This document shows, piece by piece, positions 1 to 64,000 of a stretch of DNA of 64,000 bases. A program made the position numbers and the translations under genes. A model generated the notes under the pieces. The model did not search any database and had not been told where the DNA came from. It saw only the letters and a list, made by a program, of their open reading frames with translations. Every line of letters begins with the position of its first letter. The stretch's first letter is position 1. This stretch comes from Gracilibacter sp. BRH_c7a (lineage in GTDB: Bacteria; Bacillota; Desulfitobacteriia; Desulfitobacteriales; Syntrophobotulaceae): positions 1 through 64,000 of the forward strand of contig LOEZ01000053.1 in the NCBI GenBank assembly GCA_001516055.1, read 5' to 3'.

Positions 1-50
1 TTAGACCCGTGACTTTGCGTCCCCTCCTTTCGTCAGGTTTGCCTTTTTCA
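1..50 (-). promoter_or_regulatory. Cyclic-di-GMP-I (GEMM-I) riboswitch, 5' part, cut by window edge
   Basis: Read on the minus strand, the first 45 or so bases contain the conserved signature of the GEMM-I aptamer in order: GGCAAACC (36-43), a GAAA tetraloop (28-31), GGGACGCAAAG (13-23), then ACGGGTCTAA at the very edge. This matches the first half of known c-di-GMP-I aptamers such as Vc2. The second half and the controlled gene lie beyond position 1, on the minus strand. The P2 stem pairs imperfectly in this copy, so the call rests on the conserved single-stranded and joining bases. Confidence 0.85.
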
Positions 51-160
51 ACTATTATTTCTATAATGAACTATATGTAAAGTATCATTTGTTAATATTA
101 AAACATAGTTTTGATTTTTACAATATAAAACTTAGAAAAAAAGCTTCCAGGGGGTATTCA

Positions 161-1960
161 ATGAGAGTAAACGGTGAAATTGAAGGTATCAAGAAAAGTA
201 TATTGGAAGAGTTGGATGCGCTATATGAAGTACGTATCCCTCAGAACCTGCTCTGGACCAAAGAGCTGATTGAAGAAGTCTGTCAGATCTCTGCGTTAAT
301 CAACCGGGAAGTGGCTATATACTTGAATCGCAAGGGTCAGATTACGGATGTCAGTGTAGGAGATAACCAGACTGTTACCCTTGCAGCTGTGGAAGGAAAA
401 CGAAATTCTAATCGACTTAGTGGGACTAGATGCCTTCATACCCACCCGAATGGCAGTGGACGCCTATCTGAGGTTGATATCAGTTCTCTCAAGATTCTGC
501 GTCTTGATGCTATGATTGCTGTAGGAATATATAATGGTGAACCACGTGATATTTACATAGGTATTATCTCTGAAGATAATACCTATGGTATTAATATTAT
601 GGGTCCTTATTATCCTGATAAGGACGACTTTGAAATATTGTTCGAATACATCTCCGAATCTGACCAACTTCTCCGCCAGATCTCCAAAGACCATCAAGCT
701 AAAGAACGCGCCATCTTGGTGGGTTTACATACACGAAAATCTCGGGAACTCAATGGAGCAAATGAAGCAGATGTATCCTTAGCTGAACTTGAAGAACTGG
801 CGAAAACAGCCGGTGCCCAAATAGTAGGAAGACTAATGCAGAAAAGGGATACCCGCAGTTCTGCAACCGTGATAGGTCAAGGTAAGATTGATGAACTGCG
901 ACTTCTGGCTCAAGCTAAGGAAGCTGATCTAGTGATCTTTGATGAAGAATTGACCGGAACACAACAACGTAATATTGAGCAAATGATTGGCGTGAAAGTT
1001 TTATGTCGCACTGGTCTAATCCTAGATATCTTTGCCCAGCGTGCACGTTCACGAGAGGGAATCTTACAGGTAGAGCTAGCTCAGTTGCAATATCAACTTC
1101 CTCGTTTGATGGGAATGGGTCTGGCTCTTTCCCGTCTAGGTGGAGGTATCGGAACACGGGGGCCAGGAGAGACAAAGTTGGAAACAGACCGACGTCGTAT
1201 TCGGATGCGAATTACCCACTTAAAAAAACAGCTTGCAGAAATTAGGCGTCAAAGGGGAGTCTTACGTGGAAACCGCCATAAAAGTGGTATTCCGGTTGTC
1301 TCAATAGTTGGCTATACCAACGCAGGTAAATCTACGCTTCTAAATACTTTATGTGACTCAGAGGTATTAGCTGAAGACAAGCTTTTCGCTACCCTTGATA
1401 CAACAACACGAAAACTGGAACTAAGTAACGAAAGTACCGTACTCCTAACTGATACTGTAGGTTTCATAAGGAAGCTCCCCCATAACTTACTTGACGCTTT
1501 TAAATCCACTTTGGAGGAAGTATTGCTATCCGATCTCATCTTAATCGTCGCTGATGCTTCCGACCCTCAAGTGGAAGATCACATTCGTATTGTTGATGAA
1601 ATTCTCGACGAACTCGGTGCCGGAACTAAACCAACAATTATCGCCCTAAATAAGATTGACCTCATGAAGGAAGACAACTCGGTAATCCTACGTGAGAATC
1701 GGCCTATTCTGGAGATCTCTGCTAAAAGTGGGGATGGGCTTGACCTACTGAAACAAGAAATCGAAAATACCCTTTATAATGACCGTATAGAAATTGATTT
1801 AGAGATACCTTTCTCCGACGGTTCGACGATGGCCTGGCTCCATGCAAATAGTAAAATAATGAATATCGTCTATGCCGAGGATACTTCCTTGGTAAAGGTA
1901 GAGTTAGAAAAGGAACTCCTTGCTAAAGTATCCCCGTACAGAGTAGACAGTGGTGTATAA
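161..1960 (+). CDS. hflX: GTPase HflX (ribosome-associated)
   Basis: HflX-family GTPase of about 599 residues, which binds ribosomes and helps split or rescue stalled ones. The family signature GTRGPGETKLE lies near residue 330. The GTPase motifs follow: G1 GYTNAGKST near 383, G3 DTVGF near 430 and G4 NKID near 496. An N-terminal region of about 200 residues precedes the HflX N-domain (RAILVGL), longer than in E. coli HflX but common in Clostridia. An open frame extends upstream to 89, but the ATG at 161 is preceded by the ribosome site CCAGGGGG and is preferred. It stands alone, divergent from the riboswitch-controlled gene off the left edge. Confidence 0.95.
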   Translation: MRVNGEIEGIKKSILEELDALYEVRIPQNLLWTKELIEEVCQISALINREVAIYLNRKGQITDVSVGDNQTVTLAAVEGKRNSNRLSGTRCLHTHPNGSGRLSEVDISSLKILRLDAMIAVGIYNGEPRDIYIGIISEDNTYGINIMGPYYPDKDDFEILFEYISESDQLLRQISKDHQAKERAILVGLHTRKSRELNGANEADVSLAELEELAKTAGAQIVGRLMQKRDTRSSATVIGQGKIDELRLLAQAKEADLVIFDEELTGTQQRNIEQMIGVKVLCRTGLILDIFAQRARSREGILQVELAQLQYQLPRLMGMGLALSRLGGGIGTRGPGETKLETDRRRIRMRITHLKKQLAEIRRQRGVLRGNRHKSGIPVVSIVGYTNAGKSTLLNTLCDSEVLAEDKLFATLDTTTRKLELSNESTVLLTDTVGFIRKLPHNLLDAFKSTLEEVLLSDLILIVADASDPQVEDHIRIVDEILDELGAGTKPTIIALNKIDLMKEDNSVILRENRPILEISAKSGDGLDLLKQEIENTLYNDRIEIDLEIPFSDGSTMAWLHANSKIMNIVYAEDTSLVKVELEKELLAKVSPYRVDSGV

Positions 1961-2107
1961 TACGTATGCAATCTGGTTACATGGGAATGATACGTGATAA
2001 CGTTTGTAAACACTAAGGCAAATATGATACAAGATACTCTTGGGAATTATGCTTAGTTAAAATTGTTCAAAGTGTTATCTATTATTCTCTAAAAGGCAAA
2101 GTGGTCT

Positions 2108-2136
2108 TTCATTTTTTGTTAAATAAAAGGTATAAT
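2108..2136 (+). promoter_or_regulatory. Possible promoter of the rubrerythrin gene
   Basis: A perfect TATAAT lies at 2131-2136, about 38 bases before the start codon, in an AT-rich stretch. The matching -35 hexamer is weak (TTCATT at 2108-2113), so the element could need an activator. I see no clear PerR box. Confidence 0.4.
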
Positions 2137-2174
2137 GTAATAATATAGGATTTAGACATAGGGAGGCTTTTTAT

Positions 2175-2660
2175 ATGAGTACAGAGAACAATTTAAAAAC
2201 TGCCATCTCAGGAGAATCACAAGCTAATAGAAAATATCTGGCCTTTGCTCAGAAAGCTGATGAGGAAGGTCTCAAAGGAGTCGCCAAACTTTTTAGGGCT
2301 GCATCAGAGGCTGAGTCCTTACACGCCTTAAATCAACTTAAAGTAGCAGGTTTGATTAAATCAACAGCGGAAAATCTTCAGGCTGCTATCGAGGGTGAGA
2401 CATACGAATTCACCGAAATGTATCCTGCCTTCATCGAAAAAGCTACTGAAGAAAACCATTCTGCCGCTAAAAGAGCCTTTCACTTAGCAAACGAAGCAGA
2501 AAAATCACACGCTGATTTGTATAAAAAAGCTTTAGAAGATCCTAACAAGGATGCCGATTATTATTTCTGCGGTGTTTGTGGCTATATCAATGAGAATTCA
2601 GCGCCAGATAAATGCCCTGTCTGCGGTGCACCTTCATCGATGTTTAAAAACATAGGTTAA
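2175..2660 (+). CDS. Rubrerythrin
   Basis: A 161-residue rubrerythrin, a cytoplasmic non-haem iron peroxidase that reduces hydrogen peroxide in anaerobes. The N-terminal four-helix ferritin-like domain carries diiron-ligand motifs (SGESQAN near residue 13, EAESLH near 46, EGETYE near 76, EAEKSH near 109). A C-terminal rubredoxin domain has CGVCG near residue 132 and CPVCGAP near 147. The short diiron domain and C-terminal rubredoxin are the classic arrangement. The start is supported by AGGGAGG at 2159-2165. The gene is monocistronic, with a strong terminator behind it. Electrons usually come from rubredoxin or NADH:rubredoxin reductase, which is not in this window. Confidence 0.95.
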   Translation: MSTENNLKTAISGESQANRKYLAFAQKADEEGLKGVAKLFRAASEAESLHALNQLKVAGLIKSTAENLQAAIEGETYEFTEMYPAFIEKATEENHSAAKRAFHLANEAEKSHADLYKKALEDPNKDADYYFCGVCGYINENSAPDKCPVCGAPSSMFKNIG

Positions 2661-2689
2661 CAATTCAAATATCTTTTCATCATTCGAAT

Positions 2690-2719
2690 AAAACTGACCT
2701 TCTAACAAGGTCAGTTTTT
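2690..2719 (+). terminator. Rho-independent terminator after rubrerythrin
   Basis: A perfect 12-bp stem (2690-2701 with 2707-2718) around a 5-base loop. The A-run on the left arm and the T-run on the right arm let it act in both directions, so it may also stop the minus-strand ABC operon. Confidence 0.9.
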
Positions 2720-2807
2720 ACATGGTATTACGCTTTTTACGTTGCTTACTGCTTATTTGTCTTCTGTGACTTAATCTCCTGTCACGAGTTTGACCATGAT
2801 TCCCCGG

Positions 2808-3773
2808 TCATCGTCGTCTTATTGATAAAATTTCGAACCCATAACGTTCTTGAAGAGTCCCCACTATACCTTTCGGAGCTATTAAGATAGTCAGAATAGC
2901 GACTGTTCCTAAAATAATCATGCTAATACCTGGATAATTATAGAGATACTGCTTGATTAATATGAAGAAAAATGCTCCTAAGATTGGCCCTTCTATTGTG
3001 CCGATTCCTCCGATTATTACTATAAATACCATAGCGACTGTCCAAGTAATACTAAACGAAGCTCTCGGCTGGATATAGGCAATCGAAAGATATAGAAGCC
3101 CTCCAGTTAGTCCGGTTACAAAAGCTGCAATCAGAAAAACCTTAAGCTTTGTTTTATAGAGTTCGACACCCAAAGTCTCTGCTGCCGATTCGTTGTCGCG
3201 CATGGCCATCAAGGCAAGTCCGATTTTAGTGCGGAGCAGGAAATATACTAAAGCAATAGAGCCTAAACCCATAGCAACAGCCATATAGTAGATATCCGTG
3301 GTCGATAATTTGTAGGCTGCTATAATATTAAACCCTAGTCCACCTCGGACGTAGGTCCAGACACTGAAAAATACTGCTAAACATTCAGCGACAATCCAGG
3401 TCCCAATAGTAAAATAGTCACCGCGCATTTTAAAAATTGGCTGGGAAATAATCAAGGCAAATAGGATGGAAATCACACCTCCGACTATTATACCTAAGGC
3501 TATAGGAAGTTGGTATAGTACTGTTATGACAGCCAAGGAATATCCTCCTAGGCCGATAAATATTTGCTGGCCTAGAGATACTAAGCCTGTATAACCTGCC
3601 AACAGGTTCCACATTTGCCCAAGGGACATATAAAGAAAAATCAAGACAAATACCGATATTATATATTCGCTAGACCACAAAGGGAGAGTCAGGAAAATAC
3701 TAATAATTAAAATAAGAACAATTATTTTAATGTTTAGTATTTTAAAAGGTTTGCTTGCTAACAATTGAATCAT
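2808..3773 (-). CDS. livM: Branched-chain amino acid-type ABC transporter permease LivM
   Basis: A 321-residue integral membrane protein of the LivM family, one of two permeases of a hydrophobic-amino-acid ABC importer. It is mostly transmembrane helix (eight to ten segments). It contains the family regions LAGYTGLVSLGQ near residue 62 and MAMRDNESAAETLGV near 190, the loop that docks the ATPases. It is the last gene of a five-gene operon (binding protein, livG, livF, livH, livM) and starts 25 bases after livH. The true substrate is not shown by sequence: in anaerobes such importers also carry aromatic acids, amides or urea. Confidence 0.93.
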   Translation of the reverse strand: MIQLLASKPFKILNIKIIVLILIISIFLTLPLWSSEYIISVFVLIFLYMSLGQMWNLLAGYTGLVSLGQQIFIGLGGYSLAVITVLYQLPIALGIIVGGVISILFALIISQPIFKMRGDYFTIGTWIVAECLAVFFSVWTYVRGGLGFNIIAAYKLSTTDIYYMAVAMGLGSIALVYFLLRTKIGLALMAMRDNESAAETLGVELYKTKLKVFLIAAFVTGLTGGLLYLSIAYIQPRASFSITWTVAMVFIVIIGGIGTIEGPILGAFFFILIKQYLYNYPGISMIILGTVAILTILIAPKGIVGTLQERYGFEILSIRRR

Positions 3774-3798
3774 TTTCTTTCTATACCTCCTCAGAAGC

Positions 3799-4668
3799 CT
3801 ATCTTCTTGTAGCCTTGGATAGTATCCCTTGCGGTCTAATCGTCAAAATAATTAATAATACTAAATAACCAGCAAGTAATTGATAACCTGTGCCGAAAAA
3901 GTAAGCTCCCATTAGTTGAGCGATACCTAGAATTATCCCTCCCAAAAGGATGCCCATTTGGTTACCCATGCCGCCGATAACAACAACTCCAAACGCATAA
4001 ATAAGATACTCCGTACCGGTAGAAGGATAGTAAGTATAATTCATTCCTACCAAAAGTCCTGCAATGGATGAAATAACCATTGCTAAACACATGGTGTAGC
4101 TATAGATTCTCTTGGTATTAACCCCCATTAATTCAGCTGTTGTGACGTCGTCCGCTGTAGCTCTGATGGATCGACCAAAGAATGTATTCTTCATAATATA
4201 ATGAAGTGTACAAATCACAACAATAGCAACGATAAAGTTAAGTAAATAAATTGCAGAAATGGAAAAATGCTCTGTATTTACGATATTAATAGTTTTTAAA
4301 GTATTAGGAATGTAACGAGCATCAGCCCCGAATACTAATAGCAAAATATTGGAGAGAGTAATAGATATTCCGAAAGTAACCAATAGCGGCGGCTCTGGTC
4401 CTTTGTCTAAGACCTTGTTAATGAGGAAGGTTTGCAGCAAGAAACCAATAAGCATCATAAAACAAATGGTTATCAGTACTGCAAGCAATAAATTTCCGCT
4501 AAACTGAACAGCCATAACCATACAGATATACGTGGCCACAATGATTAGATCACCATGAGCAATGTTTGTTAGTTTCATAATGCCAAAAACCAAAGACATG
4601 CCCAGAGCCACCATAGCATATAATCCACCCAATAAAATTCCATTTAACAAGGATTGAATGATCTGCAT
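3799..4668 (-). CDS. livH: Branched-chain amino acid-type ABC transporter permease LivH
   Basis: A 289-residue LivH-family permease with about eight transmembrane helices. The N-terminus (SLLNGILLGGLYAMVALG) and the following LTNIAHGD motif are typical of the family. The docking loop is RATADDVTTAELMGVN near residue 170. It forms a heterodimeric channel with LivM, encoded directly downstream. It starts 26 bases after livF. Confidence 0.93.
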   Translation of the reverse strand: MQIIQSLLNGILLGGLYAMVALGMSLVFGIMKLTNIAHGDLIIVATYICMVMAVQFSGNLLLAVLITICFMMLIGFLLQTFLINKVLDKGPEPPLLVTFGISITLSNILLLVFGADARYIPNTLKTINIVNTEHFSISAIYLLNFIVAIVVICTLHYIMKNTFFGRSIRATADDVTTAELMGVNTKRIYSYTMCLAMVISSIAGLLVGMNYTYYPSTGTEYLIYAFGVVVIGGMGNQMGILLGGIILGIAQLMGAYFFGTGYQLLAGYLVLLIILTIRPQGILSKATRR

Positions 4669-4694
4669 ATCATTTGCTCCTTAACATTTGTTTT

Positions 4695-5432
4695 TCAATA
4701 TATGGCGTATTTGTTTTCGCCGAAATAAGCGTCAGTAACTTCCTCTACCGGAAGTTCAGATGATTTACCTTCCATAACGATGTTGCCCTTTAGAATTACA
4801 TAACTATAATCCGAATACTTCAGGCTCCGCTTAACATCCTGCTCAATCAAGACAATAGTAATTCCTTCGTCATTGATCTCTTGAATCTTTTTATATATGT
4901 CTTTAATCACTACAGGAGCTAAGCCTAAAGATATCTCATCACAAAATAATATCTTAGGTCCAGCCATAATTGCTCTAGCTATCGCTAGCATTTGCCTTTG
5001 GCCACCACTTAGATAGTTTGCTTCTTGTTTGCTTTTCTCCTTAAGCACGGGAAACAAATCATAGGCTTTTTCGAGCATAGCCTCTTTGTTTTTTCTAGCT
5101 TGAGGTATATAAGCACCCATGAGTAAGTTTTCTTTCACCGTAAGATTCGGAAAAACTCTGCTACCTTCTGGTGACATCGACAATCCTTTTGCCGCAATCC
5201 TATTAGTAGGCAACCCATCTATTCTTTGATCCATAAATGTAACTGAACCACTCGTAGGTCTATTAATTCCCAGAATCGTATTCAGTAAAGTTGACTTTCC
5301 AGCCCCATTGGATCCTATAATCGAAACAATCGAACCTTTTTTAATTTTCACAGATACATCGTATAATGCCTGAAATTGTCTATAATGAACATTCAGCTTA
5401 TCGATTGCTAATAATACGTTATCATTTGTCAT
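4695..5432 (-). CDS. livF: Branched-chain amino acid-type ABC transporter ATPase LivF
   Basis: A 245-residue ABC ATPase. It has Walker A GSNGAGKST near residue 40, signature LSGGQRQM near 143, Walker B ILFCDEISLGL near 163 and a switch His region (LIEQDVKRS). The LGLAPVV run after Walker B is typical of LivF. The Walker B reads CDEIS where LDEPS is usual; the catalytic Asp-Glu pair is kept. Its start overlaps the end of livG by four bases, so the two are translationally coupled. Confidence 0.93.
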   Translation of the reverse strand: MTNDNVLLAIDKLNVHYRQFQALYDVSVKIKKGSIVSIIGSNGAGKSTLLNTILGINRPTSGSVTFMDQRIDGLPTNRIAAKGLSMSPEGSRVFPNLTVKENLLMGAYIPQARKNKEAMLEKAYDLFPVLKEKSKQEANYLSGGQRQMLAIARAIMAGPKILFCDEISLGLAPVVIKDIYKKIQEINDEGITIVLIEQDVKRSLKYSDYSYVILKGNIVMEGKSSELPVEEVTDAYFGENKYAIY

Positions 5433-6154
5433 TCTTCATCCGCCCCTAAATAGACATCATGGACTTCCTTTGAGCGCATAACTTCTTCAGGGATACCGCA
5501 AATAACATTGCGTCCTTCAGCAATGCATAAAACGCGGTCGGTACCCTCTCGCATTGTTTTGAGGACGTGCTCAATCCAAATAACACTTATACCTTGCTCT
5601 TTGACCATTCTCACCATACCTAAAATGTCACTTACCTCTGATTCGGTCAGCCCTCCAGCAACCTCATCAAATAACAATACCTTGGGATTACTTGCTAAAG
5701 CCCTGCCAATTTCTAATCTTTTGCGGTCTAATAACCCCAACTTCCCGGCAAACCATCCTTTTTTTTCGGTCAAGCCAATCAATTCCATAATCTCTAGAGC
5801 TTTAACTCTTGCTTCCTTCTCACTCTTTCGGTCCCCGTAAACGCTCCCAACGAGGATATTTTCGAAGACAGTCATTTTTTCAAAAGGTCTTGGAACTTGG
5901 AACGTTCTGCCTATCCCCTTTCTACACCTCTCGGTTGTAGACAGATTGGTGATATTCTCTCCTTGGAAAAGGATCTGACCTTTTGTTGGTCTCATAATCC
6001 CAGTTAAAATATTTAACATAACTGTTTTACCGGCACCGTTTGGTCCTATTACCCCTAAAACCTCACTCTCTTTAAGCTCAAGGGATAAGGATTTAAGAAC
6101 ATGGTTATTGCCAAAGGAAATACCAATATCTTGAACATCTAGTACTGTAGCCAC
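5429..6154 (-). CDS. livG: Branched-chain amino acid-type ABC transporter ATPase LivG
   Basis: A 241-residue ABC ATPase paired with LivF. Walker A is GPNGAGKT near residue 37 and Walker B is VLLFDEVAGGL near 163. The usual LSGGQ signature is replaced by a LGLLDRKRLEIGRAL-type sequence, a known variant in LivG-like subunits. The switch His is in WIEHVLKTM. The gene follows the binding-protein gene after an 80-base gap that holds a strong hairpin, which probably lowers expression of livG and downstream genes relative to the binding protein. Confidence 0.92.
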   Translation of the reverse strand: MATVLDVQDIGISFGNNHVLKSLSLELKESEVLGVIGPNGAGKTVMLNILTGIMRPTKGQILFQGENITNLSTTERCRKGIGRTFQVPRPFEKMTVFENILVGSVYGDRKSEKEARVKALEIMELIGLTEKKGWFAGKLGLLDRKRLEIGRALASNPKVLLFDEVAGGLTESEVSDILGMVRMVKEQGISVIWIEHVLKTMREGTDRVLCIAEGRNVICGIPEEVMRSKEVHDVYLGADEE

Positions 6155-6182
6155 TGTTCACACCCACTTCATATGTTAATTT

Positions 6183-6217
6183 GGTATCTGCAAAATCAAA
6201 GCGATTCTGCAGATACC
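6183..6217 (-). terminator. Hairpin between the ABC binding-protein gene and livG
   Basis: A 15-bp stem with one G-T wobble (6183-6197 with 6203-6217) closes a five-base loop. There is no strong T-run after it on the minus strand, so it may work as a partial terminator or as an mRNA-stabilising 3' end for the abundant binding-protein transcript. Confidence 0.6.
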
Positions 6218-6234
6218 TTTAACAGAACAGTTAA

Positions 6235-7527
6235 TTATTTTGATCCCGGAACGAAAAACATAGAATCTTGAGATAACGGTACCTCAGGAGCCTGTTTATT
6301 ACTGATTATATTCATTTCCCAAGGCCATGTTTCTCCTTTGGTCCATTGGCCGCCTACGAGCATTGCTTCACAATAGTTTTCGTCATTATATTGAATATGC
6401 CCGATAATTGTGTCAAGGTCGGTAGCTTTTATGGCCTCCCTAAGTTGGTCCTTATCCAAGGTCTGGGCACGGTTAAGGGCGTCAACAGCAATTTCGATGG
6501 CAGCATGTTTATAGCCAAGAACAGCAGACGGTTGTTTTTGGGTAGTGTCTGTCCACCACTTAGCTAATTCCAAAGCACCATGCCCTGTTAATGAGGATTT
6601 ATAAGGATGGTTCTCACTCCACCAAACTTCAGTTGTCACACCTTCTCCTAAGTCATTGCCGAAAGAATCAACATCTGTTGGGAATAATGGTGCTTTGCCC
6701 ATTGTCATTACTTTAGGAACAAAACCCTGCTGATGCATCTGCTGCCAAGCTGTTGCAAAATCAGGAGTAATCATATTACCCGTAACAATATCGACACCTT
6801 CGTTTTTCAATTGATTAATTATAGTGGTGTAATCCTTGGTACCTTGTGGAAATCTCCCTGGATCGATACAGGTGTATCCACGTTTTTCAGCCATGGGCTT
6901 GATGACTTCAGAAATGTATGCTCCATCTGGGTCACTACCAAAGAGAAAACCCACTTTCTTGTTGGTATCTACAAGATCCCACATGTCCATAAAGACACTG
7001 TTGAGAGACTCAACTACAAAGCCGGTATGAAATACCCATGTGTAAGGACCCCCTGTAAGCCAGACATCTACCGGAGAGTCAACAGAAATTGTAGGAATTT
7101 GATAACGTTCTGCAACAGCAGACACTGGAACTGTGGTATCAGGAGTGTGGGCTGTTATCAATAAATCCACCTTATCCTGAAGAACCAGTTTTGTGGCAGC
7201 CTCAGAGGCTTTGGTAGGATTGCTTTCGGAGTCGACGGCAATGAGTTTCAGTGGTATTTTTTTATCGTACTCTTTGATATAGATACCGCCATCTGCATTG
7301 ATTTTCTCGATTGCCATTTCCTCCACTGTTGGAGTTCCTGCCCCAAATCCTGCTAAAGGACCTGTGGTCGGATTTACACGACCAATAAGAATAAACTCCT
7401 TCTCTTCTTTCTGTTCTGGAGCTGTGGTAGCGGCTGGTTTTGAACAGCCTACCAGAGCCACCATTCCAAGCACTAACACTAGCACGATTAATAACGATAT
7501 GGCTTTCTTTGTTTTACTTTTACCCAA
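6235..7527 (-). CDS. livJ: Branched-chain amino acid-type ABC transporter substrate-binding lipoprotein
   Basis: A 430-residue type-I periplasmic-binding-fold lipoprotein, the extracellular receptor of the importer. A basic N-terminus and hydrophobic stretch end in the lipobox LVGC near residue 28. The mature protein has the LivJ/Leu-Ile-Val-binding fold (GRVNPTTGPLAG near the start, followed by NADGGI). The start codon is TTG at 7527, placed 10 bases after GGGAGG (7538-7543). It is the first gene of the operon. The ligand cannot be read from the sequence; the family covers branched-chain amino acids, amides, urea and aromatic acids. Confidence 0.9.
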   Translation of the reverse strand: MGKSKTKKAISLLIVLVLVLGMVALVGCSKPAATTAPEQKEEKEFILIGRVNPTTGPLAGFGAGTPTVEEMAIEKINADGGIYIKEYDKKIPLKLIAVDSESNPTKASEAATKLVLQDKVDLLITAHTPDTTVPVSAVAERYQIPTISVDSPVDVWLTGGPYTWVFHTGFVVESLNSVFMDMWDLVDTNKKVGFLFGSDPDGAYISEVIKPMAEKRGYTCIDPGRFPQGTKDYTTIINQLKNEGVDIVTGNMITPDFATAWQQMHQQGFVPKVMTMGKAPLFPTDVDSFGNDLGEGVTTEVWWSENHPYKSSLTGHGALELAKWWTDTTQKQPSAVLGYKHAAIEIAVDALNRAQTLDKDQLREAIKATDLDTIIGHIQYNDENYCEAMLVGGQWTKGETWPWEMNIISNKQAPEVPLSQDSMFFVPGSK

Positions 7528-7845
7528 CTTAACTTACCTCCCTATAATACAACTTTAGATACACTTAACTTAAGTGCATTAAGACCTCCGGTAAAATAAG
7601 CTATGCTTATTTACCTTGCTAAATGCTCATTAATCTCCACCTTTCTTACTTTTTTAGCTGAATTTCTTTCTATCAATATATACCAACTGGTAATACTTCC
7701 CTATTTTATAAATCGGAATATTCTGATAATTAAAATAAAAAATTTTTTATGTTTTGGGATTTGAACTTTTTTTCACATTTATATCAAAGACGTCTCTGCC
7801 TAGCGATAGTCTCGGTAGTGACTATCACTTAAGCAGAATCGAACT
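7528..7845. other. Intergenic region, 318 bases, no gene
   Basis: AT-rich spacer between the TRAP operon end and the ABC operon start, both on the minus strand. It should contain the promoter of the binding-protein gene (AT-rich, TATAAAAT-like sequence near 7705-7712 on the minus strand) and the 3' end of the TRAP transcript (hairpin at 7802-7829). I see no small gene or RNA motif here. Confidence 0.6.
7802..7829 (-). terminator. Possible terminator hairpin after the TRAP DctM gene
   Basis: A 10-bp stem with one wobble pair (7802-7811 with 7820-7829) and an eight-base loop, 17 bases past the dctM stop codon. No T-run follows directly, so its role as a terminator is uncertain. Confidence 0.4.
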
Positions 7846-9162
7846 TTAATTACTCATCAAATTCGGTATAAACAGTATAATTTCAGGGAATAAGGTTATA
7901 ATCACTAACCCAATAAGTAGTACTCCTACGAAAGGTAGCGAACCTCTAACAACTTCTCTATATGGAAGGTCCGTTATGCCCTTAACTACGAATAAATTCA
8001 TCCCTACAGGTGGTGTAATCATCCCAATCTCTACCAAAAGTGTAGAAACAACTCCAATAAAGATTGGATCAAAGCCAAGAGCCATTAAAGCAGGGAAGAC
8101 AAAAGGCATAGTTACAACGACCATACTCACTGGATCCATCAAACATCCTAGAATTATTAAAAGTCCGTAGAACAGAATTAAGGTTACCCATTTATTAGCA
8201 CTAAACGCAATAATAGTTTCTGATAAGTGTTGTGGTATACCAAGAGAACTAACCGTAAAGGAAAAACAAAGCCCCCCAATAATTATGAACAAGATCATAG
8301 CACTGGTTTTAGCAGTCTCCCTCAGAATATGTAAGAACCCTTTCCAGGTTAATCTTTTCAAAGCTAAAACAATAAATAATGCACCAAAAGCACCGATACC
8401 TCCTGCCTCAGTAGGAGTGGCCCATCCAAGGTACATGGAAGCCAGGATAAAGAATATAAGACCTAGAGCCGGAAAAAGTTTAAGCATATCCTGGAAATAA
8501 CTATCTTCTTCAACCTTCATCTCTTGAACAATGGCTACGTCTTTTGTTGAATTGTGTTGAACCAGAGAAGGGTTGAGCTTAACACGTAGATATATAAATA
8601 GAAAGAGCAAAATACTTAACAGCAGACCAGGTAAAAGACCTGCCATGAAAAGCTTAACAATCGAAGTTTGGGTGATAATTCCGTAAACAATAAAGGTTAT
8701 ACTGGGAGGAATCATTATTCCCAGCGTCCCTCCAGCAACAGTCGTGCCGACTGAGAAAGAAGGCTTGTAACCATGGCGATTCATTTCTGCGATACTAATT
8801 TTTCCGATTGTTACAGCTGTTGCAGGACTTGAGCCACATAATGCGGCAAAAATAGTACTCGCACCAATCGTACTCAAACCTAGAGATCCTGGTATCTTTC
8901 TTAACCATTTGCTTAACACTTTATAAATATCAGTGGCGATGCCACCATGGGAAATTAACTCTGCCATTAATATAAATAATGGCGCAACCATTTGAGTTGT
9001 ACTCGTTCCCTGCTCGAAGGCTATCTCTACTAATTGAGATAGTTGGGCAGGATTGAGAAAAATAACAGTTCCCATTACTGCAATAAAGCCAAGACCAAAA
9101 GCAATAGGGACTCCTAATAAAAATACAAATAAAAGTGCGCCTAAGAAGAAGAAGGTTAGCAT
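7846..9162 (-). CDS. dctM: TRAP transporter large permease (DctM family)
   Basis: A 438-residue DctM-type subunit, the ion-coupled translocating part of a TRAP importer, with about twelve transmembrane helices. Family sequences include the region GSSPATAVTIGKI near residue 110 and GIMIPPSI near 148. A 25-residue acidic cytoplasmic loop sits in the middle. The start codon shares one base with the dctQ stop codon, so they are translationally coupled. It is the last gene of a DctP-DctQ-DctM set that follows a 2-hydroxyacid oxidase gene; a C4-dicarboxylate or hydroxy-acid substrate is plausible but not shown. Confidence 0.92.
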   Translation of the reverse strand: MLTFFFLGALLFVFLLGVPIAFGLGFIAVMGTVIFLNPAQLSQLVEIAFEQGTSTTQMVAPLFILMAELISHGGIATDIYKVLSKWLRKIPGSLGLSTIGASTIFAALCGSSPATAVTIGKISIAEMNRHGYKPSFSVGTTVAGGTLGIMIPPSITFIVYGIITQTSIVKLFMAGLLPGLLLSILLFLFIYLRVKLNPSLVQHNSTKDVAIVQEMKVEEDSYFQDMLKLFPALGLIFFILASMYLGWATPTEAGGIGAFGALFIVLALKRLTWKGFLHILRETAKTSAMILFIIIGGLCFSFTVSSLGIPQHLSETIIAFSANKWVTLILFYGLLIILGCLMDPVSMVVVTMPFVFPALMALGFDPIFIGVVSTLLVEIGMITPPVGMNLFVVKGITDLPYREVVRGSLPFVGVLLIGLVIITLFPEIILFIPNLMSN

Positions 9163-9671
9163 TATTTCACATCCCCTTCCTCTTTTTGAGTAACGATAAT
9201 AATATTTTCAATTATCAAGGCTAATATCGAAAGTATCATTAGAACTGAACCTACAAAAATTATCACATATAGGTAGGCAGCAGGAATTTGAATGGTTGTG
9301 ATTGTTAGATAGTCAAAACGGGCTGATAATATCGTATTTTCATAACCCTTCCAAATTAGAACACCCACAAAAACTGAAGCTATCAATAGCCCAATTACGT
9401 TAAAAATTGCTCTTATTCTTCTCGGCATATGATCAACTAAAATGTCCACCCGTATATGACCTCGTTCCTGAAAACAGTAAGCTGAGCCTAAAAAGATTGC
9501 ATACAATAATATGAACTGTGAAAAGGCTAGAGACCATCTTGTGGGTTGATCGAAAGTAGTTCTTGCTATAACTTCAATAACCGCAAACAAGCAGATTATA
9601 AAGATGAATGCCCCTGATAATGTTGCCGCGGCTTCATTAAGCTTTTTCAACTTTTTAATTAGAGTATTCAC
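9162..9671 (-). CDS. dctQ: TRAP transporter small permease (DctQ family)
   Basis: A 169-residue four-helix membrane protein of the DctQ family. The motif EVIARTTFDQPTRWS near residue 29 and the FQERGHIRVDI region near 67 are characteristic. It pairs with DctM in the membrane. It starts after the hairpin at 9694-9724 that separates it from dctP. Confidence 0.9.
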   Translation of the reverse strand: MNTLIKKLKKLNEAAATLSGAFIFIICLFAVIEVIARTTFDQPTRWSLAFSQFILLYAIFLGSAYCFQERGHIRVDILVDHMPRRIRAIFNVIGLLIASVFVGVLIWKGYENTILSARFDYLTITTIQIPAAYLYVIIFVGSVLMILSILALIIENIIIVTQKEEGDVK

Positions 9672-9693
9672 AGCTGTCCTCCTAATGGTTATC

Positions 9694-9724
9694 GGTGATT
9701 TCCGGCTTAATGCCGGAAATCACC
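9694..9724 (-). terminator. Strong hairpin between dctP and dctQ
   Basis: A perfect 13-bp GC-containing stem (9694-9706 with 9712-9724) around a five-base loop, starting 10 bases after the dctP stop codon. Probably a partial terminator or mRNA-stabilising element giving more binding protein than membrane subunits. Confidence 0.65.
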
Positions 9725-9733
9725 AAATCAATA

Positions 9734-10777
9734 TTATTTTATGCTTTCAAGAATATCGATTAATTCATTACCTTCAGTTCCACTTATTTCTCGTACATCT
9801 TTGACCAAGGGAGCGGCTTTATCTACAAATTGAGCGCGTTCTTCCGCAGTTAATTCGTAGATGGAACCACCAACGTCAGTTACTGCTTTCTTAAACAGTT
9901 CTTTGTCTTCTGCTTCCAGTTTAATATTGTATTCCATTGCCAGTTTACCAGCATCTACTAAAACCTGCTGTTGTTCTGGAGTCAGTTTTGTCCAAGAAGC
10001 CTCACTGATTGTAGCCCAATGCCACATGTTATTGGTACCAAACAAGGTAAAATAAGGAGCTTGTTCATGAACTTTAAATCCATAGGAGAAAGACCAGCTA
10101 GCGAGTGAACCTTCAACTGTTCCTCTATCTAAAGCTGCATTCAAATCAGCGGGAGGAATCGTAGTTTGAACAGCACCCCAAGCACCCAGAGTTCTTCCAA
10201 TCCATTGCCCATAATCTCTGATTTTCAGGCCTTTAATCTCATCGATGCTTTTAATCGGTGCTCCAATTTTTTTGGAAACGCCCAAAACTAATTCACCTTC
10301 GGCTGTCGCCCATAAATACTTCATGCCGTATTTTTCATGGATCTTTTCCATGATTGGAGTAATTTTTGCTTGAACTTCAGGTACCTTTGTTGGATCAAAC
10401 GTTCCTGGTATTTCAAAGATAGTTACTTCTTTCATTTGAGGCGCAACAAAGGAGGATGGGAAAATCCCGATATCAGCAACACCAGTTTGAACAGCTTTGA
10501 ACATTTGTGGATTTCCTGCTAAAGAACCACCTGGAAAAACTTCAATTTGGATACTGCCTTCAGAAAGTTCAGCGACTTTATCGGCATAGAATTGATAAGC
10601 TTTCCCATGAATATCAACTGGAGACAATCCGTGGGCAAGTTTTAAAGTAACAGGAGTTTGCTCTTTAGGCTCTTCTGCTGGAGCAGGATTGGATGTGGCT
10701 GGGGCTGAGCAACCTCCAGCAAGAGCCACCATGACAATCAGGATAAGAATGATTCCAAACTTTGGCTTTCTGAACAT
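9734..10777 (-). CDS. dctP: TRAP transporter substrate-binding lipoprotein (DctP family)
   Basis: A 347-residue DctP-family solute receptor. The hydrophobic leader ends in a lipobox, LAGGC, near residue 23, so it is anchored outside the membrane. The mature part has the family sequences KLAHGLSPVDIHGKA near residue 46 and the FPGGSLAGN region near 82. The ligand-contact arginine is probably in GLKIRDYGQW near 185. It is followed by a hairpin, dctQ and dctM. Confidence 0.92.
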   Translation of the reverse strand: MFRKPKFGIILILIVMVALAGGCSAPATSNPAPAEEPKEQTPVTLKLAHGLSPVDIHGKAYQFYADKVAELSEGSIQIEVFPGGSLAGNPQMFKAVQTGVADIGIFPSSFVAPQMKEVTIFEIPGTFDPTKVPEVQAKITPIMEKIHEKYGMKYLWATAEGELVLGVSKKIGAPIKSIDEIKGLKIRDYGQWIGRTLGAWGAVQTTIPPADLNAALDRGTVEGSLASWSFSYGFKVHEQAPYFTLFGTNNMWHWATISEASWTKLTPEQQQVLVDAGKLAMEYNIKLEAEDKELFKKAVTDVGGSIYELTAEERAQFVDKAAPLVKDVREISGTEGNELIDILESIK

Positions 10778-10866
10778 TTAAATTTCACCTTCCCCTTCAT
10801 ACTTACTTTCTTATTTTTCTTTTTGATTGGATGATTATAAGACTTTTCTTCTTTTCCTCCTCATTG

Positions 10867-12306
10867 TTAATCGGATTCTTTACGCGTCTCCAAGGGACAG
10901 ATTTTCCCTGGATTTAATATGTGGAATGGATCTAGTGCTTCTTTAATTTTTACCATCCAATCCAAGCCATTCTCATGCTCTTCTAGCATATAAGGGGCTC
11001 TGACAAAACCCACTCCATGTTCTGCAGTCGTAGCTCCTCCTTCTTGCAGAACCAGTCGATGTATTTCATCCGCAGTTCGGAATGCTGCGTCTACTTCACC
11101 TGGATCTTCGACCTTAGCTAACAATCCTGAATGAATATGGCCTTTGGCCCAGTGTCCAAAGTTGACAATTCCAATTCCATTTTGTTTAGCTATGAGCTGA
11201 ATTTCCCTTAATATCTTAGGAAGTTTTTCTAATTTAACACAGACATCTTCACTCGCTGCAATGCGTTTTGCTCCCTCACGAATACTAGCACTGAATCCTT
11301 CGATGTTATCATTGATTTCCCAGAGTTCATGAATCCCATGAGGTTCATTAGAACCACGAGATGCTTGAGCATACTCTTTCGCTACTTCTTGAAGCTTGGT
11401 ATACTCCCAGGTAACACTTTCCTCGTTACCATCTACTTCACATATAATCTCTATTTCCGCACCAGGAACATATAGTTCTTCATAAAAACTAGCTGCAGCT
11501 CGTGTAGCCTCAGGCGCACAATAGACAAATTCCATAGCTGCAGGTACAACCCCTCGGGACTCGATTTCTTGGCTAGCTTTCTGAGCAGTTTCGGCCTTAT
11601 CAAAAATCATGACAACCGCAGCTCTTGCCCTTGGTTTTTTAGCAACTGCGAGCCAAATCCCTGTAATTATTCCTAATATCCCTTCCGAACCTAAAAATAG
11701 AGAGTTGAGGTTTAAGCCTGAAACATTTTTGAGGACCTTCCCCTTAACACCTCCGGTTACTAAGACCTCTCCAGTGCCAAGTACCACTTCTAATCCCAGA
11801 ACATAATTGCTCAAAGCTCCATGTTTTAAAGAACGAGGTCCACTGGAATTATTAGCAGCCATCCCACCTATGGTGCATGCATCACCGCTACTGGGGTCGG
11901 GGGGGAGATAAAGTCCGTGTGGTTCTAATGCCTGATTCAACTTGGCATAAGTAACACCTGGCCGACAAAATACCATTTTATTTTGTGGCTCTATGGATTC
12001 AATCTCATTCCAACTGCTTAGGTCAAGTACAATTCCACCTGAAATTGCCAATGTACCGCCTGCTTGCCCTGTGGCAGCACCACGTGGAATAATTGGGCAT
12101 TGTTTCTGACCAGCCCATTTGATTAACTCAACAACATCTTGCAAACTTTTTGGTGATACTACCGCTTGCGGCATATGGGGATTTATTGCTGAGTAAAATG
12201 ATGTGTCATAACTATAACAACTCAATTCCATCGGGTCTGTAAACACTTGATTGGGATTGAGAATAGATGATAATTCTCGCTTGAGGTCCTTGCTTTCCCA
12301 GTTCAT
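10867..12306 (-). CDS. glcD: FAD-binding 2-hydroxyacid oxidase/dehydrogenase, GlcD family
   Basis: A flavoprotein of about 479 residues, like glycolate oxidase subunit GlcD or D-lactate dehydrogenase, oxidising a 2-hydroxy acid to the 2-oxo acid. The FAD_binding_4 domain shows IPRGAATGQAGG near residue 93 and CTIGGMAANNSSGPRSLKHG near 148. The C-terminus has AEHGVGFVR and the LDPFHILNPGKI end of the family. An upstream in-frame codon would give a start at 12330 inside ridA; the ATG at 12306, eight bases behind AGGGGG, is preferred. Electrons likely pass to the GlcF-like protein encoded two genes upstream. Confidence 0.9.
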   Translation of the reverse strand: MNWESKDLKRELSSILNPNQVFTDPMELSCYSYDTSFYSAINPHMPQAVVSPKSLQDVVELIKWAGQKQCPIIPRGAATGQAGGTLAISGGIVLDLSSWNEIESIEPQNKMVFCRPGVTYAKLNQALEPHGLYLPPDPSSGDACTIGGMAANNSSGPRSLKHGALSNYVLGLEVVLGTGEVLVTGGVKGKVLKNVSGLNLNSLFLGSEGILGIITGIWLAVAKKPRARAAVVMIFDKAETAQKASQEIESRGVVPAAMEFVYCAPEATRAAASFYEELYVPGAEIEIICEVDGNEESVTWEYTKLQEVAKEYAQASRGSNEPHGIHELWEINDNIEGFSASIREGAKRIAASEDVCVKLEKLPKILREIQLIAKQNGIGIVNFGHWAKGHIHSGLLAKVEDPGEVDAAFRTADEIHRLVLQEGGATTAEHGVGFVRAPYMLEEHENGLDWMVKIKEALDPFHILNPGKICPLETRKESD

Positions 12307-12319
12307 AATCCTAAGCCCC

Positions 12320-12724
12320 CTATTTAGCAACTACCGCTTCAATTTCTAATTTCAAACCTGGAAATACAAGCTTACTCACTTCTACAGTAGTGCTTGTAGG
12401 TAAATACTCACCAAAATACTCTTTCTGAACTTTGTTAAGAATATCTTGTTCTCTGATATCTGTTAAAAAACGGGTTAATTTTACTATGTTAGAGAAATCT
12501 GCTCCAATGGAATCAAGAACCAGCTTCATGTTAGTAAATACAGCTCTGACCTGACTTTCCATATCAGGTGGCGGGGTTAGCTCTAACGGGTCATGTGGGT
12601 GTTTGTGGTACAGAGGTAGCGCTGTACAACCGGCAAGGTAGAAAAGCCTTTCTCCAGGTTCCACTTCAATAGCCGGTACAAATGGCATAAACTCGTCCGG
12701 ACCCTTTGGCCATACTCTTTTCAT
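12320..12724 (-). CDS. RidA/YjgF/UK114-family protein
   Basis: A 134-residue trimer-forming protein of the Rid superfamily. True RidA enzymes hydrolyse reactive enamine/imine intermediates and need an arginine in the sequence PxRS near the C-terminus. Here that stretch reads PTSTTVEV, so the catalytic arginine is missing. It belongs to one of the Rid subfamilies without that residue, and its reaction is unknown. It sits between the glcF-like and glcD-like genes, with the glcD ribosome site overlapping its stop codon, so it is likely part of that catabolic operon. Confidence 0.85.
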   Translation of the reverse strand: MKRVWPKGPDEFMPFVPAIEVEPGERLFYLAGCTALPLYHKHPHDPLELTPPPDMESQVRAVFTNMKLVLDSIGADFSNIVKLTRFLTDIREQDILNKVQKEYFGEYLPTSTTVEVSKLVFPGLKLEIEAVVAK

Positions 12725-12805
12725 CTTTCTATTCCCCCTTGGATGTTATTAAATTAGAATATTCAGAAATTTCAGGGTGCATTCATGCGTTTTCTTTTTC
12801 TTAGG

Positions 12806-14071
12806 TTACTCTTGTGCACAATCATAAGCGTTATTAATAAGTTCAATATAATGTGAAGTCACAATATCGGACCCTGCTTTGTTGAGACCGTCCATAATAT
12901 GAAGATTACACCCCGGACAGCCACTTGTAACAACTTGAGGATTTACACTCATGATTTTATCGATCTTACGACTATTAATCTTACGAGAGAGATCATAATG
13001 ATTAACACTAAATAAACCGCCCATGCCACAGCAAGTATTTGCTTCAGGCATTTCGATATACTCAGCATTGCCCATCATCTTCAGGAGAGTTCGTGGTTGC
13101 TCTATAACCCCGGCACCAACAGCTAAATGGCAGCTATCATGATAGGTAACCCTTGTTGGCTTCGGTAGTGACGGCAACTCCTTGACCTCTAATTGGTCAA
13201 TCAGAAACTCCCCTATTTCAAAGGTTTTCTCTTCAAGCTTCTTGGCTTTTTCTGCGTACTCAGAACCAATTTCTGGATGTCGAGCCCATTCCTTGAGCCC
13301 TGTACCACAGCTGCCACAAGCATAAATTACCGCATCTACATTAGCTTCTTCTAAAGCATCAATGTTCTGGCGCACTAGTGTCACCGCTTTTTCAACCATC
13401 CCGCTAGCGAAAAATGGTACACCACAGCATGTTTGTGTCTGCGGAATAACAACCTCTACACCATTTCTTGCTAAGATGTTTAGAACTGCCCGCCCAACAT
13501 TCACACCCATGTAGTTGATGTAACAACCTACATAAAAGGCTACTTTCTTAATTGGTTTATCCACTTTAATGTGTTGGAATTGGCTCATTAACGGTTTGCC
13601 ACCAAACATCGGTAACAGACGCATCTTTTTATTTAACCGAAAAATTGCTCCCCCTCCTGGAGTCTCTTTAAATGGGATATGTTCGAGAACCGCGGCCACG
13701 GGTGCCATAACATCACATAACCCCCGATGGTCGGATAACATGTTCAACATTAACTTTTTGCTCGTAGCGACACCCATCTCTTGGGCTGCCAACTGGCGGA
13801 AGGCAATAATTACCTGGTCAATCTTTCCGCCAACCGGACATACTGCCATACAATTGCGGCATAACAAACACTGATCTATTCTTGAGACAACGTCTCCTGT
13901 TAGCGGTATCCTACCGGCCAGTACTTCCCCTACCAAGAATACTCTTCCTCTCGGTGAAGTACTCTCCCAGCCTAATTCAGCCAGTGACGGGCAAACTGAC
14001 CGGCAAAAACCACAACGGTTGCATTTATCGATAAGTTTTTTGACCTGATCATAGAGTTCTTCCCTTAGCAC
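12806..14071 (-). CDS. glcF: Fe-S oxidoreductase, GlcF family (CCG domains)
   Basis: A 421-residue iron-sulfur protein. Two [4Fe-4S] ferredoxin motifs lie at the N-terminus (CNRCGFCRSVCP near residue 17 and CLLCRNCMAVCP near 68). Two cysteine-rich CCG domains follow, with CCGVPFFASG near 220 and CCGMGGLF near 352, each preceded by a conserved Cys. This is the architecture of GlcF, GlpC and LldE, which pass electrons from a flavoprotein to quinone. The GTG start at 14071 has GGAGGG eight bases upstream. It has no membrane anchor. Confidence 0.9.
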   Translation of the reverse strand: MLREELYDQVKKLIDKCNRCGFCRSVCPSLAELGWESTSPRGRVFLVGEVLAGRIPLTGDVVSRIDQCLLCRNCMAVCPVGGKIDQVIIAFRQLAAQEMGVATSKKLMLNMLSDHRGLCDVMAPVAAVLEHIPFKETPGGGAIFRLNKKMRLLPMFGGKPLMSQFQHIKVDKPIKKVAFYVGCYINYMGVNVGRAVLNILARNGVEVVIPQTQTCCGVPFFASGMVEKAVTLVRQNIDALEEANVDAVIYACGSCGTGLKEWARHPEIGSEYAEKAKKLEEKTFEIGEFLIDQLEVKELPSLPKPTRVTYHDSCHLAVGAGVIEQPRTLLKMMGNAEYIEMPEANTCCGMGGLFSVNHYDLSRKINSRKIDKIMSVNPQVVTSGCPGCNLHIMDGLNKAGSDIVTSHYIELINNAYDCAQE

Positions 14072-14115
14072 CGTTTTTTCCCTCCATCTATGTGAGGATT
14101 CTTATTGATACCTAT

Positions 14116-15177
14116 TTAAGGATGAATCATAACTCGAATCGCTCCATCTTCCTTCTGGTGGGTCATCCTCCAAGCAGTTCCAAAATCATCAAGAGAATTG
14201 AAATGGTGGGTCATTAATGGTCTCACATCGACATCTCCACGTTCAATCATTCTTAATCCTCTAGCGGAAACCCATCGCGGATTAGCAACAGAACCAAAAA
14301 CATCTAAATGTCCTCTTACGATTACACTTAAATCAATATTTAAATTACGACCAGGTCCGGTAGCACCACCCAAAGTTACCCTACCACCACGGCGAGCACA
14401 ACTAAGTGCTAGCTTGGCAGCTGGTTCACTTCCGGCAAACTCGATTACTACATCTGCACCTCGTCCGTCGAACTTCGCTTTGATAGCTTCTGCAGCATTT
14501 TCCACAGCCAGAACATCAATAGCCTCATCAGCCCCATATTTCAATGCCGTTTGTAATCTTTCGGCATCCCCGGCTCCGGCTCCGGCTACAACAATTTTGC
14601 CGGCGGACATGGCACGGGCACACTGTAGAGCCAAGAGACCAATTGCGCCTGGACCGATAACGACAACATTTTCCCCAGCACGCAAACCTGTTCTCTCTAC
14701 TGCATGTAAAGCAACTCCTATATTATCCGTCATTGCTCCCTGGTCATAATCCAAACCGTCAGGCAAGCGGTGAACTGCCTTTACCGAAACAGCACAATAT
14801 TCAGCCAGCCCTCCAGGAACCGTAAATCCAATATGTTGGTGTCCCAAGGCTCTATTCCCATAATTCTCACAAAGGTTATACATACCATTAATACAAGGCT
14901 CACAGGCACCGCAACCGACATGGACTTCTACTCCAACACGGTCTCCAACTTTAACTTTATTGACACCTTCACCCAAAGCTACAACGTCTCCGCTCCACTC
15001 ATGTCCAGGAGTATGGGGAAATTTGCCACCAGGCCAATTTCCTATAAACACCTTCATATCGGTAGCACAGATTGTAGTTGAGCGTACCTTAATCAAAACC
15101 TCTCCAGGACCCGGTTCTGGCATAGGAATATCTCTAATCTCAAATTTATTGGGCTCGGGATAATACACAGCTTTCAT
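14116..15177 (-). CDS. Zinc-dependent alcohol/polyol dehydrogenase (MDR family), copy 1
   Basis: A 353-residue medium-chain dehydrogenase related to sorbitol and threonine dehydrogenases. Catalytic-zinc ligands are in TICATDMK near residue 35 and GHEWSGD near 60. The four structural-zinc cysteines are in CGACEPCINGMYNLC near 92. The NAD-binding loop is GPGAIGLLALQCA near 172. It resembles the second copy at 16187-17251 over its whole length, and the two flank the signal-less binding-protein gene. Substrate is unknown; a secondary alcohol or hydroxy acid fits the context. Confidence 0.9.
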   Translation of the reverse strand: MKAVYYPEPNKFEIRDIPMPEPGPGEVLIKVRSTTICATDMKVFIGNWPGGKFPHTPGHEWSGDVVALGEGVNKVKVGDRVGVEVHVGCGACEPCINGMYNLCENYGNRALGHQHIGFTVPGGLAEYCAVSVKAVHRLPDGLDYDQGAMTDNIGVALHAVERTGLRAGENVVVIGPGAIGLLALQCARAMSAGKIVVAGAGAGDAERLQTALKYGADEAIDVLAVENAAEAIKAKFDGRGADVVIEFAGSEPAAKLALSCARRGGRVTLGGATGPGRNLNIDLSVIVRGHLDVFGSVANPRWVSARGLRMIERGDVDVRPLMTHHFNSLDDFGTAWRMTHQKEDGAIRVMIHP

Positions 15178-15188
15178 CCAACTACCTC

Positions 15189-16124
15189 CTATTTCGTAGG
15201 CTCTAGAAGACCTAAAGCCTTCTGATAATACCTAGAGTCACAATACTTAGTCGGGTCATTTAGAGATTTTTCTATTTGACCTGTCTCAGCCATTACCTTC
15301 ATCGCTTCTGTTACTCCCTTAAGATTAATTTCCCCACGAATATTAAACGTCTGCGATTGAAGGTAACGGTCATAAGTCACTCCTGCTACTTCGGCATCGA
15401 CTTTTAGATTATGGATCAAGATCTTAACTGCCTCATCCTTGTTAGCTGAATCATGGAGCCAATCTGAAGCCCTCATATAAGCTCGGATAAAACACTGCAA
15501 CTTCTCAGTATTATTGTCTGCCCAACTTTTTTTGGCAGCAGCTACAGTTCCTTGATATTCAGGGATATAATCCAGATTGCTGCCTAAACGCCTTAATCCG
15601 TTAGCCTCAGCGGTTAAGTCAGTCGGCCCGTTTAACAAGGCTCCATCAACTAATCCTTCAAGAATTGCCTGATAGCGTTCTCCTGCTCCACCGATTGGCA
15701 CCAATTCATAATCCTGAACTTCAATCAGACCGTTTTCCAATAGCATTCTTTTCAGCAATAGGGCAAAGCCGGTAGAAACACCGTCCACACCAAGTTTTCG
15801 TCCCTGAAGATCAGAATAGCTTTGAATATCAGCCGCTACTATCAGGCTTAAATTAGGCTTAGTTATTCCTAATAAGGCAACTAAATCCGATCCAGCTTCT
15901 ACAGCACGGACAATGTGATCAACAGCCTGAAAACCAATATCATAAATACCGCCTTCTTCTAGTGCCTGTAAGTGTTTCACTGAAGATCGGGTAAAGATAA
16001 TCTTTACATCCAATCCCTCATCTTCGAAATACTTCTTGTCTAAGCCAATATAGACAGGCCAGTTTCCAGCAGATTCCGAAATAATTGCGACCTTAAATAC
16101 TTTTAAAGCTTGATTCTCATTCAT
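15189..16124 (-). CDS. NMT1/SsuA-like binding protein without signal peptide, copy 1
   Basis: A protein of about 311 residues with a type-II periplasmic-binding fold of the NMT1/THI5/TauA kind. Markers are AIISESAGNWPVYIGL near residue 10 and the LGVDGVSTGFALLLKRM run. It lacks a signal peptide or lipobox: the fold begins within ten residues of the ATG at 16124, which has AGAGG just upstream (an upstream in-frame start at 16163 would not add a leader). No ABC permease or ATPase of the matching family is nearby. It is highly similar to the protein at 59332-60249. It could be a cytoplasmic ligand-binding protein or an enzyme of this fold; the function is unknown. Confidence 0.85.
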   Translation of the reverse strand: MNENQALKVFKVAIISESAGNWPVYIGLDKKYFEDEGLDVKIIFTRSSVKHLQALEEGGIYDIGFQAVDHIVRAVEAGSDLVALLGITKPNLSLIVAADIQSYSDLQGRKLGVDGVSTGFALLLKRMLLENGLIEVQDYELVPIGGAGERYQAILEGLVDGALLNGPTDLTAEANGLRRLGSNLDYIPEYQGTVAAAKKSWADNNTEKLQCFIRAYMRASDWLHDSANKDEAVKILIHNLKVDAEVAGVTYDRYLQSQTFNIRGEINLKGVTEAMKVMAETGQIEKSLNDPTKYCDSRYYQKALGLLEPTK

Positions 16125-16186
16125 ACCAAAACCTCTATCCATATTAAACAATCTATCTAGCAAAAAGTTCCTAGAAATGTGTATGT

Positions 16187-17251
16187 TTATGGCAGAAGGA
16201 TAACTTTAAGAGCTCCGTCGATTCTCTTAGTAAATGTTTCATAAGCTTTAGCGAATTCAGTTAATGGGAAGTGATGAGTAATAACAGCATCCACATCAAT
16301 TTTCCCGGCACTGACCATAGGAATTACTTCCTCGCAAGTACCACGATTGGCGCGAACACCAAAAAGATCTAGTTCCTTCAAAACAATATCTTGCATGGGT
16401 AGATTGACTGGGCTAAAAGGGATACCAGTAAAGGCGACCCTACCGCCTTTTCTGACCACTTGAACAGCCTGAACAACAGTATCCTCAGTAGCTGCAGTAT
16501 CCACTGATGCGTCTACTCCACGTCCATTTGTCAGCTCTAATATTGTTTTCACTACATCAACTTCATTATAGTTAACCTTAGTTGCGTTGAATGTTCCTGC
16601 AGTCTCCAGACGATCACCAGCACCAACCACGATTACTTTGGCTGCACCGAGAGCATGGGCACATTGAATAGCTAGAATACCCAAGGCTCCGGGTCCAAAA
16701 ACAGCAATTGTATCACCGGGATTGACTCCGGACCGTTTTACGGAATGAAGCGATATACTGGTAGAATCAACCAATGCGCCTTGATCATACGTCATTTCAT
16801 CCGGCATTCTATGAATGCTCTTGATATTGACGACCATATACTCGGCAAAGGAACCTTGAGAGTAATGACCATATTGTCGATGTCCAATCTCTGTTTTTCC
16901 ATAGTTCTCGCAAAGATTATACCTTCCTGTTGTACACATCCGGCAGAATCCACAGCCTGCATGGGAAGTCCCTGCAGCACGATCTCCAATTTTCCAACCA
17001 AATCCGGCGGCATATTCACCTAACTCAACAATATCTCCTGCCCACTCATGTCCCTGGGTATAAGGAAAACTCTTAGGCCATTTACCCGGATGTTTGCCGC
17101 TAATTATACCGACATCAGTTCCACAAATTGCTGTAGCTTTAACCTTCATCAACACTTCAAAAGGTCCGGGTTTGGGTACCGGTATCTTCTCTACTTTGAA
17201 ATCATTGGGTCCGTATAATACAACACCGTTCATTTCCTTAGATATAGTCAT
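16187..17251 (-). CDS. Zinc-dependent alcohol/polyol dehydrogenase (MDR family), copy 2
   Basis: A 354-residue medium-chain zinc dehydrogenase. It has catalytic-zinc motifs AICGTDVG near residue 37 and GHEWAGD near 63, structural-zinc cysteines CGFCRMCTTGRYNLC near 95 and the NAD-binding loop GPGALGILAIQCA near 175. It is a paralogue of copy 1 and sits directly behind the small ferredoxin gene in the same direction. Likely oxidises a secondary alcohol or polyol in the pathway served by this block. Confidence 0.9.
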   Translation of the reverse strand: MTISKEMNGVVLYGPNDFKVEKIPVPKPGPFEVLMKVKATAICGTDVGIISGKHPGKWPKSFPYTQGHEWAGDIVELGEYAAGFGWKIGDRAAGTSHAGCGFCRMCTTGRYNLCENYGKTEIGHRQYGHYSQGSFAEYMVVNIKSIHRMPDEMTYDQGALVDSTSISLHSVKRSGVNPGDTIAVFGPGALGILAIQCAHALGAAKVIVVGAGDRLETAGTFNATKVNYNEVDVVKTILELTNGRGVDASVDTAATEDTVVQAVQVVRKGGRVAFTGIPFSPVNLPMQDIVLKELDLFGVRANRGTCEEVIPMVSAGKIDVDAVITHHFPLTEFAKAYETFTKRIDGALKVILLP

Positions 17252-17281
17252 TTTTGTGACCTCCTTAAAAATTTACTTGAA

Positions 17282-17485
17282 TTATAATACTTCCATCGGG
17301 AAAACAATTTCTATACAGTTTTTAGGACAATCCATACGACACGCCCCGCAGAACCAACACTCTTCAGGGTATTTTAGATAGGGATTTCCCGCTTCATCGG
17401 AATAGATTAAATCTCCAGGACAGTTGAATTCGCATAACCCACATTGATTGCATAGACCGAGATCAATCTTTACAGGATTTTCCAC
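17282..17485 (-). CDS. Small 2[4Fe-4S] ferredoxin
   Basis: A 67-residue ferredoxin with two cluster motifs, CNQCGLCEFNCP near residue 12 and CWFCGACRMDCPKNC near 43. Spacing and size are like the ferredoxin-like AprB partner domains, but without the C-terminal tail of AprB. It lies between the flavoprotein gene (17545-19227) and the dehydrogenase gene, so it is probably the electron partner of the flavoprotein. The start is GTG at 17485, five bases after AAGGTGAT. Confidence 0.92.
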   Translation of the reverse strand: MENPVKIDLGLCNQCGLCEFNCPGDLIYSDEAGNPYLKYPEECWFCGACRMDCPKNCIEIVFPMEVL

Positions 17486-17544
17486 AAAAGATCACCTTCT
17501 TAACATTACTTTCTTAGGGACATTCCTGCCCCGAGTCATGGGCT

Positions 17545-19227
17545 TTACTTATAAGCAGCAACCTTTTTCATCATTGGGACGCCATCCTTTAGACTCTGGT
17601 GCAGAGATACATGCCACTCAGGATTCGTATCCGGATAGTCTCCTCGATAGTGAGAAAGTCCAAAACGACTTTCCTCTCTCGTTAATGCTCCTTTAGTAAT
17701 TAACTCTGCCAAAAGAAGCATATCTTGGGCTTCATGAACTCTCATGAGAACGTGACCATCAGTAGCACCAAGAATTGAAGTCAGATCATTTAATTTTTTC
17801 AATTCTTCAAGTCCAGTCTCTAAGCCAAGCTTGGTCCGACCAATTCCCACATAATCTGCCATAATTTGATGCAACTTTCCTTCAAAACGAGATTCTTCTA
17901 ATTCATTGGCACGCTTAAGTGGTTCGAAAGCCCTTGCTTTAAGCTCAGCAATTTTCTCTTGATCGAGTTTCACTTCAATCCTATCACGTAGAATCTCATC
18001 AGCTGCTGATTCTCCAGCTGCTCCTCCAACCGCCATCGATCCTGCTAAGTTACAAATGCTTACAGCACAACCACCTGCTGCATAAAGACCAGGAACGGTT
18101 GTTAAACAATTTTCATCGATATGAATTCCAGTAACTGATCCTACAAAAGCTGGAAGTTGTCCTTCACAAATTTGAATTTCCAATAAATCTTTCTTTAGGT
18201 CTAAACCTTTCTGATTACAGTAATCCATAAAAGTATTTTTATCGACTGGTAAAAGATGAGTCAACAAATGCTCAATTGCTTCATCTGACAAATGACGCAC
18301 ATCGAAATAACAGGGGCCTCGCCCTTCTTTCAGCTCCCAATACGTCCCCCAAGGCATGGTCCACCGCGGCCCTTGTTCTCCTTGTTCATGATATTTAAGG
18401 ACGTATCTTTCTCCTAAACTATTGACAATATACCCCCCCATTCCAACAATTGCATTTAAGGCTGATGCACTGAAGTTTTTTGGGGTTAAGGTGTAATTTA
18501 CGAATTCCATATTCTTCAAATCGGCTCCCGCTTTATAAGCCATGGCCTGTGCGGATCCATTGTTATAAGGGCTATGCCAAGCATTAAAAGGAAGACCAGA
18601 GGGGTTACGATACATCCTTGAAACATTACCGGTGGCTAGAATCACCGCTGGAGCTTCAAAAATATAGCTATCGCCATTTCGGATATTGAAACCAACAGCC
18701 CCAATAACCCTCTCTTCTTGTTTAATGAGATCTGTTATATAGACTTGTCTTACACATTTAACTCCGGCTTCCTCTGCTTCCTTGGAAACTATGGGTTTGA
18801 GACTTCGCCCATCAAAATTAATAAAATATTCTCCCGGTTGGGCAAATGATTTGGTTCGGATAAAATCATTATTCTTGGTATCAATTCTCATTTGAATACC
18901 AATATTCTCCAGATATTCAACTAAACCTTTAATCCGACTTGTAAAGACCTTCTCTACAACCTTACTATCCACTAGTCCTTGAGTTAGCCGTTTATACCAG
19001 GCAAGAAAAGCCTCTGGGGTATCCCAGTCTGGTCCAGACTCTAATACCGCCATAAAATGATCATTGCCTGCTGCTCCACATCCACTTCGGTTAATATTTG
19101 CTTTATCAACCAGGATGACTTCCAACCCTTTTTTGCGAGCAGCGAGAGCTGCCATGGTGCCTGCACTTCCACCGCCGATTATTAGTACATCGGTTTTAAG
19201 AACAACTTCATTCTTTGACTCAAACAA
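17545..19227 (-). CDS. FAD-dependent oxidoreductase of the fumarate reductase/AprA superfamily
   Basis: A 560-residue flavoprotein. The N-terminal FAD motif is VLIIGGGSAGTMAALAARKKG near residue 14. The loop NINRSGCGAAGNDHF near 44 is of the kind seen in adenylylsulfate reductase AprA and its relatives rather than in true succinate dehydrogenase. A second FAD contact (AVILATGNVSRMYRNPSGLP) is near 188 and a C-terminal AAGGCAVSICNLAGSMAVGG near 397. The TTG start at 19227 has AGGAGGT eight bases upstream. With the neighbouring ferredoxin it forms an AprAB-like pair. No sulfate-reduction genes are nearby, so it probably oxidises or reduces an organic substrate. Confidence 0.85.
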   Translation of the reverse strand: MFESKNEVVLKTDVLIIGGGSAGTMAALAARKKGLEVILVDKANINRSGCGAAGNDHFMAVLESGPDWDTPEAFLAWYKRLTQGLVDSKVVEKVFTSRIKGLVEYLENIGIQMRIDTKNNDFIRTKSFAQPGEYFINFDGRSLKPIVSKEAEEAGVKCVRQVYITDLIKQEERVIGAVGFNIRNGDSYIFEAPAVILATGNVSRMYRNPSGLPFNAWHSPYNNGSAQAMAYKAGADLKNMEFVNYTLTPKNFSASALNAIVGMGGYIVNSLGERYVLKYHEQGEQGPRWTMPWGTYWELKEGRGPCYFDVRHLSDEAIEHLLTHLLPVDKNTFMDYCNQKGLDLKKDLLEIQICEGQLPAFVGSVTGIHIDENCLTTVPGLYAAGGCAVSICNLAGSMAVGGAAGESAADEILRDRIEVKLDQEKIAELKARAFEPLKRANELEESRFEGKLHQIMADYVGIGRTKLGLETGLEELKKLNDLTSILGATDGHVLMRVHEAQDMLLLAELITKGALTREESRFGLSHYRGDYPDTNPEWHVSLHQSLKDGVPMMKKVAAYK

Positions 19228-19278
19228 AGTACCGACCTCCTTATCCCTTAGCTACGACACTCTTTCTCCAAGAGTGGT

Positions 19279-21171
19279 TTAGCCTGGTAAATTAACCGTT
19301 TGGTTCTTTTTGACACGAAATTGTAGGAACACTAAAATTGCCAGTAAAGCAAATCCTGGAATAATGGTTTCACTCATAGGTAACATCAAGAGAATCCCAG
19401 CCGTGAAGAATAAAATCCGTTCAATAATAATTAAGCTTTTTTTCAGATAACCTTGAAAACAAATCGACATACAGATTACGCCAAAGATAGCAGTTACAGT
19501 TACTTGAATGACTGTCATTATTGGACCTTGTAACAACAACGCTGGGCTTAATACAAACATAAAGGGTATGATAAACGATGGAATGGCAATCCTGAAAGCC
19601 TCAACTCCAGTTTTCATCGGATTGGCTCCGGCCAGCCCTCCTGCAGCATAAGCGGCCACTGCTATGGGTGGGGTGATAACAGATAAACCACTAAAATAGA
19701 AAACGAATAAATGAGAAACGACGAGAGGAACTCCTAAGTCAACAAGAGCAGGTATTGTTAAACCAGCCTGCATCACATACGCCGGGACAGGAGGCATCCC
19801 CATCCCTAAGATAATTGCAACTACGGCAACAAGTCCCAGAACAAGGAAGAGGTGTTCTCCACCTAAAGATACTATGGAAGACGCGATACGATCTCCCAAT
19901 CCTGTAAAGTCAATGATGCCAATGATAATTCCAGCAACTGCGGTTGAAGTGATAACAACCAACGAACTTTTGGCACCTGCTTCAAAAGATTTCAAAAGAA
20001 CACCAAAAGTGGGACGGGTCTTGGGTCTTAGAAAACTGGTGATGATGAGAAAAACAGTTGCAGTCGCACCTGCTAAAGATGGTGAATATCCTCTTATCAA
20101 GAGGTAGATTAGCAGGAGAATAGGAAATACCATATGTCCATATTCTTTTAGGACTTCCTTCACCGTTCTTGTGCTTTCCAAAGGCGGAAGGTTTAAACGT
20201 AAAGCTTCTAAGTGAACAGTTACATAGATACTCAAGTAATAAAGCAAAGCTGGTATAAGCGCGTACAGCATGATTTCGGTATAAGGTACACCCGTAAAAG
20301 CAACCATAACAAAGGCAATCGCTCCCATAACTGGGGGTAAAAACTGACCGCCTGTCGAAGCACAAGCTTCAACCCCCCCTGCAAAAGATGGCCTATAACC
20401 TAACTTGGTCATCATAGGGATGGTCAAGGCACCAATCGTAGCAACATTCGCTGTCGGAGCACCATTAATACTTCCCATTAATCCGCTTGCTACGACGGCT
20501 ATCTTGGCAGGTCCTCCCTTACTTTTTCCTACAGCAGCTGCAGATAGTTCAAACAGAAGATTGCCTGCACCTGTTGAGGCTATAAATGCGCCAAAAATAA
20601 TAAAAAGGGCTAAAATCGTACTTGAAACCCCAATCGTTATTCCGAAAATACCTTCTGTTGTCATATAAAGCTGATCAAGAATATCTGTCCAAGCGATTGT
20701 CCTAGTCTGAAATATTCCTGGAAGGTAAGGTCCTACAAAAGGGTAAACAATAAACGCTGAAGATACATAAACAAGAGCACTTCCCACTTGGCGGCGAACT
20801 GCCTCAATAACAAGAAGAACAAGTAAAAGACCCAGAAATTTTTCTACCATTGTAAGAGGGGTTACCATCGGAAATCTTCCCACAGTAATATAATCAAAAC
20901 GCAAGAAGAGATAGCCAATGGAGGTGATTACTCCTAATGCTCCAATCACATTCACTATTTTATCCCATGTTGTTTTTGATTTTTGTAGTCCAAACAAGTA
21001 AATTAGAAGCAGACCAATAGTTAAGTGAATTCCCCGTTGGTAAAAGGTTTCTAAACTTCCAAAAAAACCGGTATAAAGATGAAAAATAACAAACCCTATA
21101 CTAAGGAGGGCAATAATCCCTTGAATCCCTTTTCTTTCAGAAAAATATGTTTTTGCGTCAGCCCAAAACAT
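19279..21171 (-). CDS. TRAP transporter permease, 4TM/12TM fusion (TAXI-associated)
   Basis: A 630-residue membrane protein that fuses the small (DctQ-like) and large (DctM-like) TRAP subunits, as is usual for TAXI-type TRAP systems. Roughly the first 130 residues hold four helices. The remainder has the DctM-like regions GSINGAPTANVATIGALTIP near residue 235 and the GMGMPPVPAYV motif near 465. It lies directly downstream of its TAXI receptor gene, separated by a strong hairpin. Confidence 0.92.
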   Translation of the reverse strand: MFWADAKTYFSERKGIQGIIALLSIGFVIFHLYTGFFGSLETFYQRGIHLTIGLLLIYLFGLQKSKTTWDKIVNVIGALGVITSIGYLFLRFDYITVGRFPMVTPLTMVEKFLGLLLVLLVIEAVRRQVGSALVYVSSAFIVYPFVGPYLPGIFQTRTIAWTDILDQLYMTTEGIFGITIGVSSTILALFIIFGAFIASTGAGNLLFELSAAAVGKSKGGPAKIAVVASGLMGSINGAPTANVATIGALTIPMMTKLGYRPSFAGGVEACASTGGQFLPPVMGAIAFVMVAFTGVPYTEIMLYALIPALLYYLSIYVTVHLEALRLNLPPLESTRTVKEVLKEYGHMVFPILLLIYLLIRGYSPSLAGATATVFLIITSFLRPKTRPTFGVLLKSFEAGAKSSLVVITSTAVAGIIIGIIDFTGLGDRIASSIVSLGGEHLFLVLGLVAVVAIILGMGMPPVPAYVMQAGLTIPALVDLGVPLVVSHLFVFYFSGLSVITPPIAVAAYAAGGLAGANPMKTGVEAFRIAIPSFIIPFMFVLSPALLLQGPIMTVIQVTVTAIFGVICMSICFQGYLKKSLIIIERILFFTAGILLMLPMSETIIPGFALLAILVFLQFRVKKNQTVNLPG

Positions 21172-21193
21172 GGCTTAACCTCCTGTTTTGTGG

Positions 21194-21227
21194 AAAATTT
21201 GGGTCTGCAAGAGCAGACCCAAATTTT
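21194..21227 (-). terminator. Strong hairpin between the TAXI receptor and TRAP permease genes
   Basis: A perfect 15-bp stem (21194-21208 with 21213-21227) around a four-base loop, 19 bases past the receptor stop codon, with a short T-run at the end of the right arm on the minus strand. Probably an internal terminator that lets the receptor be made in excess of the permease. Confidence 0.75.
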
Positions 21228-21246
21228 GCATTCAAAGTCCTTGCTG

Positions 21247-22269
21247 CTACTTAATGAAACCTCTCTCTTGGAAGTACTTCTTCGATCCAGGATGAAGTTC
21301 AACTCCAGGAACTTCTTTCGCGAGGTCTTCAACTTTCATCCATTTTAGATTATTGAAGTTAGCTTGATATCTTTCAAAATTTTCAGTGATGCTCTTAACC
21401 ATGTCATAGGCTACATCTTCTGGGAAATCATCTTTAACCAGCCAGTGAATACTACCACCGACTCCAATCATTTCCTCGTTCTTGGAACCATCTTTAAGTG
21501 TATAGATACCTGCTGGTAAAACAGCCTTTTCTACACCTTTATACTTGGCAACAACTGCATCTACTGCTTCCTCTGGAATAGGTAGGAAACGCACTTGTTT
21601 TTGTGCAATAACACTAAGGAGAGCACCATGTGGATAGGATGTATGTGCATAGAGTAATGCTTCAATTTGTCCATCCAGCATTTGTTGTTGAGCATCATCA
21701 AAGCCTAAAAACTGCACATCAAAGTCATCATAGCTCATGCCCATCGCCTCAAGGATACGCTGTAATTCTAAGTCATTAGATCCCATTCTTGGTCCTGGGG
21801 TTACTTTCTTCCCTTTTAAGTCTTCAAGCTTTTGATAGGGAGAATCAGCCCAAACCACTAAAGTTGAAACCATTGGCCACCAAGTAACAAGATTTTTCAC
21901 TCCGCTAATAGCACCGGTCTCTTTAAAAAATCCTGTTCCATCTAACGCTGCACCAGTAATATCGCTTAAGGAATGGGCGATATTATATTTGCCTTGTGCT
22001 ACACCAGCCACATTAGCTGCTGGTGCTCCTGTTGTTGGTCCACCAGTCAAGTATGGGATTTTCTTGAAGTCCTCGAAAACTGCTCCATACAAAGCATCTG
22101 TAATCGCCCCTGCTGGTCCGCTTCCTAACTTGATTTCAAAATTTTCTCTTACCTCTGGAGCGTCAGCTGGCTGAGCTGGCTCAGCCGGCGGTGTTTGTTG
22201 ACTGCATCCTACAGCCAACAAAGAAATGGCCAACAATACGATTAAGACTAGGGTTAGACTCTTTTTCAT
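21247..22269 (-). CDS. TAXI-family TRAP solute receptor (lipoprotein)
   Basis: A 340-residue extracellular binding protein of the TAXI family. The leader ends in the lipobox LAVGC near residue 22 and is followed by a Pro/Ala-rich linker. The mature domain begins with a glycine-rich KLGSGPAGAITDALYG region near 48, typical of TAXI receptors. It works with the fused permease encoded downstream. The ligand is unknown. Confidence 0.9.
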   Translation of the reverse strand: MKKSLTLVLIVLLAISLLAVGCSQQTPPAEPAQPADAPEVRENFEIKLGSGPAGAITDALYGAVFEDFKKIPYLTGGPTTGAPAANVAGVAQGKYNIAHSLSDITGAALDGTGFFKETGAISGVKNLVTWWPMVSTLVVWADSPYQKLEDLKGKKVTPGPRMGSNDLELQRILEAMGMSYDDFDVQFLGFDDAQQQMLDGQIEALLYAHTSYPHGALLSVIAQKQVRFLPIPEEAVDAVVAKYKGVEKAVLPAGIYTLKDGSKNEEMIGVGGSIHWLVKDDFPEDVAYDMVKSITENFERYQANFNNLKWMKVEDLAKEVPGVELHPGSKKYFQERGFIK

Positions 22270-22321
22270 CCTGTGTTCCTCCTTCGTTTTTTTTATTTAA
22301 GATAACATTTAACGTCCATAA

Positions 22322-23332
22322 TTAGATAAGCTTCAGTAATCTCGCTAAGTTATCCCCAAGGAACCCTTTCTTAGATTCTTCAGGAATATCCATAGCTTTA
22401 ACGTTATCAATGTAACTTTTCAAATCACGACCATCGTGAATTTCGTAAGGATAATCAGTACCCCATACCAATTTGTCATGTTTAACCGTCATCATTGCCA
22501 GATGTACGATTGGCATCCATCCACCTGAGCCGGCACCATCAATGTAGAGGCGATTGAATAGTTCATTATAAGGTTCGAGCATGCCGAACTCTTTTTGTTC
22601 GTTTGGCGTCTTACCAATTAGTTTTAGTTCCTCAGGCATAGGAATCCCTTGTAAGGGTTTTGTTGACTCAAAGAAGGCTTGAGTTCTCCCTTTGAGTCCC
22701 AAAAAGGCTCCGCCCATATGAGGAATTACAAACTTCAGCGTCGGAAATTCCGGAAGTACATCATACATTAAACGCAGAATTCCTTCAGCGACATCTACCC
22801 CTCTGGAAATAGTTCTGTTAATGGTGCATTCTGTCGCTGAGCCCACTGGTCTAAGATTAGGATGAATAAATATAGGTACATCTAACTCAGCAGCCTTTTT
22901 ATAAATCGGCCACATATATTCTTTGGTATTCAGTCTGATATCCGGATACATAGAAGTACTAATACTGATAGCCGGCATCTTTAAATGTTTAATCGCATAT
23001 TCTACTTCTGCTTCAGCGGCTTCCGGATCATCTTGTGGCAAACATGCTACTGCAATAAATCGATCAGGGTGACTTAGAACAACTTCAGCGGTTTCTTCAT
23101 TTGTCCACCTGCAAATTTCTTTACCTGAGTCATTACGTTGAGCAAGCGTGAGTGCAGCCATATCGATTCCAGCTTCATCCATATCACGCAAATGCTTGTC
23201 CGTATCTACCAACCAGGGATTGAAAATAAAGTCTTGCTTTTCATTTAATACGCGGACAGCACCTTTACTTGGGTCAACAAATTTTTCAAATACTTTTTTA
23301 GGCATATAATGATGATGAGCATCAATAATCAT
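22322..23332 (-). CDS. Amidohydrolase family protein (ACMSD-like)
   Basis: A 336-residue TIM-barrel metal hydrolase or decarboxylase of the amidohydrolase-2 family, which includes ACMSD and gamma-resorcylate decarboxylase. Metal-binding motifs are DAHHHYMP at residues 4-11, a His in FIHPNLRP near 156, a His in VIPHMGGAF near 200 and the Asp of WGTDYPY near 291. It appears to be the first gene of the catabolic block, with AGGGGG just before the ATG. It may decarboxylate or hydrolyse the imported acid; the exact reaction cannot be read here. Confidence 0.88.
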   Translation of the reverse strand: MIIDAHHHYMPKKVFEKFVDPSKGAVRVLNEKQDFIFNPWLVDTDKHLRDMDEAGIDMAALTLAQRNDSGKEICRWTNEETAEVVLSHPDRFIAVACLPQDDPEAAEAEVEYAIKHLKMPAISISTSMYPDIRLNTKEYMWPIYKKAAELDVPIFIHPNLRPVGSATECTINRTISRGVDVAEGILRLMYDVLPEFPTLKFVIPHMGGAFLGLKGRTQAFFESTKPLQGIPMPEELKLIGKTPNEQKEFGMLEPYNELFNRLYIDGAGSGGWMPIVHLAMMTVKHDKLVWGTDYPYEIHDGRDLKSYIDNVKAMDIPEESKKGFLGDNLARLLKLI

Positions 23333-23582
23333 TACGTAATTCCCCCTTTAGTGTATTCAAGTTTTTCTCCTGGCAGGCCCTAGTTTTAGCAGATTTTTGT
23401 TCTTAAATATCACCTCGTATTCAAAAGCTTTAGTAAAATCAAGGATATATTGATTTTTCAAATAATTCATATTTTTCTTTCAATATTCGTTAGAAATATC
23501 TTATATCCTTTGCATATAAATTGATTTGTGAAATTTATTTTTTGATAACTTTTATTTTTGGAAAGTTGTTTTGCATACTTTT

Positions 23583-24875
23583 TCAGAAGTTTAAATTACT
23601 TGTAATTGGATTCGAAACAAAGCCTTCTAGGGTAATTTCTCTCCCTTTTTCGGTTCTCACTTCTGGCAGTGTCAAACCTCCATAGGGTATAACATATACA
23701 GTTTTAAAGTCTTCGTTTTCCAAATCAGATAATTCCTTTAGTGGGGTGAAAAATGCTTTTTTAACGGTCACTTCATCCATAGAGGACAATACATAAATAT
23801 GTACATCTTTTAACAAATTCGCAATTGCTGCTGCTTTGTGCCCGCCTAAGACAAAATTTTCTTTGATTTTGCTGATAATACTTCCGATTGTCTGACTATC
23901 CAACAGCCATTCTTCAAAAGTTTCTTCCCCAAAGTATTCTTTCATTTCTGCTACCAAGACCATTTTTCCGCCTTTTTTCACAACCTTAGCCGCATTATCC
24001 AACGCTTTCTGTGCTTGATACATATTGATATCTTTAGGATATCCTCCTGCACTAACGATCACCAAGTCCGCAGGTTTATTTACATATACTTTGTAGTACT
24101 CATCAAATACTCTGCATCCTTCTCTATGCGCAAGAATAGGATCTCCGGCTACAACTTTAGTTATTTCTTTTTTGGAATTAAGAACCACGTTTAACAGAAA
24201 TGTCCTAGGAAATTTTTGTCCGAATTCTTCTAAATCTTCTCTAACCGGGTTTCCGTCAGCCACTCCAATCTTCGCTTTAGGATCCAGCATCATCTTATGA
24301 TTATTCTGAATGGCTGCTTTAGTGGATACCCCCGGCATCAAGGCCTTATAACCACCGCTATAACCGGCAAAATAATGAAATTCGATATTTCCTGTTAGGA
24401 TAATAAAGTCTGAATCTGCAACTTCCTTACACACCTCGATTGGAGTCCCTCGTGAGGTCTCCCCAAGATAGGTGATCTGCTCGGGTTCAATGTTCTTATA
24501 TTGAGAGAATATTTCTGAGCCAAGCACTTTAGCTTTTTCCTCATCCGTCATCCCCCGGTGAATTCCCAGAGCAAAGACTATACAAATGTCATCAGCAACT
24601 ATCCCACATGTATGAAGTTCTTCTAAAAGTGCGGGTAGAATTTGAGCCGTCGGAACTGGTCTAGTAATATCACTTACGACGATGGAAACCTTATCACCAA
24701 TCATTACCTGTTCTTTTAAACTTCTACTTCCGATAGGAGAGTTTAACGCTTCTTTAATTGAAGATGAAAGATTTCGCAACTCACTTGGTTCATCCTTAGG
24801 TACTAACCAGTGAGCCTTAGCGAGGAGTTTTTCGGGTATGGGCAGAGTAGTTACTCCATATTTTACGCAGTCCAT
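23583..24875 (-). CDS. larA: LarA-family nickel-dependent 2-hydroxyacid racemase
   Basis: A 430-residue member of the LarA superfamily, which interconverts D- and L-2-hydroxy acids (lactate, malate and others) using the nickel-pincer cofactor. Key positions are conserved: the Arg of SDITRP near residue 72, His of GIHRGMT near 106, His of EFHYFAG near 167, Lys of GGYKALMPG near 177 (the cofactor attachment site) and a His near 193. No LarB, LarC or LarE gene for making the cofactor is in this window. A half-site of the shared operator motif (24915-24924) lies 40 bases upstream, so it may have its own promoter. Confidence 0.88.
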   Translation of the reverse strand: MDCVKYGVTTLPIPEKLLAKAHWLVPKDEPSELRNLSSSIKEALNSPIGSRSLKEQVMIGDKVSIVVSDITRPVPTAQILPALLEELHTCGIVADDICIVFALGIHRGMTDEEKAKVLGSEIFSQYKNIEPEQITYLGETSRGTPIEVCKEVADSDFIILTGNIEFHYFAGYSGGYKALMPGVSTKAAIQNNHKMMLDPKAKIGVADGNPVREDLEEFGQKFPRTFLLNVVLNSKKEITKVVAGDPILAHREGCRVFDEYYKVYVNKPADLVIVSAGGYPKDINMYQAQKALDNAAKVVKKGGKMVLVAEMKEYFGEETFEEWLLDSQTIGSIISKIKENFVLGGHKAAAIANLLKDVHIYVLSSMDEVTVKKAFFTPLKELSDLENEDFKTVYVIPYGGLTLPEVRTEKGREITLEGFVSNPITSNLNF

Positions 24876-24914
24876 ATTCTCAGCCCTCCTCCTTTCATCA
24901 AACTACTTTGAATA

Positions 24915-24924
24915 AATAAACGAT
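24915..24924. promoter_or_regulatory. Putative GntR operator half-site upstream of larA
   Basis: The decamer AATAAACGAT, identical to the left part of the sites at 52778 and 61371, followed here by TTATAAT instead of the AATCGATT core. It lies 40 bases before the larA start codon. Confidence 0.4.
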
Positions 24925-24999
24925 TTATAATTTTCTGAATCTAGATATTAAAAAAACTACTATTCTAACAAGAATTAAGGTCTTTTGAAGTCTAGATAT

Positions 25000-25878
25000 C
25001 TATTTAGTCCCTGGGATAGTTTCTAATATTTCAATGATGTTTTGGGTACTATCAGCAATCAGGACCCCGGCTTCTTTTAATTTCTTTTCTTTGTTTTCTG
25101 CGCTTCCGGTTCCATCCGCTCCTACGATGGCACCTGCATGTCCCATGCTTCTTCCTTTTGGTGCATTTTTACCGGCAATTAAGGCTATCACAGGCTTTGT
25201 TACATATTTCTTGATATACTCTGCTGCCAGTTCCTCTTCACTTCCCCCGATTTCCCCAATCATAACAATGACTTTGGTCTCTGGGTCGGCTTCAAAGAGA
25301 GGCAGGGTATCCACAAATGTCGAACCGGGAATCATATCTCCGCCATTCCCGACACAGGTTGACTGTCCAATGCCTCGATTCGTCATCATAAATACCGTCT
25401 CATAACAGTTGGTAGCACTACGGGACATAATCCCTACATTACCTGGCGAGAAAATTCTATGAGCCATAAACCCTGCTTTAGCCTTGCCAGGGGAGATAAC
25501 TCCGAAAGAGTTGGGCCCGATCACACGGACATCCATCTTCTTGGCCCTATGATAAACATTCATCATGTCATGGACAGGTACATGTTCAGCAATAGTAAGT
25601 ACTAATTTTAGACCTGCATCCATAGCTTCGTAGACTCCAGGAGCGGTAAATTTAGCAGGTACAAATATCACCGATGTGTTAGCATCTGTTGCTTCGACCG
25701 CTTCCTTGACAGTATTGAAAACCGGTACTCCTAGGACTTCCTGTCCCCCCTTGCCTGGGGTTACTCCGGCAACAACCTTTGTCCCATATTCGAGCATCTG
25801 CTCCGTATGAAAAGTACCTTCTCTACCGGTTATCCCTTGTACAATTAATCTCGTATTTTCATCAATTAAAATACTCAT
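25000..25878 (-). CDS. sucD: Succinyl-CoA ligase-like acyl-CoA synthetase, alpha subunit
   Basis: A 292-residue alpha subunit of an ADP/GDP-forming acyl-CoA ligase. The phosphohistidine motif GRSMGHAGAI near residue 241 and MIGEIGG near 206 are intact, so phosphoryl transfer is expected. Two conserved stretches differ from true succinyl-CoA synthetases: IGPNSFGVISPG near 112 (IGPNTPGVITPG in E. coli SucD) and SRSATNCYE near 150 (SRSGTLTYE). The second stretch is close to the carboxylate/thioester site, so the substrate may not be succinate. It overlaps sucC by four bases. In this operon, ATP formation from acetyl-CoA or another acyl-CoA is plausible. Confidence 0.85.
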   Translation of the reverse strand: MSILIDENTRLIVQGITGREGTFHTEQMLEYGTKVVAGVTPGKGGQEVLGVPVFNTVKEAVEATDANTSVIFVPAKFTAPGVYEAMDAGLKLVLTIAEHVPVHDMMNVYHRAKKMDVRVIGPNSFGVISPGKAKAGFMAHRIFSPGNVGIMSRSATNCYETVFMMTNRGIGQSTCVGNGGDMIPGSTFVDTLPLFEADPETKVIVMIGEIGGSEEELAAEYIKKYVTKPVIALIAGKNAPKGRSMGHAGAIVGADGTGSAENKEKKLKEAGVLIADSTQNIIEILETIPGTK

Positions 25879-27023
25879 AGCTGTCCCTTCCTTGCATCTA
25901 GTTCCTGGACACCTTCTCTGAGGCCATCTACTGCAACAACGTTACCTTGAATTGATTCTAAGATTTCCATCCCTTTGTCTTTATTGGTTCCTTCAAATCG
26001 AACAAGGATAAGTTTATTTTCCGCTAATTCTTCTACAGCTAGTTTGACCCCTGATGCTACTTCATCACACCTTGTGATTCCCCCAAAAATATTGATGAAA
26101 AGCATTTGAATCTTGGTGTTAGACAATATGATTCGAATTGCTTCCTTGATTCTATCTGCAGTGGCACCTCCACCCAGGTCGAGTGCAGCTCCTACTTTCA
26201 TTCCTTTCTGGGAAATAAGGTCAATACAGGACATTATCATGCCTGAACCATTACTCATTACCGCTACATCTCCGTCAGGTTCACAAGGGATATAGAGGAA
26301 ACGGAATCTTCTGGCCTCTAAGATAAGTTCATCATCAGGCAGTGATTCTCTAAACTCGAGGATATCGGGTTGCCGTGTTAATGCACTATCATCTACTGTG
26401 ACTTTCCCATCAAGTGCCACCAGCTTGTTATCCGAACTTATAACTAAAGGGTTAATCTCCACAAGCGTACAATCATATTCACAAAACATCTTGTAGATTT
26501 TATATAAGAGGTCATAGAGCTGATCAAAGTAAACCATGTCACAGCCACTTTTGCTTAACAGATATCTCGGCAGATACTCCTTAATCCCTAGTAAAGGATC
26601 AATCCCTGCCTTCAAGACTTTTTCAGGTGAAGTTTTAGCTGTTTCTTCAATATCCATACCCCCTATGGAACTGAAGATGACCATTGGCCCTTTTGTCAGC
26701 CGATCCAGTATAATGCTCAAATACCATTCCTGTTTGACTTCCAACTTTTCTACAATGAGCAGCTTCTTCACGATATGGCCTTTGATGTCCATCCCCAAGA
26801 TACTACTGCTTACTTCTTTTAGTTCCTCTAGATTATCTGCGAACTTGACTCCTCCTGCTTTTCCTCTGCCACCAACCTGGACCTGAGCTTTGGCAACTAC
26901 CGGAAAGGTCAAACCAGAAGCCTTGGATTCCAAATCATCCAGATTATCAATAACTATTCCTCTCATGGTTGGAATAGTATATTGATCATAAAGTTCCTTG
27001 GCTTTGTACTCCATTAAATCCAT
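25875..27023 (-). CDS. sucC: Succinyl-CoA ligase-like acyl-CoA synthetase, beta subunit
   Basis: A 382-residue beta subunit with an ATP-grasp domain (KAQVQVGGRGKAGGV near residue 45, EINPLVI near 193) and a C-terminal ligase domain (LDLGGGATADRI near 283 and NIFGGITRCD near 310). The loop reads SNGSGM where succinyl-CoA synthetases have GNGAGL. The start lies seven bases after the aldehyde dehydrogenase stop codon, and the pair acts with the preceding enzyme. Related SucCD-like pairs act on sulfoacetate, malate or acetate; assignment to succinate is not safe. Confidence 0.85.
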   Translation of the reverse strand: MDLMEYKAKELYDQYTIPTMRGIVIDNLDDLESKASGLTFPVVAKAQVQVGGRGKAGGVKFADNLEELKEVSSSILGMDIKGHIVKKLLIVEKLEVKQEWYLSIILDRLTKGPMVIFSSIGGMDIEETAKTSPEKVLKAGIDPLLGIKEYLPRYLLSKSGCDMVYFDQLYDLLYKIYKMFCEYDCTLVEINPLVISSDNKLVALDGKVTVDDSALTRQPDILEFRESLPDDELILEARRFRFLYIPCEPDGDVAVMSNGSGMIMSCIDLISQKGMKVGAALDLGGGATADRIKEAIRIILSNTKIQMLFINIFGGITRCDEVASGVKLAVEELAENKLILVRFEGTNKDKGMEILESIQGNVVAVDGLREGVQELDARKGQL

Positions 27024-27030
27024 CTGTCAT

Positions 27031-28395
27031 TTACCCCCAAAGCTCTTCTTGCGTCGGTACTTTAGCATCTTTCATGTAATAACCGATACGAGTAATATTT
27101 ATTAGATGCTTATAGTCGAAATTCTCTGAAATGCTGTTATTGCCCCATGATCCACAGCCTAATGTAGTAGTAGGCGCAAACCCATTATAGAAACTGCCTC
27201 CATTCATAGTTGAGCAGATCTGATTAATCAGGACCCGACTGACCGGAACCACATTAGCTGCATATTCTATGTTCTCTCTGTTATCTGAATGGATAGCAAT
27301 GGAGTGACCTTTACCTTCTACTTCTAAATTGGAAATTGCAATATCTACAGCTTCCTTAAAAGTCTTATATTTGTAAGAGGAAATTACTGCACACATTTTT
27401 TCTTTACTAAGCAGATCTTCACTGCCAATCCCTTCAGCTTCTACTACAATCAACTTAGTTCCATCGGGAATCTTAATTCCTGCGGTTTCAGCCACTTTAG
27501 CAATCGACTGTCCTACCAGATCTTTATTCATAACCCCATTAATGAACAGAGCCTTGGTTAACTTTTCTCTTTCCTGTGGATTATCAATAAAATAAGCACC
27601 GTTAGCCTTTATCTCATCAATAGCCTGTGCATAATCTTCTTCATGAACGATAATCGTTTGTTCGCCAGAGCAGATAATACCGTTATCAAAAATTCTTCCG
27701 GCAACAATCTTGGGGATAGAGTCTTTCAAATCAACGCCTTTATCAATGATGCATTGGACATTCCCCGCTCCTACCCCATAGGCCGGTTTCCCGCTGCTAT
27801 AAGCTGACTTAACCATACCCATACCACCGGTGGCTACGACAACATCTACTGCACTCATCAATTCACTCGTTAATTCAATGCTAGGTTCATCTATAACCTG
27901 AATAAGGTTTTCTGGGGCATTATATTTGGCTATCGCTTCGTTGAACAGATTGACCAAATATCTGGCACAATTTTTAGCACGCGGGTGCGGAGCGATAATA
28001 ATCGAGTTTCTTCCTTTTAAAGCGGCCATCGAATTCGCCATTGGAGTTACAATGGGATTGGTACATGGAGTGATTACTCCAACAACTCCCATGGGCCTGG
28101 CAACCTCCACTACCCCTGTTTCCTCATCATATTTGATAATTCCAACCGTTTTCTTGGTTTTAAGATGATTCCAAATAATACTGGATTTACCCCTGTTTTT
28201 CTTAATTTTATCTTCATATACTCCCATCCGGCTTTCATCCGCAGCCATCCGAGCTAATTCTTCGGCATGATCATATACCACTCTGGCAATTGCCTTCACA
28301 ACAACATCCACTTGCTGTTGATTGAACTTCTCAAATTCTTTCTGAGCAATTCTTGATTTGTCGATAAGCGATTTAATCAAATCATTGTTTTCCAT
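27031..28395 (-). CDS. CoA-acylating aldehyde dehydrogenase
   Basis: An aldehyde dehydrogenase of about 454 residues related to EutE, the ALDH half of AdhE and sulfoacetaldehyde dehydrogenase (acylating). The catalytic cysteine is in NGIICSGEQT near residue 240, and the nucleotide region VVATGGMGMVKSAYSSGKP is near 190. It oxidises an aldehyde to acyl-CoA with NAD. The ATG at 28395 is chosen because GGAGGT sits just before it and overlaps the alternative ATG at 28410. Downstream are sucC and sucD; upstream, across a 150-base spacer, is the acetoin-type dehydrogenase complex. Acetaldehyde is the most economical substrate. Confidence 0.87.
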   Translation of the reverse strand: MENNDLIKSLIDKSRIAQKEFEKFNQQQVDVVVKAIARVVYDHAEELARMAADESRMGVYEDKIKKNRGKSSIIWNHLKTKKTVGIIKYDEETGVVEVARPMGVVGVITPCTNPIVTPMANSMAALKGRNSIIIAPHPRAKNCARYLVNLFNEAIAKYNAPENLIQVIDEPSIELTSELMSAVDVVVATGGMGMVKSAYSSGKPAYGVGAGNVQCIIDKGVDLKDSIPKIVAGRIFDNGIICSGEQTIIVHEEDYAQAIDEIKANGAYFIDNPQEREKLTKALFINGVMNKDLVGQSIAKVAETAGIKIPDGTKLIVVEAEGIGSEDLLSKEKMCAVISSYKYKTFKEAVDIAISNLEVEGKGHSIAIHSDNRENIEYAANVVPVSRVLINQICSTMNGGSFYNGFAPTTTLGCGSWGNNSISENFDYKHLINITRIGYYMKDAKVPTQEELWG

Positions 28396-28445
28396 TTCTT
28401 TTACCTCCATCTAATTTAGTCTCGTCTAGATATGTCTCAAGCACT

Positions 28446-28489
28446 ATTGTCCGTTCGCACACGCTACATTGTCCGTTCGCACACGCTAC
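28446..28489. repeat. Tandem direct repeat, 2 x 22 bases
   Basis: Two perfect adjacent copies of a 22-base unit (28446-28467 and 28468-28489), more GC-rich than the surroundings, with the first few bases of a third copy. They lie in the spacer between lpdA and the aldehyde dehydrogenase gene. It may be an operator, an mRNA processing site or a recent slippage duplication. Confidence 0.85.
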
Positions 28490-28564
28490 ATTGATACGCA
28501 ATTTCGCTTAACGTGCTCTCTCTACAATTGTGCTTTTCGACTTCATTCACTCAAAATTTATGAT

Positions 28565-29983
28565 TTAGACTGAATGAATCGCCTTGCCTAAAGCGGCGTG
28601 AAACGCTTCTGGGATAATCTCCGCTACCGTTGGATGGGGATGAACGGCCCAGGGAATCTCTTCAGCAGTGGCTTCCAGGCTCATAGCCAGAACGGATTCT
28701 GAAATCATATCGGTGGCATGAATGCCATAAATATGAACTCCTACAATTTCTTCATACTTGGCCTCAACAATTACTTTAATGAGTCCTTCTGCTGTACCCT
28801 CAACAGTAGCTTTGCCGTTTGCTGCCAGAGGGAATTTTCCAACTTTAATTTCTCCGTATTTTTCTTTAGCCTGTTGTTCAGTTAAGCCAACTGAAGCAAT
28901 TTCCGGATGAACATAAATACAAGATGGTATCTTGGAATAATCAATGACATGGTTATTTCCTAGAATGTTTTCCACTGCGATAATCCCTTCCATCGAAGCT
29001 GTATGAGCCAGCATGGAAACACCATTGACATCACCGATTGCATAGATACCCGGGATATTGGTGCGTAAACCTGAGTCTGTTTCGATAGCCTTGCGGTTCA
29101 TATTCAGACCCAATGTCTCTAAATTAAGCCCTTCGGTATTCGGAACCCTTCCAATGGATACCAAAACCTTGTTACCATCTACTTTTTTCTTGGAACCGGC
29201 ATGTTCAAAGTAAACTTCGGTCCCTGCTATATTGGTTACCTTAGCCTCTGTGAAAATATCTATTCCGTGCTTCTGCAGCATCTTGGTGACTTGGGAGGTG
29301 ATTTCTTCATCTACCATTGGTAGAATACGATCCATCATTTCTACTACGGTTACCTTAGTACCAAGGTTCGCATAGATATAGGCGAATTCTATCCCGATAA
29401 CCCCGCCGCCTATAACTACCATGCTTTTAGGAATCTCAGTGATTTCTAAAGCTTCTTCACTAGTAATAATCGTGGTGCAAACATCCCGGGTGGTACAGGG
29501 CGCATGACAAGGACAATACTCTCCACCACTAATGGATACCGGCAGTTTAGCAGGGATCGAACCCGTAGCAATAATAATATTTTCAGCCTCAACTTGCTCT
29601 TCATCTACTTTTAGATTTTTCTTATCAATAAAGGAAGCATTTCCTTTGAAGACTTTTACTCCATTTGCCTTAAGCAGAGCACCTACTCCACCGGTAAGCT
29701 GTTTAACCACCTTGGTTTTTCGCTGTTGAAGTTTAATCATATCGATACCTGCTCCAGCGGTTTCTACACCTATGACTCCAAAGTCGTTGCATTTCTTTAC
29801 TGAATTCAAGATTTCCACGCTTTTTATCATAGTTTTGGTGGGAATACATCCTTGATTCAAACAGACTCCACCCAGGCTTTCTTTTTCAATTAGGCATACT
29901 TTTTTTCCACTTTGGGCCGCTTTAATCGCAGCTACATATCCTCCTGGGCCGCCGCCGATAACAGCGACATCGAACTTTTCCAT
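28565..29983 (-). CDS. lpdA: Dihydrolipoyl dehydrogenase (E3), with cysteine-rich insert
   Basis: A 472-residue flavoprotein disulfide reductase that reoxidises lipoyl groups of the E2 subunit with NAD. It has the FAD motif VIGGGPGGYVAAIKAA near residue 8, the redox disulfide GGVCLNQGCIPTK near 39, an NAD motif VVIGGGVIGIEFAYI near 188 and the C-terminal His-Glu pair (HPHPTVAEIIPEA near 450). An extra segment near residues 150-168 carries four cysteines (CPCHAPC followed by RDVC) between the FAD and NAD domains. I do not know this insert from standard E3 proteins. It follows the E2 gene by 14 bases. Confidence 0.92.
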   Translation of the reverse strand: MEKFDVAVIGGGPGGYVAAIKAAQSGKKVCLIEKESLGGVCLNQGCIPTKTMIKSVEILNSVKKCNDFGVIGVETAGAGIDMIKLQQRKTKVVKQLTGGVGALLKANGVKVFKGNASFIDKKNLKVDEEQVEAENIIIATGSIPAKLPVSISGGEYCPCHAPCTTRDVCTTIITSEEALEITEIPKSMVVIGGGVIGIEFAYIYANLGTKVTVVEMMDRILPMVDEEITSQVTKMLQKHGIDIFTEAKVTNIAGTEVYFEHAGSKKKVDGNKVLVSIGRVPNTEGLNLETLGLNMNRKAIETDSGLRTNIPGIYAIGDVNGVSMLAHTASMEGIIAVENILGNNHVIDYSKIPSCIYVHPEIASVGLTEQQAKEKYGEIKVGKFPLAANGKATVEGTAEGLIKVIVEAKYEEIVGVHIYGIHATDMISESVLAMSLEATAEEIPWAVHPHPTVAEIIPEAFHAALGKAIHSV

Positions 29984-29997
29984 TTTCCTCTCTCCTA

Positions 29998-31398
29998 TCA
30001 GACGATTATGCTAAACGGCTTTTCTATTAAGTCTTTTACCTTATTAATAAAGCGTGTAGCTGTCATGCCGTCGATAATCCGATGATCTACAGACAACGTC
30101 ATTTTCAAAATGGGTTTGATCACAACTTTATCTTCTCCGTTTTCTTCAACCACTACCGGAGTTTTCTTGGCAGCACTGATACTGAGGATTCCGGCTTCGG
30201 GCGGGTTAATAATTGCTGTGAAATTCTCAATACCAAACATCCCAAGATTAGAAATCGTGAATGTTCCGCCTTGATATTCATGAGGTAATAACTTACCGTT
30301 GCGGGCTTTACCAGCTAGACTCTGACTTTCCTGGGCAATTTGAGTAAGTTTCTTATTCTGTGCTTTCCTTATAACCGGCACAATCAGCCCCGATTCTAAC
30401 CCGATTGCCACCCCGATATTAACGTCTTCATATTGAATGATTTCATTCCCTTGTAAAGATGAATTCAACTCTGGGTACTCTTGCAAAGCCTTAATCAGTG
30501 CTCCAATAATAAAATCGTTAATGGAGACTTTAGTTTCCTGGGCAGAGTTAACTTGAGCACGAAGATCCATAAGATTGGAAACATCTACAGATGTCGTGAA
30601 GTAAAGATGAGGAGCCGTAAATTTACTTTGAGAAAGTCGATCCCCAATGATTTTTCTCATTCCCGAGTAACTTACTTTCTGACGTACGGCTCTCTCATCG
30701 GAGGGGTCTGTTTGGACTTGAGTCTCTACCTTTTTACTGTCTATGTCCTTATTGAGGATGTTTAACACATCATCTTTGGTAATTTTGCCACCAATACCTG
30801 TTCCTTGAAGATTAGCAACATTGACCTTGTTCTCCTGAGCAATCTTATCTGCCAATGGCGTAATCTTGTAATGATTATTTTCAAGATACTTCTCAATGTC
30901 TTTTGCAGTAATTCCACCTTGGAATCCTGTTCCTTGAATCCCTAGATTAGCTATATCCAGGTTATTTTCCGCAATAACTTTTCTAGCTTTTGGAGTTAGC
31001 TTTAATTCTGTAATTACTGATGTGGGAACTTGCGTTTCTTCAATCGGAGCTTGTACTGCGATATTACTGGCATCACTGGTTTCTGCTTGTGCTGAATCTG
31101 GCATTTGTTCCATACCAAGCTGAGCCATCGCTTGTTTGAGAATCTGCTCGATATTTTCATCAGCTTCGCCGATTATGGCAATCGGTAGAATAACCGGAAC
31201 AGTTTCGCCTTCAGGAGCTAGTAGTTTACGGACCGTTCCGTCACATGTGCTTTCTATTTCCATTACAGTCTTATCTGTAGAGATCTCAACAAGGACATCT
31301 CCTTTATTAATGAGTTCTCCTTCTTTCTTATGCCACTGAACGATTTGTCCTGTTTCCATATTGAATCCTAGTTTGGGCATCAGGACTAAATTTGCCAT
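29998..31398 (-). CDS. acoC: Dihydrolipoamide acyltransferase (E2) of acetoin-type dehydrogenase
   Basis: An E2 subunit of about 466 residues. One N-terminal lipoyl domain has the lipoylated lysine in EISTDKTVMEIES near residue 42. Two peripheral-subunit-binding domains follow (LTPKARKVIAENN near 132 and ITPLADKIAQENK near 180). The C-terminal acyltransferase domain ends with the catalytic DHRIIDGMTATRF. Two binding domains are unusual but seen in some clostridial E2 proteins. The ATG at 31398 follows GGGAG. It accepts the acyl group from E1 and forms acyl-CoA. Confidence 0.9.
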   Translation of the reverse strand: MANLVLMPKLGFNMETGQIVQWHKKEGELINKGDVLVEISTDKTVMEIESTCDGTVRKLLAPEGETVPVILPIAIIGEADENIEQILKQAMAQLGMEQMPDSAQAETSDASNIAVQAPIEETQVPTSVITELKLTPKARKVIAENNLDIANLGIQGTGFQGGITAKDIEKYLENNHYKITPLADKIAQENKVNVANLQGTGIGGKITKDDVLNILNKDIDSKKVETQVQTDPSDERAVRQKVSYSGMRKIIGDRLSQSKFTAPHLYFTTSVDVSNLMDLRAQVNSAQETKVSINDFIIGALIKALQEYPELNSSLQGNEIIQYEDVNIGVAIGLESGLIVPVIRKAQNKKLTQIAQESQSLAGKARNGKLLPHEYQGGTFTISNLGMFGIENFTAIINPPEAGILSISAAKKTPVVVEENGEDKVVIKPILKMTLSVDHRIIDGMTATRFINKVKDLIEKPFSIIV

Positions 31399-31437
31399 CT
31401 TCTTCTCTCCCTTCAAACCACGATTATTTCTTCATAA

Positions 31438-32430
31438 TTACTGTCTGGCCATTTCTTTGGACTTTTGATAAATCTTTTTCGTATCAGGAATAATCGGGAA
31501 CTCCAAAGCAGGGCTAAAAGGAAATGGTACGTCCTCAGTCCCTAAACGCATCATAGGATAATCCAAGTCATAGAAAACATCTTCCATAACCTTCATTCCT
31601 ATCTCTGCTCCTACTCCAAAGCTAAGATGTCCTTCATCAACAATCAGTAATCTTCCCGTCTTCTTAACGGAATCAATAATCGTTTGTTTATCAAAGGGAA
31701 CAAGGGTTCGAATATCAATAACCTCAACATAGATATTGTCTTTAGCCAATTCCTGCGCAGCTTCCAGAGACCTCATTACCATACTCGAGGTAGCGGCAAT
31801 TGTTAACCGATCTCCTTCGTTCACTATATTTGCTTGGCCCAAGGGAATGGTATATTCGCCAACAGGTACAGAATATTTCTTATTGTATTCCATCTTGTGT
31901 TCCATAAATATGACCGGATTATCATCTCGAATTGCAGTTTTCAAGAGTCCTTTTAATTCGGCAGCTGTAGAAGGGACTACCACTTTTAAGCCTGGAATAT
32001 GCGCCACCCACGCTTGAAGACTTTGAGAATGCTGGGCAGCAGAAGATCTTCCTCCTCCAATAGTGGTTCTAATTGTTAAGGGCACTTTGACTTGCCCTCC
32101 AGACATATATCTGATTTTAGCAGCTTGATTGGCTATCTGATCCATTCCTAGAGACATAAAATCGGAGAACATAATTTCGATAATTGGTCTTAATCCCGTT
32201 ATGGCAGCCCCTACTCCCAAGCCGACTATACCAAGCTCAGAAATTGGAGAATCCTTAACTCGCCAATCACCGTATTTGTCTCTTAACCCAACTGTTGCTT
32301 TAAAGTTACCTCCAATGATTCCAACATCTTCTCCCATCAGAATTACGTTTTCGTCACGGGCCATTTCTTCGTCAATTGCTTCAGCAACAGCTTGAGCATA
32401 AGTAATTTCTTTAAATTTATCTTGTGTCAT
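31438..32430 (-). CDS. acoB: Acetoin/2-oxoacid dehydrogenase E1 component, beta subunit
   Basis: A transketolase-like beta subunit of about 330 residues. It contains the family sequences VILMGEDVG near residue 29, MFSDFMSLGMDQIANQAAK near 87 and IRTTIGGGRSSAAQHSQ near 118. The latter is close to the AcoB/PdhB active-site His region. The ATG at 32430 with AAAGGGGA just upstream is chosen over an open extension to 32511, which would overlap the E1-alpha gene. It pairs with the alpha subunit encoded 23 bases upstream. Confidence 0.9.
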   Translation of the reverse strand: MTQDKFKEITYAQAVAEAIDEEMARDENVILMGEDVGIIGGNFKATVGLRDKYGDWRVKDSPISELGIVGLGVGAAITGLRPIIEIMFSDFMSLGMDQIANQAAKIRYMSGGQVKVPLTIRTTIGGGRSSAAQHSQSLQAWVAHIPGLKVVVPSTAAELKGLLKTAIRDDNPVIFMEHKMEYNKKYSVPVGEYTIPLGQANIVNEGDRLTIAATSSMVMRSLEAAQELAKDNIYVEVIDIRTLVPFDKQTIIDSVKKTGRLLIVDEGHLSFGVGAEIGMKVMEDVFYDLDYPMMRLGTEDVPFPFSPALEFPIIPDTKKIYQKSKEMARQ

Positions 32431-32452
32431 TTCTGTTTCTCCCCTTTCTAAT

Positions 32453-33421
32453 TTAAGAGTAGATGTCTTCAAAGGCTTCACTGGGATCGGGGTATGGACT
32501 ATTTTTAGCAAATTCTACTGCTTCTTTAATCTCTTGAACTATCGATGTTTCCAAATCTGCAATTGCTTTTTTCGTGGTTTTCTTTTCTTTTAATAACGCT
32601 TCCTTGAAACATATAAGCGGACACTTGGCTTTCCATTCATCTTCTTCTTCTCGGCTTCTATATTCCAGTCCTGGATCTCCAACATGGTGACCCTTATGTC
32701 GATAAGTCTTACATTCAATCAATGTTGGTCCATTACCCTCTCGAGCATAATCAACAGCCTCTTTAACAGTTTCATAGACCTTTAATACATTATTGCCGTC
32801 TATACTTAACCCTTTCATGCCGTATGCTTTTGCTCTTTCGGAGAGATCTGCGACCTTTGTCACTCTTTTTAGCCCTACCGAAATACCATAGAGGTTGTTT
32901 TCAATTACGTAAACTATGGGTAAATCCCAAGCCGCTGCCATATTTAAACTCTCATGAAATGATCCTTCATTGGTCGCTGAATCTCCCATGAAACATATGG
33001 TTACTTGTTTGGTATCTTTGATCTTGGCCATATAAGCTGCACCAGTGGCGATTGGTATGCCTCCACCAACCACTCCATTGGCTCCCAAAATTCCTTTATC
33101 AAGGGTTACAATATGCATGGAACCTGCTTTCCCTTTGCAATATCCATCTTTTTTACCAAGTATTTCAGCCATCATTTTCTTGGTATCTGCGCCTCTTGCA
33201 ATTAAATGTCCATGTCCCCTATGCGTGCTACCGATGAAATCTTTATCTTCCAGAGTAGCACAAGCACCTGTGGCGACTGCTTCTTCTCCGATATAAAGAT
33301 GGGCTAAGCCAGGCATTAGTCCAATCTTATATAATTCGAAAACTTGCTCTTCAAATTCCCGTATTCTGAACATGGTGGCATATAGGTTTGTTAAAAAATT
33401 CTCTTGATATGAACTCTTCAT
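32453..33421 (-). CDS. acoA: Acetoin/2-oxoacid dehydrogenase E1 component, alpha subunit
   Basis: A 322-residue thiamine-diphosphate enzyme subunit. The ThDP motif runs from GDSATNEGSFHES to the Asn pair in VIENN (residues 150-185). The stretch SMHIVTLDKGILGANGVVGG near 105 is closer to acetoin dehydrogenase AcoA than to pyruvate dehydrogenase PdhA. The likely reaction is cleavage of acetoin or a similar alpha-hydroxyketone into an aldehyde and an acyl group for E2. The following genes (acylating aldehyde dehydrogenase and CoA ligase) would use both products. It starts an E1alpha-E1beta-E2-E3 set. Confidence 0.9.
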   Translation of the reverse strand: MKSSYQENFLTNLYATMFRIREFEEQVFELYKIGLMPGLAHLYIGEEAVATGACATLEDKDFIGSTHRGHGHLIARGADTKKMMAEILGKKDGYCKGKAGSMHIVTLDKGILGANGVVGGGIPIATGAAYMAKIKDTKQVTICFMGDSATNEGSFHESLNMAAAWDLPIVYVIENNLYGISVGLKRVTKVADLSERAKAYGMKGLSIDGNNVLKVYETVKEAVDYAREGNGPTLIECKTYRHKGHHVGDPGLEYRSREEEDEWKAKCPLICFKEALLKEKKTTKKAIADLETSIVQEIKEAVEFAKNSPYPDPSEAFEDIYS

Positions 33422-33444
33422 TTTTCATCTCCCTTTCAAATCAA

Positions 33445-34848
33445 TCATTTCTCTAGTTTTAATGACTTTACTTCTGCTGAAACCGGCATGGGACTATTTA
33501 TTAAATCTCTTTGCGTTTTGATAAACCATTGATAAGATAAAACAAGCATCATAATCATTACTGGCAGTAACAGCAAGGAGACTGTATTTCCTTCACAAAG
33601 TTTAATGATCCAAAATCTTAATAGATTCCCTCCCTCAAGAAAACTGGTGATTAACCCTTCAACCTCTAAAAAATCTAGTTTAGGATTTTGATATAGCCTT
33701 GTTAATGTAATAGCCAGATAAGACGCTACATATATTTTTCCTATAATAATCGGTATCCCAATCACGAGTGAGCGAAAGACGTTTCCTCTCGTGACAACTA
33801 CAATCATGACAATAGCACTACTGATATTTGCTAATTCACCAAAGGGAATAAAATTGGCTCCTGGAAGAATAAAAGCAAAAAACAGTGCAATTGGCATAAG
33901 AAGAATTCCTGTAACAATGACCGAATCGTATTTCATTAGAACTGCATAGTGTAGACCGATATAATTTTTTCGACCGGCTTTTAACTTTTTTTCCGAAAAA
34001 ACTTTAATCCCCTCGGAGATCGGAATAAGACCGTTGGCGATAATCCCGCTCATTACTGGAATTAAATAACTAACTCCTGCAATCTCTACCCCTAATTGCA
34101 TCGTGTTTTTAATCCCATAGCCTGCACTTAATCCCAATAAGATCCCGAAGACAAAACCTATGGTGATTGGTTCTCCCAATATCCCCAACCTGTTCTTCAT
34201 GGTTTCTGAGTCCAGATTTATTTTATTAATAATAGGTACTCTATCTATGATTTGGTTACCAATTACTCCAAGCGGTAGATAAGACTGGCCGGAAAAAGTG
34301 GTGATCGAAATACCTGATAATCCTGTAAGCCGTTCAACAGCCGGAGCACTCCAATCCGCAAATTTCAGTGTCAAAACTGCTGCTAATGTTGTCGCGATAG
34401 TTGCTAATAAAATATTGTGGGTAGTTTCATATACCAAAGTTCCTGCCATAATAAAGTGCCAATAATTCCAGATATCGATATTGAGCGTCTCTGTGAAATT
34501 GACAAGGAGCATCAAAAGATTTATTCCAAAAATCAGGATTACATAAATCGGTGCAATTTTGTTTGCCCAAGCTATTGCGGATAGAGGTGTCCACCCCACA
34601 TCCAGAACATTCAAGTGTACTCCTGTTCGAACTATCAGCATTTTTAGTGCTGGTTCGATACTTTCGATAAAGTAGCCAAAAACAATAAATATTCCTAAAA
34701 AACCAATTCCTATTAAAAGCGAAGAATGGATTGCCTTCGCAAATGGAAGGCGGAATAACCAAGAAAAAAGGAAGATAATAATTGGTAATAAAACGTACGG
34801 TTTCAAGGATGAAAGTTGGATTAGAGCATTGGAGAAAACATCAACCAT
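33445..34848 (-). CDS. GatC-like PTS EIIC membrane protein without EIIA/EIIB
   Basis: A 467-residue polytopic membrane protein (about eleven to twelve helices) that resembles the galactitol-type PTS permease EIIC (GatC). Family-like features are the TGVHLNVLDVGW stretch near residue 75 and the IPVMSGIIANGLIPISEGIK run near 258. No EIIA, EIIB, HPr or EI gene is in the window, so it cannot work as a normal phosphotransferase permease from local genes. It may be a secondary transporter or borrow EIIAB encoded elsewhere. It sits between the M24-fold hydrolase gene and acoA, suggesting uptake of the substrate of this operon. Confidence 0.75.
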   Translation of the reverse strand: MVDVFSNALIQLSSLKPYVLLPIIIFLFSWLFRLPFAKAIHSSLLIGIGFLGIFIVFGYFIESIEPALKMLIVRTGVHLNVLDVGWTPLSAIAWANKIAPIYVILIFGINLLMLLVNFTETLNIDIWNYWHFIMAGTLVYETTHNILLATIATTLAAVLTLKFADWSAPAVERLTGLSGISITTFSGQSYLPLGVIGNQIIDRVPIINKINLDSETMKNRLGILGEPITIGFVFGILLGLSAGYGIKNTMQLGVEIAGVSYLIPVMSGIIANGLIPISEGIKVFSEKKLKAGRKNYIGLHYAVLMKYDSVIVTGILLMPIALFFAFILPGANFIPFGELANISSAIVMIVVVTRGNVFRSLVIGIPIIIGKIYVASYLAITLTRLYQNPKLDFLEVEGLITSFLEGGNLLRFWIIKLCEGNTVSLLLLPVMIMMLVLSYQWFIKTQRDLINSPMPVSAEVKSLKLEK

Positions 34849-34885
34849 TTGAAATGCCCCCCCTAAATAATTTGGTTTGGATATT

Positions 34886-34919
34886 TGTAAAAGAGGGTGG
34901 GGAGATACCCTCTTTTACA
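34886..34919 (-). terminator. Hairpin between the M24-fold gene and the GatC-like gene
   Basis: A perfect 13-bp stem (34886-34898 with 34907-34919) with an eight-base loop, beginning 19 bases past the M24-fold gene stop codon. The right arm on the minus strand ends in a TTTTACA run. It likely gives partial termination or 3'-end protection between the first and second genes of the operon. Confidence 0.65.
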
Positions 34920-34937
34920 TTCCAATCTATCAATCAA

Positions 34938-36149
34938 TTAGTAATTCCAAGTAGACAAAAGTTCCTCACAAGGGAATTTGGTAATAATCTTACAACCATC
35001 TTCAGTAATAACAATTTGCTCTTCGATTCTTGCTGCATCTTCGCCCTCTGCATAATAGGTTTCTAGGGCAAGATGCATTCCTACTTGAAGTATTTCAGGA
35101 TGTTTTATAGAATGCTGATGCCCTATAACCGGTTTAGCCCAGTGAGAGATTCCAATTCCATGACCAAGTTCTAGAGCCAGTGTTTCAAACTCATCATTGT
35201 AGCCAAGTTCTTTGTAAGTTGGCCAGCATTTTACAATATCGCCAGTTGATGCCCCAGGCTTAGCCAATTTAATTGAAGCTTGTAACCAATCATAGGCTTG
35301 TTTATAAACTCTTTTTTGTCTTTCTGTCGGTCTTCCACAGACAAAAGTACGGTAATAGCAAGTTTTATAACCATTAAAATCACTTACGACATCGAGAAAT
35401 ACCATATCTCCAGGTCTAATGATTCTGTCTGAGCAGTCATGAGGGTGTGGATAAGCACGATCACCGCTGATAACATTAACATTATGAACATTTTCAGCTC
35501 CAAGCTCGTATAAGCGTTTTCTCATTAAAGCATTGATTTCATTTTCGCGCACACCGGGCTTAATAGCGGTAAAGACATCATAGTAGGCACCATCAACAAG
35601 CGATGCAGAAACTTCAAGTAATTGAATTTCTTCTTTTGTTTTGATCATTTGAGCATCAATCATCGTATTCTGACCATCTACTATATTTAAACCAAATTTT
35701 TGGAAAGCTTTCATCATTGGGACGGTCAGGATATCAACCCCTACAGGTTCTTTTTCTAAATTGTAACTTTTGAGAATATCATAGATATCTTTAATACTGT
35801 TTTCAGCAGCACCACACTCATTAGGCATGGTTCCACGCATATCATTTTTACCTGGCCTAATATCCTTAATCCAAGGTGACAGAGCTTTTTTAGTTCTGAC
35901 AGCACTCCCAATTTCAAAAAGGATCGGTTCTTGGTCCCTAGGTAATAGACAATATCTTCCTAGTTTATTCGTTGTCCATTCTCCCAACTTTGTGCTGGTG
36001 ATATAGCGAACATTGTCTGGATCATACACCAGGAGAGCACCTAGTCCATCTTTTACCATCTGGTCTCTACTCTTTTGCAGTCTGTCTTTCCTCAGTTTGT
36101 CATAGTCAATCCTAATCTCGTGATCTACTGCCATGGTTCCTAAAGTCAT
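34938..36149 (-). CDS. M24-family (creatinase/Xaa-Pro peptidase fold) hydrolase with altered metal site
   Basis: A 403-residue pita-bread-fold protein. The N-terminal creatinase-like domain is followed by the M24 catalytic domain from about residue 165. The usual first metal Asp is present in FLDVVSDFNGYK near 252. The second Asp of the GYxSDxTR motif is replaced: the run reads GYKTCYYRT. The later His (ELGHGIGISH near 323) and Glu residues (EEQIVITEDG near 378) are kept. Loss of one metal ligand is seen in creatinase, which needs no metal, so a peptidase role is doubtful. A strong GGAGG precedes the ATG, and an operator-like site begins 22 bases upstream. Confidence 0.82.
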   Translation of the reverse strand: MTLGTMAVDHEIRIDYDKLRKDRLQKSRDQMVKDGLGALLVYDPDNVRYITSTKLGEWTTNKLGRYCLLPRDQEPILFEIGSAVRTKKALSPWIKDIRPGKNDMRGTMPNECGAAENSIKDIYDILKSYNLEKEPVGVDILTVPMMKAFQKFGLNIVDGQNTMIDAQMIKTKEEIQLLEVSASLVDGAYYDVFTAIKPGVRENEINALMRKRLYELGAENVHNVNVISGDRAYPHPHDCSDRIIRPGDMVFLDVVSDFNGYKTCYYRTFVCGRPTERQKRVYKQAYDWLQASIKLAKPGASTGDIVKCWPTYKELGYNDEFETLALELGHGIGISHWAKPVIGHQHSIKHPEILQVGMHLALETYYAEGEDAARIEEQIVITEDGCKIITKFPCEELLSTWNY

Positions 36150-36170
36150 CTTATTTTCCTCCTTAAATTT

Positions 36171-36190
36171 ATAAACGATAATCGATTGTT
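36171..36190. promoter_or_regulatory. Putative GntR operator upstream of the M24-fold/aco operon
   Basis: ATAAACGATAATCGATTGTT shares the ATAAACGATAATCGATT core with the sites at 52778-52797 and, in part, 61367-61395. It lies only 22 bases before the start codon, a position suited to repression. Confidence 0.6.
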
Positions 36191-36309
36191 TTATAGAAAA
36201 AATTTATGTCCTTATTTTAATTAACCAAAAACTTTTTAAATTTAGTTACTCAAAATGTTCATATTAGATAAAGGAATCGCATTTGAGATTCTCATTTTAG
36301 GTTTTTTGG

Positions 36310-36945
36310 TTATTCCAGTTGATCTTTTAATTCCAGGAAATGCTTTTTGATTATATCAGTTGCCTTTTGGGCATCCCTCTCCCGAAAAGCTTGTATTATC
36401 GATTCATGTCTCTCGATAAGATCTAATTCATCAAAGTTGTAGATTCCATAATAGGTCCAGTGAGCTACACTAACTGATTTCCAAGCTCTCTCCAGAATAC
36501 TATTATGACTAGCTTTTACAATGTATTCATGAAACTGTACGTCTAATTGAACTTGCTCTTTTAAATCAGTTACAGTTTGCATTTGAGTATAAATATTTTC
36601 CAGTTCATTAATTTGTTCATCTGTTATCTGAGGAACTGCTATTTTAATAGCCAGCCCTTCTAATTCTGCTCTGACATCATACGCATTTCTTAAATCCTGT
36701 GTTGAGTAACCATTTACGTAGGCACCTTTGTAAGGGACTGTTTTGAGTATTCCTATTTGTTCGAGATCTCTAAAGGCCTCCCGTACAGGGGCCTGGCTGA
36801 TTCCCAAATCTCTGGCTATTTGTGTCTCTACCAGTCGCTCGCCGGTTTTGTAGGTCCCTTTAACAATTGCATCAATTAAGTAGCTCTTAATCTCTTCACG
36901 CAAAACACTTCTCTTGATTATAGGTGTCTTCAAGTCATTCTCCAA
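36310..36945 (-). CDS. GntR-family transcriptional regulator, FCD (FadR) subfamily
   Basis: A 211-residue regulator. The N-terminal winged helix-turn-helix (GERLVETQIARDLGISQAPV near residues 35-55, then REAFRDLEQIGIL) is followed by an all-helical FCD ligand domain with the usual metal-binding His/Asp positions (QFHEYIVKASH near 135, IERHES near 183, KKHF near 206). It is divergent from the quinone oxidoreductase gene. The annotated TTG start at 36945 has a weak ribosome site; a second TTG at 36933 follows GGAG and may be the true start. A 30-bp palindrome just upstream suggests self-regulation. Confidence 0.9.
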   Translation of the reverse strand: MENDLKTPIIKRSVLREEIKSYLIDAIVKGTYKTGERLVETQIARDLGISQAPVREAFRDLEQIGILKTVPYKGAYVNGYSTQDLRNAYDVRAELEGLAIKIAVPQITDEQINELENIYTQMQTVTDLKEQVQLDVQFHEYIVKASHNSILERAWKSVSVAHWTYYGIYNFDELDLIERHESIIQAFRERDAQKATDIIKKHFLELKDQLE

Positions 36946-36967
36946 ATCTTTCGCACCAACTTTTTGT

Positions 36968-36997
36968 TAATTATATATAATCGATTATATATAATTA
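36968..36997. promoter_or_regulatory. 30-bp perfect palindrome in the GntR/quinone oxidoreductase divergent promoter
   Basis: Bases 36968-36997 form a perfect inverted repeat centred on TCGA, containing ATAATCGATTAT (36977-36988). A partial second copy, TTCGATTGATTTAT, starts at 36998. The position, 22 bases upstream of the GntR start and in the divergent spacer, fits an operator for that regulator. Confidence 0.7.
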
Positions 36998-37142
36998 TAT
37001 TCGATTGATTTATTTTTAACAATACTTATTATACAATAAATTTCTACAACTTTCGACTTAAAATTATATGTTTATTGCTTGAATTTTGTAGATGGTTTCT
37101 ATAATATCACATTAATGAAACAAACCGAAGAGGTTATAGGAT

Positions 37143-39140
37143 ATGCAAATAGTTATTTTTTTTGTTTTAATGTTTCTTTCGATTGCTTATTTCAGCCATG
37201 AAGTTTATTGCCGTTATCGCTATACCAGACTAGGAAAACCGGAAGATCGCAATAGTAATCCCCGTCTGCGATGGATTCGTTTTTTCAAAAGTGTTTTCTT
37301 CCAAAAGAAAATCAATAAGTATCCTTTGCTCGGACTCTTTCACGGATTTATTATGTGGGGCTTTGTGATTTTGTTATTGAGTACTATCGATATGGCAGGT
37401 TTGGGCCTTTTCCAGACGGGAATACCATTTTTCACCAATAATGTTGGCTATTTGTTTATAAGAGATGCTTTTATTTTCTTAGTTTTGGTTGGTATATTTG
37501 GATTTCTTATTCGCAGGCTATTCTTTAGACCGGACTGGCTCCATAATTCTTTTAAGGCTTATGCGATTCTTTTATTAATTTTTATTATTGTCTTAAGCGA
37601 ACTTCTTTATTATACTTTTTTAGCAACTCTGGAAGAAACCTACATCTCTGCAACTCCCTGGCTCGTCTTATCTTTCTCCAAACTAATTACTTTTAATAAT
37701 AATACCTCAATTTATATGTTAATAGAAATGAGTTGGTGGGTTCATTTTCTAACAATTTTTTTCTTCTTTTACATAATACCTCGCACAAAGCATCTTCATT
37801 TTGTCTTTGCTCCATTTAATGTCTATTGGTCTTCCCTTAAGCCCCTTGGCTCTATCAAAACTATCGATCTCGACCAACAAAATCAGCAATGCTTTTGTCT
37901 AAAATCTTTTGAAGATTTTTCTCAGAAACAGTTGTTTGATGCCTTTAGTTGCGTTCTATGCGGTCGCTGTCACGGATTCTGTCCTTCAGAACGCAGTGGC
38001 GAACGCTTGAAACCGAAAAAAATTAATGGCCGTTTGCGTACCCAAATGGAACAAGATGGTCCGAAGCTATTAAAAACGCATTCCCAACGAGCAGATATTA
38101 AAGTAAATAAAGAGAATCAAGTTTCGCTCCAGAATAAGATGGTTGGGGGTATGTTCCATCACGATTTTATCTGGAGCTGTACCACCTGCGGTAGCTGTAA
38201 TGAAGTATGCCCGATATCGATAGATCATTTGGGTAAGCTGATTGATATGCGAAGAGCAATTGTATCAGAGAAAAAAGATGTTTCAACGGAAATTAAACAA
38301 GTTTTTTCTGGAGTAGAAAAACACGGAAACCCTTTAGGTAAAGTACGCGGACAGCATGATGAGACTTCGTGGATAAAGGCTTTGGGAATACCCACTCTGG
38401 CGCAAAACCCTGATGCAAAGTATTTATTCTATATCGGCTGTCAAGCCACTTTTGATAAATCATCCCAGAAATCAGTAATCTCCTTTGCTAAGATTCTACA
38501 AATCGCGGGTATCGACTTTGCTGTTCTTAGTGATAAAGAATGGTGCTGTGGTGAAAATGTGCGAAGAATGGGCAATGAGATTCTATTCCAAAAGACTGTT
38601 AACAAGAATATTGCCTATTGGGCTCAATTAGGCATCAAAAAAATAATTACGGCTTGCCCCCATTGTTTTAACACCTTTAAAAATGAATATCCTCAATTTG
38701 GCGGACATTATGAAGTAATTCCCCATTCAGTTTTTCTGGCGGACCTTTGGCGTCAAGGAAAGTTGAAGAGCAGTCAAAGAAGACAACCTACGAAGATTAC
38801 TTACCACGATCCCTGTTATTTGGGACGGTACAATCAAGTATATCAAGAACAAAGAGAGATGTTATCTAACATTCCTGGACTTAGCTTTGTTGAGATGCCA
38901 CGAGCAAGAGAAGATTCCTTCTGCTGTGGTGCAGGAGGTGGGCGCTTCTGGACAAGAAAGAATGATAAGAATCCCATTAGCATATATAGGGTTCGTGAAG
39001 CACAAGCTACGGAAGCTGAACGGGTGATTACTTCTTGTCCCTATTGCTATACGATCTTTATGGAAAGAATGGATGATACAGATTTCGGGAAAAAAATGAT
39101 TACCCAAGATATCGCTGAATTAGTAGAATCATACCTCTAA
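37143..39140 (+). CDS. Membrane Fe-S:quinone oxidoreductase (NarI-like/HdrD-like fusion, EMO type)
   Basis: A 665-residue fusion. The first 240 residues hold about six membrane helices with histidines for haem b, like the NarI gamma subunit, ending in a KHLHFVFAPFNVYW loop. Two [4Fe-4S] motifs follow (CVLCGRCHGFCP near 270, CTTCGSCNEVCP near 345). Two CCG domains come last (CCGENVRRMG near 466 and CCGAGGGRFW near 594, with ACPHC and SCPYC). This architecture is that of the EtfAB:menaquinone oxidoreductase (EMO) and HdrDE-like proteins. No etfAB genes are in the window, so its electron donor is unknown. It probably feeds electrons from catabolism into menaquinone. Confidence 0.88.
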   Translation: MQIVIFFVLMFLSIAYFSHEVYCRYRYTRLGKPEDRNSNPRLRWIRFFKSVFFQKKINKYPLLGLFHGFIMWGFVILLLSTIDMAGLGLFQTGIPFFTNNVGYLFIRDAFIFLVLVGIFGFLIRRLFFRPDWLHNSFKAYAILLLIFIIVLSELLYYTFLATLEETYISATPWLVLSFSKLITFNNNTSIYMLIEMSWWVHFLTIFFFFYIIPRTKHLHFVFAPFNVYWSSLKPLGSIKTIDLDQQNQQCFCLKSFEDFSQKQLFDAFSCVLCGRCHGFCPSERSGERLKPKKINGRLRTQMEQDGPKLLKTHSQRADIKVNKENQVSLQNKMVGGMFHHDFIWSCTTCGSCNEVCPISIDHLGKLIDMRRAIVSEKKDVSTEIKQVFSGVEKHGNPLGKVRGQHDETSWIKALGIPTLAQNPDAKYLFYIGCQATFDKSSQKSVISFAKILQIAGIDFAVLSDKEWCCGENVRRMGNEILFQKTVNKNIAYWAQLGIKKIITACPHCFNTFKNEYPQFGGHYEVIPHSVFLADLWRQGKLKSSQRRQPTKITYHDPCYLGRYNQVYQEQREMLSNIPGLSFVEMPRAREDSFCCGAGGGRFWTRKNDKNPISIYRVREAQATEAERVITSCPYCYTIFMERMDDTDFGKKMITQDIAELVESYL

Positions 39141-39221
39141 AAACACGCTATTATAGAACCCTACTCAGGGCGTTGCGACTTTTGTTCGCTACGTCTTTTA
39201 TTTTTGGCTTTTTCTTAACTA

Positions 39222-39265
39222 AACCAAACCACTTCCAACCAAACCTAACTATTTGCAACCAAACC
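39222..39265. repeat. Three direct repeats AACCAAACC upstream of the tungsten regulator promoter
   Basis: The nonamer AACCAAACC occurs at 39222-39230, 39237-39245 and 39257-39265, with the third copy ending just before the -35 box. They probably are binding sites for the regulator encoded downstream or for another protein that controls the tungstate genes. Confidence 0.6.
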
Positions 39266-39266
39266 A

Positions 39267-39295
39267 TTGACTTGCAAATTATTTACCAATATAAT
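39267..39295 (+). promoter_or_regulatory. Sigma-A-type promoter of the HTH-PBP regulator gene
   Basis: TTGACT (39267-39272), a 17-base spacer and TATAAT (39290-39295) form a near-consensus promoter. Transcription would begin near 39302. This excludes the ATG at 39298 as a start codon on this transcript. Confidence 0.75.
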
Positions 39296-39321
39296 CTATG
39301 TTAAATAATGGTAAGGAGGGA

Positions 39322-40251
39322 TTGTCTATTTCTGCACATCTACCCCTAACTCCGGAAGAAGCCGCGCAAATTCTAAAGATTTCTCGATATACTTTATACG
39401 AATTAATAAAACGGGGAGAAATACCTGCCCGTCGCATTGGACGCAAAATTAGGATTGACTATGATATGCTGCAGCAATACTTACAAGGTAACTCTATGCC
39501 CAATGTTCAGCATTCTAAAGTTTCCGAACTCCCTCCAGCCTGTCCTCAATTTCGGTTTCTAGGTAGTCACGACCCCATTTTGGAACTACTTCGCGAGTTT
39601 TTATCACATTCTTCTTCCCCAATTATTCTGAATACCTCGTTCCAAGGAAGTATGGAAGGACTCATCTCACTTTATCGAAGGGAGACAGAATTAACGGGAA
39701 TCCATCTTTGGGATGAAAAATCGGAAGATTATAATCTGCCATTTATTAAATACCTGTTACCCTGTGAACCCCTCACTGTCATTAATCTAGTCCAAAGAGT
39801 TCAAGGGTTTATCGTTCCCACTGGCAATCCCTTTAATCTGAAGTCCTGGTCAGACATTACTACAAAAGATATCCATTTCGTTAACCGTCAAAAAGGATCG
39901 GGAACTCGCCTGCGCTTAGATTATTTTTTACAGGAACATGGTATTTCACCCAGCGAGATACAAGGATATGAGCAAGAGGAAAACACTCATTCAAGTGTAG
40001 CCATGAAAATTGCCAATGATAAGGCCAATGTAGGACTAGGTATTCAGGCTGCGGCTTATCGGATGGGACTCGACTTCATTCCTCTTTTCAAGGAGAGGTA
40101 TGATCTTGTGGTTCTTCAGGAAAATTCTAATAGACCTGAATGGGGAAAAATATTATCCGTACTTAATTCTTCTGCCTTTCATAAGGCTATTGAACAGCAG
40201 GCTGGTTATGACGCATCCCTCACCGGGAAGATAATGCTTGAAACAAAGTAG
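39322..40251 (+). CDS. HTH regulator with molybdate/tungstate-type PBP domain
   Basis: A protein of about 310 residues. An excisionase/MerR-like helix-turn-helix (TPEEAAQILKISRYTLYELI) is fused to a periplasmic-binding-like domain of the PBP_like type (residues about 85-310; NRQKGSGTRLRLDYFLQE). The same domain is fused to MoeA at 42799-44712. It stands just before tupABC, so it probably senses tungstate, molybdate or the pterin and controls these genes. The start is uncertain: the ATG at 39298 lies ahead of the predicted transcript start, AAGGAGGG is at 39313-39320, and the possible starts are TTG at 39322 (very close) or ATT at 39328 (ideal spacing). Confidence 0.8.
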   Translation: MSISAHLPLTPEEAAQILKISRYTLYELIKRGEIPARRIGRKIRIDYDMLQQYLQGNSMPNVQHSKVSELPPACPQFRFLGSHDPILELLREFLSHSSSPIILNTSFQGSMEGLISLYRRETELTGIHLWDEKSEDYNLPFIKYLLPCEPLTVINLVQRVQGFIVPTGNPFNLKSWSDITTKDIHFVNRQKGSGTRLRLDYFLQEHGISPSEIQGYEQEENTHSSVAMKIANDKANVGLGIQAAAYRMGLDFIPLFKERYDLVVLQENSNRPEWGKILSVLNSSAFHKAIEQQAGYDASLTGKIMLETK

Positions 40252-40338
40252 AAATTGGAACGAACTCGATACTCGCGTAAGAATAGTTAACGAGTTTAAA
40301 TAATTAAAAATAATAGAATTATTAAGGGGGAATATAAG

Positions 40339-41220
40339 ATGAAAAGAGTGCACTTGACTTTATTCAACTCTCTACTTCTGCTAACTCTCGTGATTATCTT
40401 CGCAGTCGGTTGCAGTTCATCCGCTCCTGCCTCATCAGTTGCTCCATCAGCTCCAACAAATCCTGAGGTGATTCTTGCAACAACTACGAGTACGCAAGAT
40501 AGCGGACTTCTTGATGAGTTGATACCTATATTTGAAAAACAATCTGGATATATAATAAAACCAATTGCTGTAGGTACCGGAGCTGCTCTTGAAATGGGCA
40601 AGAAAGGAGAAGCTGATATTCTCCTAGTCCACGCTCCGTCCTCTGAAAAACTACTGGTCGATAATAAAACCGTTATCAATTATCAACTTGTCATGCACAA
40701 TGATTTTGTCATAGTTGGACCATCCTCTGATCCTGCAAAAATTAAGAATGAGAAAAAGGTTGTCTCGGCCTTTAAATCTATTGCTGAAAATCAATCTCTA
40801 TTTATATCTCGTGGTGACGATTCAGGTACGCATAAAATGGAAAAAAACCTTTGGACCAAGGCTGATATCCAACCGGCTGGAACTTGGTATCAAGAAAGCG
40901 GATCGGGTATGGGGCAGACCCTCAATATTGCGTCTGAAAAAGAAGGTTATACCTTGACAGATCGTGCCACCTTCCTATCTAACAGCAAAAATCTCCAACT
41001 TGAAATTGTTTTGGAAGGAGATGCTTCCCTCTTAAATATCTATCATGTAATGCAAGTGAACCCGGAAAAGTTCTCCAAAGTCAATAGTGCAGGGGGCAAA
41101 GCCTTTGTTGATTTCATGATCCATCCTGATATACAAAAAATAATCGGAGATTTTGGCAAGGACAAATATGGACAATCTTTATTTTTCCCGGATGCCGGTA
41201 AAAAAATGGAAGATCTGTAA
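40339..41220 (+). CDS. tupA: Tungstate ABC transporter, substrate-binding lipoprotein TupA
   Basis: A 293-residue lipoprotein. The leader ends in the lipobox AVGC near residue 22. The mature protein begins with the TupA signature ILATTTSTQDSGLLDEL near residue 50, whose Thr/Ser residues bind the oxyanion. GTGAALEMGKKGEADILLVH near 80 is also typical. It captures tungstate outside the membrane. AAGGGGG just before the ATG is a strong ribosome site. It is followed by tupB and tupC in one operon. Confidence 0.93.
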   Translation: MKRVHLTLFNSLLLLTLVIIFAVGCSSSAPASSVAPSAPTNPEVILATTTSTQDSGLLDELIPIFEKQSGYIIKPIAVGTGAALEMGKKGEADILLVHAPSSEKLLVDNKTVINYQLVMHNDFVIVGPSSDPAKIKNEKKVVSAFKSIAENQSLFISRGDDSGTHKMEKNLWTKADIQPAGTWYQESGSGMGQTLNIASEKEGYTLTDRATFLSNSKNLQLEIVLEGDASLLNIYHVMQVNPEKFSKVNSAGGKAFVDFMIHPDIQKIIGDFGKDKYGQSLFFPDAGKKMEDL

Positions 41221-41269
41221 ATTGTTAAGATAATGAGTATCTATTCCAGAAGAATTAGGAGCAAGAACT

Positions 41270-41968
41270 ATGGAACTTATCTGGCAAGGAATCAAAGAAG
41301 CCTTTCGCTTGATTATCAATGGAGATCCAGAGGTATTTGGAATAACGCTCTTAACATTGAAAGTATCAGGTACTGCTACTCTCCTAAGTATTATTATTGG
41401 CTTACCTGTAGGGACTTTGATTGGGCTTAAAGAATTTCCAGGAAGAAGATTTATTCTCAGTATCTTCAATACAGGTATGGGGCTTCCTCCAGTTGTTGTG
41501 GGACTATGGGTATCCATCTTTCTTTGGCGTTCAGGTCCATTTGGATTTTTGAATATCATGTATACGCCTGAAGCTATTATTATTGCTCAAGCGGTCATTG
41601 CCTCCCCTTTCATCATAGCCTTAACCGCTGCAGCTTTCCAGCAAACCAATCCAAAATTACGACTACAAATTCGCGCTTTAGGTACTACCAGGTTACAGTA
41701 TCTCTTCCTTTTATTAAATGAAATTCGTCTACCTCTGATGGCCGCTATTATCGCTGGATTCGGTGCGGTTATCTCCGAAGTAGGAGCTTCTATGGCCGTC
41801 GGTGGTAATATTAAAGGTTACTCTCGAGTTCTTACTACCGCTACCGTATTAGAAGTTTCTAAAGGTAATTTCGATGTGGCTATCTCCTTGAGTATTTTCT
41901 TATCCTTACTGGCCTTCACGATCACCATGTTATTAACCATGCTCCAGCAAAAGCAACAGGGGGGATAA
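41270..41968 (+). CDS. tupB: Tungstate ABC transporter permease TupB
   Basis: A 232-residue permease with about five membrane helices. It has the docking EAA-type loop (QIRALGTTRLQYLFLLLNEIR near residue 140) and the FGAVISEVGASMAVGGNIKG region near 165, both characteristic of TupB/WtpB. It forms a homodimer channel with two TupC subunits. It ends three bases before tupC. Confidence 0.93.
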   Translation: MELIWQGIKEAFRLIINGDPEVFGITLLTLKVSGTATLLSIIIGLPVGTLIGLKEFPGRRFILSIFNTGMGLPPVVVGLWVSIFLWRSGPFGFLNIMYTPEAIIIAQAVIASPFIIALTAAAFQQTNPKLRLQIRALGTTRLQYLFLLLNEIRLPLMAAIIAGFGAVISEVGASMAVGGNIKGYSRVLTTATVLEVSKGNFDVAISLSIFLSLLAFTITMLLTMLQQKQQGG

Positions 41969-41971
41969 ACA

Positions 41972-42682
41972 ATGCTCAAAGCACAAAAATTATCTTGGAT
42001 AAAAAATCGAAAGCAAATCCTTCATGGGATTAATATTGAAATCACAAAAGGTGAATGTTTAGGTTTGGTAGGGCCTAACGGATCAGGCAAAAGCAGCTTA
42101 ATTAAAATATTGACCCTCTTAGAACCCCCTACCTCTGGTAAAATTCTGTTAAATAATCAAGAGATCCCTTCTAACATCCCATTAGAGATTCGCCGTAAAA
42201 TTGCAGTCGTTTTCCAAGATCCCCTGCTTTTAAATATGAATGTATTCCACAATATTGCCGTCGGTTTAAAGATACGTGGGTTGAGAAAGACTCTGATTGA
42301 AGAAAGGGTAGAATATTGGTTAGCATCCTTTGGAATCAGTCATCTTACTAAACAGCATGTCCGTTCCTTATCAGGAGGAGAGGCCCAACGTGTCAGTCTG
42401 GCTAGAGCTTTCGCTCTAAACCCTGAAATACTTTTTCTGGACGAGCCTTTTTCATCCTTAGATGCTCCGACTACCGAGGAGTTGCTTATTGACTTAAACC
42501 GTGTCTTCCAGTCTACAGGTATTACTTCCCTTATCGTAAGCCACGACTTTAGAGAGATAAAACACTTGACAAATAGAGTCTATGTAATGCTCAAGGGAGA
42601 AATACAGACTTCCGGATTAACAGCTGAGATACTTCCTTCCTCTCCAGACACAGAACTTCAAGATTATCTGGCTCCATGGTAA
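41972..42682 (+). CDS. tupC: Tungstate ABC transporter ATPase TupC
   Basis: A 236-residue ABC ATPase with Walker A GPNGSGKSS near residue 34, signature LSGGEAQRV near 133, Walker B ILFLDEPFSSLD near 153 and the switch His in IVSHDFRE. It drives tungstate import with TupA and TupB. The supplied tungsten would serve the two aldehyde:ferredoxin oxidoreductases of this window. Confidence 0.92.
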   Translation: MLKAQKLSWIKNRKQILHGINIEITKGECLGLVGPNGSGKSSLIKILTLLEPPTSGKILLNNQEIPSNIPLEIRRKIAVVFQDPLLLNMNVFHNIAVGLKIRGLRKTLIEERVEYWLASFGISHLTKQHVRSLSGGEAQRVSLARAFALNPEILFLDEPFSSLDAPTTEELLIDLNRVFQSTGITSLIVSHDFREIKHLTNRVYVMLKGEIQTSGLTAEILPSSPDTELQDYLAPW

Positions 42683-42740
42683 TGCTTACTCCATATTCTA
42701 TATAAAATATAAATCAACATATTATGAGAAACTGAAGATA

Positions 42741-42787
42741 AACAAAAGTGACCGTCTCAATAATTTGAGACGGTCCCCTTTTGTTAA
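42741..42787. terminator. Bidirectional terminator between tupC and the moeA-PBP gene
   Basis: A perfect 11-bp stem (42750-42760 with 42765-42775, loop TAAT) is extended by AACAAAAG on the left and CTTTTGTT on the right. It can stop both converging transcripts. Confidence 0.9.
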
Positions 42788-42798
42788 ATGCAATTGCA

Positions 42799-44712
42799 TT
42801 ATTTATTTGTTTTTACTGCTTTCCCGGTATCTCTGGTATCATATCCCCCTAAAGCCAAGACCTCTGTCTTAAATTCTTCACTTCTGATAACATCGAGCAT
42901 CTTCTGCATTAAGGAGTACTTCAGATACTCCGTAGGAACAGCTAAGTCATAACGTTCTTCTCCGATTGGAATGAAATCAAGTCCAAGAGCTACAGCAGCA
43001 CTCTGAATTCCCAGCCCGACATCTGCAGATCCTGAGGCGACAGCAATTGCTACTCCTAAATGAGTAAACTCTTCCCTTTCGTAACCTGTTATCTCTTCTT
43101 TAGATATCTCTTTTTGTTCAAGTAAGTAATCAAGTAATACCCTTGTTCCGGACCCAGCCTGCCGGTTAATAAAAATTACTTTATCCCTACTAAGGTCACT
43201 TAGGTCTTTTATTCTTAATGGGTTTCCCTTTGGAACTATTAGCCCTTGGGTTCTATAGACAAGATTGAGCAAGGTGATATCCTGATCTGGTAAAAATCGT
43301 TTCAGATAGGATATATTATAATCTCCTGTCTGAGGATCAAGCAGATGAATCCCTGCGAAGTGTGCCTCTCCCTTACGTAACGCCATAATTCCTGCCATGC
43401 TGCCTACATGCGCAGACGCTACGGCTCCACTGCAACTAGCCTTTAAATGGCTTGTAATCAGGTCAAGGGTAAGATCGTGTGAACCAATAGACACCAATGT
43501 TTTTTCAAGTTCCTCCAATGGTCTGAGTAATTCAATCTCAACTGTATCTCCTTCATGAAACCCCTCTTGTAATCGGGGGACTCGTAAAATTCCATCCGCG
43601 CGGACTAGACTCATCGTTAATCCCGCACCTCGGCCTATTGGAGATGCGATCCACTTCTCCTTAACCTTGCCTACCTTCATCCTTACAAATTCTTCGCTTC
43701 CTAGGGAAGAATAAACTTTTTTACTTAAAACTGCTTGGAGCAGAGGAGGAGCATTCTTTTTCAATCCTAATAAATGCTTTACCCAAACTTCTAAAAAGAT
43801 CTGTGCCGTAATAAAGGCTGATACCGGATACCCAGGTATTCCAATAACTGGTTTGCGGTTAATTTGCCCCAATATAACTGGCTTCCCAGGTTTGATAGCA
43901 GTTCCATGAGCATAAATTGTACCATGCTTCTTAATAATCTGAGAAGTATAGTCATCCCTTCCTCGAGATGTCCCTGCAATAATAATTACAATATCCTGCG
44001 AATCCGAAATCTGAAGCAGGTTTTTTTCAAGTTGCTCCAGTTTGTCGGAGTTAATGGGCCAAACCCTAGGACTCCCTCCCCACTCCTCAACTAGGGAGGA
44101 TAGAACAGTAGAGTTACTATCAACAATTTCCCCAGACTGAAGAAGATACTCCGGGGGACGTATTTCGTCTCCCGTCGGAAGAATTCCTACCTTGGGTTTG
44201 CGTCTGACCATTATTTCCAGGAGCCCTCCAGCCAGTAATGCTCCCTGGTCCTGAGGTCTTATACGATGGTTTACAGGGAGAATGACTTCCCCTTCTACAA
44301 TATCTTCACCTACTGTTCTGACGTTGTCCCAAGGAACCACCGGCTGGTTTATTAAAATACCTTTATCTGTTTGGGAAAGTACCTTTTCCCAAATAAGCAC
44401 TGCATTCATTCCCTCAGGCATTTGGTCACCAGTATCAATCTTAATGGCCTGCCTATCAAGATCAAGCCATACCGGGTGCCGCTCCTTAGCACCAAAAGTA
44501 TCTTCTGCCCGGACTCCATAGCCGTCCATGGCAGAGGCACAATAATGAGGTGAGCTTCGTTTGGCATGAATGGTTTCCCCGGTTATTCTCCCAAGTGCCA
44601 AGCGAACATCTACGCTTTCATTTTGCGGTAGGCAATGCTTCCCGAGAGACTCTATCATTATCTTGAGCACTTCTTCCTGGGATGGATTATTTAGATAAGT
44701 ATCTTGCTCCAT
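42799..44712 (-). CDS. moeA: Molybdopterin molybdotransferase MoeA fused to a PBP-like domain
   Basis: A 637-residue fusion. Residues about 1-400 are MoeA, which inserts molybdate or tungstate into adenylated pterin (SAMDGYGVRAEDT near 62, GDQMPEGMNAVL near 96, TGDEIRPPE near 185, GKPVILGQI near 278). Residues about 415-637 are a PBP-like domain homologous to that of the regulator at 39322 (NRQAGSGTRVLLDYLLEQ). The fusion occurs in other Firmicutes, where the domain may sense the metal oxyanion. A strong GAGGAGG precedes the ATG. It is downstream of, and co-directed with, a second moeA. Confidence 0.92.
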   Translation of the reverse strand: MEQDTYLNNPSQEEVLKIMIESLGKHCLPQNESVDVRLALGRITGETIHAKRSSPHYCASAMDGYGVRAEDTFGAKERHPVWLDLDRQAIKIDTGDQMPEGMNAVLIWEKVLSQTDKGILINQPVVPWDNVRTVGEDIVEGEVILPVNHRIRPQDQGALLAGGLLEIMVRRKPKVGILPTGDEIRPPEYLLQSGEIVDSNSTVLSSLVEEWGGSPRVWPINSDKLEQLEKNLLQISDSQDIVIIIAGTSRGRDDYTSQIIKKHGTIYAHGTAIKPGKPVILGQINRKPVIGIPGYPVSAFITAQIFLEVWVKHLLGLKKNAPPLLQAVLSKKVYSSLGSEEFVRMKVGKVKEKWIASPIGRGAGLTMSLVRADGILRVPRLQEGFHEGDTVEIELLRPLEELEKTLVSIGSHDLTLDLITSHLKASCSGAVASAHVGSMAGIMALRKGEAHFAGIHLLDPQTGDYNISYLKRFLPDQDITLLNLVYRTQGLIVPKGNPLRIKDLSDLSRDKVIFINRQAGSGTRVLLDYLLEQKEISKEEITGYEREEFTHLGVAIAVASGSADVGLGIQSAAVALGLDFIPIGEERYDLAVPTEYLKYSLMQKMLDVIRSEEFKTEVLALGGYDTRDTGKAVKTNK

Positions 44713-44723
44713 CTCTATCCTCC

Positions 44724-45965
44724 TCAGCGTAGCATCTTAACCTTTATTCGTTTCCCTGCTTCTAATCCTTCGTTATCCAAACTAACATGGATTAGGCCAT
44801 CTGCTTCCACTATAGTACTAATTAATCCGGACTTACCTCGCAACGGTTCCAGAAGATAATCACTATCTTTTGGGGTAATCCTGACATGTAAAAACTCTTC
44901 TCGCCCACTGCCTGAATAGATATTCTGGGTAAGAATTCCCTCTGGCAAAGGTATATTCAATCTACCTTGGGTTGTATCATCCAGCAAAGGACGGATAAGA
45001 TTGTCAAAGACAATCATCGCTGAGGCCGGATGTCCAGGCAAGCCAAAAATCACCTTTCCTTGAGTTACACCAGCTATCGTGGGTTTACCCGGCCTTAGTG
45101 CAAGACCATGAAATAAGAGCCCCGGTTCACCCGCCTCTTGGATCAAACCTGCAGTTAAATCTCTTGTCCCCACCGAACTTCCACCCGATAGTATGATAAT
45201 ATCATTTTCTGAAATCATCTTTTGCAGGCACTCTCGTAATTCCTTTTCATCATCTCTTACGATACCATAATATTTAACATTACAACCACAGGCTATAGCC
45301 TGTCCCATAAGCGTATATCCGTTAATATCTCTCGTTTGGGCTTGATCTGGACTAATTTCCGGGGATACGATTTCATCCCCCGTTGAAAGAATCCCAATAT
45401 TCCAGCGAACTAGCACCGAAACTTTAACCATTCCTTGAGCAGCTAATAACCCCATCTCCTGAGCCCTGATTGTGAAGAAACGGGGAATGAATACCTTTCC
45501 GGCCGCGATATCTTCACCTATATCAATAAGATTCTCTCCAGGAGCCACAGGTTGGGTAACCCCGTAAAGGGAGTCTCCAAAATCTTCTATATGTTCAATC
45601 ATAACCACGGCATCTGAGCCTTCCGGAAGCATACCACCGGTAGGAATAAGCATACCTTCCCCTTTCCCTAGATGTTTAGAAGGTGTTCTACCCATTGATA
45701 TTTCCTCTTTATTAATGAAGAATGCCGGCAGACTCTCACTTGCTCCGAAAGTATCTTGAGAACGAACAGCCAATCCATCAACAGTGGATTTCCGGAAATG
45801 AGGCAAATCCCAACGAGCCAAAATATCGCAAGCAGCCTTACGACCCCATGACTCTTCCAAGGGCACTTCTTCCTGACGTTCGTAGTAAGGCAGCATATAA
45901 GGTCTTAATATATCCTTTGCTTCTGCAAGGGTAAGAACTTTGAAAAGCTCCTTTCTATATTGCAC
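44724..45965 (-). CDS. moeA: Molybdopterin molybdotransferase MoeA, second copy
   Basis: A 413-residue stand-alone MoeA. It has the motifs STVDGLAVRSQDT near residue 60, STGDEIVSPE near 190, GGSSVGTRDLT near 262 and GKPTIAGVTQGKVIFGLPGH near 298. In organisms that use both metals, paired MoeA proteins may separate molybdenum from tungsten insertion; this is an inference here. The start is GTG at 45965, with GGGAG about eight bases upstream. It lies between the MoeB-like gene and the fused moeA. Confidence 0.93.
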   Translation of the reverse strand: MQYRKELFKVLTLAEAKDILRPYMLPYYERQEEVPLEESWGRKAACDILARWDLPHFRKSTVDGLAVRSQDTFGASESLPAFFINKEEISMGRTPSKHLGKGEGMLIPTGGMLPEGSDAVVMIEHIEDFGDSLYGVTQPVAPGENLIDIGEDIAAGKVFIPRFFTIRAQEMGLLAAQGMVKVSVLVRWNIGILSTGDEIVSPEISPDQAQTRDINGYTLMGQAIACGCNVKYYGIVRDDEKELRECLQKMISENDIIILSGGSSVGTRDLTAGLIQEAGEPGLLFHGLALRPGKPTIAGVTQGKVIFGLPGHPASAMIVFDNLIRPLLDDTTQGRLNIPLPEGILTQNIYSGSGREEFLHVRITPKDSDYLLEPLRGKSGLISTIVEADGLIHVSLDNEGLEAGKRIKVKMLR

Positions 45966-46094
45966 CTCATTTTCTCCCTTCTATCAGATTTGATTCAATC
46001 TTATTCTCTTATCACTATCTTTCATTATTAGCTTACTTATCATTTTACTTACTTATCGTTGCCCACTAACTCAGTTGTTTTCTTTTAAAAAACA

Positions 46095-46790
46095 CTATTC
46101 AATTTTATAGAAATCCATATTCAACAAGTCAATATAAAGAAAACGATGGCCCAAAGCAGGAGAACGACCGATTAGGATTTTCACAGCTTCAGCTACGGCT
46201 AGACTGGCTATTACAGCTGGAGCAAAGGCTGGATTTCCTAGTTGCTCTTCAACCCCTCTTTCTTTTTTGAAAAGCTTTGGGGCAATGAAATCCCCTGGGA
46301 AGCTAATCCCTAACATTCCGTACCATCCACCAATTCCAGTCAATACCAATGGCGTATTTAAGCCATGACAAACTCTCTCTAATCCAACCCTTGTTTGACC
46401 ATTATCTAAAGCATCACAGACCAGGGCAGCATTTTTTAATAAAGATGCTCCCGTTTCTTCAGTAAACCATTGGGCATGGGTATCTACCTTTATTGATGAA
46501 TTAATCTTAAGCAATCTGTTTTGGGCTGCTTCTACTTTAAGAACACCTAGGTTTTCTTCAAGTGCGAACAATTGACGGTTTAAATTACTTTCTTCAATTC
46601 TATCACCATCTATTAAGATAAGATGTCCGACTCCCAGGCGTGCAAACTCTTCGGCTAGATAACCGCCGATGCCCCCACAGCCAATAATTGCTACGGTTGA
46701 AGATTCTAATTTCAGCTGTTCTTCAAGAGTAAGTGACTTAAAATTACGCTTGTAACGCCCACCTTGCAGCTCGTTTGCCAACACCATCAA
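46095..46790 (-). CDS. ThiF/MoeB/HesA-family E1-like adenylyltransferase
   Basis: A 231-residue E1-like enzyme that adenylates the C-terminal glycine of a small ubiquitin-like sulfur carrier. The nucleotide motif VAIIGCGGIGGYLAEEFARLG is near residue 32 and DGDRIEESNLNRQLF near 60. The two CxxC zinc pairs of E. coli MoeB are missing, as in several HesA-type relatives. Its likely partner is the MoaD-like protein at 56714-56992, or one outside the window. It is divergent from the first aldehyde:ferredoxin oxidoreductase gene, with a shared 281-base promoter region. Confidence 0.88.
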   Translation of the reverse strand: MMVLANELQGGRYKRNFKSLTLEEQLKLESSTVAIIGCGGIGGYLAEEFARLGVGHLILIDGDRIEESNLNRQLFALEENLGVLKVEAAQNRLLKINSSIKVDTHAQWFTEETGASLLKNAALVCDALDNGQTRVGLERVCHGLNTPLVLTGIGGWYGMLGISFPGDFIAPKLFKKERGVEEQLGNPAFAPAVIASLAVAEAVKILIGRSPALGHRFLYIDLLNMDFYKIE

Positions 46791-46967
46791 CTCCGATTAT
46801 TAAACCTCTTTTTTCACATGAGTTCTAAGAATAAACACATAGTCCAAGGCTGATATATTTTATATTACCAAATATTCCAACAACTAACAATGCACACACT
46901 ATCGAAACAAAAGTTGAGTTGAATATTGTTAATTTACAACACTTCAAAATATTATTTTTCTGAAGGG

Positions 46968-46996
46968 TTGTTAAAGATAGAACATAAAAATATAAT
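46968..46996 (+). promoter_or_regulatory. Predicted promoter of the first aldehyde:ferredoxin oxidoreductase gene
   Basis: TTGTTA (46968-46973), a 17-base spacer and TATAAT (46991-46996), about 75 bases before the start codon, in the divergent spacer with the MoeB-like gene. Confidence 0.55.
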
Positions 46997-47071
46997 ATAA
47001 TAAAATAACCACTAGTAAATATTGTAAAATAAAATTACTTTAAGGAATAAAAAATGAAAAGGGGTGCTTAA

Positions 47072-48781
47072 ATGAAATACTTTTTAAGAGTAAACTTAAC
47101 AGAAAAAAGTATAATCAAGGAAGATGTTCCTGAGAAATACCAGCTGTATGGTGGGCGCTTATTAACATCTTCATTAATCAATGATGAAGTAGATCCCTTA
47201 TGTGACCCCATAGGTCCCGATAATAAATTGGTTCTAGCTGCAGGTCTACTAGGAGGGGTTAATATTGCCGGCTCTGGACGTCTTTCAGCTGGAGCCAAAA
47301 GTCCTTTGACTGGAGGTATTAAAGAGAGTAATGCCGGAGGAACTTTCGCACGAAGGATGTCAAATCATGGACTTAGAGCAATTATTCTCGAGGGAAAAAG
47401 CACGGAACAGAACTTAGTTCTAGAGATTCGTAAGGATGGCATTACACTTAACAATTATCCTGACCTTAAAATGAAAGGCGTTTACGATTGTACTCTAATA
47501 TTACAGAAGCAATACGGTACAGATTGGGGAATATGTTTAATTGGTCCAGCTGGTGAAATGAGATTAGCGTCAGCCTGTATCAATAATGTAGATACCAAAG
47601 GGATTCCTAGCAGAGTGAACGGCCGGGGTGGGTTAGGCTCGGTAATGGGCTCCAAAGGGCTTAAAGCGATTGTAGTTGAACCTTCTCCAGGTACTCCTTC
47701 CCAAGCTAAAAAACAAAAGGAAATTAAAGAAGTTATAAAAGAATTCACTGAAATAATTCAGAAACATCCAATGACACCCATCTATCAAAGGTACGGCACA
47801 ATACTGATGACGCAGCATGCATTGAGATTGGGTTCCATGCCTTGTTATAACTTCCGCCAAGGTTCTATGCCCAATACTGAACATCTAAAGGCTGAGAATC
47901 TGACAAAAGTTATAGAAGACCGTGGTGGAGAAGGTACACCGACTCATGGTTGTATTCCTGGATGTATCATGAAATGCTCGAACATCTATCCCGATAAAGA
48001 TGGTAAATCTTTGGTTGCCCCTCTGGAATATGAGAACTTGATTATGTTGGGGCCAAACATCGGCATCACAGATGTGGATCAGATTGCAGCCTTAAATTAC
48101 ATAGCAAATGACTTAGGTGTAGATACCATTGAGATTGGGGCAGCTTTAGGTGTTGCGATGGATTGTGGTGTTTTGAACTTTAACGATTATGAACAAGCTC
48201 GTTCAGCTATGGAAGGCATCTATCAAGGGACTGTTTTAGGCCGTCTCTTAGGCCAAGGTGCCTATATGACGGGAAAAATTCTTGGAGCTACCCGAATTCC
48301 CGTGGTGAAAGGACAGAGCATGGCGGCTTATGATCCAAGAACCTTTAAAGGTATAGGGGTGACATATGCTACTTCTCCTATGGGAGCTGATCATACCGCA
48401 GGACATACCCTACGCTTCCCTGTTGACCATCATCAAGCAGAGGGACAGATAGAGGCCTCTCTTAATGCTCAGAAAGACATAAACGTCTATGACTCCTTGG
48501 GATTATGTAATTTTACTCTTCCTCAGACCATAGCCAAACCCGAAGTTCTGGCAGCTCTAGTTTCCAACTACTACGACGTTGATTTTGATACTTCAGACTT
48601 AAGGAATATAGGAACTGAAGTTATCCGGACGGAATATACCTTTAATCGCAGAGCAGGTTTCACAAACAACGATGATTGTCTACCGGATTTTATGCTAAAT
48701 GAACCTCTCCCACCGACAAATAAGGTATTTGATGTAAATTTAGCAGGTATGAAGAATATTTATAAAGATATCCTTAAATAA
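47072..48781 (+). CDS. Aldehyde:ferredoxin oxidoreductase family tungstoenzyme, variant cysteine spacing
   Basis: A 569-residue AOR-family protein expected to bind a tungsten bis-pterin and one [4Fe-4S] cluster. The N-terminal domain has GPDNKLVLAAGLLGG and the pterin-binding SPLTGGIKESNAGG run near residues 50-90. The cluster cysteines read C-x3-C-x3-C (HGCIPGCIMKCSN near 293) rather than the C-x2-C-x3-C of Pyrococcus AOR; the fourth is in LGLCNF near 478. This suggests a distinct AOR subfamily with an unknown substrate. It is a single gene beside the tungsten cofactor genes, with its own promoter and terminator and no adjacent ferredoxin. Confidence 0.9.
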   Translation: MKYFLRVNLTEKSIIKEDVPEKYQLYGGRLLTSSLINDEVDPLCDPIGPDNKLVLAAGLLGGVNIAGSGRLSAGAKSPLTGGIKESNAGGTFARRMSNHGLRAIILEGKSTEQNLVLEIRKDGITLNNYPDLKMKGVYDCTLILQKQYGTDWGICLIGPAGEMRLASACINNVDTKGIPSRVNGRGGLGSVMGSKGLKAIVVEPSPGTPSQAKKQKEIKEVIKEFTEIIQKHPMTPIYQRYGTILMTQHALRLGSMPCYNFRQGSMPNTEHLKAENLTKVIEDRGGEGTPTHGCIPGCIMKCSNIYPDKDGKSLVAPLEYENLIMLGPNIGITDVDQIAALNYIANDLGVDTIEIGAALGVAMDCGVLNFNDYEQARSAMEGIYQGTVLGRLLGQGAYMTGKILGATRIPVVKGQSMAAYDPRTFKGIGVTYATSPMGADHTAGHTLRFPVDHHQAEGQIEASLNAQKDINVYDSLGLCNFTLPQTIAKPEVLAALVSNYYDVDFDTSDLRNIGTEVIRTEYTFNRRAGFTNNDDCLPDFMLNEPLPPTNKVFDVNLAGMKNIYKDILK

Positions 48782-48790
48782 TAATAATAA

Positions 48791-48828
48791 TAAACAGAGG
48801 AGATTCATTCCAGGATCTCCTCTGTTTA
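48791..48828. terminator. Bidirectional terminator after the first AOR gene
   Basis: A perfect 14-bp stem (48791-48804 with 48815-48828) with a ten-base loop, between converging genes. It starts ten bases after the stop codon. Confidence 0.88.
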
Positions 48829-48872
48829 TAGGTGTGATTGTATTTGCCCTTCCTGGCACGGGGCTTTTTTTA

Positions 48873-50603
48873 TTATAAGTAAGGTTTAGCTCCGAATCTA
48901 AACATTCCCAATGTGTTCCCTCTTGTGATTGGAAGCAGTAAGTTCGAGGGATAATCTTCATTATGGTATATCGTAATTCTATTTGCCTTTTGACTACGGA
49001 TATGGCCAACACCTATTCCCTCCATAGAATGCTTAGGCGGGTCATCCGTACAACTAATTTTCAACTTAAGTTTGCATCCTGCCCTAAATAAATTACCTGT
49101 TGGTACAATCTCAATTTTAAACTCATAAATCTCACCGGCAACTAATTTTTCTTCTTTCACATGGGACAGTATGGGCTGCCAAGGTTTAGATTCCTTCAGA
49201 TTCAGTATCCGATGAGACCCCTTTAGCCATCCTCTTGTTATGAGCTTTTCCTTCCCCTCAGGATCTACTACCCACAAACTGGTAAACCATAAGATATCCG
49301 TATCTGTTGCCGAGGCATAAAGCGTTACCTGAACAGGACCTACAACTTCAGTATTTTCTACAAAACTTGGAGTATAAAATTCCAAATCGCCTCTTCCCCA
49401 AGGAGAGTCTTCAAACGATGAGTACCCTTCATTTACACGGTACTCATGCTCAAATAGAAGATTATTCTCATGTAAATAAAACGGAGTCCATTTTGTTTGG
49501 GGAAGCGGCCAATCATCGACTTCTTTGAATTCATCTGTTCCATTAATCCATAACTTGATCGGGGTTTCTTCCATAATGCCATTGTCTATCCCCTTCATCC
49601 AATAATCAAACCACCGAAGGGATTCATACTGCAATTGATAGAGTGGACGATCCAGATAGGCGGCTGGACCTATGATCATCTTTTTAGGAGTCTTCAACTT
49701 TTCCCAACTTCTAAACGCTCCCGGTAAATGGAGGCCTATATGACCCCAACAACCACCGATGTAGGCTGGCACTTTCACTTTATCATAGTCCACTTTCCTC
49801 TGCTGCCAAAAATCATTATCTAAAGGATTTAAAAGAAAATCTACCAATAAGGGGTTACTCCCAACATCCGGGTTTTTCAAGGCATCGACAAGTTCAGGAC
49901 AAGCTAGGATATCCTCATCTTGAAGCAACTCCTGAATCGCTTCCTGATATTTGTCTTTGGCCCAATTCGTTTTACAATACCCCTCCATCCTGGGCTTACT
50001 TAACTCGGTTAAAGACCAGTTACGCCAGAACTTATACGCAAGTACTCCTCCATGGTAAACTCCATCCCGATAAAGATCGGTAGAAGCCCAGGGACCAAAA
50101 AGACACTTTAAATGAGGTGGATTGGTTGAAGCTACATATTGTTGAATCCAAGCAAAATATGAAACACCAAACATGGCCACCTGACCATCACACCAGGACT
50201 GAACCGCTATCCATTCAATCACATCATAACCATCCTGTAGCTCTTGAGGCCCAATGAATGTATATTTCCCCTCAGATTTACCGGTTCCTCGAATATTGAC
50301 TAGAACGTGCACGTAGCCTCGTCGAACATAAAAATTAGAATCTCCTGCTTCAATTGAAGCATTAGCCTTTTCCTGATTCGGATGTTTAAAAACAACCGAG
50401 GAAAAACTATCAGTATGGATGGGTGCAGACTGCATATCTAAGTTATAAGGAAAATAACCTAAAATTGCAGGGAATCTTTCTTCACTTTTGGGGCGAATGA
50501 CATCTGCATTTAAAATTGTTCCGTCGCGCATTGGTATCTTTACATCTCTTTCAACTAGAACATCGTATCTCCTCTCAGATGTCTGCCAATTACGACCAAT
50601 CAT
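48873..50603 (-). CDS. CocE/NonD family alpha/beta hydrolase (X-Pro dipeptidyl-peptidase S15 type)
   Basis: A 576-residue serine hydrolase. The N-terminal alpha/beta-hydrolase domain carries the nucleophile motif GVSYFA near residue 147, as in cocaine esterase and X-prolyl dipeptidyl-peptidase. The C-terminal jelly-roll domain (PSFVENTEVVGPVQVTLYAS near 409) is typical of the family. It probably cleaves an ester or amide; there is no signal peptide, so it is cytoplasmic. It is the last gene of a nitroreductase-transporter-hydrolase unit. Confidence 0.87.
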   Translation of the reverse strand: MIGRNWQTSERRYDVLVERDVKIPMRDGTILNADVIRPKSEERFPAILGYFPYNLDMQSAPIHTDSFSSVVFKHPNQEKANASIEAGDSNFYVRRGYVHVLVNIRGTGKSEGKYTFIGPQELQDGYDVIEWIAVQSWCDGQVAMFGVSYFAWIQQYVASTNPPHLKCLFGPWASTDLYRDGVYHGGVLAYKFWRNWSLTELSKPRMEGYCKTNWAKDKYQEAIQELLQDEDILACPELVDALKNPDVGSNPLLVDFLLNPLDNDFWQQRKVDYDKVKVPAYIGGCWGHIGLHLPGAFRSWEKLKTPKKMIIGPAAYLDRPLYQLQYESLRWFDYWMKGIDNGIMEETPIKLWINGTDEFKEVDDWPLPQTKWTPFYLHENNLLFEHEYRVNEGYSSFEDSPWGRGDLEFYTPSFVENTEVVGPVQVTLYASATDTDILWFTSLWVVDPEGKEKLITRGWLKGSHRILNLKESKPWQPILSHVKEEKLVAGEIYEFKIEIVPTGNLFRAGCKLKLKISCTDDPPKHSMEGIGVGHIRSQKANRITIYHNEDYPSNLLLPITRGNTLGMFRFGAKPYL

Positions 50604-50630
50604 TTTTACACCTTCTTAATTAAAGTTTGG

Positions 50631-50655
50631 ACCGCCGCACTTTTAGTACGGCGGT
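50631..50655 (-). terminator. Hairpin between the BASS transporter and CocE-like genes
   Basis: A 10-bp GC-rich stem (50631-50640 with 50646-50655) that pairs fully on the minus-strand RNA with one G-U wobble, loop of five bases. No T-run follows, so it may be a partial terminator or processing site. Confidence 0.5.
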
Positions 50656-50683
50656 TTTCATTTGACTTTATTCCCGATACGAA

Positions 50684-51901
50684 TCAAGCTGAAATATTCT
50701 CTGGTGGCTGATTTCCAAGTTGGTTGGCCGCTTTTGCATCTTTCGCCTTAAGCTGCCGAATCACAAATAATACAATCATGGTTTGGGTAAATCCATAGAG
50801 TGCTGCTGCGGTTGCTGCTAATGGTCCAAAATATTTAAAGGCTAAAGCAGAGGTAATTGAAACATTTTCAATCGCGATCTCAAACAAGCCTGCACGTTTT
50901 TGAGCTTCATTGAACTTGAAAATTTTTTCCGGAGCATAGTAACCAATCGTACAGCCAATCCCTGCGTGTAGAACATGTGCTAACAGTAACACAGGAACAA
51001 TATAGAGATTTGCTAGTAGTGCGGACCAACCGCCACTAAAAGCTCCTAAAAAGAGTGGGAACATGACAATAACGGATACTGCACTAAACGCTGGGCCATA
51101 ATCTTTTACTTTATTTTTTAAGAAGGCTGTGGAGATTCCAACACCAATCAAGAGAGGAACAATCACGCTTTTAATTAGGTCAATCATCATTTGTGCTACC
51201 GGTACATCAACCAAAGTTCCAATTAACAAGTTAGCAGCTGAAGGCTGAATCAAAGGACTAGATATAGTACTAAGCGCTGTAGTTAACACGGATAGTGGAG
51301 CATCACCAGCTACTAAAAAAGTATAAACATTAGATGCACCACCGGTAGCTGTTGTTCCGATTAATACTTGAGCTGCAATCAACTGAGAGGCAATCTCTGA
51401 ATCGGCAATAAGATTGCCGTAAATAAGTAGAGCAAGAACTAAAGCGACTAGCGGCATACAAATCCAACGTACTGCCCACAGTTGGAAAACAGGAATTGGT
51501 CTTTTTAATATCCGCTTCCATTCATCAAGTGGAATCGCCATACCCATAACTAACAAAGATAATGATACAAATGTCATCTGCTTTTTCGGCAGCCCAATTG
51601 CCAAGCCGGTGGGATAGAAGTTAGCCGCTGTCAGAAAAGCACTGAGTAAAAACATGGGTGTATAATCAGAAATGTACGTACATACTTTGACCCATTGCTT
51701 CGTTCCTTCGGGGTATTGTTTTTTTAATAAGAATCCCCTATATAAACAGTACCAACCTACAAACCAGCTAATTAACCATAAAACTGTGATTGCAGGATAC
51801 TTTTCGACGGGCATTCCTTGCCCTTTGGAAATAGCAAATGGAACAATAAATCCTAATACATAAAACAAAACACCCAGATTACGCCATGTCTTAGCAGTCA
51901 T
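50684..51901 (-). CDS. Bile acid:sodium symporter (BASS) family transporter
   Basis: A 405-residue membrane protein with about eleven to twelve helices. The core has the BASS signatures VLIGTTATGGASNVYTFLA near residue 183 and TTALSTISSPLIQP near 210. About 90 residues with three helices precede the core, longer than in typical bacterial ASBT proteins. BASS proteins move organic anions with sodium. Its place between a nitroreductase and a hydrolase suggests transport of a carboxylated substrate or product. Confidence 0.85.
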   Translation of the reverse strand: MTAKTWRNLGVLFYVLGFIVPFAISKGQGMPVEKYPAITVLWLISWFVGWYCLYRGFLLKKQYPEGTKQWVKVCTYISDYTPMFLLSAFLTAANFYPTGLAIGLPKKQMTFVSLSLLVMGMAIPLDEWKRILKRPIPVFQLWAVRWICMPLVALVLALLIYGNLIADSEIASQLIAAQVLIGTTATGGASNVYTFLVAGDAPLSVLTTALSTISSPLIQPSAANLLIGTLVDVPVAQMMIDLIKSVIVPLLIGVGISTAFLKNKVKDYGPAFSAVSVIVMFPLFLGAFSGGWSALLANLYIVPVLLLAHVLHAGIGCTIGYYAPEKIFKFNEAQKRAGLFEIAIENVSITSALAFKYFGPLAATAAALYGFTQTMIVLFVIRQLKAKDAKAANQLGNQPPENISA

Positions 51902-52077
51902 TTAAATACCCTCCTTTAGAAACTTATTTCACAATTAAAGCCACAACCTAGAACTCGTATTACTTTACTTGTTCGTCTGTTATTGATAGCTATCTATATC
52001 TATTGTGATTTTGAGAACTAAAGGATGTCCTAAGGGGCTGTTTCTACCCTATGATCTAGACGAAGGTCATTATTTTG

Positions 52078-52668
52078 CTAATATTCGCCAGGTACCTTTT
52101 CGTAAAACACTATGCCGTCCAAAGGTTTCCGACTCATCTTCGGAACATGAATGGAATATCCAAATGCCATAATGCCTGCCAGATTCCAAGCCAATGGTAC
52201 ATTTAACAGAACTTTTACCTTTTCTGTCAGCCAGTGACAATAGCAACCTACCTGTAGATCCATTTCTGTTGCTGCTAGCCACATGTGTTCCATCGTTATG
52301 GCTGCACCCATCATATCCACTGCATAATTCTGAGTGTTTGGCGGTACTTCAGTAGGAATCGTCAAGACCGCGATTAATAATTCAGGCTGGATAAGGTCGT
52401 TAACCTCACCCCATACTCCTCCATCACGAAATCTTGGTTCCCAATATCCCGAGATTTGTTTGGCCTCAGCTGCCAGCTCTTGAAGTTGCTTTTTTGTTTC
52501 CTGATCACGAATCACCACATACCTAACAGGCTGCATATTTCCGGCAGTCGGAGCCCATCTTGCTGCTTCCAGCAATTCATTCTCCATCTCTTTACTAATC
52601 GGAGGCCCTTCCTTACCTCCAAATTTGTGGACAGCATGTCTATTCATATACAGTTGTTTGAAACTCAC
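52078..52668 (-). CDS. Nitroreductase family protein (FMN)
   Basis: A 196-residue FMN enzyme of the nitroreductase fold. The N-terminal FMN phosphate motif NRHAVHKFGG is near residue 9 and ARWAPTAGNMQPVRYVVI near 35. The C-terminal half has MGAAITMEHMWLAATEMDL. Family members reduce nitro groups, quinones, flavins or remove halogen (iodotyrosine deiodinase), so the reaction is open. It is the first gene of the unit with the BASS transporter and CocE-like hydrolase and has an operator-like palindrome 110 bases upstream. Confidence 0.87.
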   Translation of the reverse strand: MSFKQLYMNRHAVHKFGGKEGPPISKEMENELLEAARWAPTAGNMQPVRYVVIRDQETKKQLQELAAEAKQISGYWEPRFRDGGVWGEVNDLIQPELLIAVLTIPTEVPPNTQNYAVDMMGAAITMEHMWLAATEMDLQVGCYCHWLTEKVKVLLNVPLAWNLAGIMAFGYSIHVPKMSRKPLDGIVFYEKVPGEY

Positions 52669-52777
52669 CTCTTAACCTCCCTTCTCAATATCCTTATTAA
52701 GTTTCACTATCCCCCTTTATAAGTTAAATTCTTTAATCTTTTTAGACCAATACTCTATATGTCAAGTCGATATCCAT

Positions 52778-52797
52778 AATAAACGATAATCGATTAT
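52778..52797. promoter_or_regulatory. Putative GntR operator upstream of the nitroreductase unit
   Basis: AATAAACGAT (52778-52787) overlaps the perfect 12-bp palindrome ATAATCGATTAT (52786-52797). It is the clearest single copy of the shared motif, lying in the 183-base spacer between the NCS2 permease stop codon and the nitroreductase start. Confidence 0.65.
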
Positions 52798-52851
52798 GCA
52801 AAAAGGTTTCAGTCTATTAATTATATTCCTTAGATAGTTAGCTAATTTCTA

Positions 52852-54204
52852 CTACTTGGTTACAAATTTCCTTTTGGGCAGGATTACATGTTCTAACAGG
52901 ATACAAATGAGCATTCCTGTAACTAGCCCATTCCCTAAGACATAGCGCAGAATAATCGGAGCTTCTACCCAAATCTCCTGAGGTATTGACATCAAACCAG
53001 TGCCTAGAATAACAGATATTCCAATCACAAAACTATCACGGTGATCCATGGCTAAGGTACCATAATCTTTTAATCCCACTGCAAGCAATTGGCAAAAAGC
53101 CACAAGGAAAACTGCATACCCAACAGACGGTGGAATTGCTGCGATTAGATAGCCTATAGCCGGAATCACCCCGATAATCATCATAAACACGGAATAGATG
53201 ATGAATGGGATTCTCGAGGCTACTCCCGACAAGCCTATCAAACCACTAGAAGCGGCATAAGGAACTGTTGCAACACCTGCACCTGCTCCAGTAATGAAAA
53301 TTACTAAGCCATTAATCCAGGTTCCTCGATCATAATCTTTATTATTCATGATCGCTCCTGTCATTTTACTAACGGCAGCGATACTCACAACAATATTGGT
53401 AGTTAGAATCAACCCCACACAAACACAGGTGCTGATTACTCCCCAATTAATGGTTGGGTAACCCCAAGCAAAAATCTTGGGCAAGGCAAAGACTTCTATA
53501 CCAGACCAGGAAATTGGTTCACTGTAACCCAGGATCCAATATACAAACCACCCTACTAAAAGCCCAATAAATACACCAATTGTACGCCAGATTCCTCTAC
53601 CACGTAGCGTCACAAAGATAATCGTCATGATAACTATTACAGCGATAGATGGAGCAATTATACTCAATTGATTACCCGTAGCAATCCCCAGCATTCCTTT
53701 CACAAAGGTTCCGCTTAATTGTATCGTTAACAAGACCATAACTGTTCCAGTAATAGCTGGAGTAAAAAGCTTCACTGCTTTACCAATTAGCCCTGTTAAA
53801 CCAATCAACCCAATTATGACTCCAGTTATCATCAATCCTGTTTGGAGATCAGAACGCAAAAGGTTTAAAGAATTACCCATGCTTACAGCCATAGCAGCTA
53901 GGCTAATGTAAGTTGCCCAGAAAACACTAGCTGGTCCTTCTATAATTGGAAGTCTGTGACCGAATAATACCTGAAGCAAGGATCCTAAACCTGTAAAGAA
54001 AAATATTCGCAGAGCCAGATGTGCCGTTCCTTGGGTACCTAGACCCAAGCTTGCTCCTAATATTACGGGTATTACGGCACTTTGAGCTAATGAAAAGCTT
54101 AACCACTGTAACCCATAGAGAAAGCTTCGGGATAGTCCAGGATAATCATTTAAGTCATATACTAGATCATTTGCTTTCTGAAGCTGTATTTCAGATCCTT
54201 TCAA
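52852..54204 (-). CDS. NCS2-family nucleobase:cation symporter-like permease
   Basis: A 450-residue permease with about fourteen membrane helices of the NCS2 (uracil/xanthine/ascorbate) family. The N-terminal QSAVIPVILGASLGL region near residue 40 and the PYAASSGLIGLSGVASRIPF region near 320 match family signatures, but substrate-defining residues cannot be assigned to a known base. It ends the operon that begins with the nitrilase gene and starts 31 bases after the RdhA-like gene. It may import a heterocyclic compound. Confidence 0.85.
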   Translation of the reverse strand: MKGSEIQLQKANDLVYDLNDYPGLSRSFLYGLQWLSFSLAQSAVIPVILGASLGLGTQGTAHLALRIFFFTGLGSLLQVLFGHRLPIIEGPASVFWATYISLAAMAVSMGNSLNLLRSDLQTGLMITGVIIGLIGLTGLIGKAVKLFTPAITGTVMVLLTIQLSGTFVKGMLGIATGNQLSIIAPSIAVIVIMTIIFVTLRGRGIWRTIGVFIGLLVGWFVYWILGYSEPISWSGIEVFALPKIFAWGYPTINWGVISTCVCVGLILTTNIVVSIAAVSKMTGAIMNNKDYDRGTWINGLVIFITGAGAGVATVPYAASSGLIGLSGVASRIPFIIYSVFMMIIGVIPAIGYLIAAIPPSVGYAVFLVAFCQLLAVGLKDYGTLAMDHRDSFVIGISVILGTGLMSIPQEIWVEAPIILRYVLGNGLVTGMLICILLEHVILPKRKFVTK

Positions 54205-54235
54205 ATTCAGACCTCTTCCTCAGCAATATTTTAAG

Positions 54236-55495
54236 CTAGTTATTCTTCCCTTTCTTTTGCCAGAATCTTTTATTACTCATGCTTTTACCATAACCTAACA
54301 AATCATCTAACTTGATCCAGATTCGATTCAGGAAAGGGAGATTTAAGGCAGTCCAACGGGGGACTTCGTGAATGATTGAATTCACCTTATTAAAGGGGCA
54401 GTTAGAGATACAAAGTCCACAGTTTGTTCCTGTACTCGCCCAATATGCTCTGCATTTATCATGCTTCAAATTCCATTGGCATACACCAGCGTTGCTGTAA
54501 TCTCCTTGAGGCTCATAATTTGGCCCATTAGTGGGGATCGCTTTGGGAGGACAGGTATCTGCGCATTTTTTACAAACGAGACAAAATTCCTTAACCCCAA
54601 AGGTTATGGGCTGATCAGGAATAAGTGGCATATCTGTAATCACCTTAGAAATTCTGGCTCGGGGCCCGTACCAGGGGGTGATTAACTTTGCATTGCGGCC
54701 AAGTTCACCTAAGCCAGCATCAATCGCTAAAGGAATATTCGCTGCAGTATCATTGGAACTGGGGATAGCGTTATAACCTAAAGCACGGATACATTCAGCC
54801 AAACTAATAGCACTATAGGCAATACGAGAGTATGCCAATCTGGTTGCAGCCACTTCAGTCAAGGTTGGGCCGGTATTTATCCCATCATAATCCATCTCAT
54901 GAATCATTACGATTACATATTTCATTTCTTTAGGGATAACACGCGTGTTATCCGGCATCTTTGTCGGAATCTTAATATCTTCATAACCAGGTTCATCGGA
55001 GAATCTAATCGGGTAGGAAGTCTTGGTTTCAGAATCAAACCAACTGGAATATACCCACCTGCGATCCAAGTTTGCAACTCCGACTTTATCTGCTCCATAA
55101 TCAAGAGCAGCAGCTTTTGCAGTCAGGGTTATTTCTTCCGGACTGGCTTCCCATTTAGTTTCCAGCGTGAAAGGTCCATTGGTTAAGGGTGCCCAAGAAT
55201 TCCCTGATTGATCAGGATCATGCATAGGAAAATTAGTAACGTTTAAAATACTTGCCGCTCCAATGTTGTAGGCATAGTCACGAATGGAAAATCCTTCCTT
55301 GCCCTCGGTAATATATTTACGACGATTTGGAATGAATTTTTTCTCTAAGTGCTCATAATCAGGATTCCACTTAGGCTGGAGTGCCATATGCATCTGCTGT
55401 GGAAATCGGGTGTAATCTTCTTTTACATCATAGATTTCCGCTGCTGTTTTATTCATTTTTTTCACTGCATTCAGGAAACCGTATTTAGGGGCCAT
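54236..55495 (-). CDS. Reductive dehalogenase (RdhA)-like iron-sulfur protein, no Tat signal
   Basis: An RdhA-family protein of about 419 residues. The C-terminal half has the core pattern of the cobalamin-binding domain (LGYNAIPSSNDTAANIPLA near residue 220, DAGLGELGRNAKLITP near 240). Two [4Fe-4S] motifs follow: CLVCKKCADTCP near 298 and CGLCISNCPF near 358, the latter with an upstream Cys in CRAYWASTGT. The ATG at 55495 is set by GGGAGGT just upstream; an open frame to 55711 overlaps the hydrolase gene and is rejected. There is no twin-arginine leader and no RdhB anchor gene nearby, so the protein should be cytoplasmic. The substrate is unknown. Confidence 0.85.
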   Translation of the reverse strand: MAPKYGFLNAVKKMNKTAAEIYDVKEDYTRFPQQMHMALQPKWNPDYEHLEKKFIPNRRKYITEGKEGFSIRDYAYNIGAASILNVTNFPMHDPDQSGNSWAPLTNGPFTLETKWEASPEEITLTAKAAALDYGADKVGVANLDRRWVYSSWFDSETKTSYPIRFSDEPGYEDIKIPTKMPDNTRVIPKEMKYVIVMIHEMDYDGINTGPTLTEVAATRLAYSRIAYSAISLAECIRALGYNAIPSSNDTAANIPLAIDAGLGELGRNAKLITPWYGPRARISKVITDMPLIPDQPITFGVKEFCLVCKKCADTCPPKAIPTNGPNYEPQGDYSNAGVCQWNLKHDKCRAYWASTGTNCGLCISNCPFNKVNSIIHEVPRWTALNLPFLNRIWIKLDDLLGYGKSMSNKRFWQKKGKNN

Positions 55496-55574
55496 CTTCT
55501 TTACCTCCCATTCACTAAAAGACTTATTCCATAAAAAAAGTATGTATCTTGCCACTATCTCTTTTATTTTGAGA

Positions 55575-56630
55575 TTAAAGCTTGTTTGCAAGCCAATCAC
55601 TAGCATAGGGTCGGTACATATACGGTAAATTGTTACATACATGGTTGCCTTCATCGAGCAAGAGTAATTCCTTCGGCCCTGAAGCTTGTTCATAAATCTT
55701 ATACGCTTCATCTAAGGCAATGACACGATCCAATTTTCCGTGAACTACCAAAAGAGGACATTTAATGTTGGAAGCCATTCCTTCTAAAGTCAGCTTCTTG
55801 GCCAAAATTTCTGCCTCAGCATCGTCCTTAGCTCCCGAGCGTACTTGAAAAGCCTGCCTCGTTAACGGAGGTTCATCTTGCCAGTGAGCACCGAAACAGA
55901 ATGGACCTGCTAGTTCAACAACTGCTTTAATTCTTTTATCTGCAGCAGCCCCACGGCAGACATAGTACCCTCCAAGGCTGACACCCATTAGCCCTACGCG
56001 GGAAGCATTTACTTCTACCGTTGTTTCTAAAAAGTCAATTACTGCAGTAATCACTTTTTCATAGTCAGCTCGAATGTTTTGGGTAAATTCTGTTTCTCCT
56101 TGGCCAGGTCCATCAAATACCACCGTAGCTAAGCCCCGATCGAGGAGTACTTCCGCGATATTGTGCATTTCTTCCTTTGTGCTATCTAAACCACAGACGA
56201 TAATCACCACAGCAGGCTTCACAACTTCCTTTGGCAGACGTAAGTAGCCTGGAAGAAGTGATTTCTCAAAAGATATTTGAATCTCGGTTCCCAATGGAGA
56301 GAATAAGGGCATAGCCTGTCGATAACATGATGCAGCTTTTTCACTGCCAAGCACTAGTTTTTTGCGATCATGGACGAAGAGGTATTTGCCAAAATGAAAA
56401 TTCATAGAGGCCTGAAATAAATGCGTTGCAGCACTGCGATAGCGCTTCTGCTCTAAGGCTGACTTGGCTAACTCTTCATGCTTTATTCCCATCTCATAAA
56501 AGCCATCGAACCATTGATCCCACGTTTCTAATTTATCTGTGATCTTACGAAAATCATTTAAGTCAATTCCATTAGCGACGAAACGAGGAGCCCAGTTGTT
56601 AATGGCGGATTGAACACGTGCATCCTTCAA
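55575..56630 (-). CDS. Alpha/beta hydrolase, FrsA/2,6-dihydroxypseudooxynicotine hydrolase-like
   Basis: A 351-residue serine hydrolase. The nucleophile motif GVSLGG is near residue 214, an Asp near 300 (VVHGKLDRVI) and a His near 330 (EGNHVCNN) complete the triad. The first 130 residues form a helical cap (FDGFYEMGIKHEELAKSALE) as in FrsA and in dihydroxypseudooxynicotine hydrolase, which breaks a carbon-carbon bond in nicotine catabolism. In this operon, cleavage of an ester or of a ring-derived diketone is plausible. Confidence 0.85.
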   Translation of the reverse strand: MKDARVQSAINNWAPRFVANGIDLNDFRKITDKLETWDQWFDGFYEMGIKHEELAKSALEQKRYRSAATHLFQASMNFHFGKYLFVHDRKKLVLGSEKAASCYRQAMPLFSPLGTEIQISFEKSLLPGYLRLPKEVVKPAVVIIVCGLDSTKEEMHNIAEVLLDRGLATVVFDGPGQGETEFTQNIRADYEKVITAVIDFLETTVEVNASRVGLMGVSLGGYYVCRGAAADKRIKAVVELAGPFCFGAHWQDEPPLTRQAFQVRSGAKDDAEAEILAKKLTLEGMASNIKCPLLVVHGKLDRVIALDEAYKIYEQASGPKELLLLDEGNHVCNNLPYMYRPYASDWLANKL

Positions 56631-56713
56631 AATAAAACCTCCTTAATATACTCATGACCATCATTTGTTGCTTTGCAGATCTGTATTTAAAGCTAGATTA
56701 TTTCAGGATTTGG

Positions 56714-56992
56714 CTAACCACCATAGATTGGTGGTAATATCATGAGCTCAGTGTTTGTACGAAGTACATAGTCAAATTCCACTATTCTACCATTTACAAT
56801 GAAGCTGACATAAGGTGTCACTCCATCGTCTTGTAAAAGACGTTTTCTTGCTTTTTCGCCGTAGATCTCTACCATGAGATTAATTAGATCTGTAATTGTG
56901 GAATTGGCAGCCAAAATAAAGTCATCTGTTGGTTTTCCTTTTTCCAATCCCTCTGGTGCGATCCACTCTACTTTTACTGTAATTGTTTTCAA
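56714..56992 (-). CDS. MoaD/ThiS-family sulfur carrier protein
   Basis: A 92-residue ubiquitin-like protein ending in the required Gly-Gly (MILPPIYGG). Hydrophobic strands around VEWIAPEG, LINLMVEIYG and YVSFIVNGR fit the beta-grasp fold. After activation by an E1-like enzyme it would donate sulfur to the pterin of the tungsten cofactor. It is placed between the AOR-linked ferredoxin and the alpha/beta hydrolase; aldehyde oxidoreductase operons commonly carry such a carrier. Confidence 0.88.
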   Translation of the reverse strand: MKTITVKVEWIAPEGLEKGKPTDDFILAANSTITDLINLMVEIYGEKARKRLLQDDGVTPYVSFIVNGRIVEFDYVLRTNTELMILPPIYGG

Positions 56993-57013
56993 GCCACTTC
57001 ACCTGCCATATTG

Positions 57014-57421
57014 TTAAACGATAGAAATCAGCTGTAAGGGACAGACCTTTACACATTGAGGATCACCATTGCAAACATCACATTTTACCGGTGGCAAGCC
57101 ATCTCCAGGATTATTGATTCCGGAAAACTTACAAGCAGAAACGCACTTATATTCTCCTTGACAAGTGTCACAAAGCTCAGAATTAAGAATGACTCGGCCA
57201 TCTTCCACTCGATTCAAAGCCTTTACCGGACAAGCTTCAACACAATAAGCCTGAACACACTGGCTGCAATAGTTTATCTTGACTGTTAGGGAATCTGGCA
57301 TCTGGGGATTAATCTTTATGGCCGAATGCTTCAAATTTATTATTCCAGTATTCTTAAAGGAACAAGCGATGGTACAAAGGTTACAGATAGTACAGTCTCT
57401 GGCTTGAAACTTTAATCTCAT
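57014..57421 (-). CDS. Polyferredoxin partner of the second AOR (four [4Fe-4S] motifs)
   Basis: A 135-residue iron-sulfur protein with four clusters of cysteines: CTICNLCTIAC near residue 10, CSQCVQAYCVEACP near 52, CDTCQGEYKCVSAC near 83 and CDVCNGDPQCVKVCP near 115. The arrangement is like the HycB/DmsB electron-transfer subunits. It overlaps the AOR gene by four bases, so it is almost certainly its electron acceptor. Confidence 0.92.
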   Translation of the reverse strand: MRLKFQARDCTICNLCTIACSFKNTGIINLKHSAIKINPQMPDSLTVKINYCSQCVQAYCVEACPVKALNRVEDGRVILNSELCDTCQGEYKCVSACKFSGINNPGDGLPPVKCDVCNGDPQCVKVCPLQLISIV

Positions 57422-59244
57422 CTGAGTCCACCTCCTTGAATCCCTAGTTCATCTAGTTTGGACTCCGTAGGTAAACCATTATCGGTCCAACCTCTTACTT
57501 GATAATAATCTGAGAGCATCTCTTGGAACTTCTCAGGATCAAGCACTTGCCCTGCGGCCCGTCCTCGCTTTAATGGATCCTTAAAGAAACGACCGGGCAG
57601 AATATCATCCTTACGGCTAATACCACAGAGCGTATTAAATAACCGGCTCTGATTAATAGCACGTTCCCCAACACGCATTGATTCTGCTTCATCCATATCC
57701 CAGCCCGTGGCTAGATTTAGCATTTCTGTATATTCCTTTACCTTTAATGGATAAACCGCGGCCATGAAATCACATATGATTAAGGAGTGATAAAAACCAC
57801 GCGTATCTTCAAGCTCTTTCACTAAGCTTCCTTTGCCCTTATAGCTGAAACGAAACTCATCATCATCCTGTTCCTTATAAACTGGTCGGGCTCTGCGATG
57901 ACAACCACCCCGATCTGCAACCGCATAAGCAAGAGCGTAACCTGTTGTTCCTCTTGGGTCATAACCGGGAATCTCCATGTTCTTAACCTGAATAGCCCTA
58001 TCCAGATCAAGCCTCATCTCTTCACTGAACTTCTTTGAACCCTCAGCCAGAAGATCTCCAATGCCCTCTCGGTATGCAATAGACTTAAAGGCTTGTGCCA
58101 GTCCCTCGACATTGCCCCACCCAAGAGCAAATCCAAGGTCTCTTTCGCTGATATCTCCTCGAACAAAGGCTTCATTAGCGCAAGCAAGCGTTACTCCGCC
58201 ACTTACTGTATCGATGCCCAAATCATCACAAAGCCAGTTTAAATATAAGGTACCTTCGGCGTTTAGGTCGTTGTTCGTACCGACAAGTGACATTGTTTCG
58301 TATTCTGGCCCTCCAACCAAGTAAGTTAAACCCTTGTATGGGACACTTGAACCTTTGCCACAGGGAACAGGACAGCTAAAGCAGGCTAAATTGCGCTTAA
58401 CATAATTGCTTTTAATGTAGTTACGATTTAAATCCGCTTCGTATTGATCACTGATTCCATCTGTATGGTTTTTCACAGATACTATCCCGAGTTTTTGCGT
58501 TAAGTCTAGGGTGCTCAATGTTCCATACTGACCACGGAAAAGTGCTTTTTGGTCTGTGCGGCATTGGTTCACCATATCTAAGCTTTTACCAATTAACTCA
58601 GTAGGATTATAAAAAGGAACTACCCCTTCACCCGCTAAGATCATGGCCTTGAGATTTTTATCACCAAATAATGCTCCTACTCCGCCTCGACCGAACTGAT
58701 GATAAAAATCTGCATGTACATTCGCATACTTGACTTTGTTTTCACCTGCAGGTCCGATTACTGCAACAGAACACTGTGTGCCATATTCTTGACGCAACTC
58801 AGATTCTGCTTCAAAACAACCTTTCCCCCAAAGGTGTTCAGCACTTTTTATTTCAACTTTCTTTTCGCTAATCACAAGATAGACTGGCTTCGCACTTTTC
58901 CCCATGATAATAAGACCATCATAACCTGAGGCTTTCAATCTGAATGCTACCGAACCACCACAGGTAGAATCGAGGTACACCCCTGTTAAGGGGGATTTAC
59001 AATAGAAAGAAGCTTTTGCCGCACCTGGTACGTTAGAACCGGTTAGTGAACCTGTCAGAAGAATAATAGGATTGCTTGGGGAAAATGGATCTTCCTTATA
59101 GGTTTCATAATCTAACAATAGTCGGCTGCCTAAGCACTTACCACCGACGTGCTTTCGCCAGTAATCTTCTGGCAGACTAATAATCTCAGTAGTTTTTTGA
59201 GATAAGTCAATAACCAATATTTTATTAAAATAACCATAGCTCAT
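57418..59244 (-). CDS. aor: Aldehyde:ferredoxin oxidoreductase (tungsten), second copy
   Basis: A 608-residue AOR with the standard C-x2-C-x3-C cluster motif (CFSCPVPC near residue 286) and a fourth cysteine in LIICDF near 492. The pterin-binding regions GPAGENKVKYANVHADF near 165 and the GYDPRGTTGYAL run near 420 are conserved. It converts an aldehyde to the acid with ferredoxin as acceptor, or the reverse. The ferredoxin and the MoaD-like carrier are encoded directly downstream; the nitrilase and binding protein are upstream. Confidence 0.93.
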   Translation of the reverse strand: MSYGYFNKILVIDLSQKTTEIISLPEDYWRKHVGGKCLGSRLLLDYETYKEDPFSPSNPIILLTGSLTGSNVPGAAKASFYCKSPLTGVYLDSTCGGSVAFRLKASGYDGLIIMGKSAKPVYLVISEKKVEIKSAEHLWGKGCFEAESELRQEYGTQCSVAVIGPAGENKVKYANVHADFYHQFGRGGVGALFGDKNLKAMILAGEGVVPFYNPTELIGKSLDMVNQCRTDQKALFRGQYGTLSTLDLTQKLGIVSVKNHTDGISDQYEADLNRNYIKSNYVKRNLACFSCPVPCGKGSSVPYKGLTYLVGGPEYETMSLVGTNNDLNAEGTLYLNWLCDDLGIDTVSGGVTLACANEAFVRGDISERDLGFALGWGNVEGLAQAFKSIAYREGIGDLLAEGSKKFSEEMRLDLDRAIQVKNMEIPGYDPRGTTGYALAYAVADRGGCHRRARPVYKEQDDDEFRFSYKGKGSLVKELEDTRGFYHSLIICDFMAAVYPLKVKEYTEMLNLATGWDMDEAESMRVGERAINQSRLFNTLCGISRKDDILPGRFFKDPLKRGRAAGQVLDPEKFQEMLSDYYQVRGWTDNGLPTESKLDELGIQGGGLR

Positions 59245-59331
59245 AGTGTATGCCCTCCAATTATTCCACTCTTATGCTTAAAATCAAAATACGAGTAGAA
59301 TGAATAATTTTATTAGTTGAACCTCTGATAA

Positions 59332-60249
59332 TTAAAATTCTAAAGCATTTTTATAATACTTAAATTCACAATACTTAGATGGATCATTGAGAGATTGATC
59401 TATCTGTCCTGTACCAGCCATTACCTTCATCGCTTCTAGTACTCCTTTAAGGTTTATTTCACCACGAAGATTAAAGGTCTGGGATTGAAGATACCGATCA
59501 TAGGTCTTACCAGCAATCTCGGCATTGACTTTTAAATAATAGGTGAGTATTACCACTGCCTCATCCTTATTAGCAGGATCATGGAGCCAATCTGAAGCTC
59601 TTACGTAAGCTCGGATATAACGTTGTAACTTATCTGTATTCTGTTCTGCCCAACTTTTTTTGGCTGCTGCTACAGTCCCTTGATATTCTGGAACATAATC
59701 TAAATTACTACCTAACCGCCTCAACCCATTAGCCTCTGCGATTAAGTCTACTGGCCCGTCAAGCAAGGCCCCCGCAACAACTCCATCAAGAACTGCCTGA
59801 TATCGTTCTCCTGTTCCACCGATCTGGACTAATTCATAATCCCGTCCTTCAGTCAGACCATTTTCCTGCATCATACGTTTGAGCAAAAGAGCAAAACCGG
59901 TGGAAACACCATCCACACCAAGTTTCCTTCCCTGAAGATCAGCAAACTTCTGAATATCAGGACCTACAATCAGACTATAATTGGGCTTACTAATTCCTAA
60001 AAAAGCAAATAGATCAGATCCAGCTTCAACTGCACGGACAATATGATCAACAGCCTGATGGCCCACATCATAGATATCACCTGTCTTTAGGTCTTGCAGA
60101 TGTTTAACTGATGACCTAGTGAATACAACCTCTACATCCAGTTCTTCAGCCTCAAAATACTTTTTTTCTAATCCAATGTAAACTGGCCAATTACCGGCTG
60201 ATTCAGAAATAATTGCTACCTTAAACGCATCAAAAGTTTGAGCTTTCAC
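59332..60249 (-). CDS. NMT1/SsuA-like binding protein without signal peptide, copy 2
   Basis: A 305-residue protein highly similar along its whole length to the one at 15189-16124 (shared AIISESAGNWPVYIGL and GVSTGFALLLKRM). It has the type-II binding-protein fold, no signal peptide, no lipobox and no partner permease. The ATG at 60249 with AGGAGGTAG upstream is clear. It is in an operon with the nitrilase and the AOR. It may bind a pathway intermediate in the cytoplasm, or have become an enzyme, as THI5 did. Confidence 0.87.
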   Translation of the reverse strand: MKAQTFDAFKVAIISESAGNWPVYIGLEKKYFEAEELDVEVVFTRSSVKHLQDLKTGDIYDVGHQAVDHIVRAVEAGSDLFAFLGISKPNYSLIVGPDIQKFADLQGRKLGVDGVSTGFALLLKRMMQENGLTEGRDYELVQIGGTGERYQAVLDGVVAGALLDGPVDLIAEANGLRRLGSNLDYVPEYQGTVAAAKKSWAEQNTDKLQRYIRAYVRASDWLHDPANKDEAVVILTYYLKVNAEIAGKTYDRYLQSQTFNLRGEINLKGVLEAMKVMAGTGQIDQSLNDPSKYCEFKYYKNALEF

Positions 60250-60328
60250 TAAACTACCTCCTCATAAAATACTATTTATTTTCAGCTCCGCAAGCTCTAT
60301 GAATGTCTAATTAAACCAATACAACAAC

Positions 60329-61300
60329 CTAGAACTTAAATTTCTTAACTCGTTCATATTCTTGCTTGTAGCTTTCTAGATCTTTTTTATAATAGTCATA
60401 ATTAAAGGTTTGTTCGATTGGTTGTGCCAATAGTCCATATAGCTCAGGGCGCCTATCATAAACTTGCCCGGGCCGATTATAGAATAAGTCCTTTTCTGAA
60501 TTAGGTACACTATTAATCTCATCGTCAAAATATCGGTTACGTATTTCATCTATACGAGCCAGATCAAAATCAGCTACTAAAACCCCTGGAGAAGTTAAGG
60601 TCCCTAACTGGAATTCCGGACCGAACATTGCAGTACGTCCAAGACCGCCCATGCTCTCATGGTAAACCTGATTCATCACGACATATAGGGTGTTTTCGAT
60701 TGCCCTAGCCCTAGCTAGGCAATGCCAATTATCTCTTAGTCTTGTTCGAATTGGAGCGGGGGCTCCCCCACCTGGAGCAAGTATAATCTGTGCACCTTTT
60801 AACATGAGCATCCTAGGAACTTCGGGAGCCCAGATTTCCGAGCATATACAAAGGCCTAGTTTACCAATTTGAGTATCAATTACAAGCAGTTCATCCCCTG
60901 GCAAGATATGTTTTCTGCCACCCATAAACACTGCATTCAGAAGAGGATGTGTTGGATGTGTGCGTTTATAATTTGCTATAACCTTCCCTTCAGGTGAAAT
61001 CAATTTATGGCATAGATAAAAAGTATTGGGAATCTCCAGATTTTCTTCCAGACATCCCGCATACAAATAAACCTTTTTATCTTTCGCCTTTTCACATAAT
61101 ACTTGGAATGGATGCTCGCTCAACTTTCCTAAACTGTCCATTGGCCCACTATAAGGACCGGGATATCCCTCAGGAAAGCAAATCAATTGTGCTCCTTGTG
61201 CCGAAGCAACATCGATATATTTTAAAGCCAATTCGAGATTGCGGTATTCTTCGTCCCCATAAAATCCTAATGGTTGAACTGCGGCTATCCGTACCTTCAT
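60329..61300 (-). CDS. Nitrilase-superfamily carbon-nitrogen hydrolase
   Basis: A 323-residue nitrilase-fold enzyme. The catalytic Glu-Lys-Cys triad is in CFPEGYPG near residue 43, NYKRTHPTH near 124 and GLCICSEIW near 158. Conserved positions of the family are present, so it should cleave an amide, nitrile or carbamoyl group. It is the first gene of the AOR/RdhA-like operon and has a 29-bp palindrome 67-95 bases upstream. Confidence 0.88.
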   Translation of the reverse strand: MKVRIAAVQPLGFYGDEEYRNLELALKYIDVASAQGAQLICFPEGYPGPYSGPMDSLGKLSEHPFQVLCEKAKDKKVYLYAGCLEENLEIPNTFYLCHKLISPEGKVIANYKRTHPTHPLLNAVFMGGRKHILPGDELLVIDTQIGKLGLCICSEIWAPEVPRMLMLKGAQIILAPGGGAPAPIRTRLRDNWHCLARARAIENTLYVVMNQVYHESMGGLGRTAMFGPEFQLGTLTSPGVLVADFDLARIDEIRNRYFDDEINSVPNSEKDLFYNRPGQVYDRRPELYGLLAQPIEQTFNYDYYKKDLESYKQEYERVKKFKF

Positions 61301-61366
61301 TTCATCTCCTCCTAACTAATACCTATTCAGAATTTTCTAATTTTTTAAAAGCCACTACCCTCCTTC

Positions 61367-61395
61367 TCTCAATAAACGATAATCGTTTATTGAGA
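61367..61395. promoter_or_regulatory. 29-bp perfect palindrome upstream of the nitrilase operon
   Basis: Two 14-base arms (61367-61380 and 61382-61395) around a central A, containing AATAAACGAT (61371-61380) and its complement. This is the best-conserved operator candidate in the window, about 70 bases before the nitrilase start. Confidence 0.75.
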
Positions 61396-61474
61396 TTAAT
61401 ATTTATTTGCACTTTATTATTTGTAATCATAAAAATATTTATCGCAACTTATTTCCAATCATTCACATAAATGT

Positions 61475-61486
61475 ATAATCGATTAT
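61475..61486. promoter_or_regulatory. Second ATAATCGATTAT palindrome in the nitrilase/MarR spacer
   Basis: A perfect 12-bp copy of the motif found at 36977-36988 and 52786-52797. With the 29-bp palindrome it makes the 271-base spacer (61301-61571) a two-site regulatory region. Confidence 0.6.
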
Positions 61487-61571
61487 CTTGAATTATATTC
61501 GATAAACAATCCTTAAACAATAATCTTCATTGAAATATTTCTCCTAATTTTCGGCAAGGAGTTCCTCACGA

Positions 61572-62171
61572 TTAATCTTCCTTTTTTTGAGCATCTGCGT
61601 TAAAAATAGCTCCTTCGGGATTTATACTATGTGCTGCCTTTTCCAGTAATCGAAGTAACTCATCAACTTCTGAATCAGATAGACCATCTAATTTCTCCAA
61701 AATAAAAAATCTATGATATTTTGCTACCTTGTCATGTAATCTTTTGCCTTTAGGAGTTATAGCAATATTACTAACCCTTCTGTCTTCTTCTAGAGGAACA
61801 CGTTCTACCAAATCAGCACGTTCCATCCTGTCAATTAAGGTTGTCAAGTTACTTTTGCCTCTAAAAAGCAGTTTGCTTATTTTCGTCATACTTACAGAGT
61901 CCAAATCATCAAGTATTCTTAGTACTTGGTATTGAGCTTGGGTGGAGCCGAGACTTGCTAAGTTCTTATCTGTTTCTGTAGTAATGTAATCATGACAGCG
62001 CCTTATCAGTTGATAGAGTTGTAGTTTAGGATGATCAAACGAGATATCAGGTTCCAATTTATCTTCAACCTCTTTTATGCTATTGATCTCTTTTTGTGCC
62101 TTAATCTTTTCCTTGGCTATCTTTGTAGTGACCCAACGCAGTTTAATTCTACTTCTTGTTCCTTCATTCAT
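61572..62171 (-). CDS. MarR-family transcriptional regulator
   Basis: A 199-residue winged-helix regulator. The HTH (SVSMTKISKLLFRGKSNLTTL, near residues 100-120, then IDRMERADLVERVP) and the wing DRRVSNIAITPKG are clear. It has an unusually long, basic and helical N-terminal extension of about 45 residues. It may repress the MFS transporter or metallo-beta-lactamase-fold gene encoded upstream or the nitrilase operon downstream. Confidence 0.88.
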   Translation of the reverse strand: MNEGTRSRIKLRWVTTKIAKEKIKAQKEINSIKEVEDKLEPDISFDHPKLQLYQLIRRCHDYITTETDKNLASLGSTQAQYQVLRILDDLDSVSMTKISKLLFRGKSNLTTLIDRMERADLVERVPLEEDRRVSNIAITPKGKRLHDKVAKYHRFFILEKLDGLSDSEVDELLRLLEKAAHSINPEGAIFNADAQKKED

Positions 62172-62219
62172 TACTTAATCTCCAATTCATTCTTGGTTTA
62201 ACATCCATGGTGTTCAGTA

Positions 62220-62978
62220 TTAAATCCTCTCGTAACTGTCGGAAGATGATATTAATTCTGCAATCCTTCTATTCGGGTTATCTGAATATATACCACCATG
62301 ATAACAAATTACTTTTTTAATGTCATAATGAGTTAGCTTTTCTAGAGACTTAAGGGCTAAGCTCATATCTAACGTATGTACAGGATTTGGCCCAAACAAA
62401 CGGTCACCTTCCATAATCAACGCATCACCTGTAATCAGCGTCTTACTCTGTTTGTGGTAAAGGCAAATATGTCCTGGAGAATGACCTGGTGTATGGATAA
62501 CTTCAATTCCTTTACAATAGGGAAGTTCCTCTCTGTCATACAGGGTATTATCAACCCTTACTGCAAAATCTTTATAGAAATCTTTAAGAATATTATACCT
62601 TACCTTGTTTTCTTCTGACAATGTATACCTTTCAGATTCAAACAGAGTTAATTTTCTTGGGACCTTTTCCCCTTGCAAATAAGCCTTTTCTTCTTCATGA
62701 GCAAGAATCTCAAGATCTTCTGGCAACTCATTTATAAGGTTTATTAAACATCCAACATGGTCTATATCTTGATGAGTAATTATTATCTTGTTAATTTGAT
62801 TAAATAAAATGCCTGCTTTCTCTATTACTTGTCGAACCTGCATGAATTGACCCGGATATCCTGCATCTACCAGAATACAGGTGTTATTATCCCAAAGCAA
62901 GGTGGGACAAAAAACATTCACTTTTCCCATGCTAGTCACTGGTAATTCAAGCATTTCCACTCCGCAATCAATTTTCAT
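62220..62978 (-). CDS. Metallo-beta-lactamase-fold hydrolase
   Basis: A 252-residue protein of the metallo-beta-lactamase fold. The metal motif reads THQDIDHVG near residue 68 (H-x-D-x-D-H form), followed by HTPGHSPGH near 162, TGDAL near 182 and a final His in CYHGG near 232. Family members include lactonases, glyoxalase II and RNases; the substrate is not known. It precedes the MarR gene on the same strand. Confidence 0.88.
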   Translation of the reverse strand: MKIDCGVEMLELPVTSMGKVNVFCPTLLWDNNTCILVDAGYPGQFMQVRQVIEKAGILFNQINKIIITHQDIDHVGCLINLINELPEDLEILAHEEEKAYLQGEKVPRKLTLFESERYTLSEENKVRYNILKDFYKDFAVRVDNTLYDREELPYCKGIEVIHTPGHSPGHICLYHKQSKTLITGDALIMEGDRLFGPNPVHTLDMSLALKSLEKLTHYDIKKVICYHGGIYSDNPNRRIAELISSSDSYERI

Positions 62979-63050
62979 TCACTCCATTCCTTTCTGCAGG
63001 TATTAATTTATCTTTCATTTAACAATTGCTGCTCACCTAAGAATTGCTGC

Positions 63051-64000
63051 TCATCGTAAAACTGCTAAATTTCTCTTTTTATCTCCTTGTGACCTTTTAT
63101 TGAAAAAAAGCACACAAGCTAGGACTGAAATTAGTGTAGACGTGACCGCTGGCCATACGCCTAAAGTCCACTTGCCACCACTTATAAAACTTGCCAAAAC
63201 CGGTGGTCCCAGAAGAAATCCAGTATTATAAACAAGGTTGTTAATCCCTACTCCTAAACTAATAAGTAAGGGAGAAGGTGCTGTCGAATGTATTGAGGAA
63301 GAGGCTAGAGTAAAGTTACCTGTTGCAAAAAAGCCCAAAAGAAGTCCTAATATCACAGCCCAAGGTACAATCCATTTTGCTGAAGGCAAAAAGTATACTT
63401 GGCTAAACATAATAACAATTAAACAAATACTCAAAATGTGAATAAGTTTTGATTTACGGTACTTAGATATGACCCAACCGGAGAACGGATTAGAAAATAT
63501 AGAGATCATAAATGGAATACTAACATAAAAATTAGATAAGCTTGCTTCTATACCGTAAAATTCCGAATAATATTGGGGAGCAAAAGTTAAAAACCCACTA
63601 TTAGCAAAGCCAAGACCCGCAAAACCTATACCTAAAAGCCATGGCTCCGGTGTTTTAATTCCTTCCTTAAAGCTAAAAACCATTATGGATGTATGTTCAT
63701 GTTCGGAATTTGTAACACTCTTCGGATTATCTACCACAATCACATAAAGCAAGAGAGCCACAAACGTTACGCATGCTCCGAGCCACCAGAGCCCTTGCCA
63801 CCCATACTCGCTGCTAATAGGAATAGCAGCATTATAGGAAATAAAAAAACCAACAGGAACCCAGGATGCCCATATTCCCATAGGGAGAGCACGCTTTTCT
63901 ATTGGAAACCAAGCTGCTATAACTGAAGGAGCAATTATTGCCATTAATCCCAGTCCAACGCCTTCAAGTATACGGGTTGATAAGAACAGTTCTGCGCTCT
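63051..64000 (-). CDS. MFS transporter, N-terminus cut by the window edge
   Basis: The last 316 or so codons of a major facilitator family transporter. Reading continues in frame to the window edge (FLSTRILEGVGLGLMA, the conserved helix-4 region), so the internal ATG at 63944 is not the true start. About nine membrane helices are visible. The substrate is unknown; such anion and sugar-acid carriers are common beside MarR regulators. Confidence 0.85.
   Translation of the reverse strand, partial: SAELFLSTRILEGVGLGLMAIIAPSVIAAWFPIEKRALPMGIWASWVPVGFFISYNAAIPISSEYGWQGLWWLGACVTFVALLLYVIVVDNPKSVTNSEHEHTSIMVFSFKEGIKTPEPWLLGIGFAGLGFANSGFLTFAPQYYSEFYGIEASLSNFYVSIPFMISIFSNPFSGWVISKYRKSKLIHILSICLIVIMFSQVYFLPSAKWIVPWAVILGLLLGFFATGNFTLASSSIHSTAPSPLLISLGVGINNLVYNTGFLLGPPVLASFISGGKWTLGVWPAVTSTLISVLACVLFFNKRSQGDKKRNLAVLR

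Follow-up and report, generated by a model that had tools for sequence, protein, structure and literature searches.

Does a run of eight genes that combines a nitrilase-like protein, a tungsten enzyme and a reductive dehalogenase represent a genuine catabolic unit, and if so, what compound does it act on? In the 64,000-nt window analyzed here (contig LOEZ01000053.1 of Gracilibacter sp. BRH_c7a), the nit–NCS2 operon occupies 52852-61300 with all genes on the minus strand. From 5′ to 3′, these genes encode a nitrilase-superfamily C-N hydrolase (60329-61300), an NMT1/SsuA-type substrate-binding protein (59332-60249), the large subunit WorL of a tungsten aldehyde oxidoreductase (57418-59244), the polyferredoxin subunit WorS (57014-57421), the MoaD/ThiS-like protein WorX (56714-56992), a DHPON-hydrolase-like alpha/beta hydrolase (55575-56630), a reductive dehalogenase, RdhA (54236-55495), and a permease assigned to the NCS2 purine/pyrimidine family (52852-54204). 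The intergenic distances in this order are 79, 87, -4, 21, 83, 79, and 31 bp, and a Shine-Dalgarno-like sequence precedes each gene (8/8). The original prediction of eight co-directed genes with short gaps was thus borne out in gene order, coordinates, and family assignments, and we found no paper describing such a gene cluster in the literature searched.

Copies of an operator shared with other genes bracket this unit. The motif is the palindrome TATAAACGATAATCGATTATT, and six full copies with at most two mismatches were found in the 1.79 Mb scanned (genome, 4.1 Mb); three Markov controls yielded zero copies at up to three mismatches, and the chance expectation is none. At the operon head, 71 bp ahead of the nitrilase start, lies the 29-bp perfect palindrome TCTCAATAAACGATAATCGTTTATTGAGA (61367-61395; motif core 61371-61391), and a second core, ATAATCGATTAT, is found in the same intergenic region (61475-61486). 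Just behind the operon, another copy (52778-52798) lies 110 bp ahead of the start of a nitroreductase gene (52078-52668, minus strand), which is the first gene of the next regulon unit. On the same strand follow genes for a BASS-type sodium symporter (50684-51901) and a CocE/S15-type hydrolase (48873-50603). A further copy (36170-36190) is located 21 bp ahead of the gene for an M24 creatinase/prolidase-like protein (34938-36149, minus strand), which belongs to the same regulon, and other copies are ahead of or between other C53 genes and ahead of a C55 operon in which a second nitrilase gene is accompanied by genes for an ABC transporter of its own. Two further weak matches were dropped, being inside coding sequence. 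Because the operator copies bracket the operon and precede other catabolic units, these patterns support a single transcription unit and a shared regulon, but internal promoters could lie within the intergenic gaps of ~80 bp. The candidate regulator is a GntR/FCD protein (36310-36945, minus strand) with the core ATAATCGATTAT 32 bp ahead of its start (36977-36988); the alternative candidate is a MarR regulator (61572-62171, minus strand).

The gene set is also partly conserved in some distant relatives. Among the 398 genomes of the phylum, three (own included) contain close relatives of the nitrilase, the binding protein, and WorL, the same three for each protein, and the genes are physically clustered there, such that the gene order exceeds chance; the probability of coincidence for the two non-own genomes is about 4e-5. 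In G190, the order nitrilase-hydrolase-SBP ... SBP2-WorL-WorS-WorX falls inside about 9 kb. In G248, two contigs with a one-gene overlap give ABC permease-nitrilase-hydrolase-cyclase-ADH-ADH-E3-E1-E2-AOR2-SBP-WorL-WorS-WorX. A partial arrangement, WorL-WorS-WorX-CocE-nitrilase, is found in G419, the CocE gene being a relative of the one behind the operon. Six of the eight operon genes therefore form a real conserved unit, although the sample is small: only two other genomes among the 398 hold the full six-gene core, and class-level searches around G190 and G248 covered three and seven genomes, respectively. The G190, G248, and G419 clusters yielded no copy of the operator. If the genes had been scattered and independently regulated in relatives, the idea of a conserved catabolic set would have suffered; the six core genes instead stay together, and only the RdhA and NCS2 genes are absent in the G190 and G248 clusters.

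The nitrilase-like protein contains the Pfam CN_hydrolase domain (PF00795) and shares the catalytic Glu (E44) and Cys (C153) with members of the superfamily such as Nit2, N-carbamoylputrescine amidase, and nitrilase. It differs from these Glu-Lys-Cys enzymes in having Arg (R113) in place of the catalytic Lys, a CSE motif, and WOR genes as neighbors. Arg occupies this column in all six aligned members (the window, C55, G248, G190, G419, and G441 proteins), whereas two outside relatives and Nit2 have Lys. The superfamily assignment is correct, but classical nitrilase activity is unlikely because the catalytic Lys is replaced, and the protein may lack hydrolase activity altogether. We found no description of a Lys-to-Arg nitrilase in the literature searched. 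A predicted structural model was unusable (pLDDT 33; shallow alignment).

The second gene product, which the original prediction does not describe, resembles exported binding proteins, but its stop-to-stop frame of 309 aa leaves no space for a signal peptide, and no ABC permease partner is present among the operon genes. This cytosolic protein is part of the core and may hold a substrate or be an enzyme with the SBP fold; its predicted model was likewise unusable (pLDDT 39; shallow alignment). The operon reveals a nitrilase-superfamily group in which the catalytic lysine is absent, together with a binding protein of exported type that is retained in the cytoplasm. A second cytosolic binding protein with 78% identity is encoded at 15189-16163 (minus strand), flanked by two Zn alcohol dehydrogenase genes (14116-15177 and 16187-17251) whose relatives (74-77%) adjoin the core in G248. 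Plasmid-borne relatives (32%) belong to other catabolic clusters, and the two best ones that were read both carry signal peptides; for these reasons they were dropped as a clue to function. In the 395 genomes of the phylum to which the record named Desulfatiglandales (L034) belongs, no close relative was found, and distant ones occur in one genome.

Tungsten oxidoreductases fall into 92 clades, of which only five include an enzyme whose physiological role is defined (PMC13328260), and the operon supplies one uncharacterized WOR with conserved partners, a common operator, and specific testable chemistry. The closest solved relative of WorL is the Pyrococcus AOR (1aor; E 2e-115). WorL carries the AFOR_N and AFOR_C domains of class II WORs, and in the alignment its T242, E316, Y428, and H449 correspond to T243, E313, Y427, and H448 of PfAOR; the cluster cysteines C288, C291, C295, and C491 are retained, and the protein has a CHRRARP motif. 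With these residues typical of aldehyde-oxidizing enzymes, WorL is predicted to bind tungsten and oxidize aldehydes. WorS has 16 Cys, accounting for four [4Fe-4S] clusters, and WorX ends in Gly-Gly. Together with the retained tungstopterin residues and a tungstate-type ABC transporter (TupA/TupB-like, with ATPase; 40339-42682, plus strand) in the same window, these features match class II WorLS enzymes such as PfASOR and CbGOR (PMC13328260). The differences from that class lie in the neighbors, here the cytosolic binding protein, the nitrilase-like protein, and the DHPONH-like hydrolase. In addition, the active-site His is followed immediately by an Arg, at a position that is hydrophobic in four solved relatives of the AOR type. 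A second AOR-family protein is encoded at 47072-48781 (plus strand), and a 49% relative of it adjoins the core in G248.

The closest solved relative of the alpha/beta hydrolase is 2,6-dihydroxypseudooxynicotine hydrolase of the Arthrobacter nicotine pathway (2jbw; E 1.2e-44). The similarity is full-length and the Ser-Asp-His triad is kept, but the two proteins are distant in sequence, and the operon protein has an anaerobic host and a tungsten enzyme as neighbor. As in the nicotine pathway, a molybdenum-hydroxylase module is nearby: immediately upstream of the operon, outside the window end, co-directed genes encode a three-subunit xanthine-dehydrogenase-type enzyme, YqeB, YqeC, and XdhC-like maturation proteins, and a second DHPONH-like hydrolase. 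A MarR regulator with 79% identity to that in the window accompanies the module.

RdhA scores 253.7 bits against TIGR02486 (cut-off 160.35) and retains the Fe-S motifs and the equivalents of PceA Y246, N272, and R305 (Y294, N320, and R353; ORF numbering, from the alignment). Its open reading frame extends up to 55711, and a start with a ribosome site at 55495 gives 419 aa. No twin-arginine motif is present in the protein and no RdhB-like gene among the operon genes, in contrast to the Tat signals of other RdhAs of the same host. NpRdhA and BhbA are known cytoplasmic catabolic reductive dehalogenases. The operon RdhA resembles the cytoplasmic catabolic enzymes as described in PMC6797604 in lacking a Tat signal and keeping the catalytic residues, but is closest in sequence to respiratory PceA-type enzymes and one Tat-less protein from another genome of the same order, has no fused reductase, and shares an operon with WorLS. 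A scan of named genomes for relatives gave distant homologs only. Because the clusters of G190 and G248 lack RdhA and NCS2, these two look like local additions outside the conserved core. The suggestion of a halogenated or nucleobase-like substrate had been based on these accessory genes, found here alone, and loses its footing accordingly; RdhA would be needed solely for a halogenated variant of the substrate.

We favor, with moderate confidence, a reading in which the operon genes carry out the cytoplasmic steps of an uncharacterized anaerobic pathway that breaks down a nitrogen-containing compound, probably an amide or a cyclic amide. In the order of steps that we infer, uptake would rely on a NitT-type ABC transporter in the relatives, with NCS2 as a possible importer here, and the C-N bond of the compound would be hydrolyzed by the non-canonical Glu-Arg-Cys nitrilase. 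The DHPONH-like hydrolase would then split a C-C or ester bond, and WorLS, with WorX assisting in cofactor making, would oxidize an aldehyde, perhaps carboxylate-bearing, while reducing ferredoxin. RdhA may be a cytoplasmic catabolic-type dehalogenase gained in this lineage that could use this ferredoxin, in which case WorLS might supply electrons to soluble reductive dehalogenases. The full combination, in which the Glu-Arg-Cys protein and a cytosolic enzyme with the binding-protein fold prepare the WOR substrate and reduced ferredoxin drives a soluble RdhA in a new nitrogen-compound pathway, is unlikely to hold in its entirety.

An N-heterocycle, among the substrates first suggested, is a plausible candidate for this pathway. 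In the corresponding scheme, the Mo-hydroxylase would hydroxylate an aromatic ring, the DHPONH-like hydrolases would cleave the C-C bond between an acyl and a heteroaryl group, as happens in nicotine breakdown, and the nitrilase-like enzyme would open the amide. The hydrolase relationship, the adjacent module with its hydrolase paralog and MarR copy, the NCS2 permease, and the ring-amide hydrolases (creatininase or cyclase family) near the core in relatives all point this way. No operator copy was found in the module, though, and relatives of the hydrolase also occur in plasmid clusters without a clear heterocycle link, and we regard this scheme as tentative; the plasmid relatives of the nitrilase and hydrolase were set aside as a pathway guide, as no characterized pathway emerged from them. 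Somewhat more doubtful is diol or alpha-ketol catabolism, in which Zn dehydrogenases would oxidize a diol, an acetoin-dehydrogenase-like E1/E2/E3 would split the ketol into acyl-CoA and the aldehyde that WorLS oxidizes, and the nitrilase and hydrolase would trim a nitrogen-bearing side chain. The two dehydrogenases and E3-E1-E2 between the hydrolase and WOR genes in G248, all with relatives at 14-17 kb and 28-33 kb of the window, are consistent with such a route. Against it, the G190 core cluster has no E1/E2/E3, and in the window those genes are about 25 kb off with no strong operator ahead.

The nitrogen-compound pathway that we favor also has to be weighed against two other roles. Reductive dehalogenation as the main purpose, with WorLS as the electron donor, would fit a Tat-less RdhA with intact catalytic residues and Fe-S motifs in a host that has other, Tat-bearing RdhAs, but is very improbable given clusters in two relatives where no RdhA was found. 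General aldehyde detoxification, with the neighbors as unrelated passengers, is the role given to several characterized WORs (PMC13328260) and is compatible with the aldehyde-oxidase residues of WorL. We consider it improbable here, since the nitrilase, hydrolase, binding protein, and WOR are clustered with a common three-genome distribution, and the second nitrilase-transporter operon has the same operator.

All eight co-directed genes of the original prediction were found at the predicted coordinates (52852-61300); they lie on the minus strand in the order nitrilase (60329-61300), binding protein, WorL, WorS, WorX, hydrolase, RdhA, and NCS2 permease, where WorL, WorS, and WorX are the large subunit (AOR), polyferredoxin subunit, and MoaD/ThiS-like protein of a tungsten oxidoreductase (WOR). 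The gene separating the nitrilase from the AOR, left undescribed in that prediction, encodes an NMT1/SsuA-type binding protein. The gaps are indeed short (-4 to 87 bp), and a Shine-Dalgarno-like sequence precedes each gene. The RdhA reading frame runs into the hydrolase gene; the start with a ribosome site (55495) gives a spacing of 79 bp. Judged by sequence, every operon protein falls in a known family, and we found no description of the gene combination and regulon in the open-access literature. Thus, we regard it as a catabolic operon, so far uncharacterised, that is built on a class II WOR.

In alignment, WorL retains the cluster cysteines and the aldehyde-oxidation residues listed in PMC13328260; WorS contains 16 cysteines, and the last two residues of WorX are Gly-Gly. 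Measured against that paper's criteria, the predicted WorL/WorS/WorX enzyme is a class II WOR. The motif CHRRARP occurs in the three closest WorL sequences and CHRRAWP in the more distant genome G419, whereas the four aligned AOR-type solved relatives have CHIKNY, CHIKGY, CHVRGY, and CHLRGY, in which the residue immediately following the active-site His is hydrophobic. Going by this difference, our guess is that the substrate may be anionic. The window also contains a tungsten uptake and cofactor set adjoining a second AOR (40339-46790: TupA/TupB-like tungstate-type ABC transporter, MoeA with a C-terminal binding domain, second MoeA, and ThiF protein).

Among 398 genomes of the phylum, WorL relatives were found in G248 (65% identity), G190 (53%), and G449 (41%), and binding protein matches were confined to the own genome, G248, and G190. 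With the own genome excluded, the probability that both binding-protein genomes fall among the three other WorL genomes is 3.8e-5. Close nitrilase relatives, searched with the own genome's second nitrilase as query, occur in the same three genomes, plus two at 39%. In G190, nitrilase, hydrolase, and binding protein are followed ~3 kb on by a truncated second binding protein, WorL, WorS, and WorX; the truncated gene (L070 9017-9733), immediately before WorL, lacks ~75 middle residues. The G248 order can be read across contigs C39 and C70 because both contain YSWVGEEENEEV, residues of one cyclase-family gene: ABC permease, nitrilase, hydrolase, cyclase, two Zn dehydrogenases, E3, E1 alpha, E1 beta, E2, second AOR, binding protein, WorL, WorS, WorX, LacI-type gene, GlcD, and GlcF. 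Most of these have relatives in the window (10-17, 28-33, 47, and 55-61 kb). In G419, WorL, WorS, WorX, a CocE-type hydrolase, and nitrilase are consecutive. A search confined to the relatives' clusters found neither RdhA nor NCS2.

The nitrilase retains Glu and Cys, and its group has Arg at the catalytic-Lys column (6/6 aligned); Lys occupies this column in Nit2 and in two relatives from outside the group. A third nitrilase-type gene (C53:95664-96686, on the window's contig) retains Lys, has a CGEN motif, and is followed by a NitT-type binding protein gene. The hydrolase retains Ser, Asp, and His. No signal peptide is possible on the binding proteins because their reading frames start too near the domain; one is present in the two best plasmid relatives among those read.

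In alignment, RdhA retains the catalytic Tyr, Asn, and Arg of PceA. It is among the few proteins of the RdhA set without a twin-arginine (Tat) motif, as is one from genome G032; Tat-less RdhAs are described as cytoplasmic and catabolic (PMC6797604). The G032 protein (L072 10425-11636), closest relative of the window RdhA (46%), adjoins a Tat-bearing RdhA. Further host RdhA genes, with Tat motifs, lie at L041 10066-14629 (contig C74), L042, and L043; the C74 pair neighbours a membrane protein whose start is FMN-binding-like. The host may carry out organohalide respiration.

The MarR-nitrilase intergenic region contains a perfect 29-bp palindrome (61367..61395). Allowing ≤2 mismatches, TATAAACGATAATCGATTATT has six copies in the 1.79 Mb of genome read; at ≤3 mismatches, none arose in three Markov simulations of the same length. 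Because the scan took in the whole of C53 and C55 but many other contigs only in part, further copies may exist. The copies precede the operon (61371), a nitroreductase unit behind it (52778), an M24 gene (36170), a TRAP transporter (C53:93921), and a C55 operon encoding a NitT-type ABC transporter and the second nitrilase, with one in a divergent region (C53:89242). Those at 61.4 and 52.8 kb would independently back the predicted operon limits, and the sharing of the motif between C53 and C55 makes it less likely that C53 is contamination from another genome. Since the 12-bp core ATAATCGATTAT also lies immediately upstream of the GntR/FCD gene (36310-36945), its product may be the regulator, with MarR as the other candidate.

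The operon is best read as a route for breaking down an amide-type nitrogen compound: C-N hydrolysis and hydrolysis of a C-C or ester bond would be joined by aldehyde oxidation by the tungsten enzyme, with electrons passing to ferredoxin. An N-heterocyclic substrate has indirect support from genes upstream on the same strand, past the window end: a xanthine-dehydrogenase-type module that includes YqeB, YqeC, and XdhC-like genes, another hydrolase resembling DHPON hydrolase of the nicotine pathway, and a MarR sharing 79% identity with that of the window. However, this Mo-hydroxylase module has no copy of the palindrome, so its joint control with the operon remains hypothetical. RdhA would be required for halogenated substrates only, and we hypothesize that WorLS and ferredoxin could supply its electrons. 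The Mo-hydroxylase module (L038 1036-8066; C53:65036-72066) also includes a MocA-like gene, and its gene set is typical of selenium-dependent molybdenum hydroxylases. Within the window, acetoin-dehydrogenase-like E1/E2/E3 genes, a CoA-acylating aldehyde dehydrogenase-like gene, and a succinyl-CoA-synthetase-like pair (25000-33421) look like a ketol catabolic unit.
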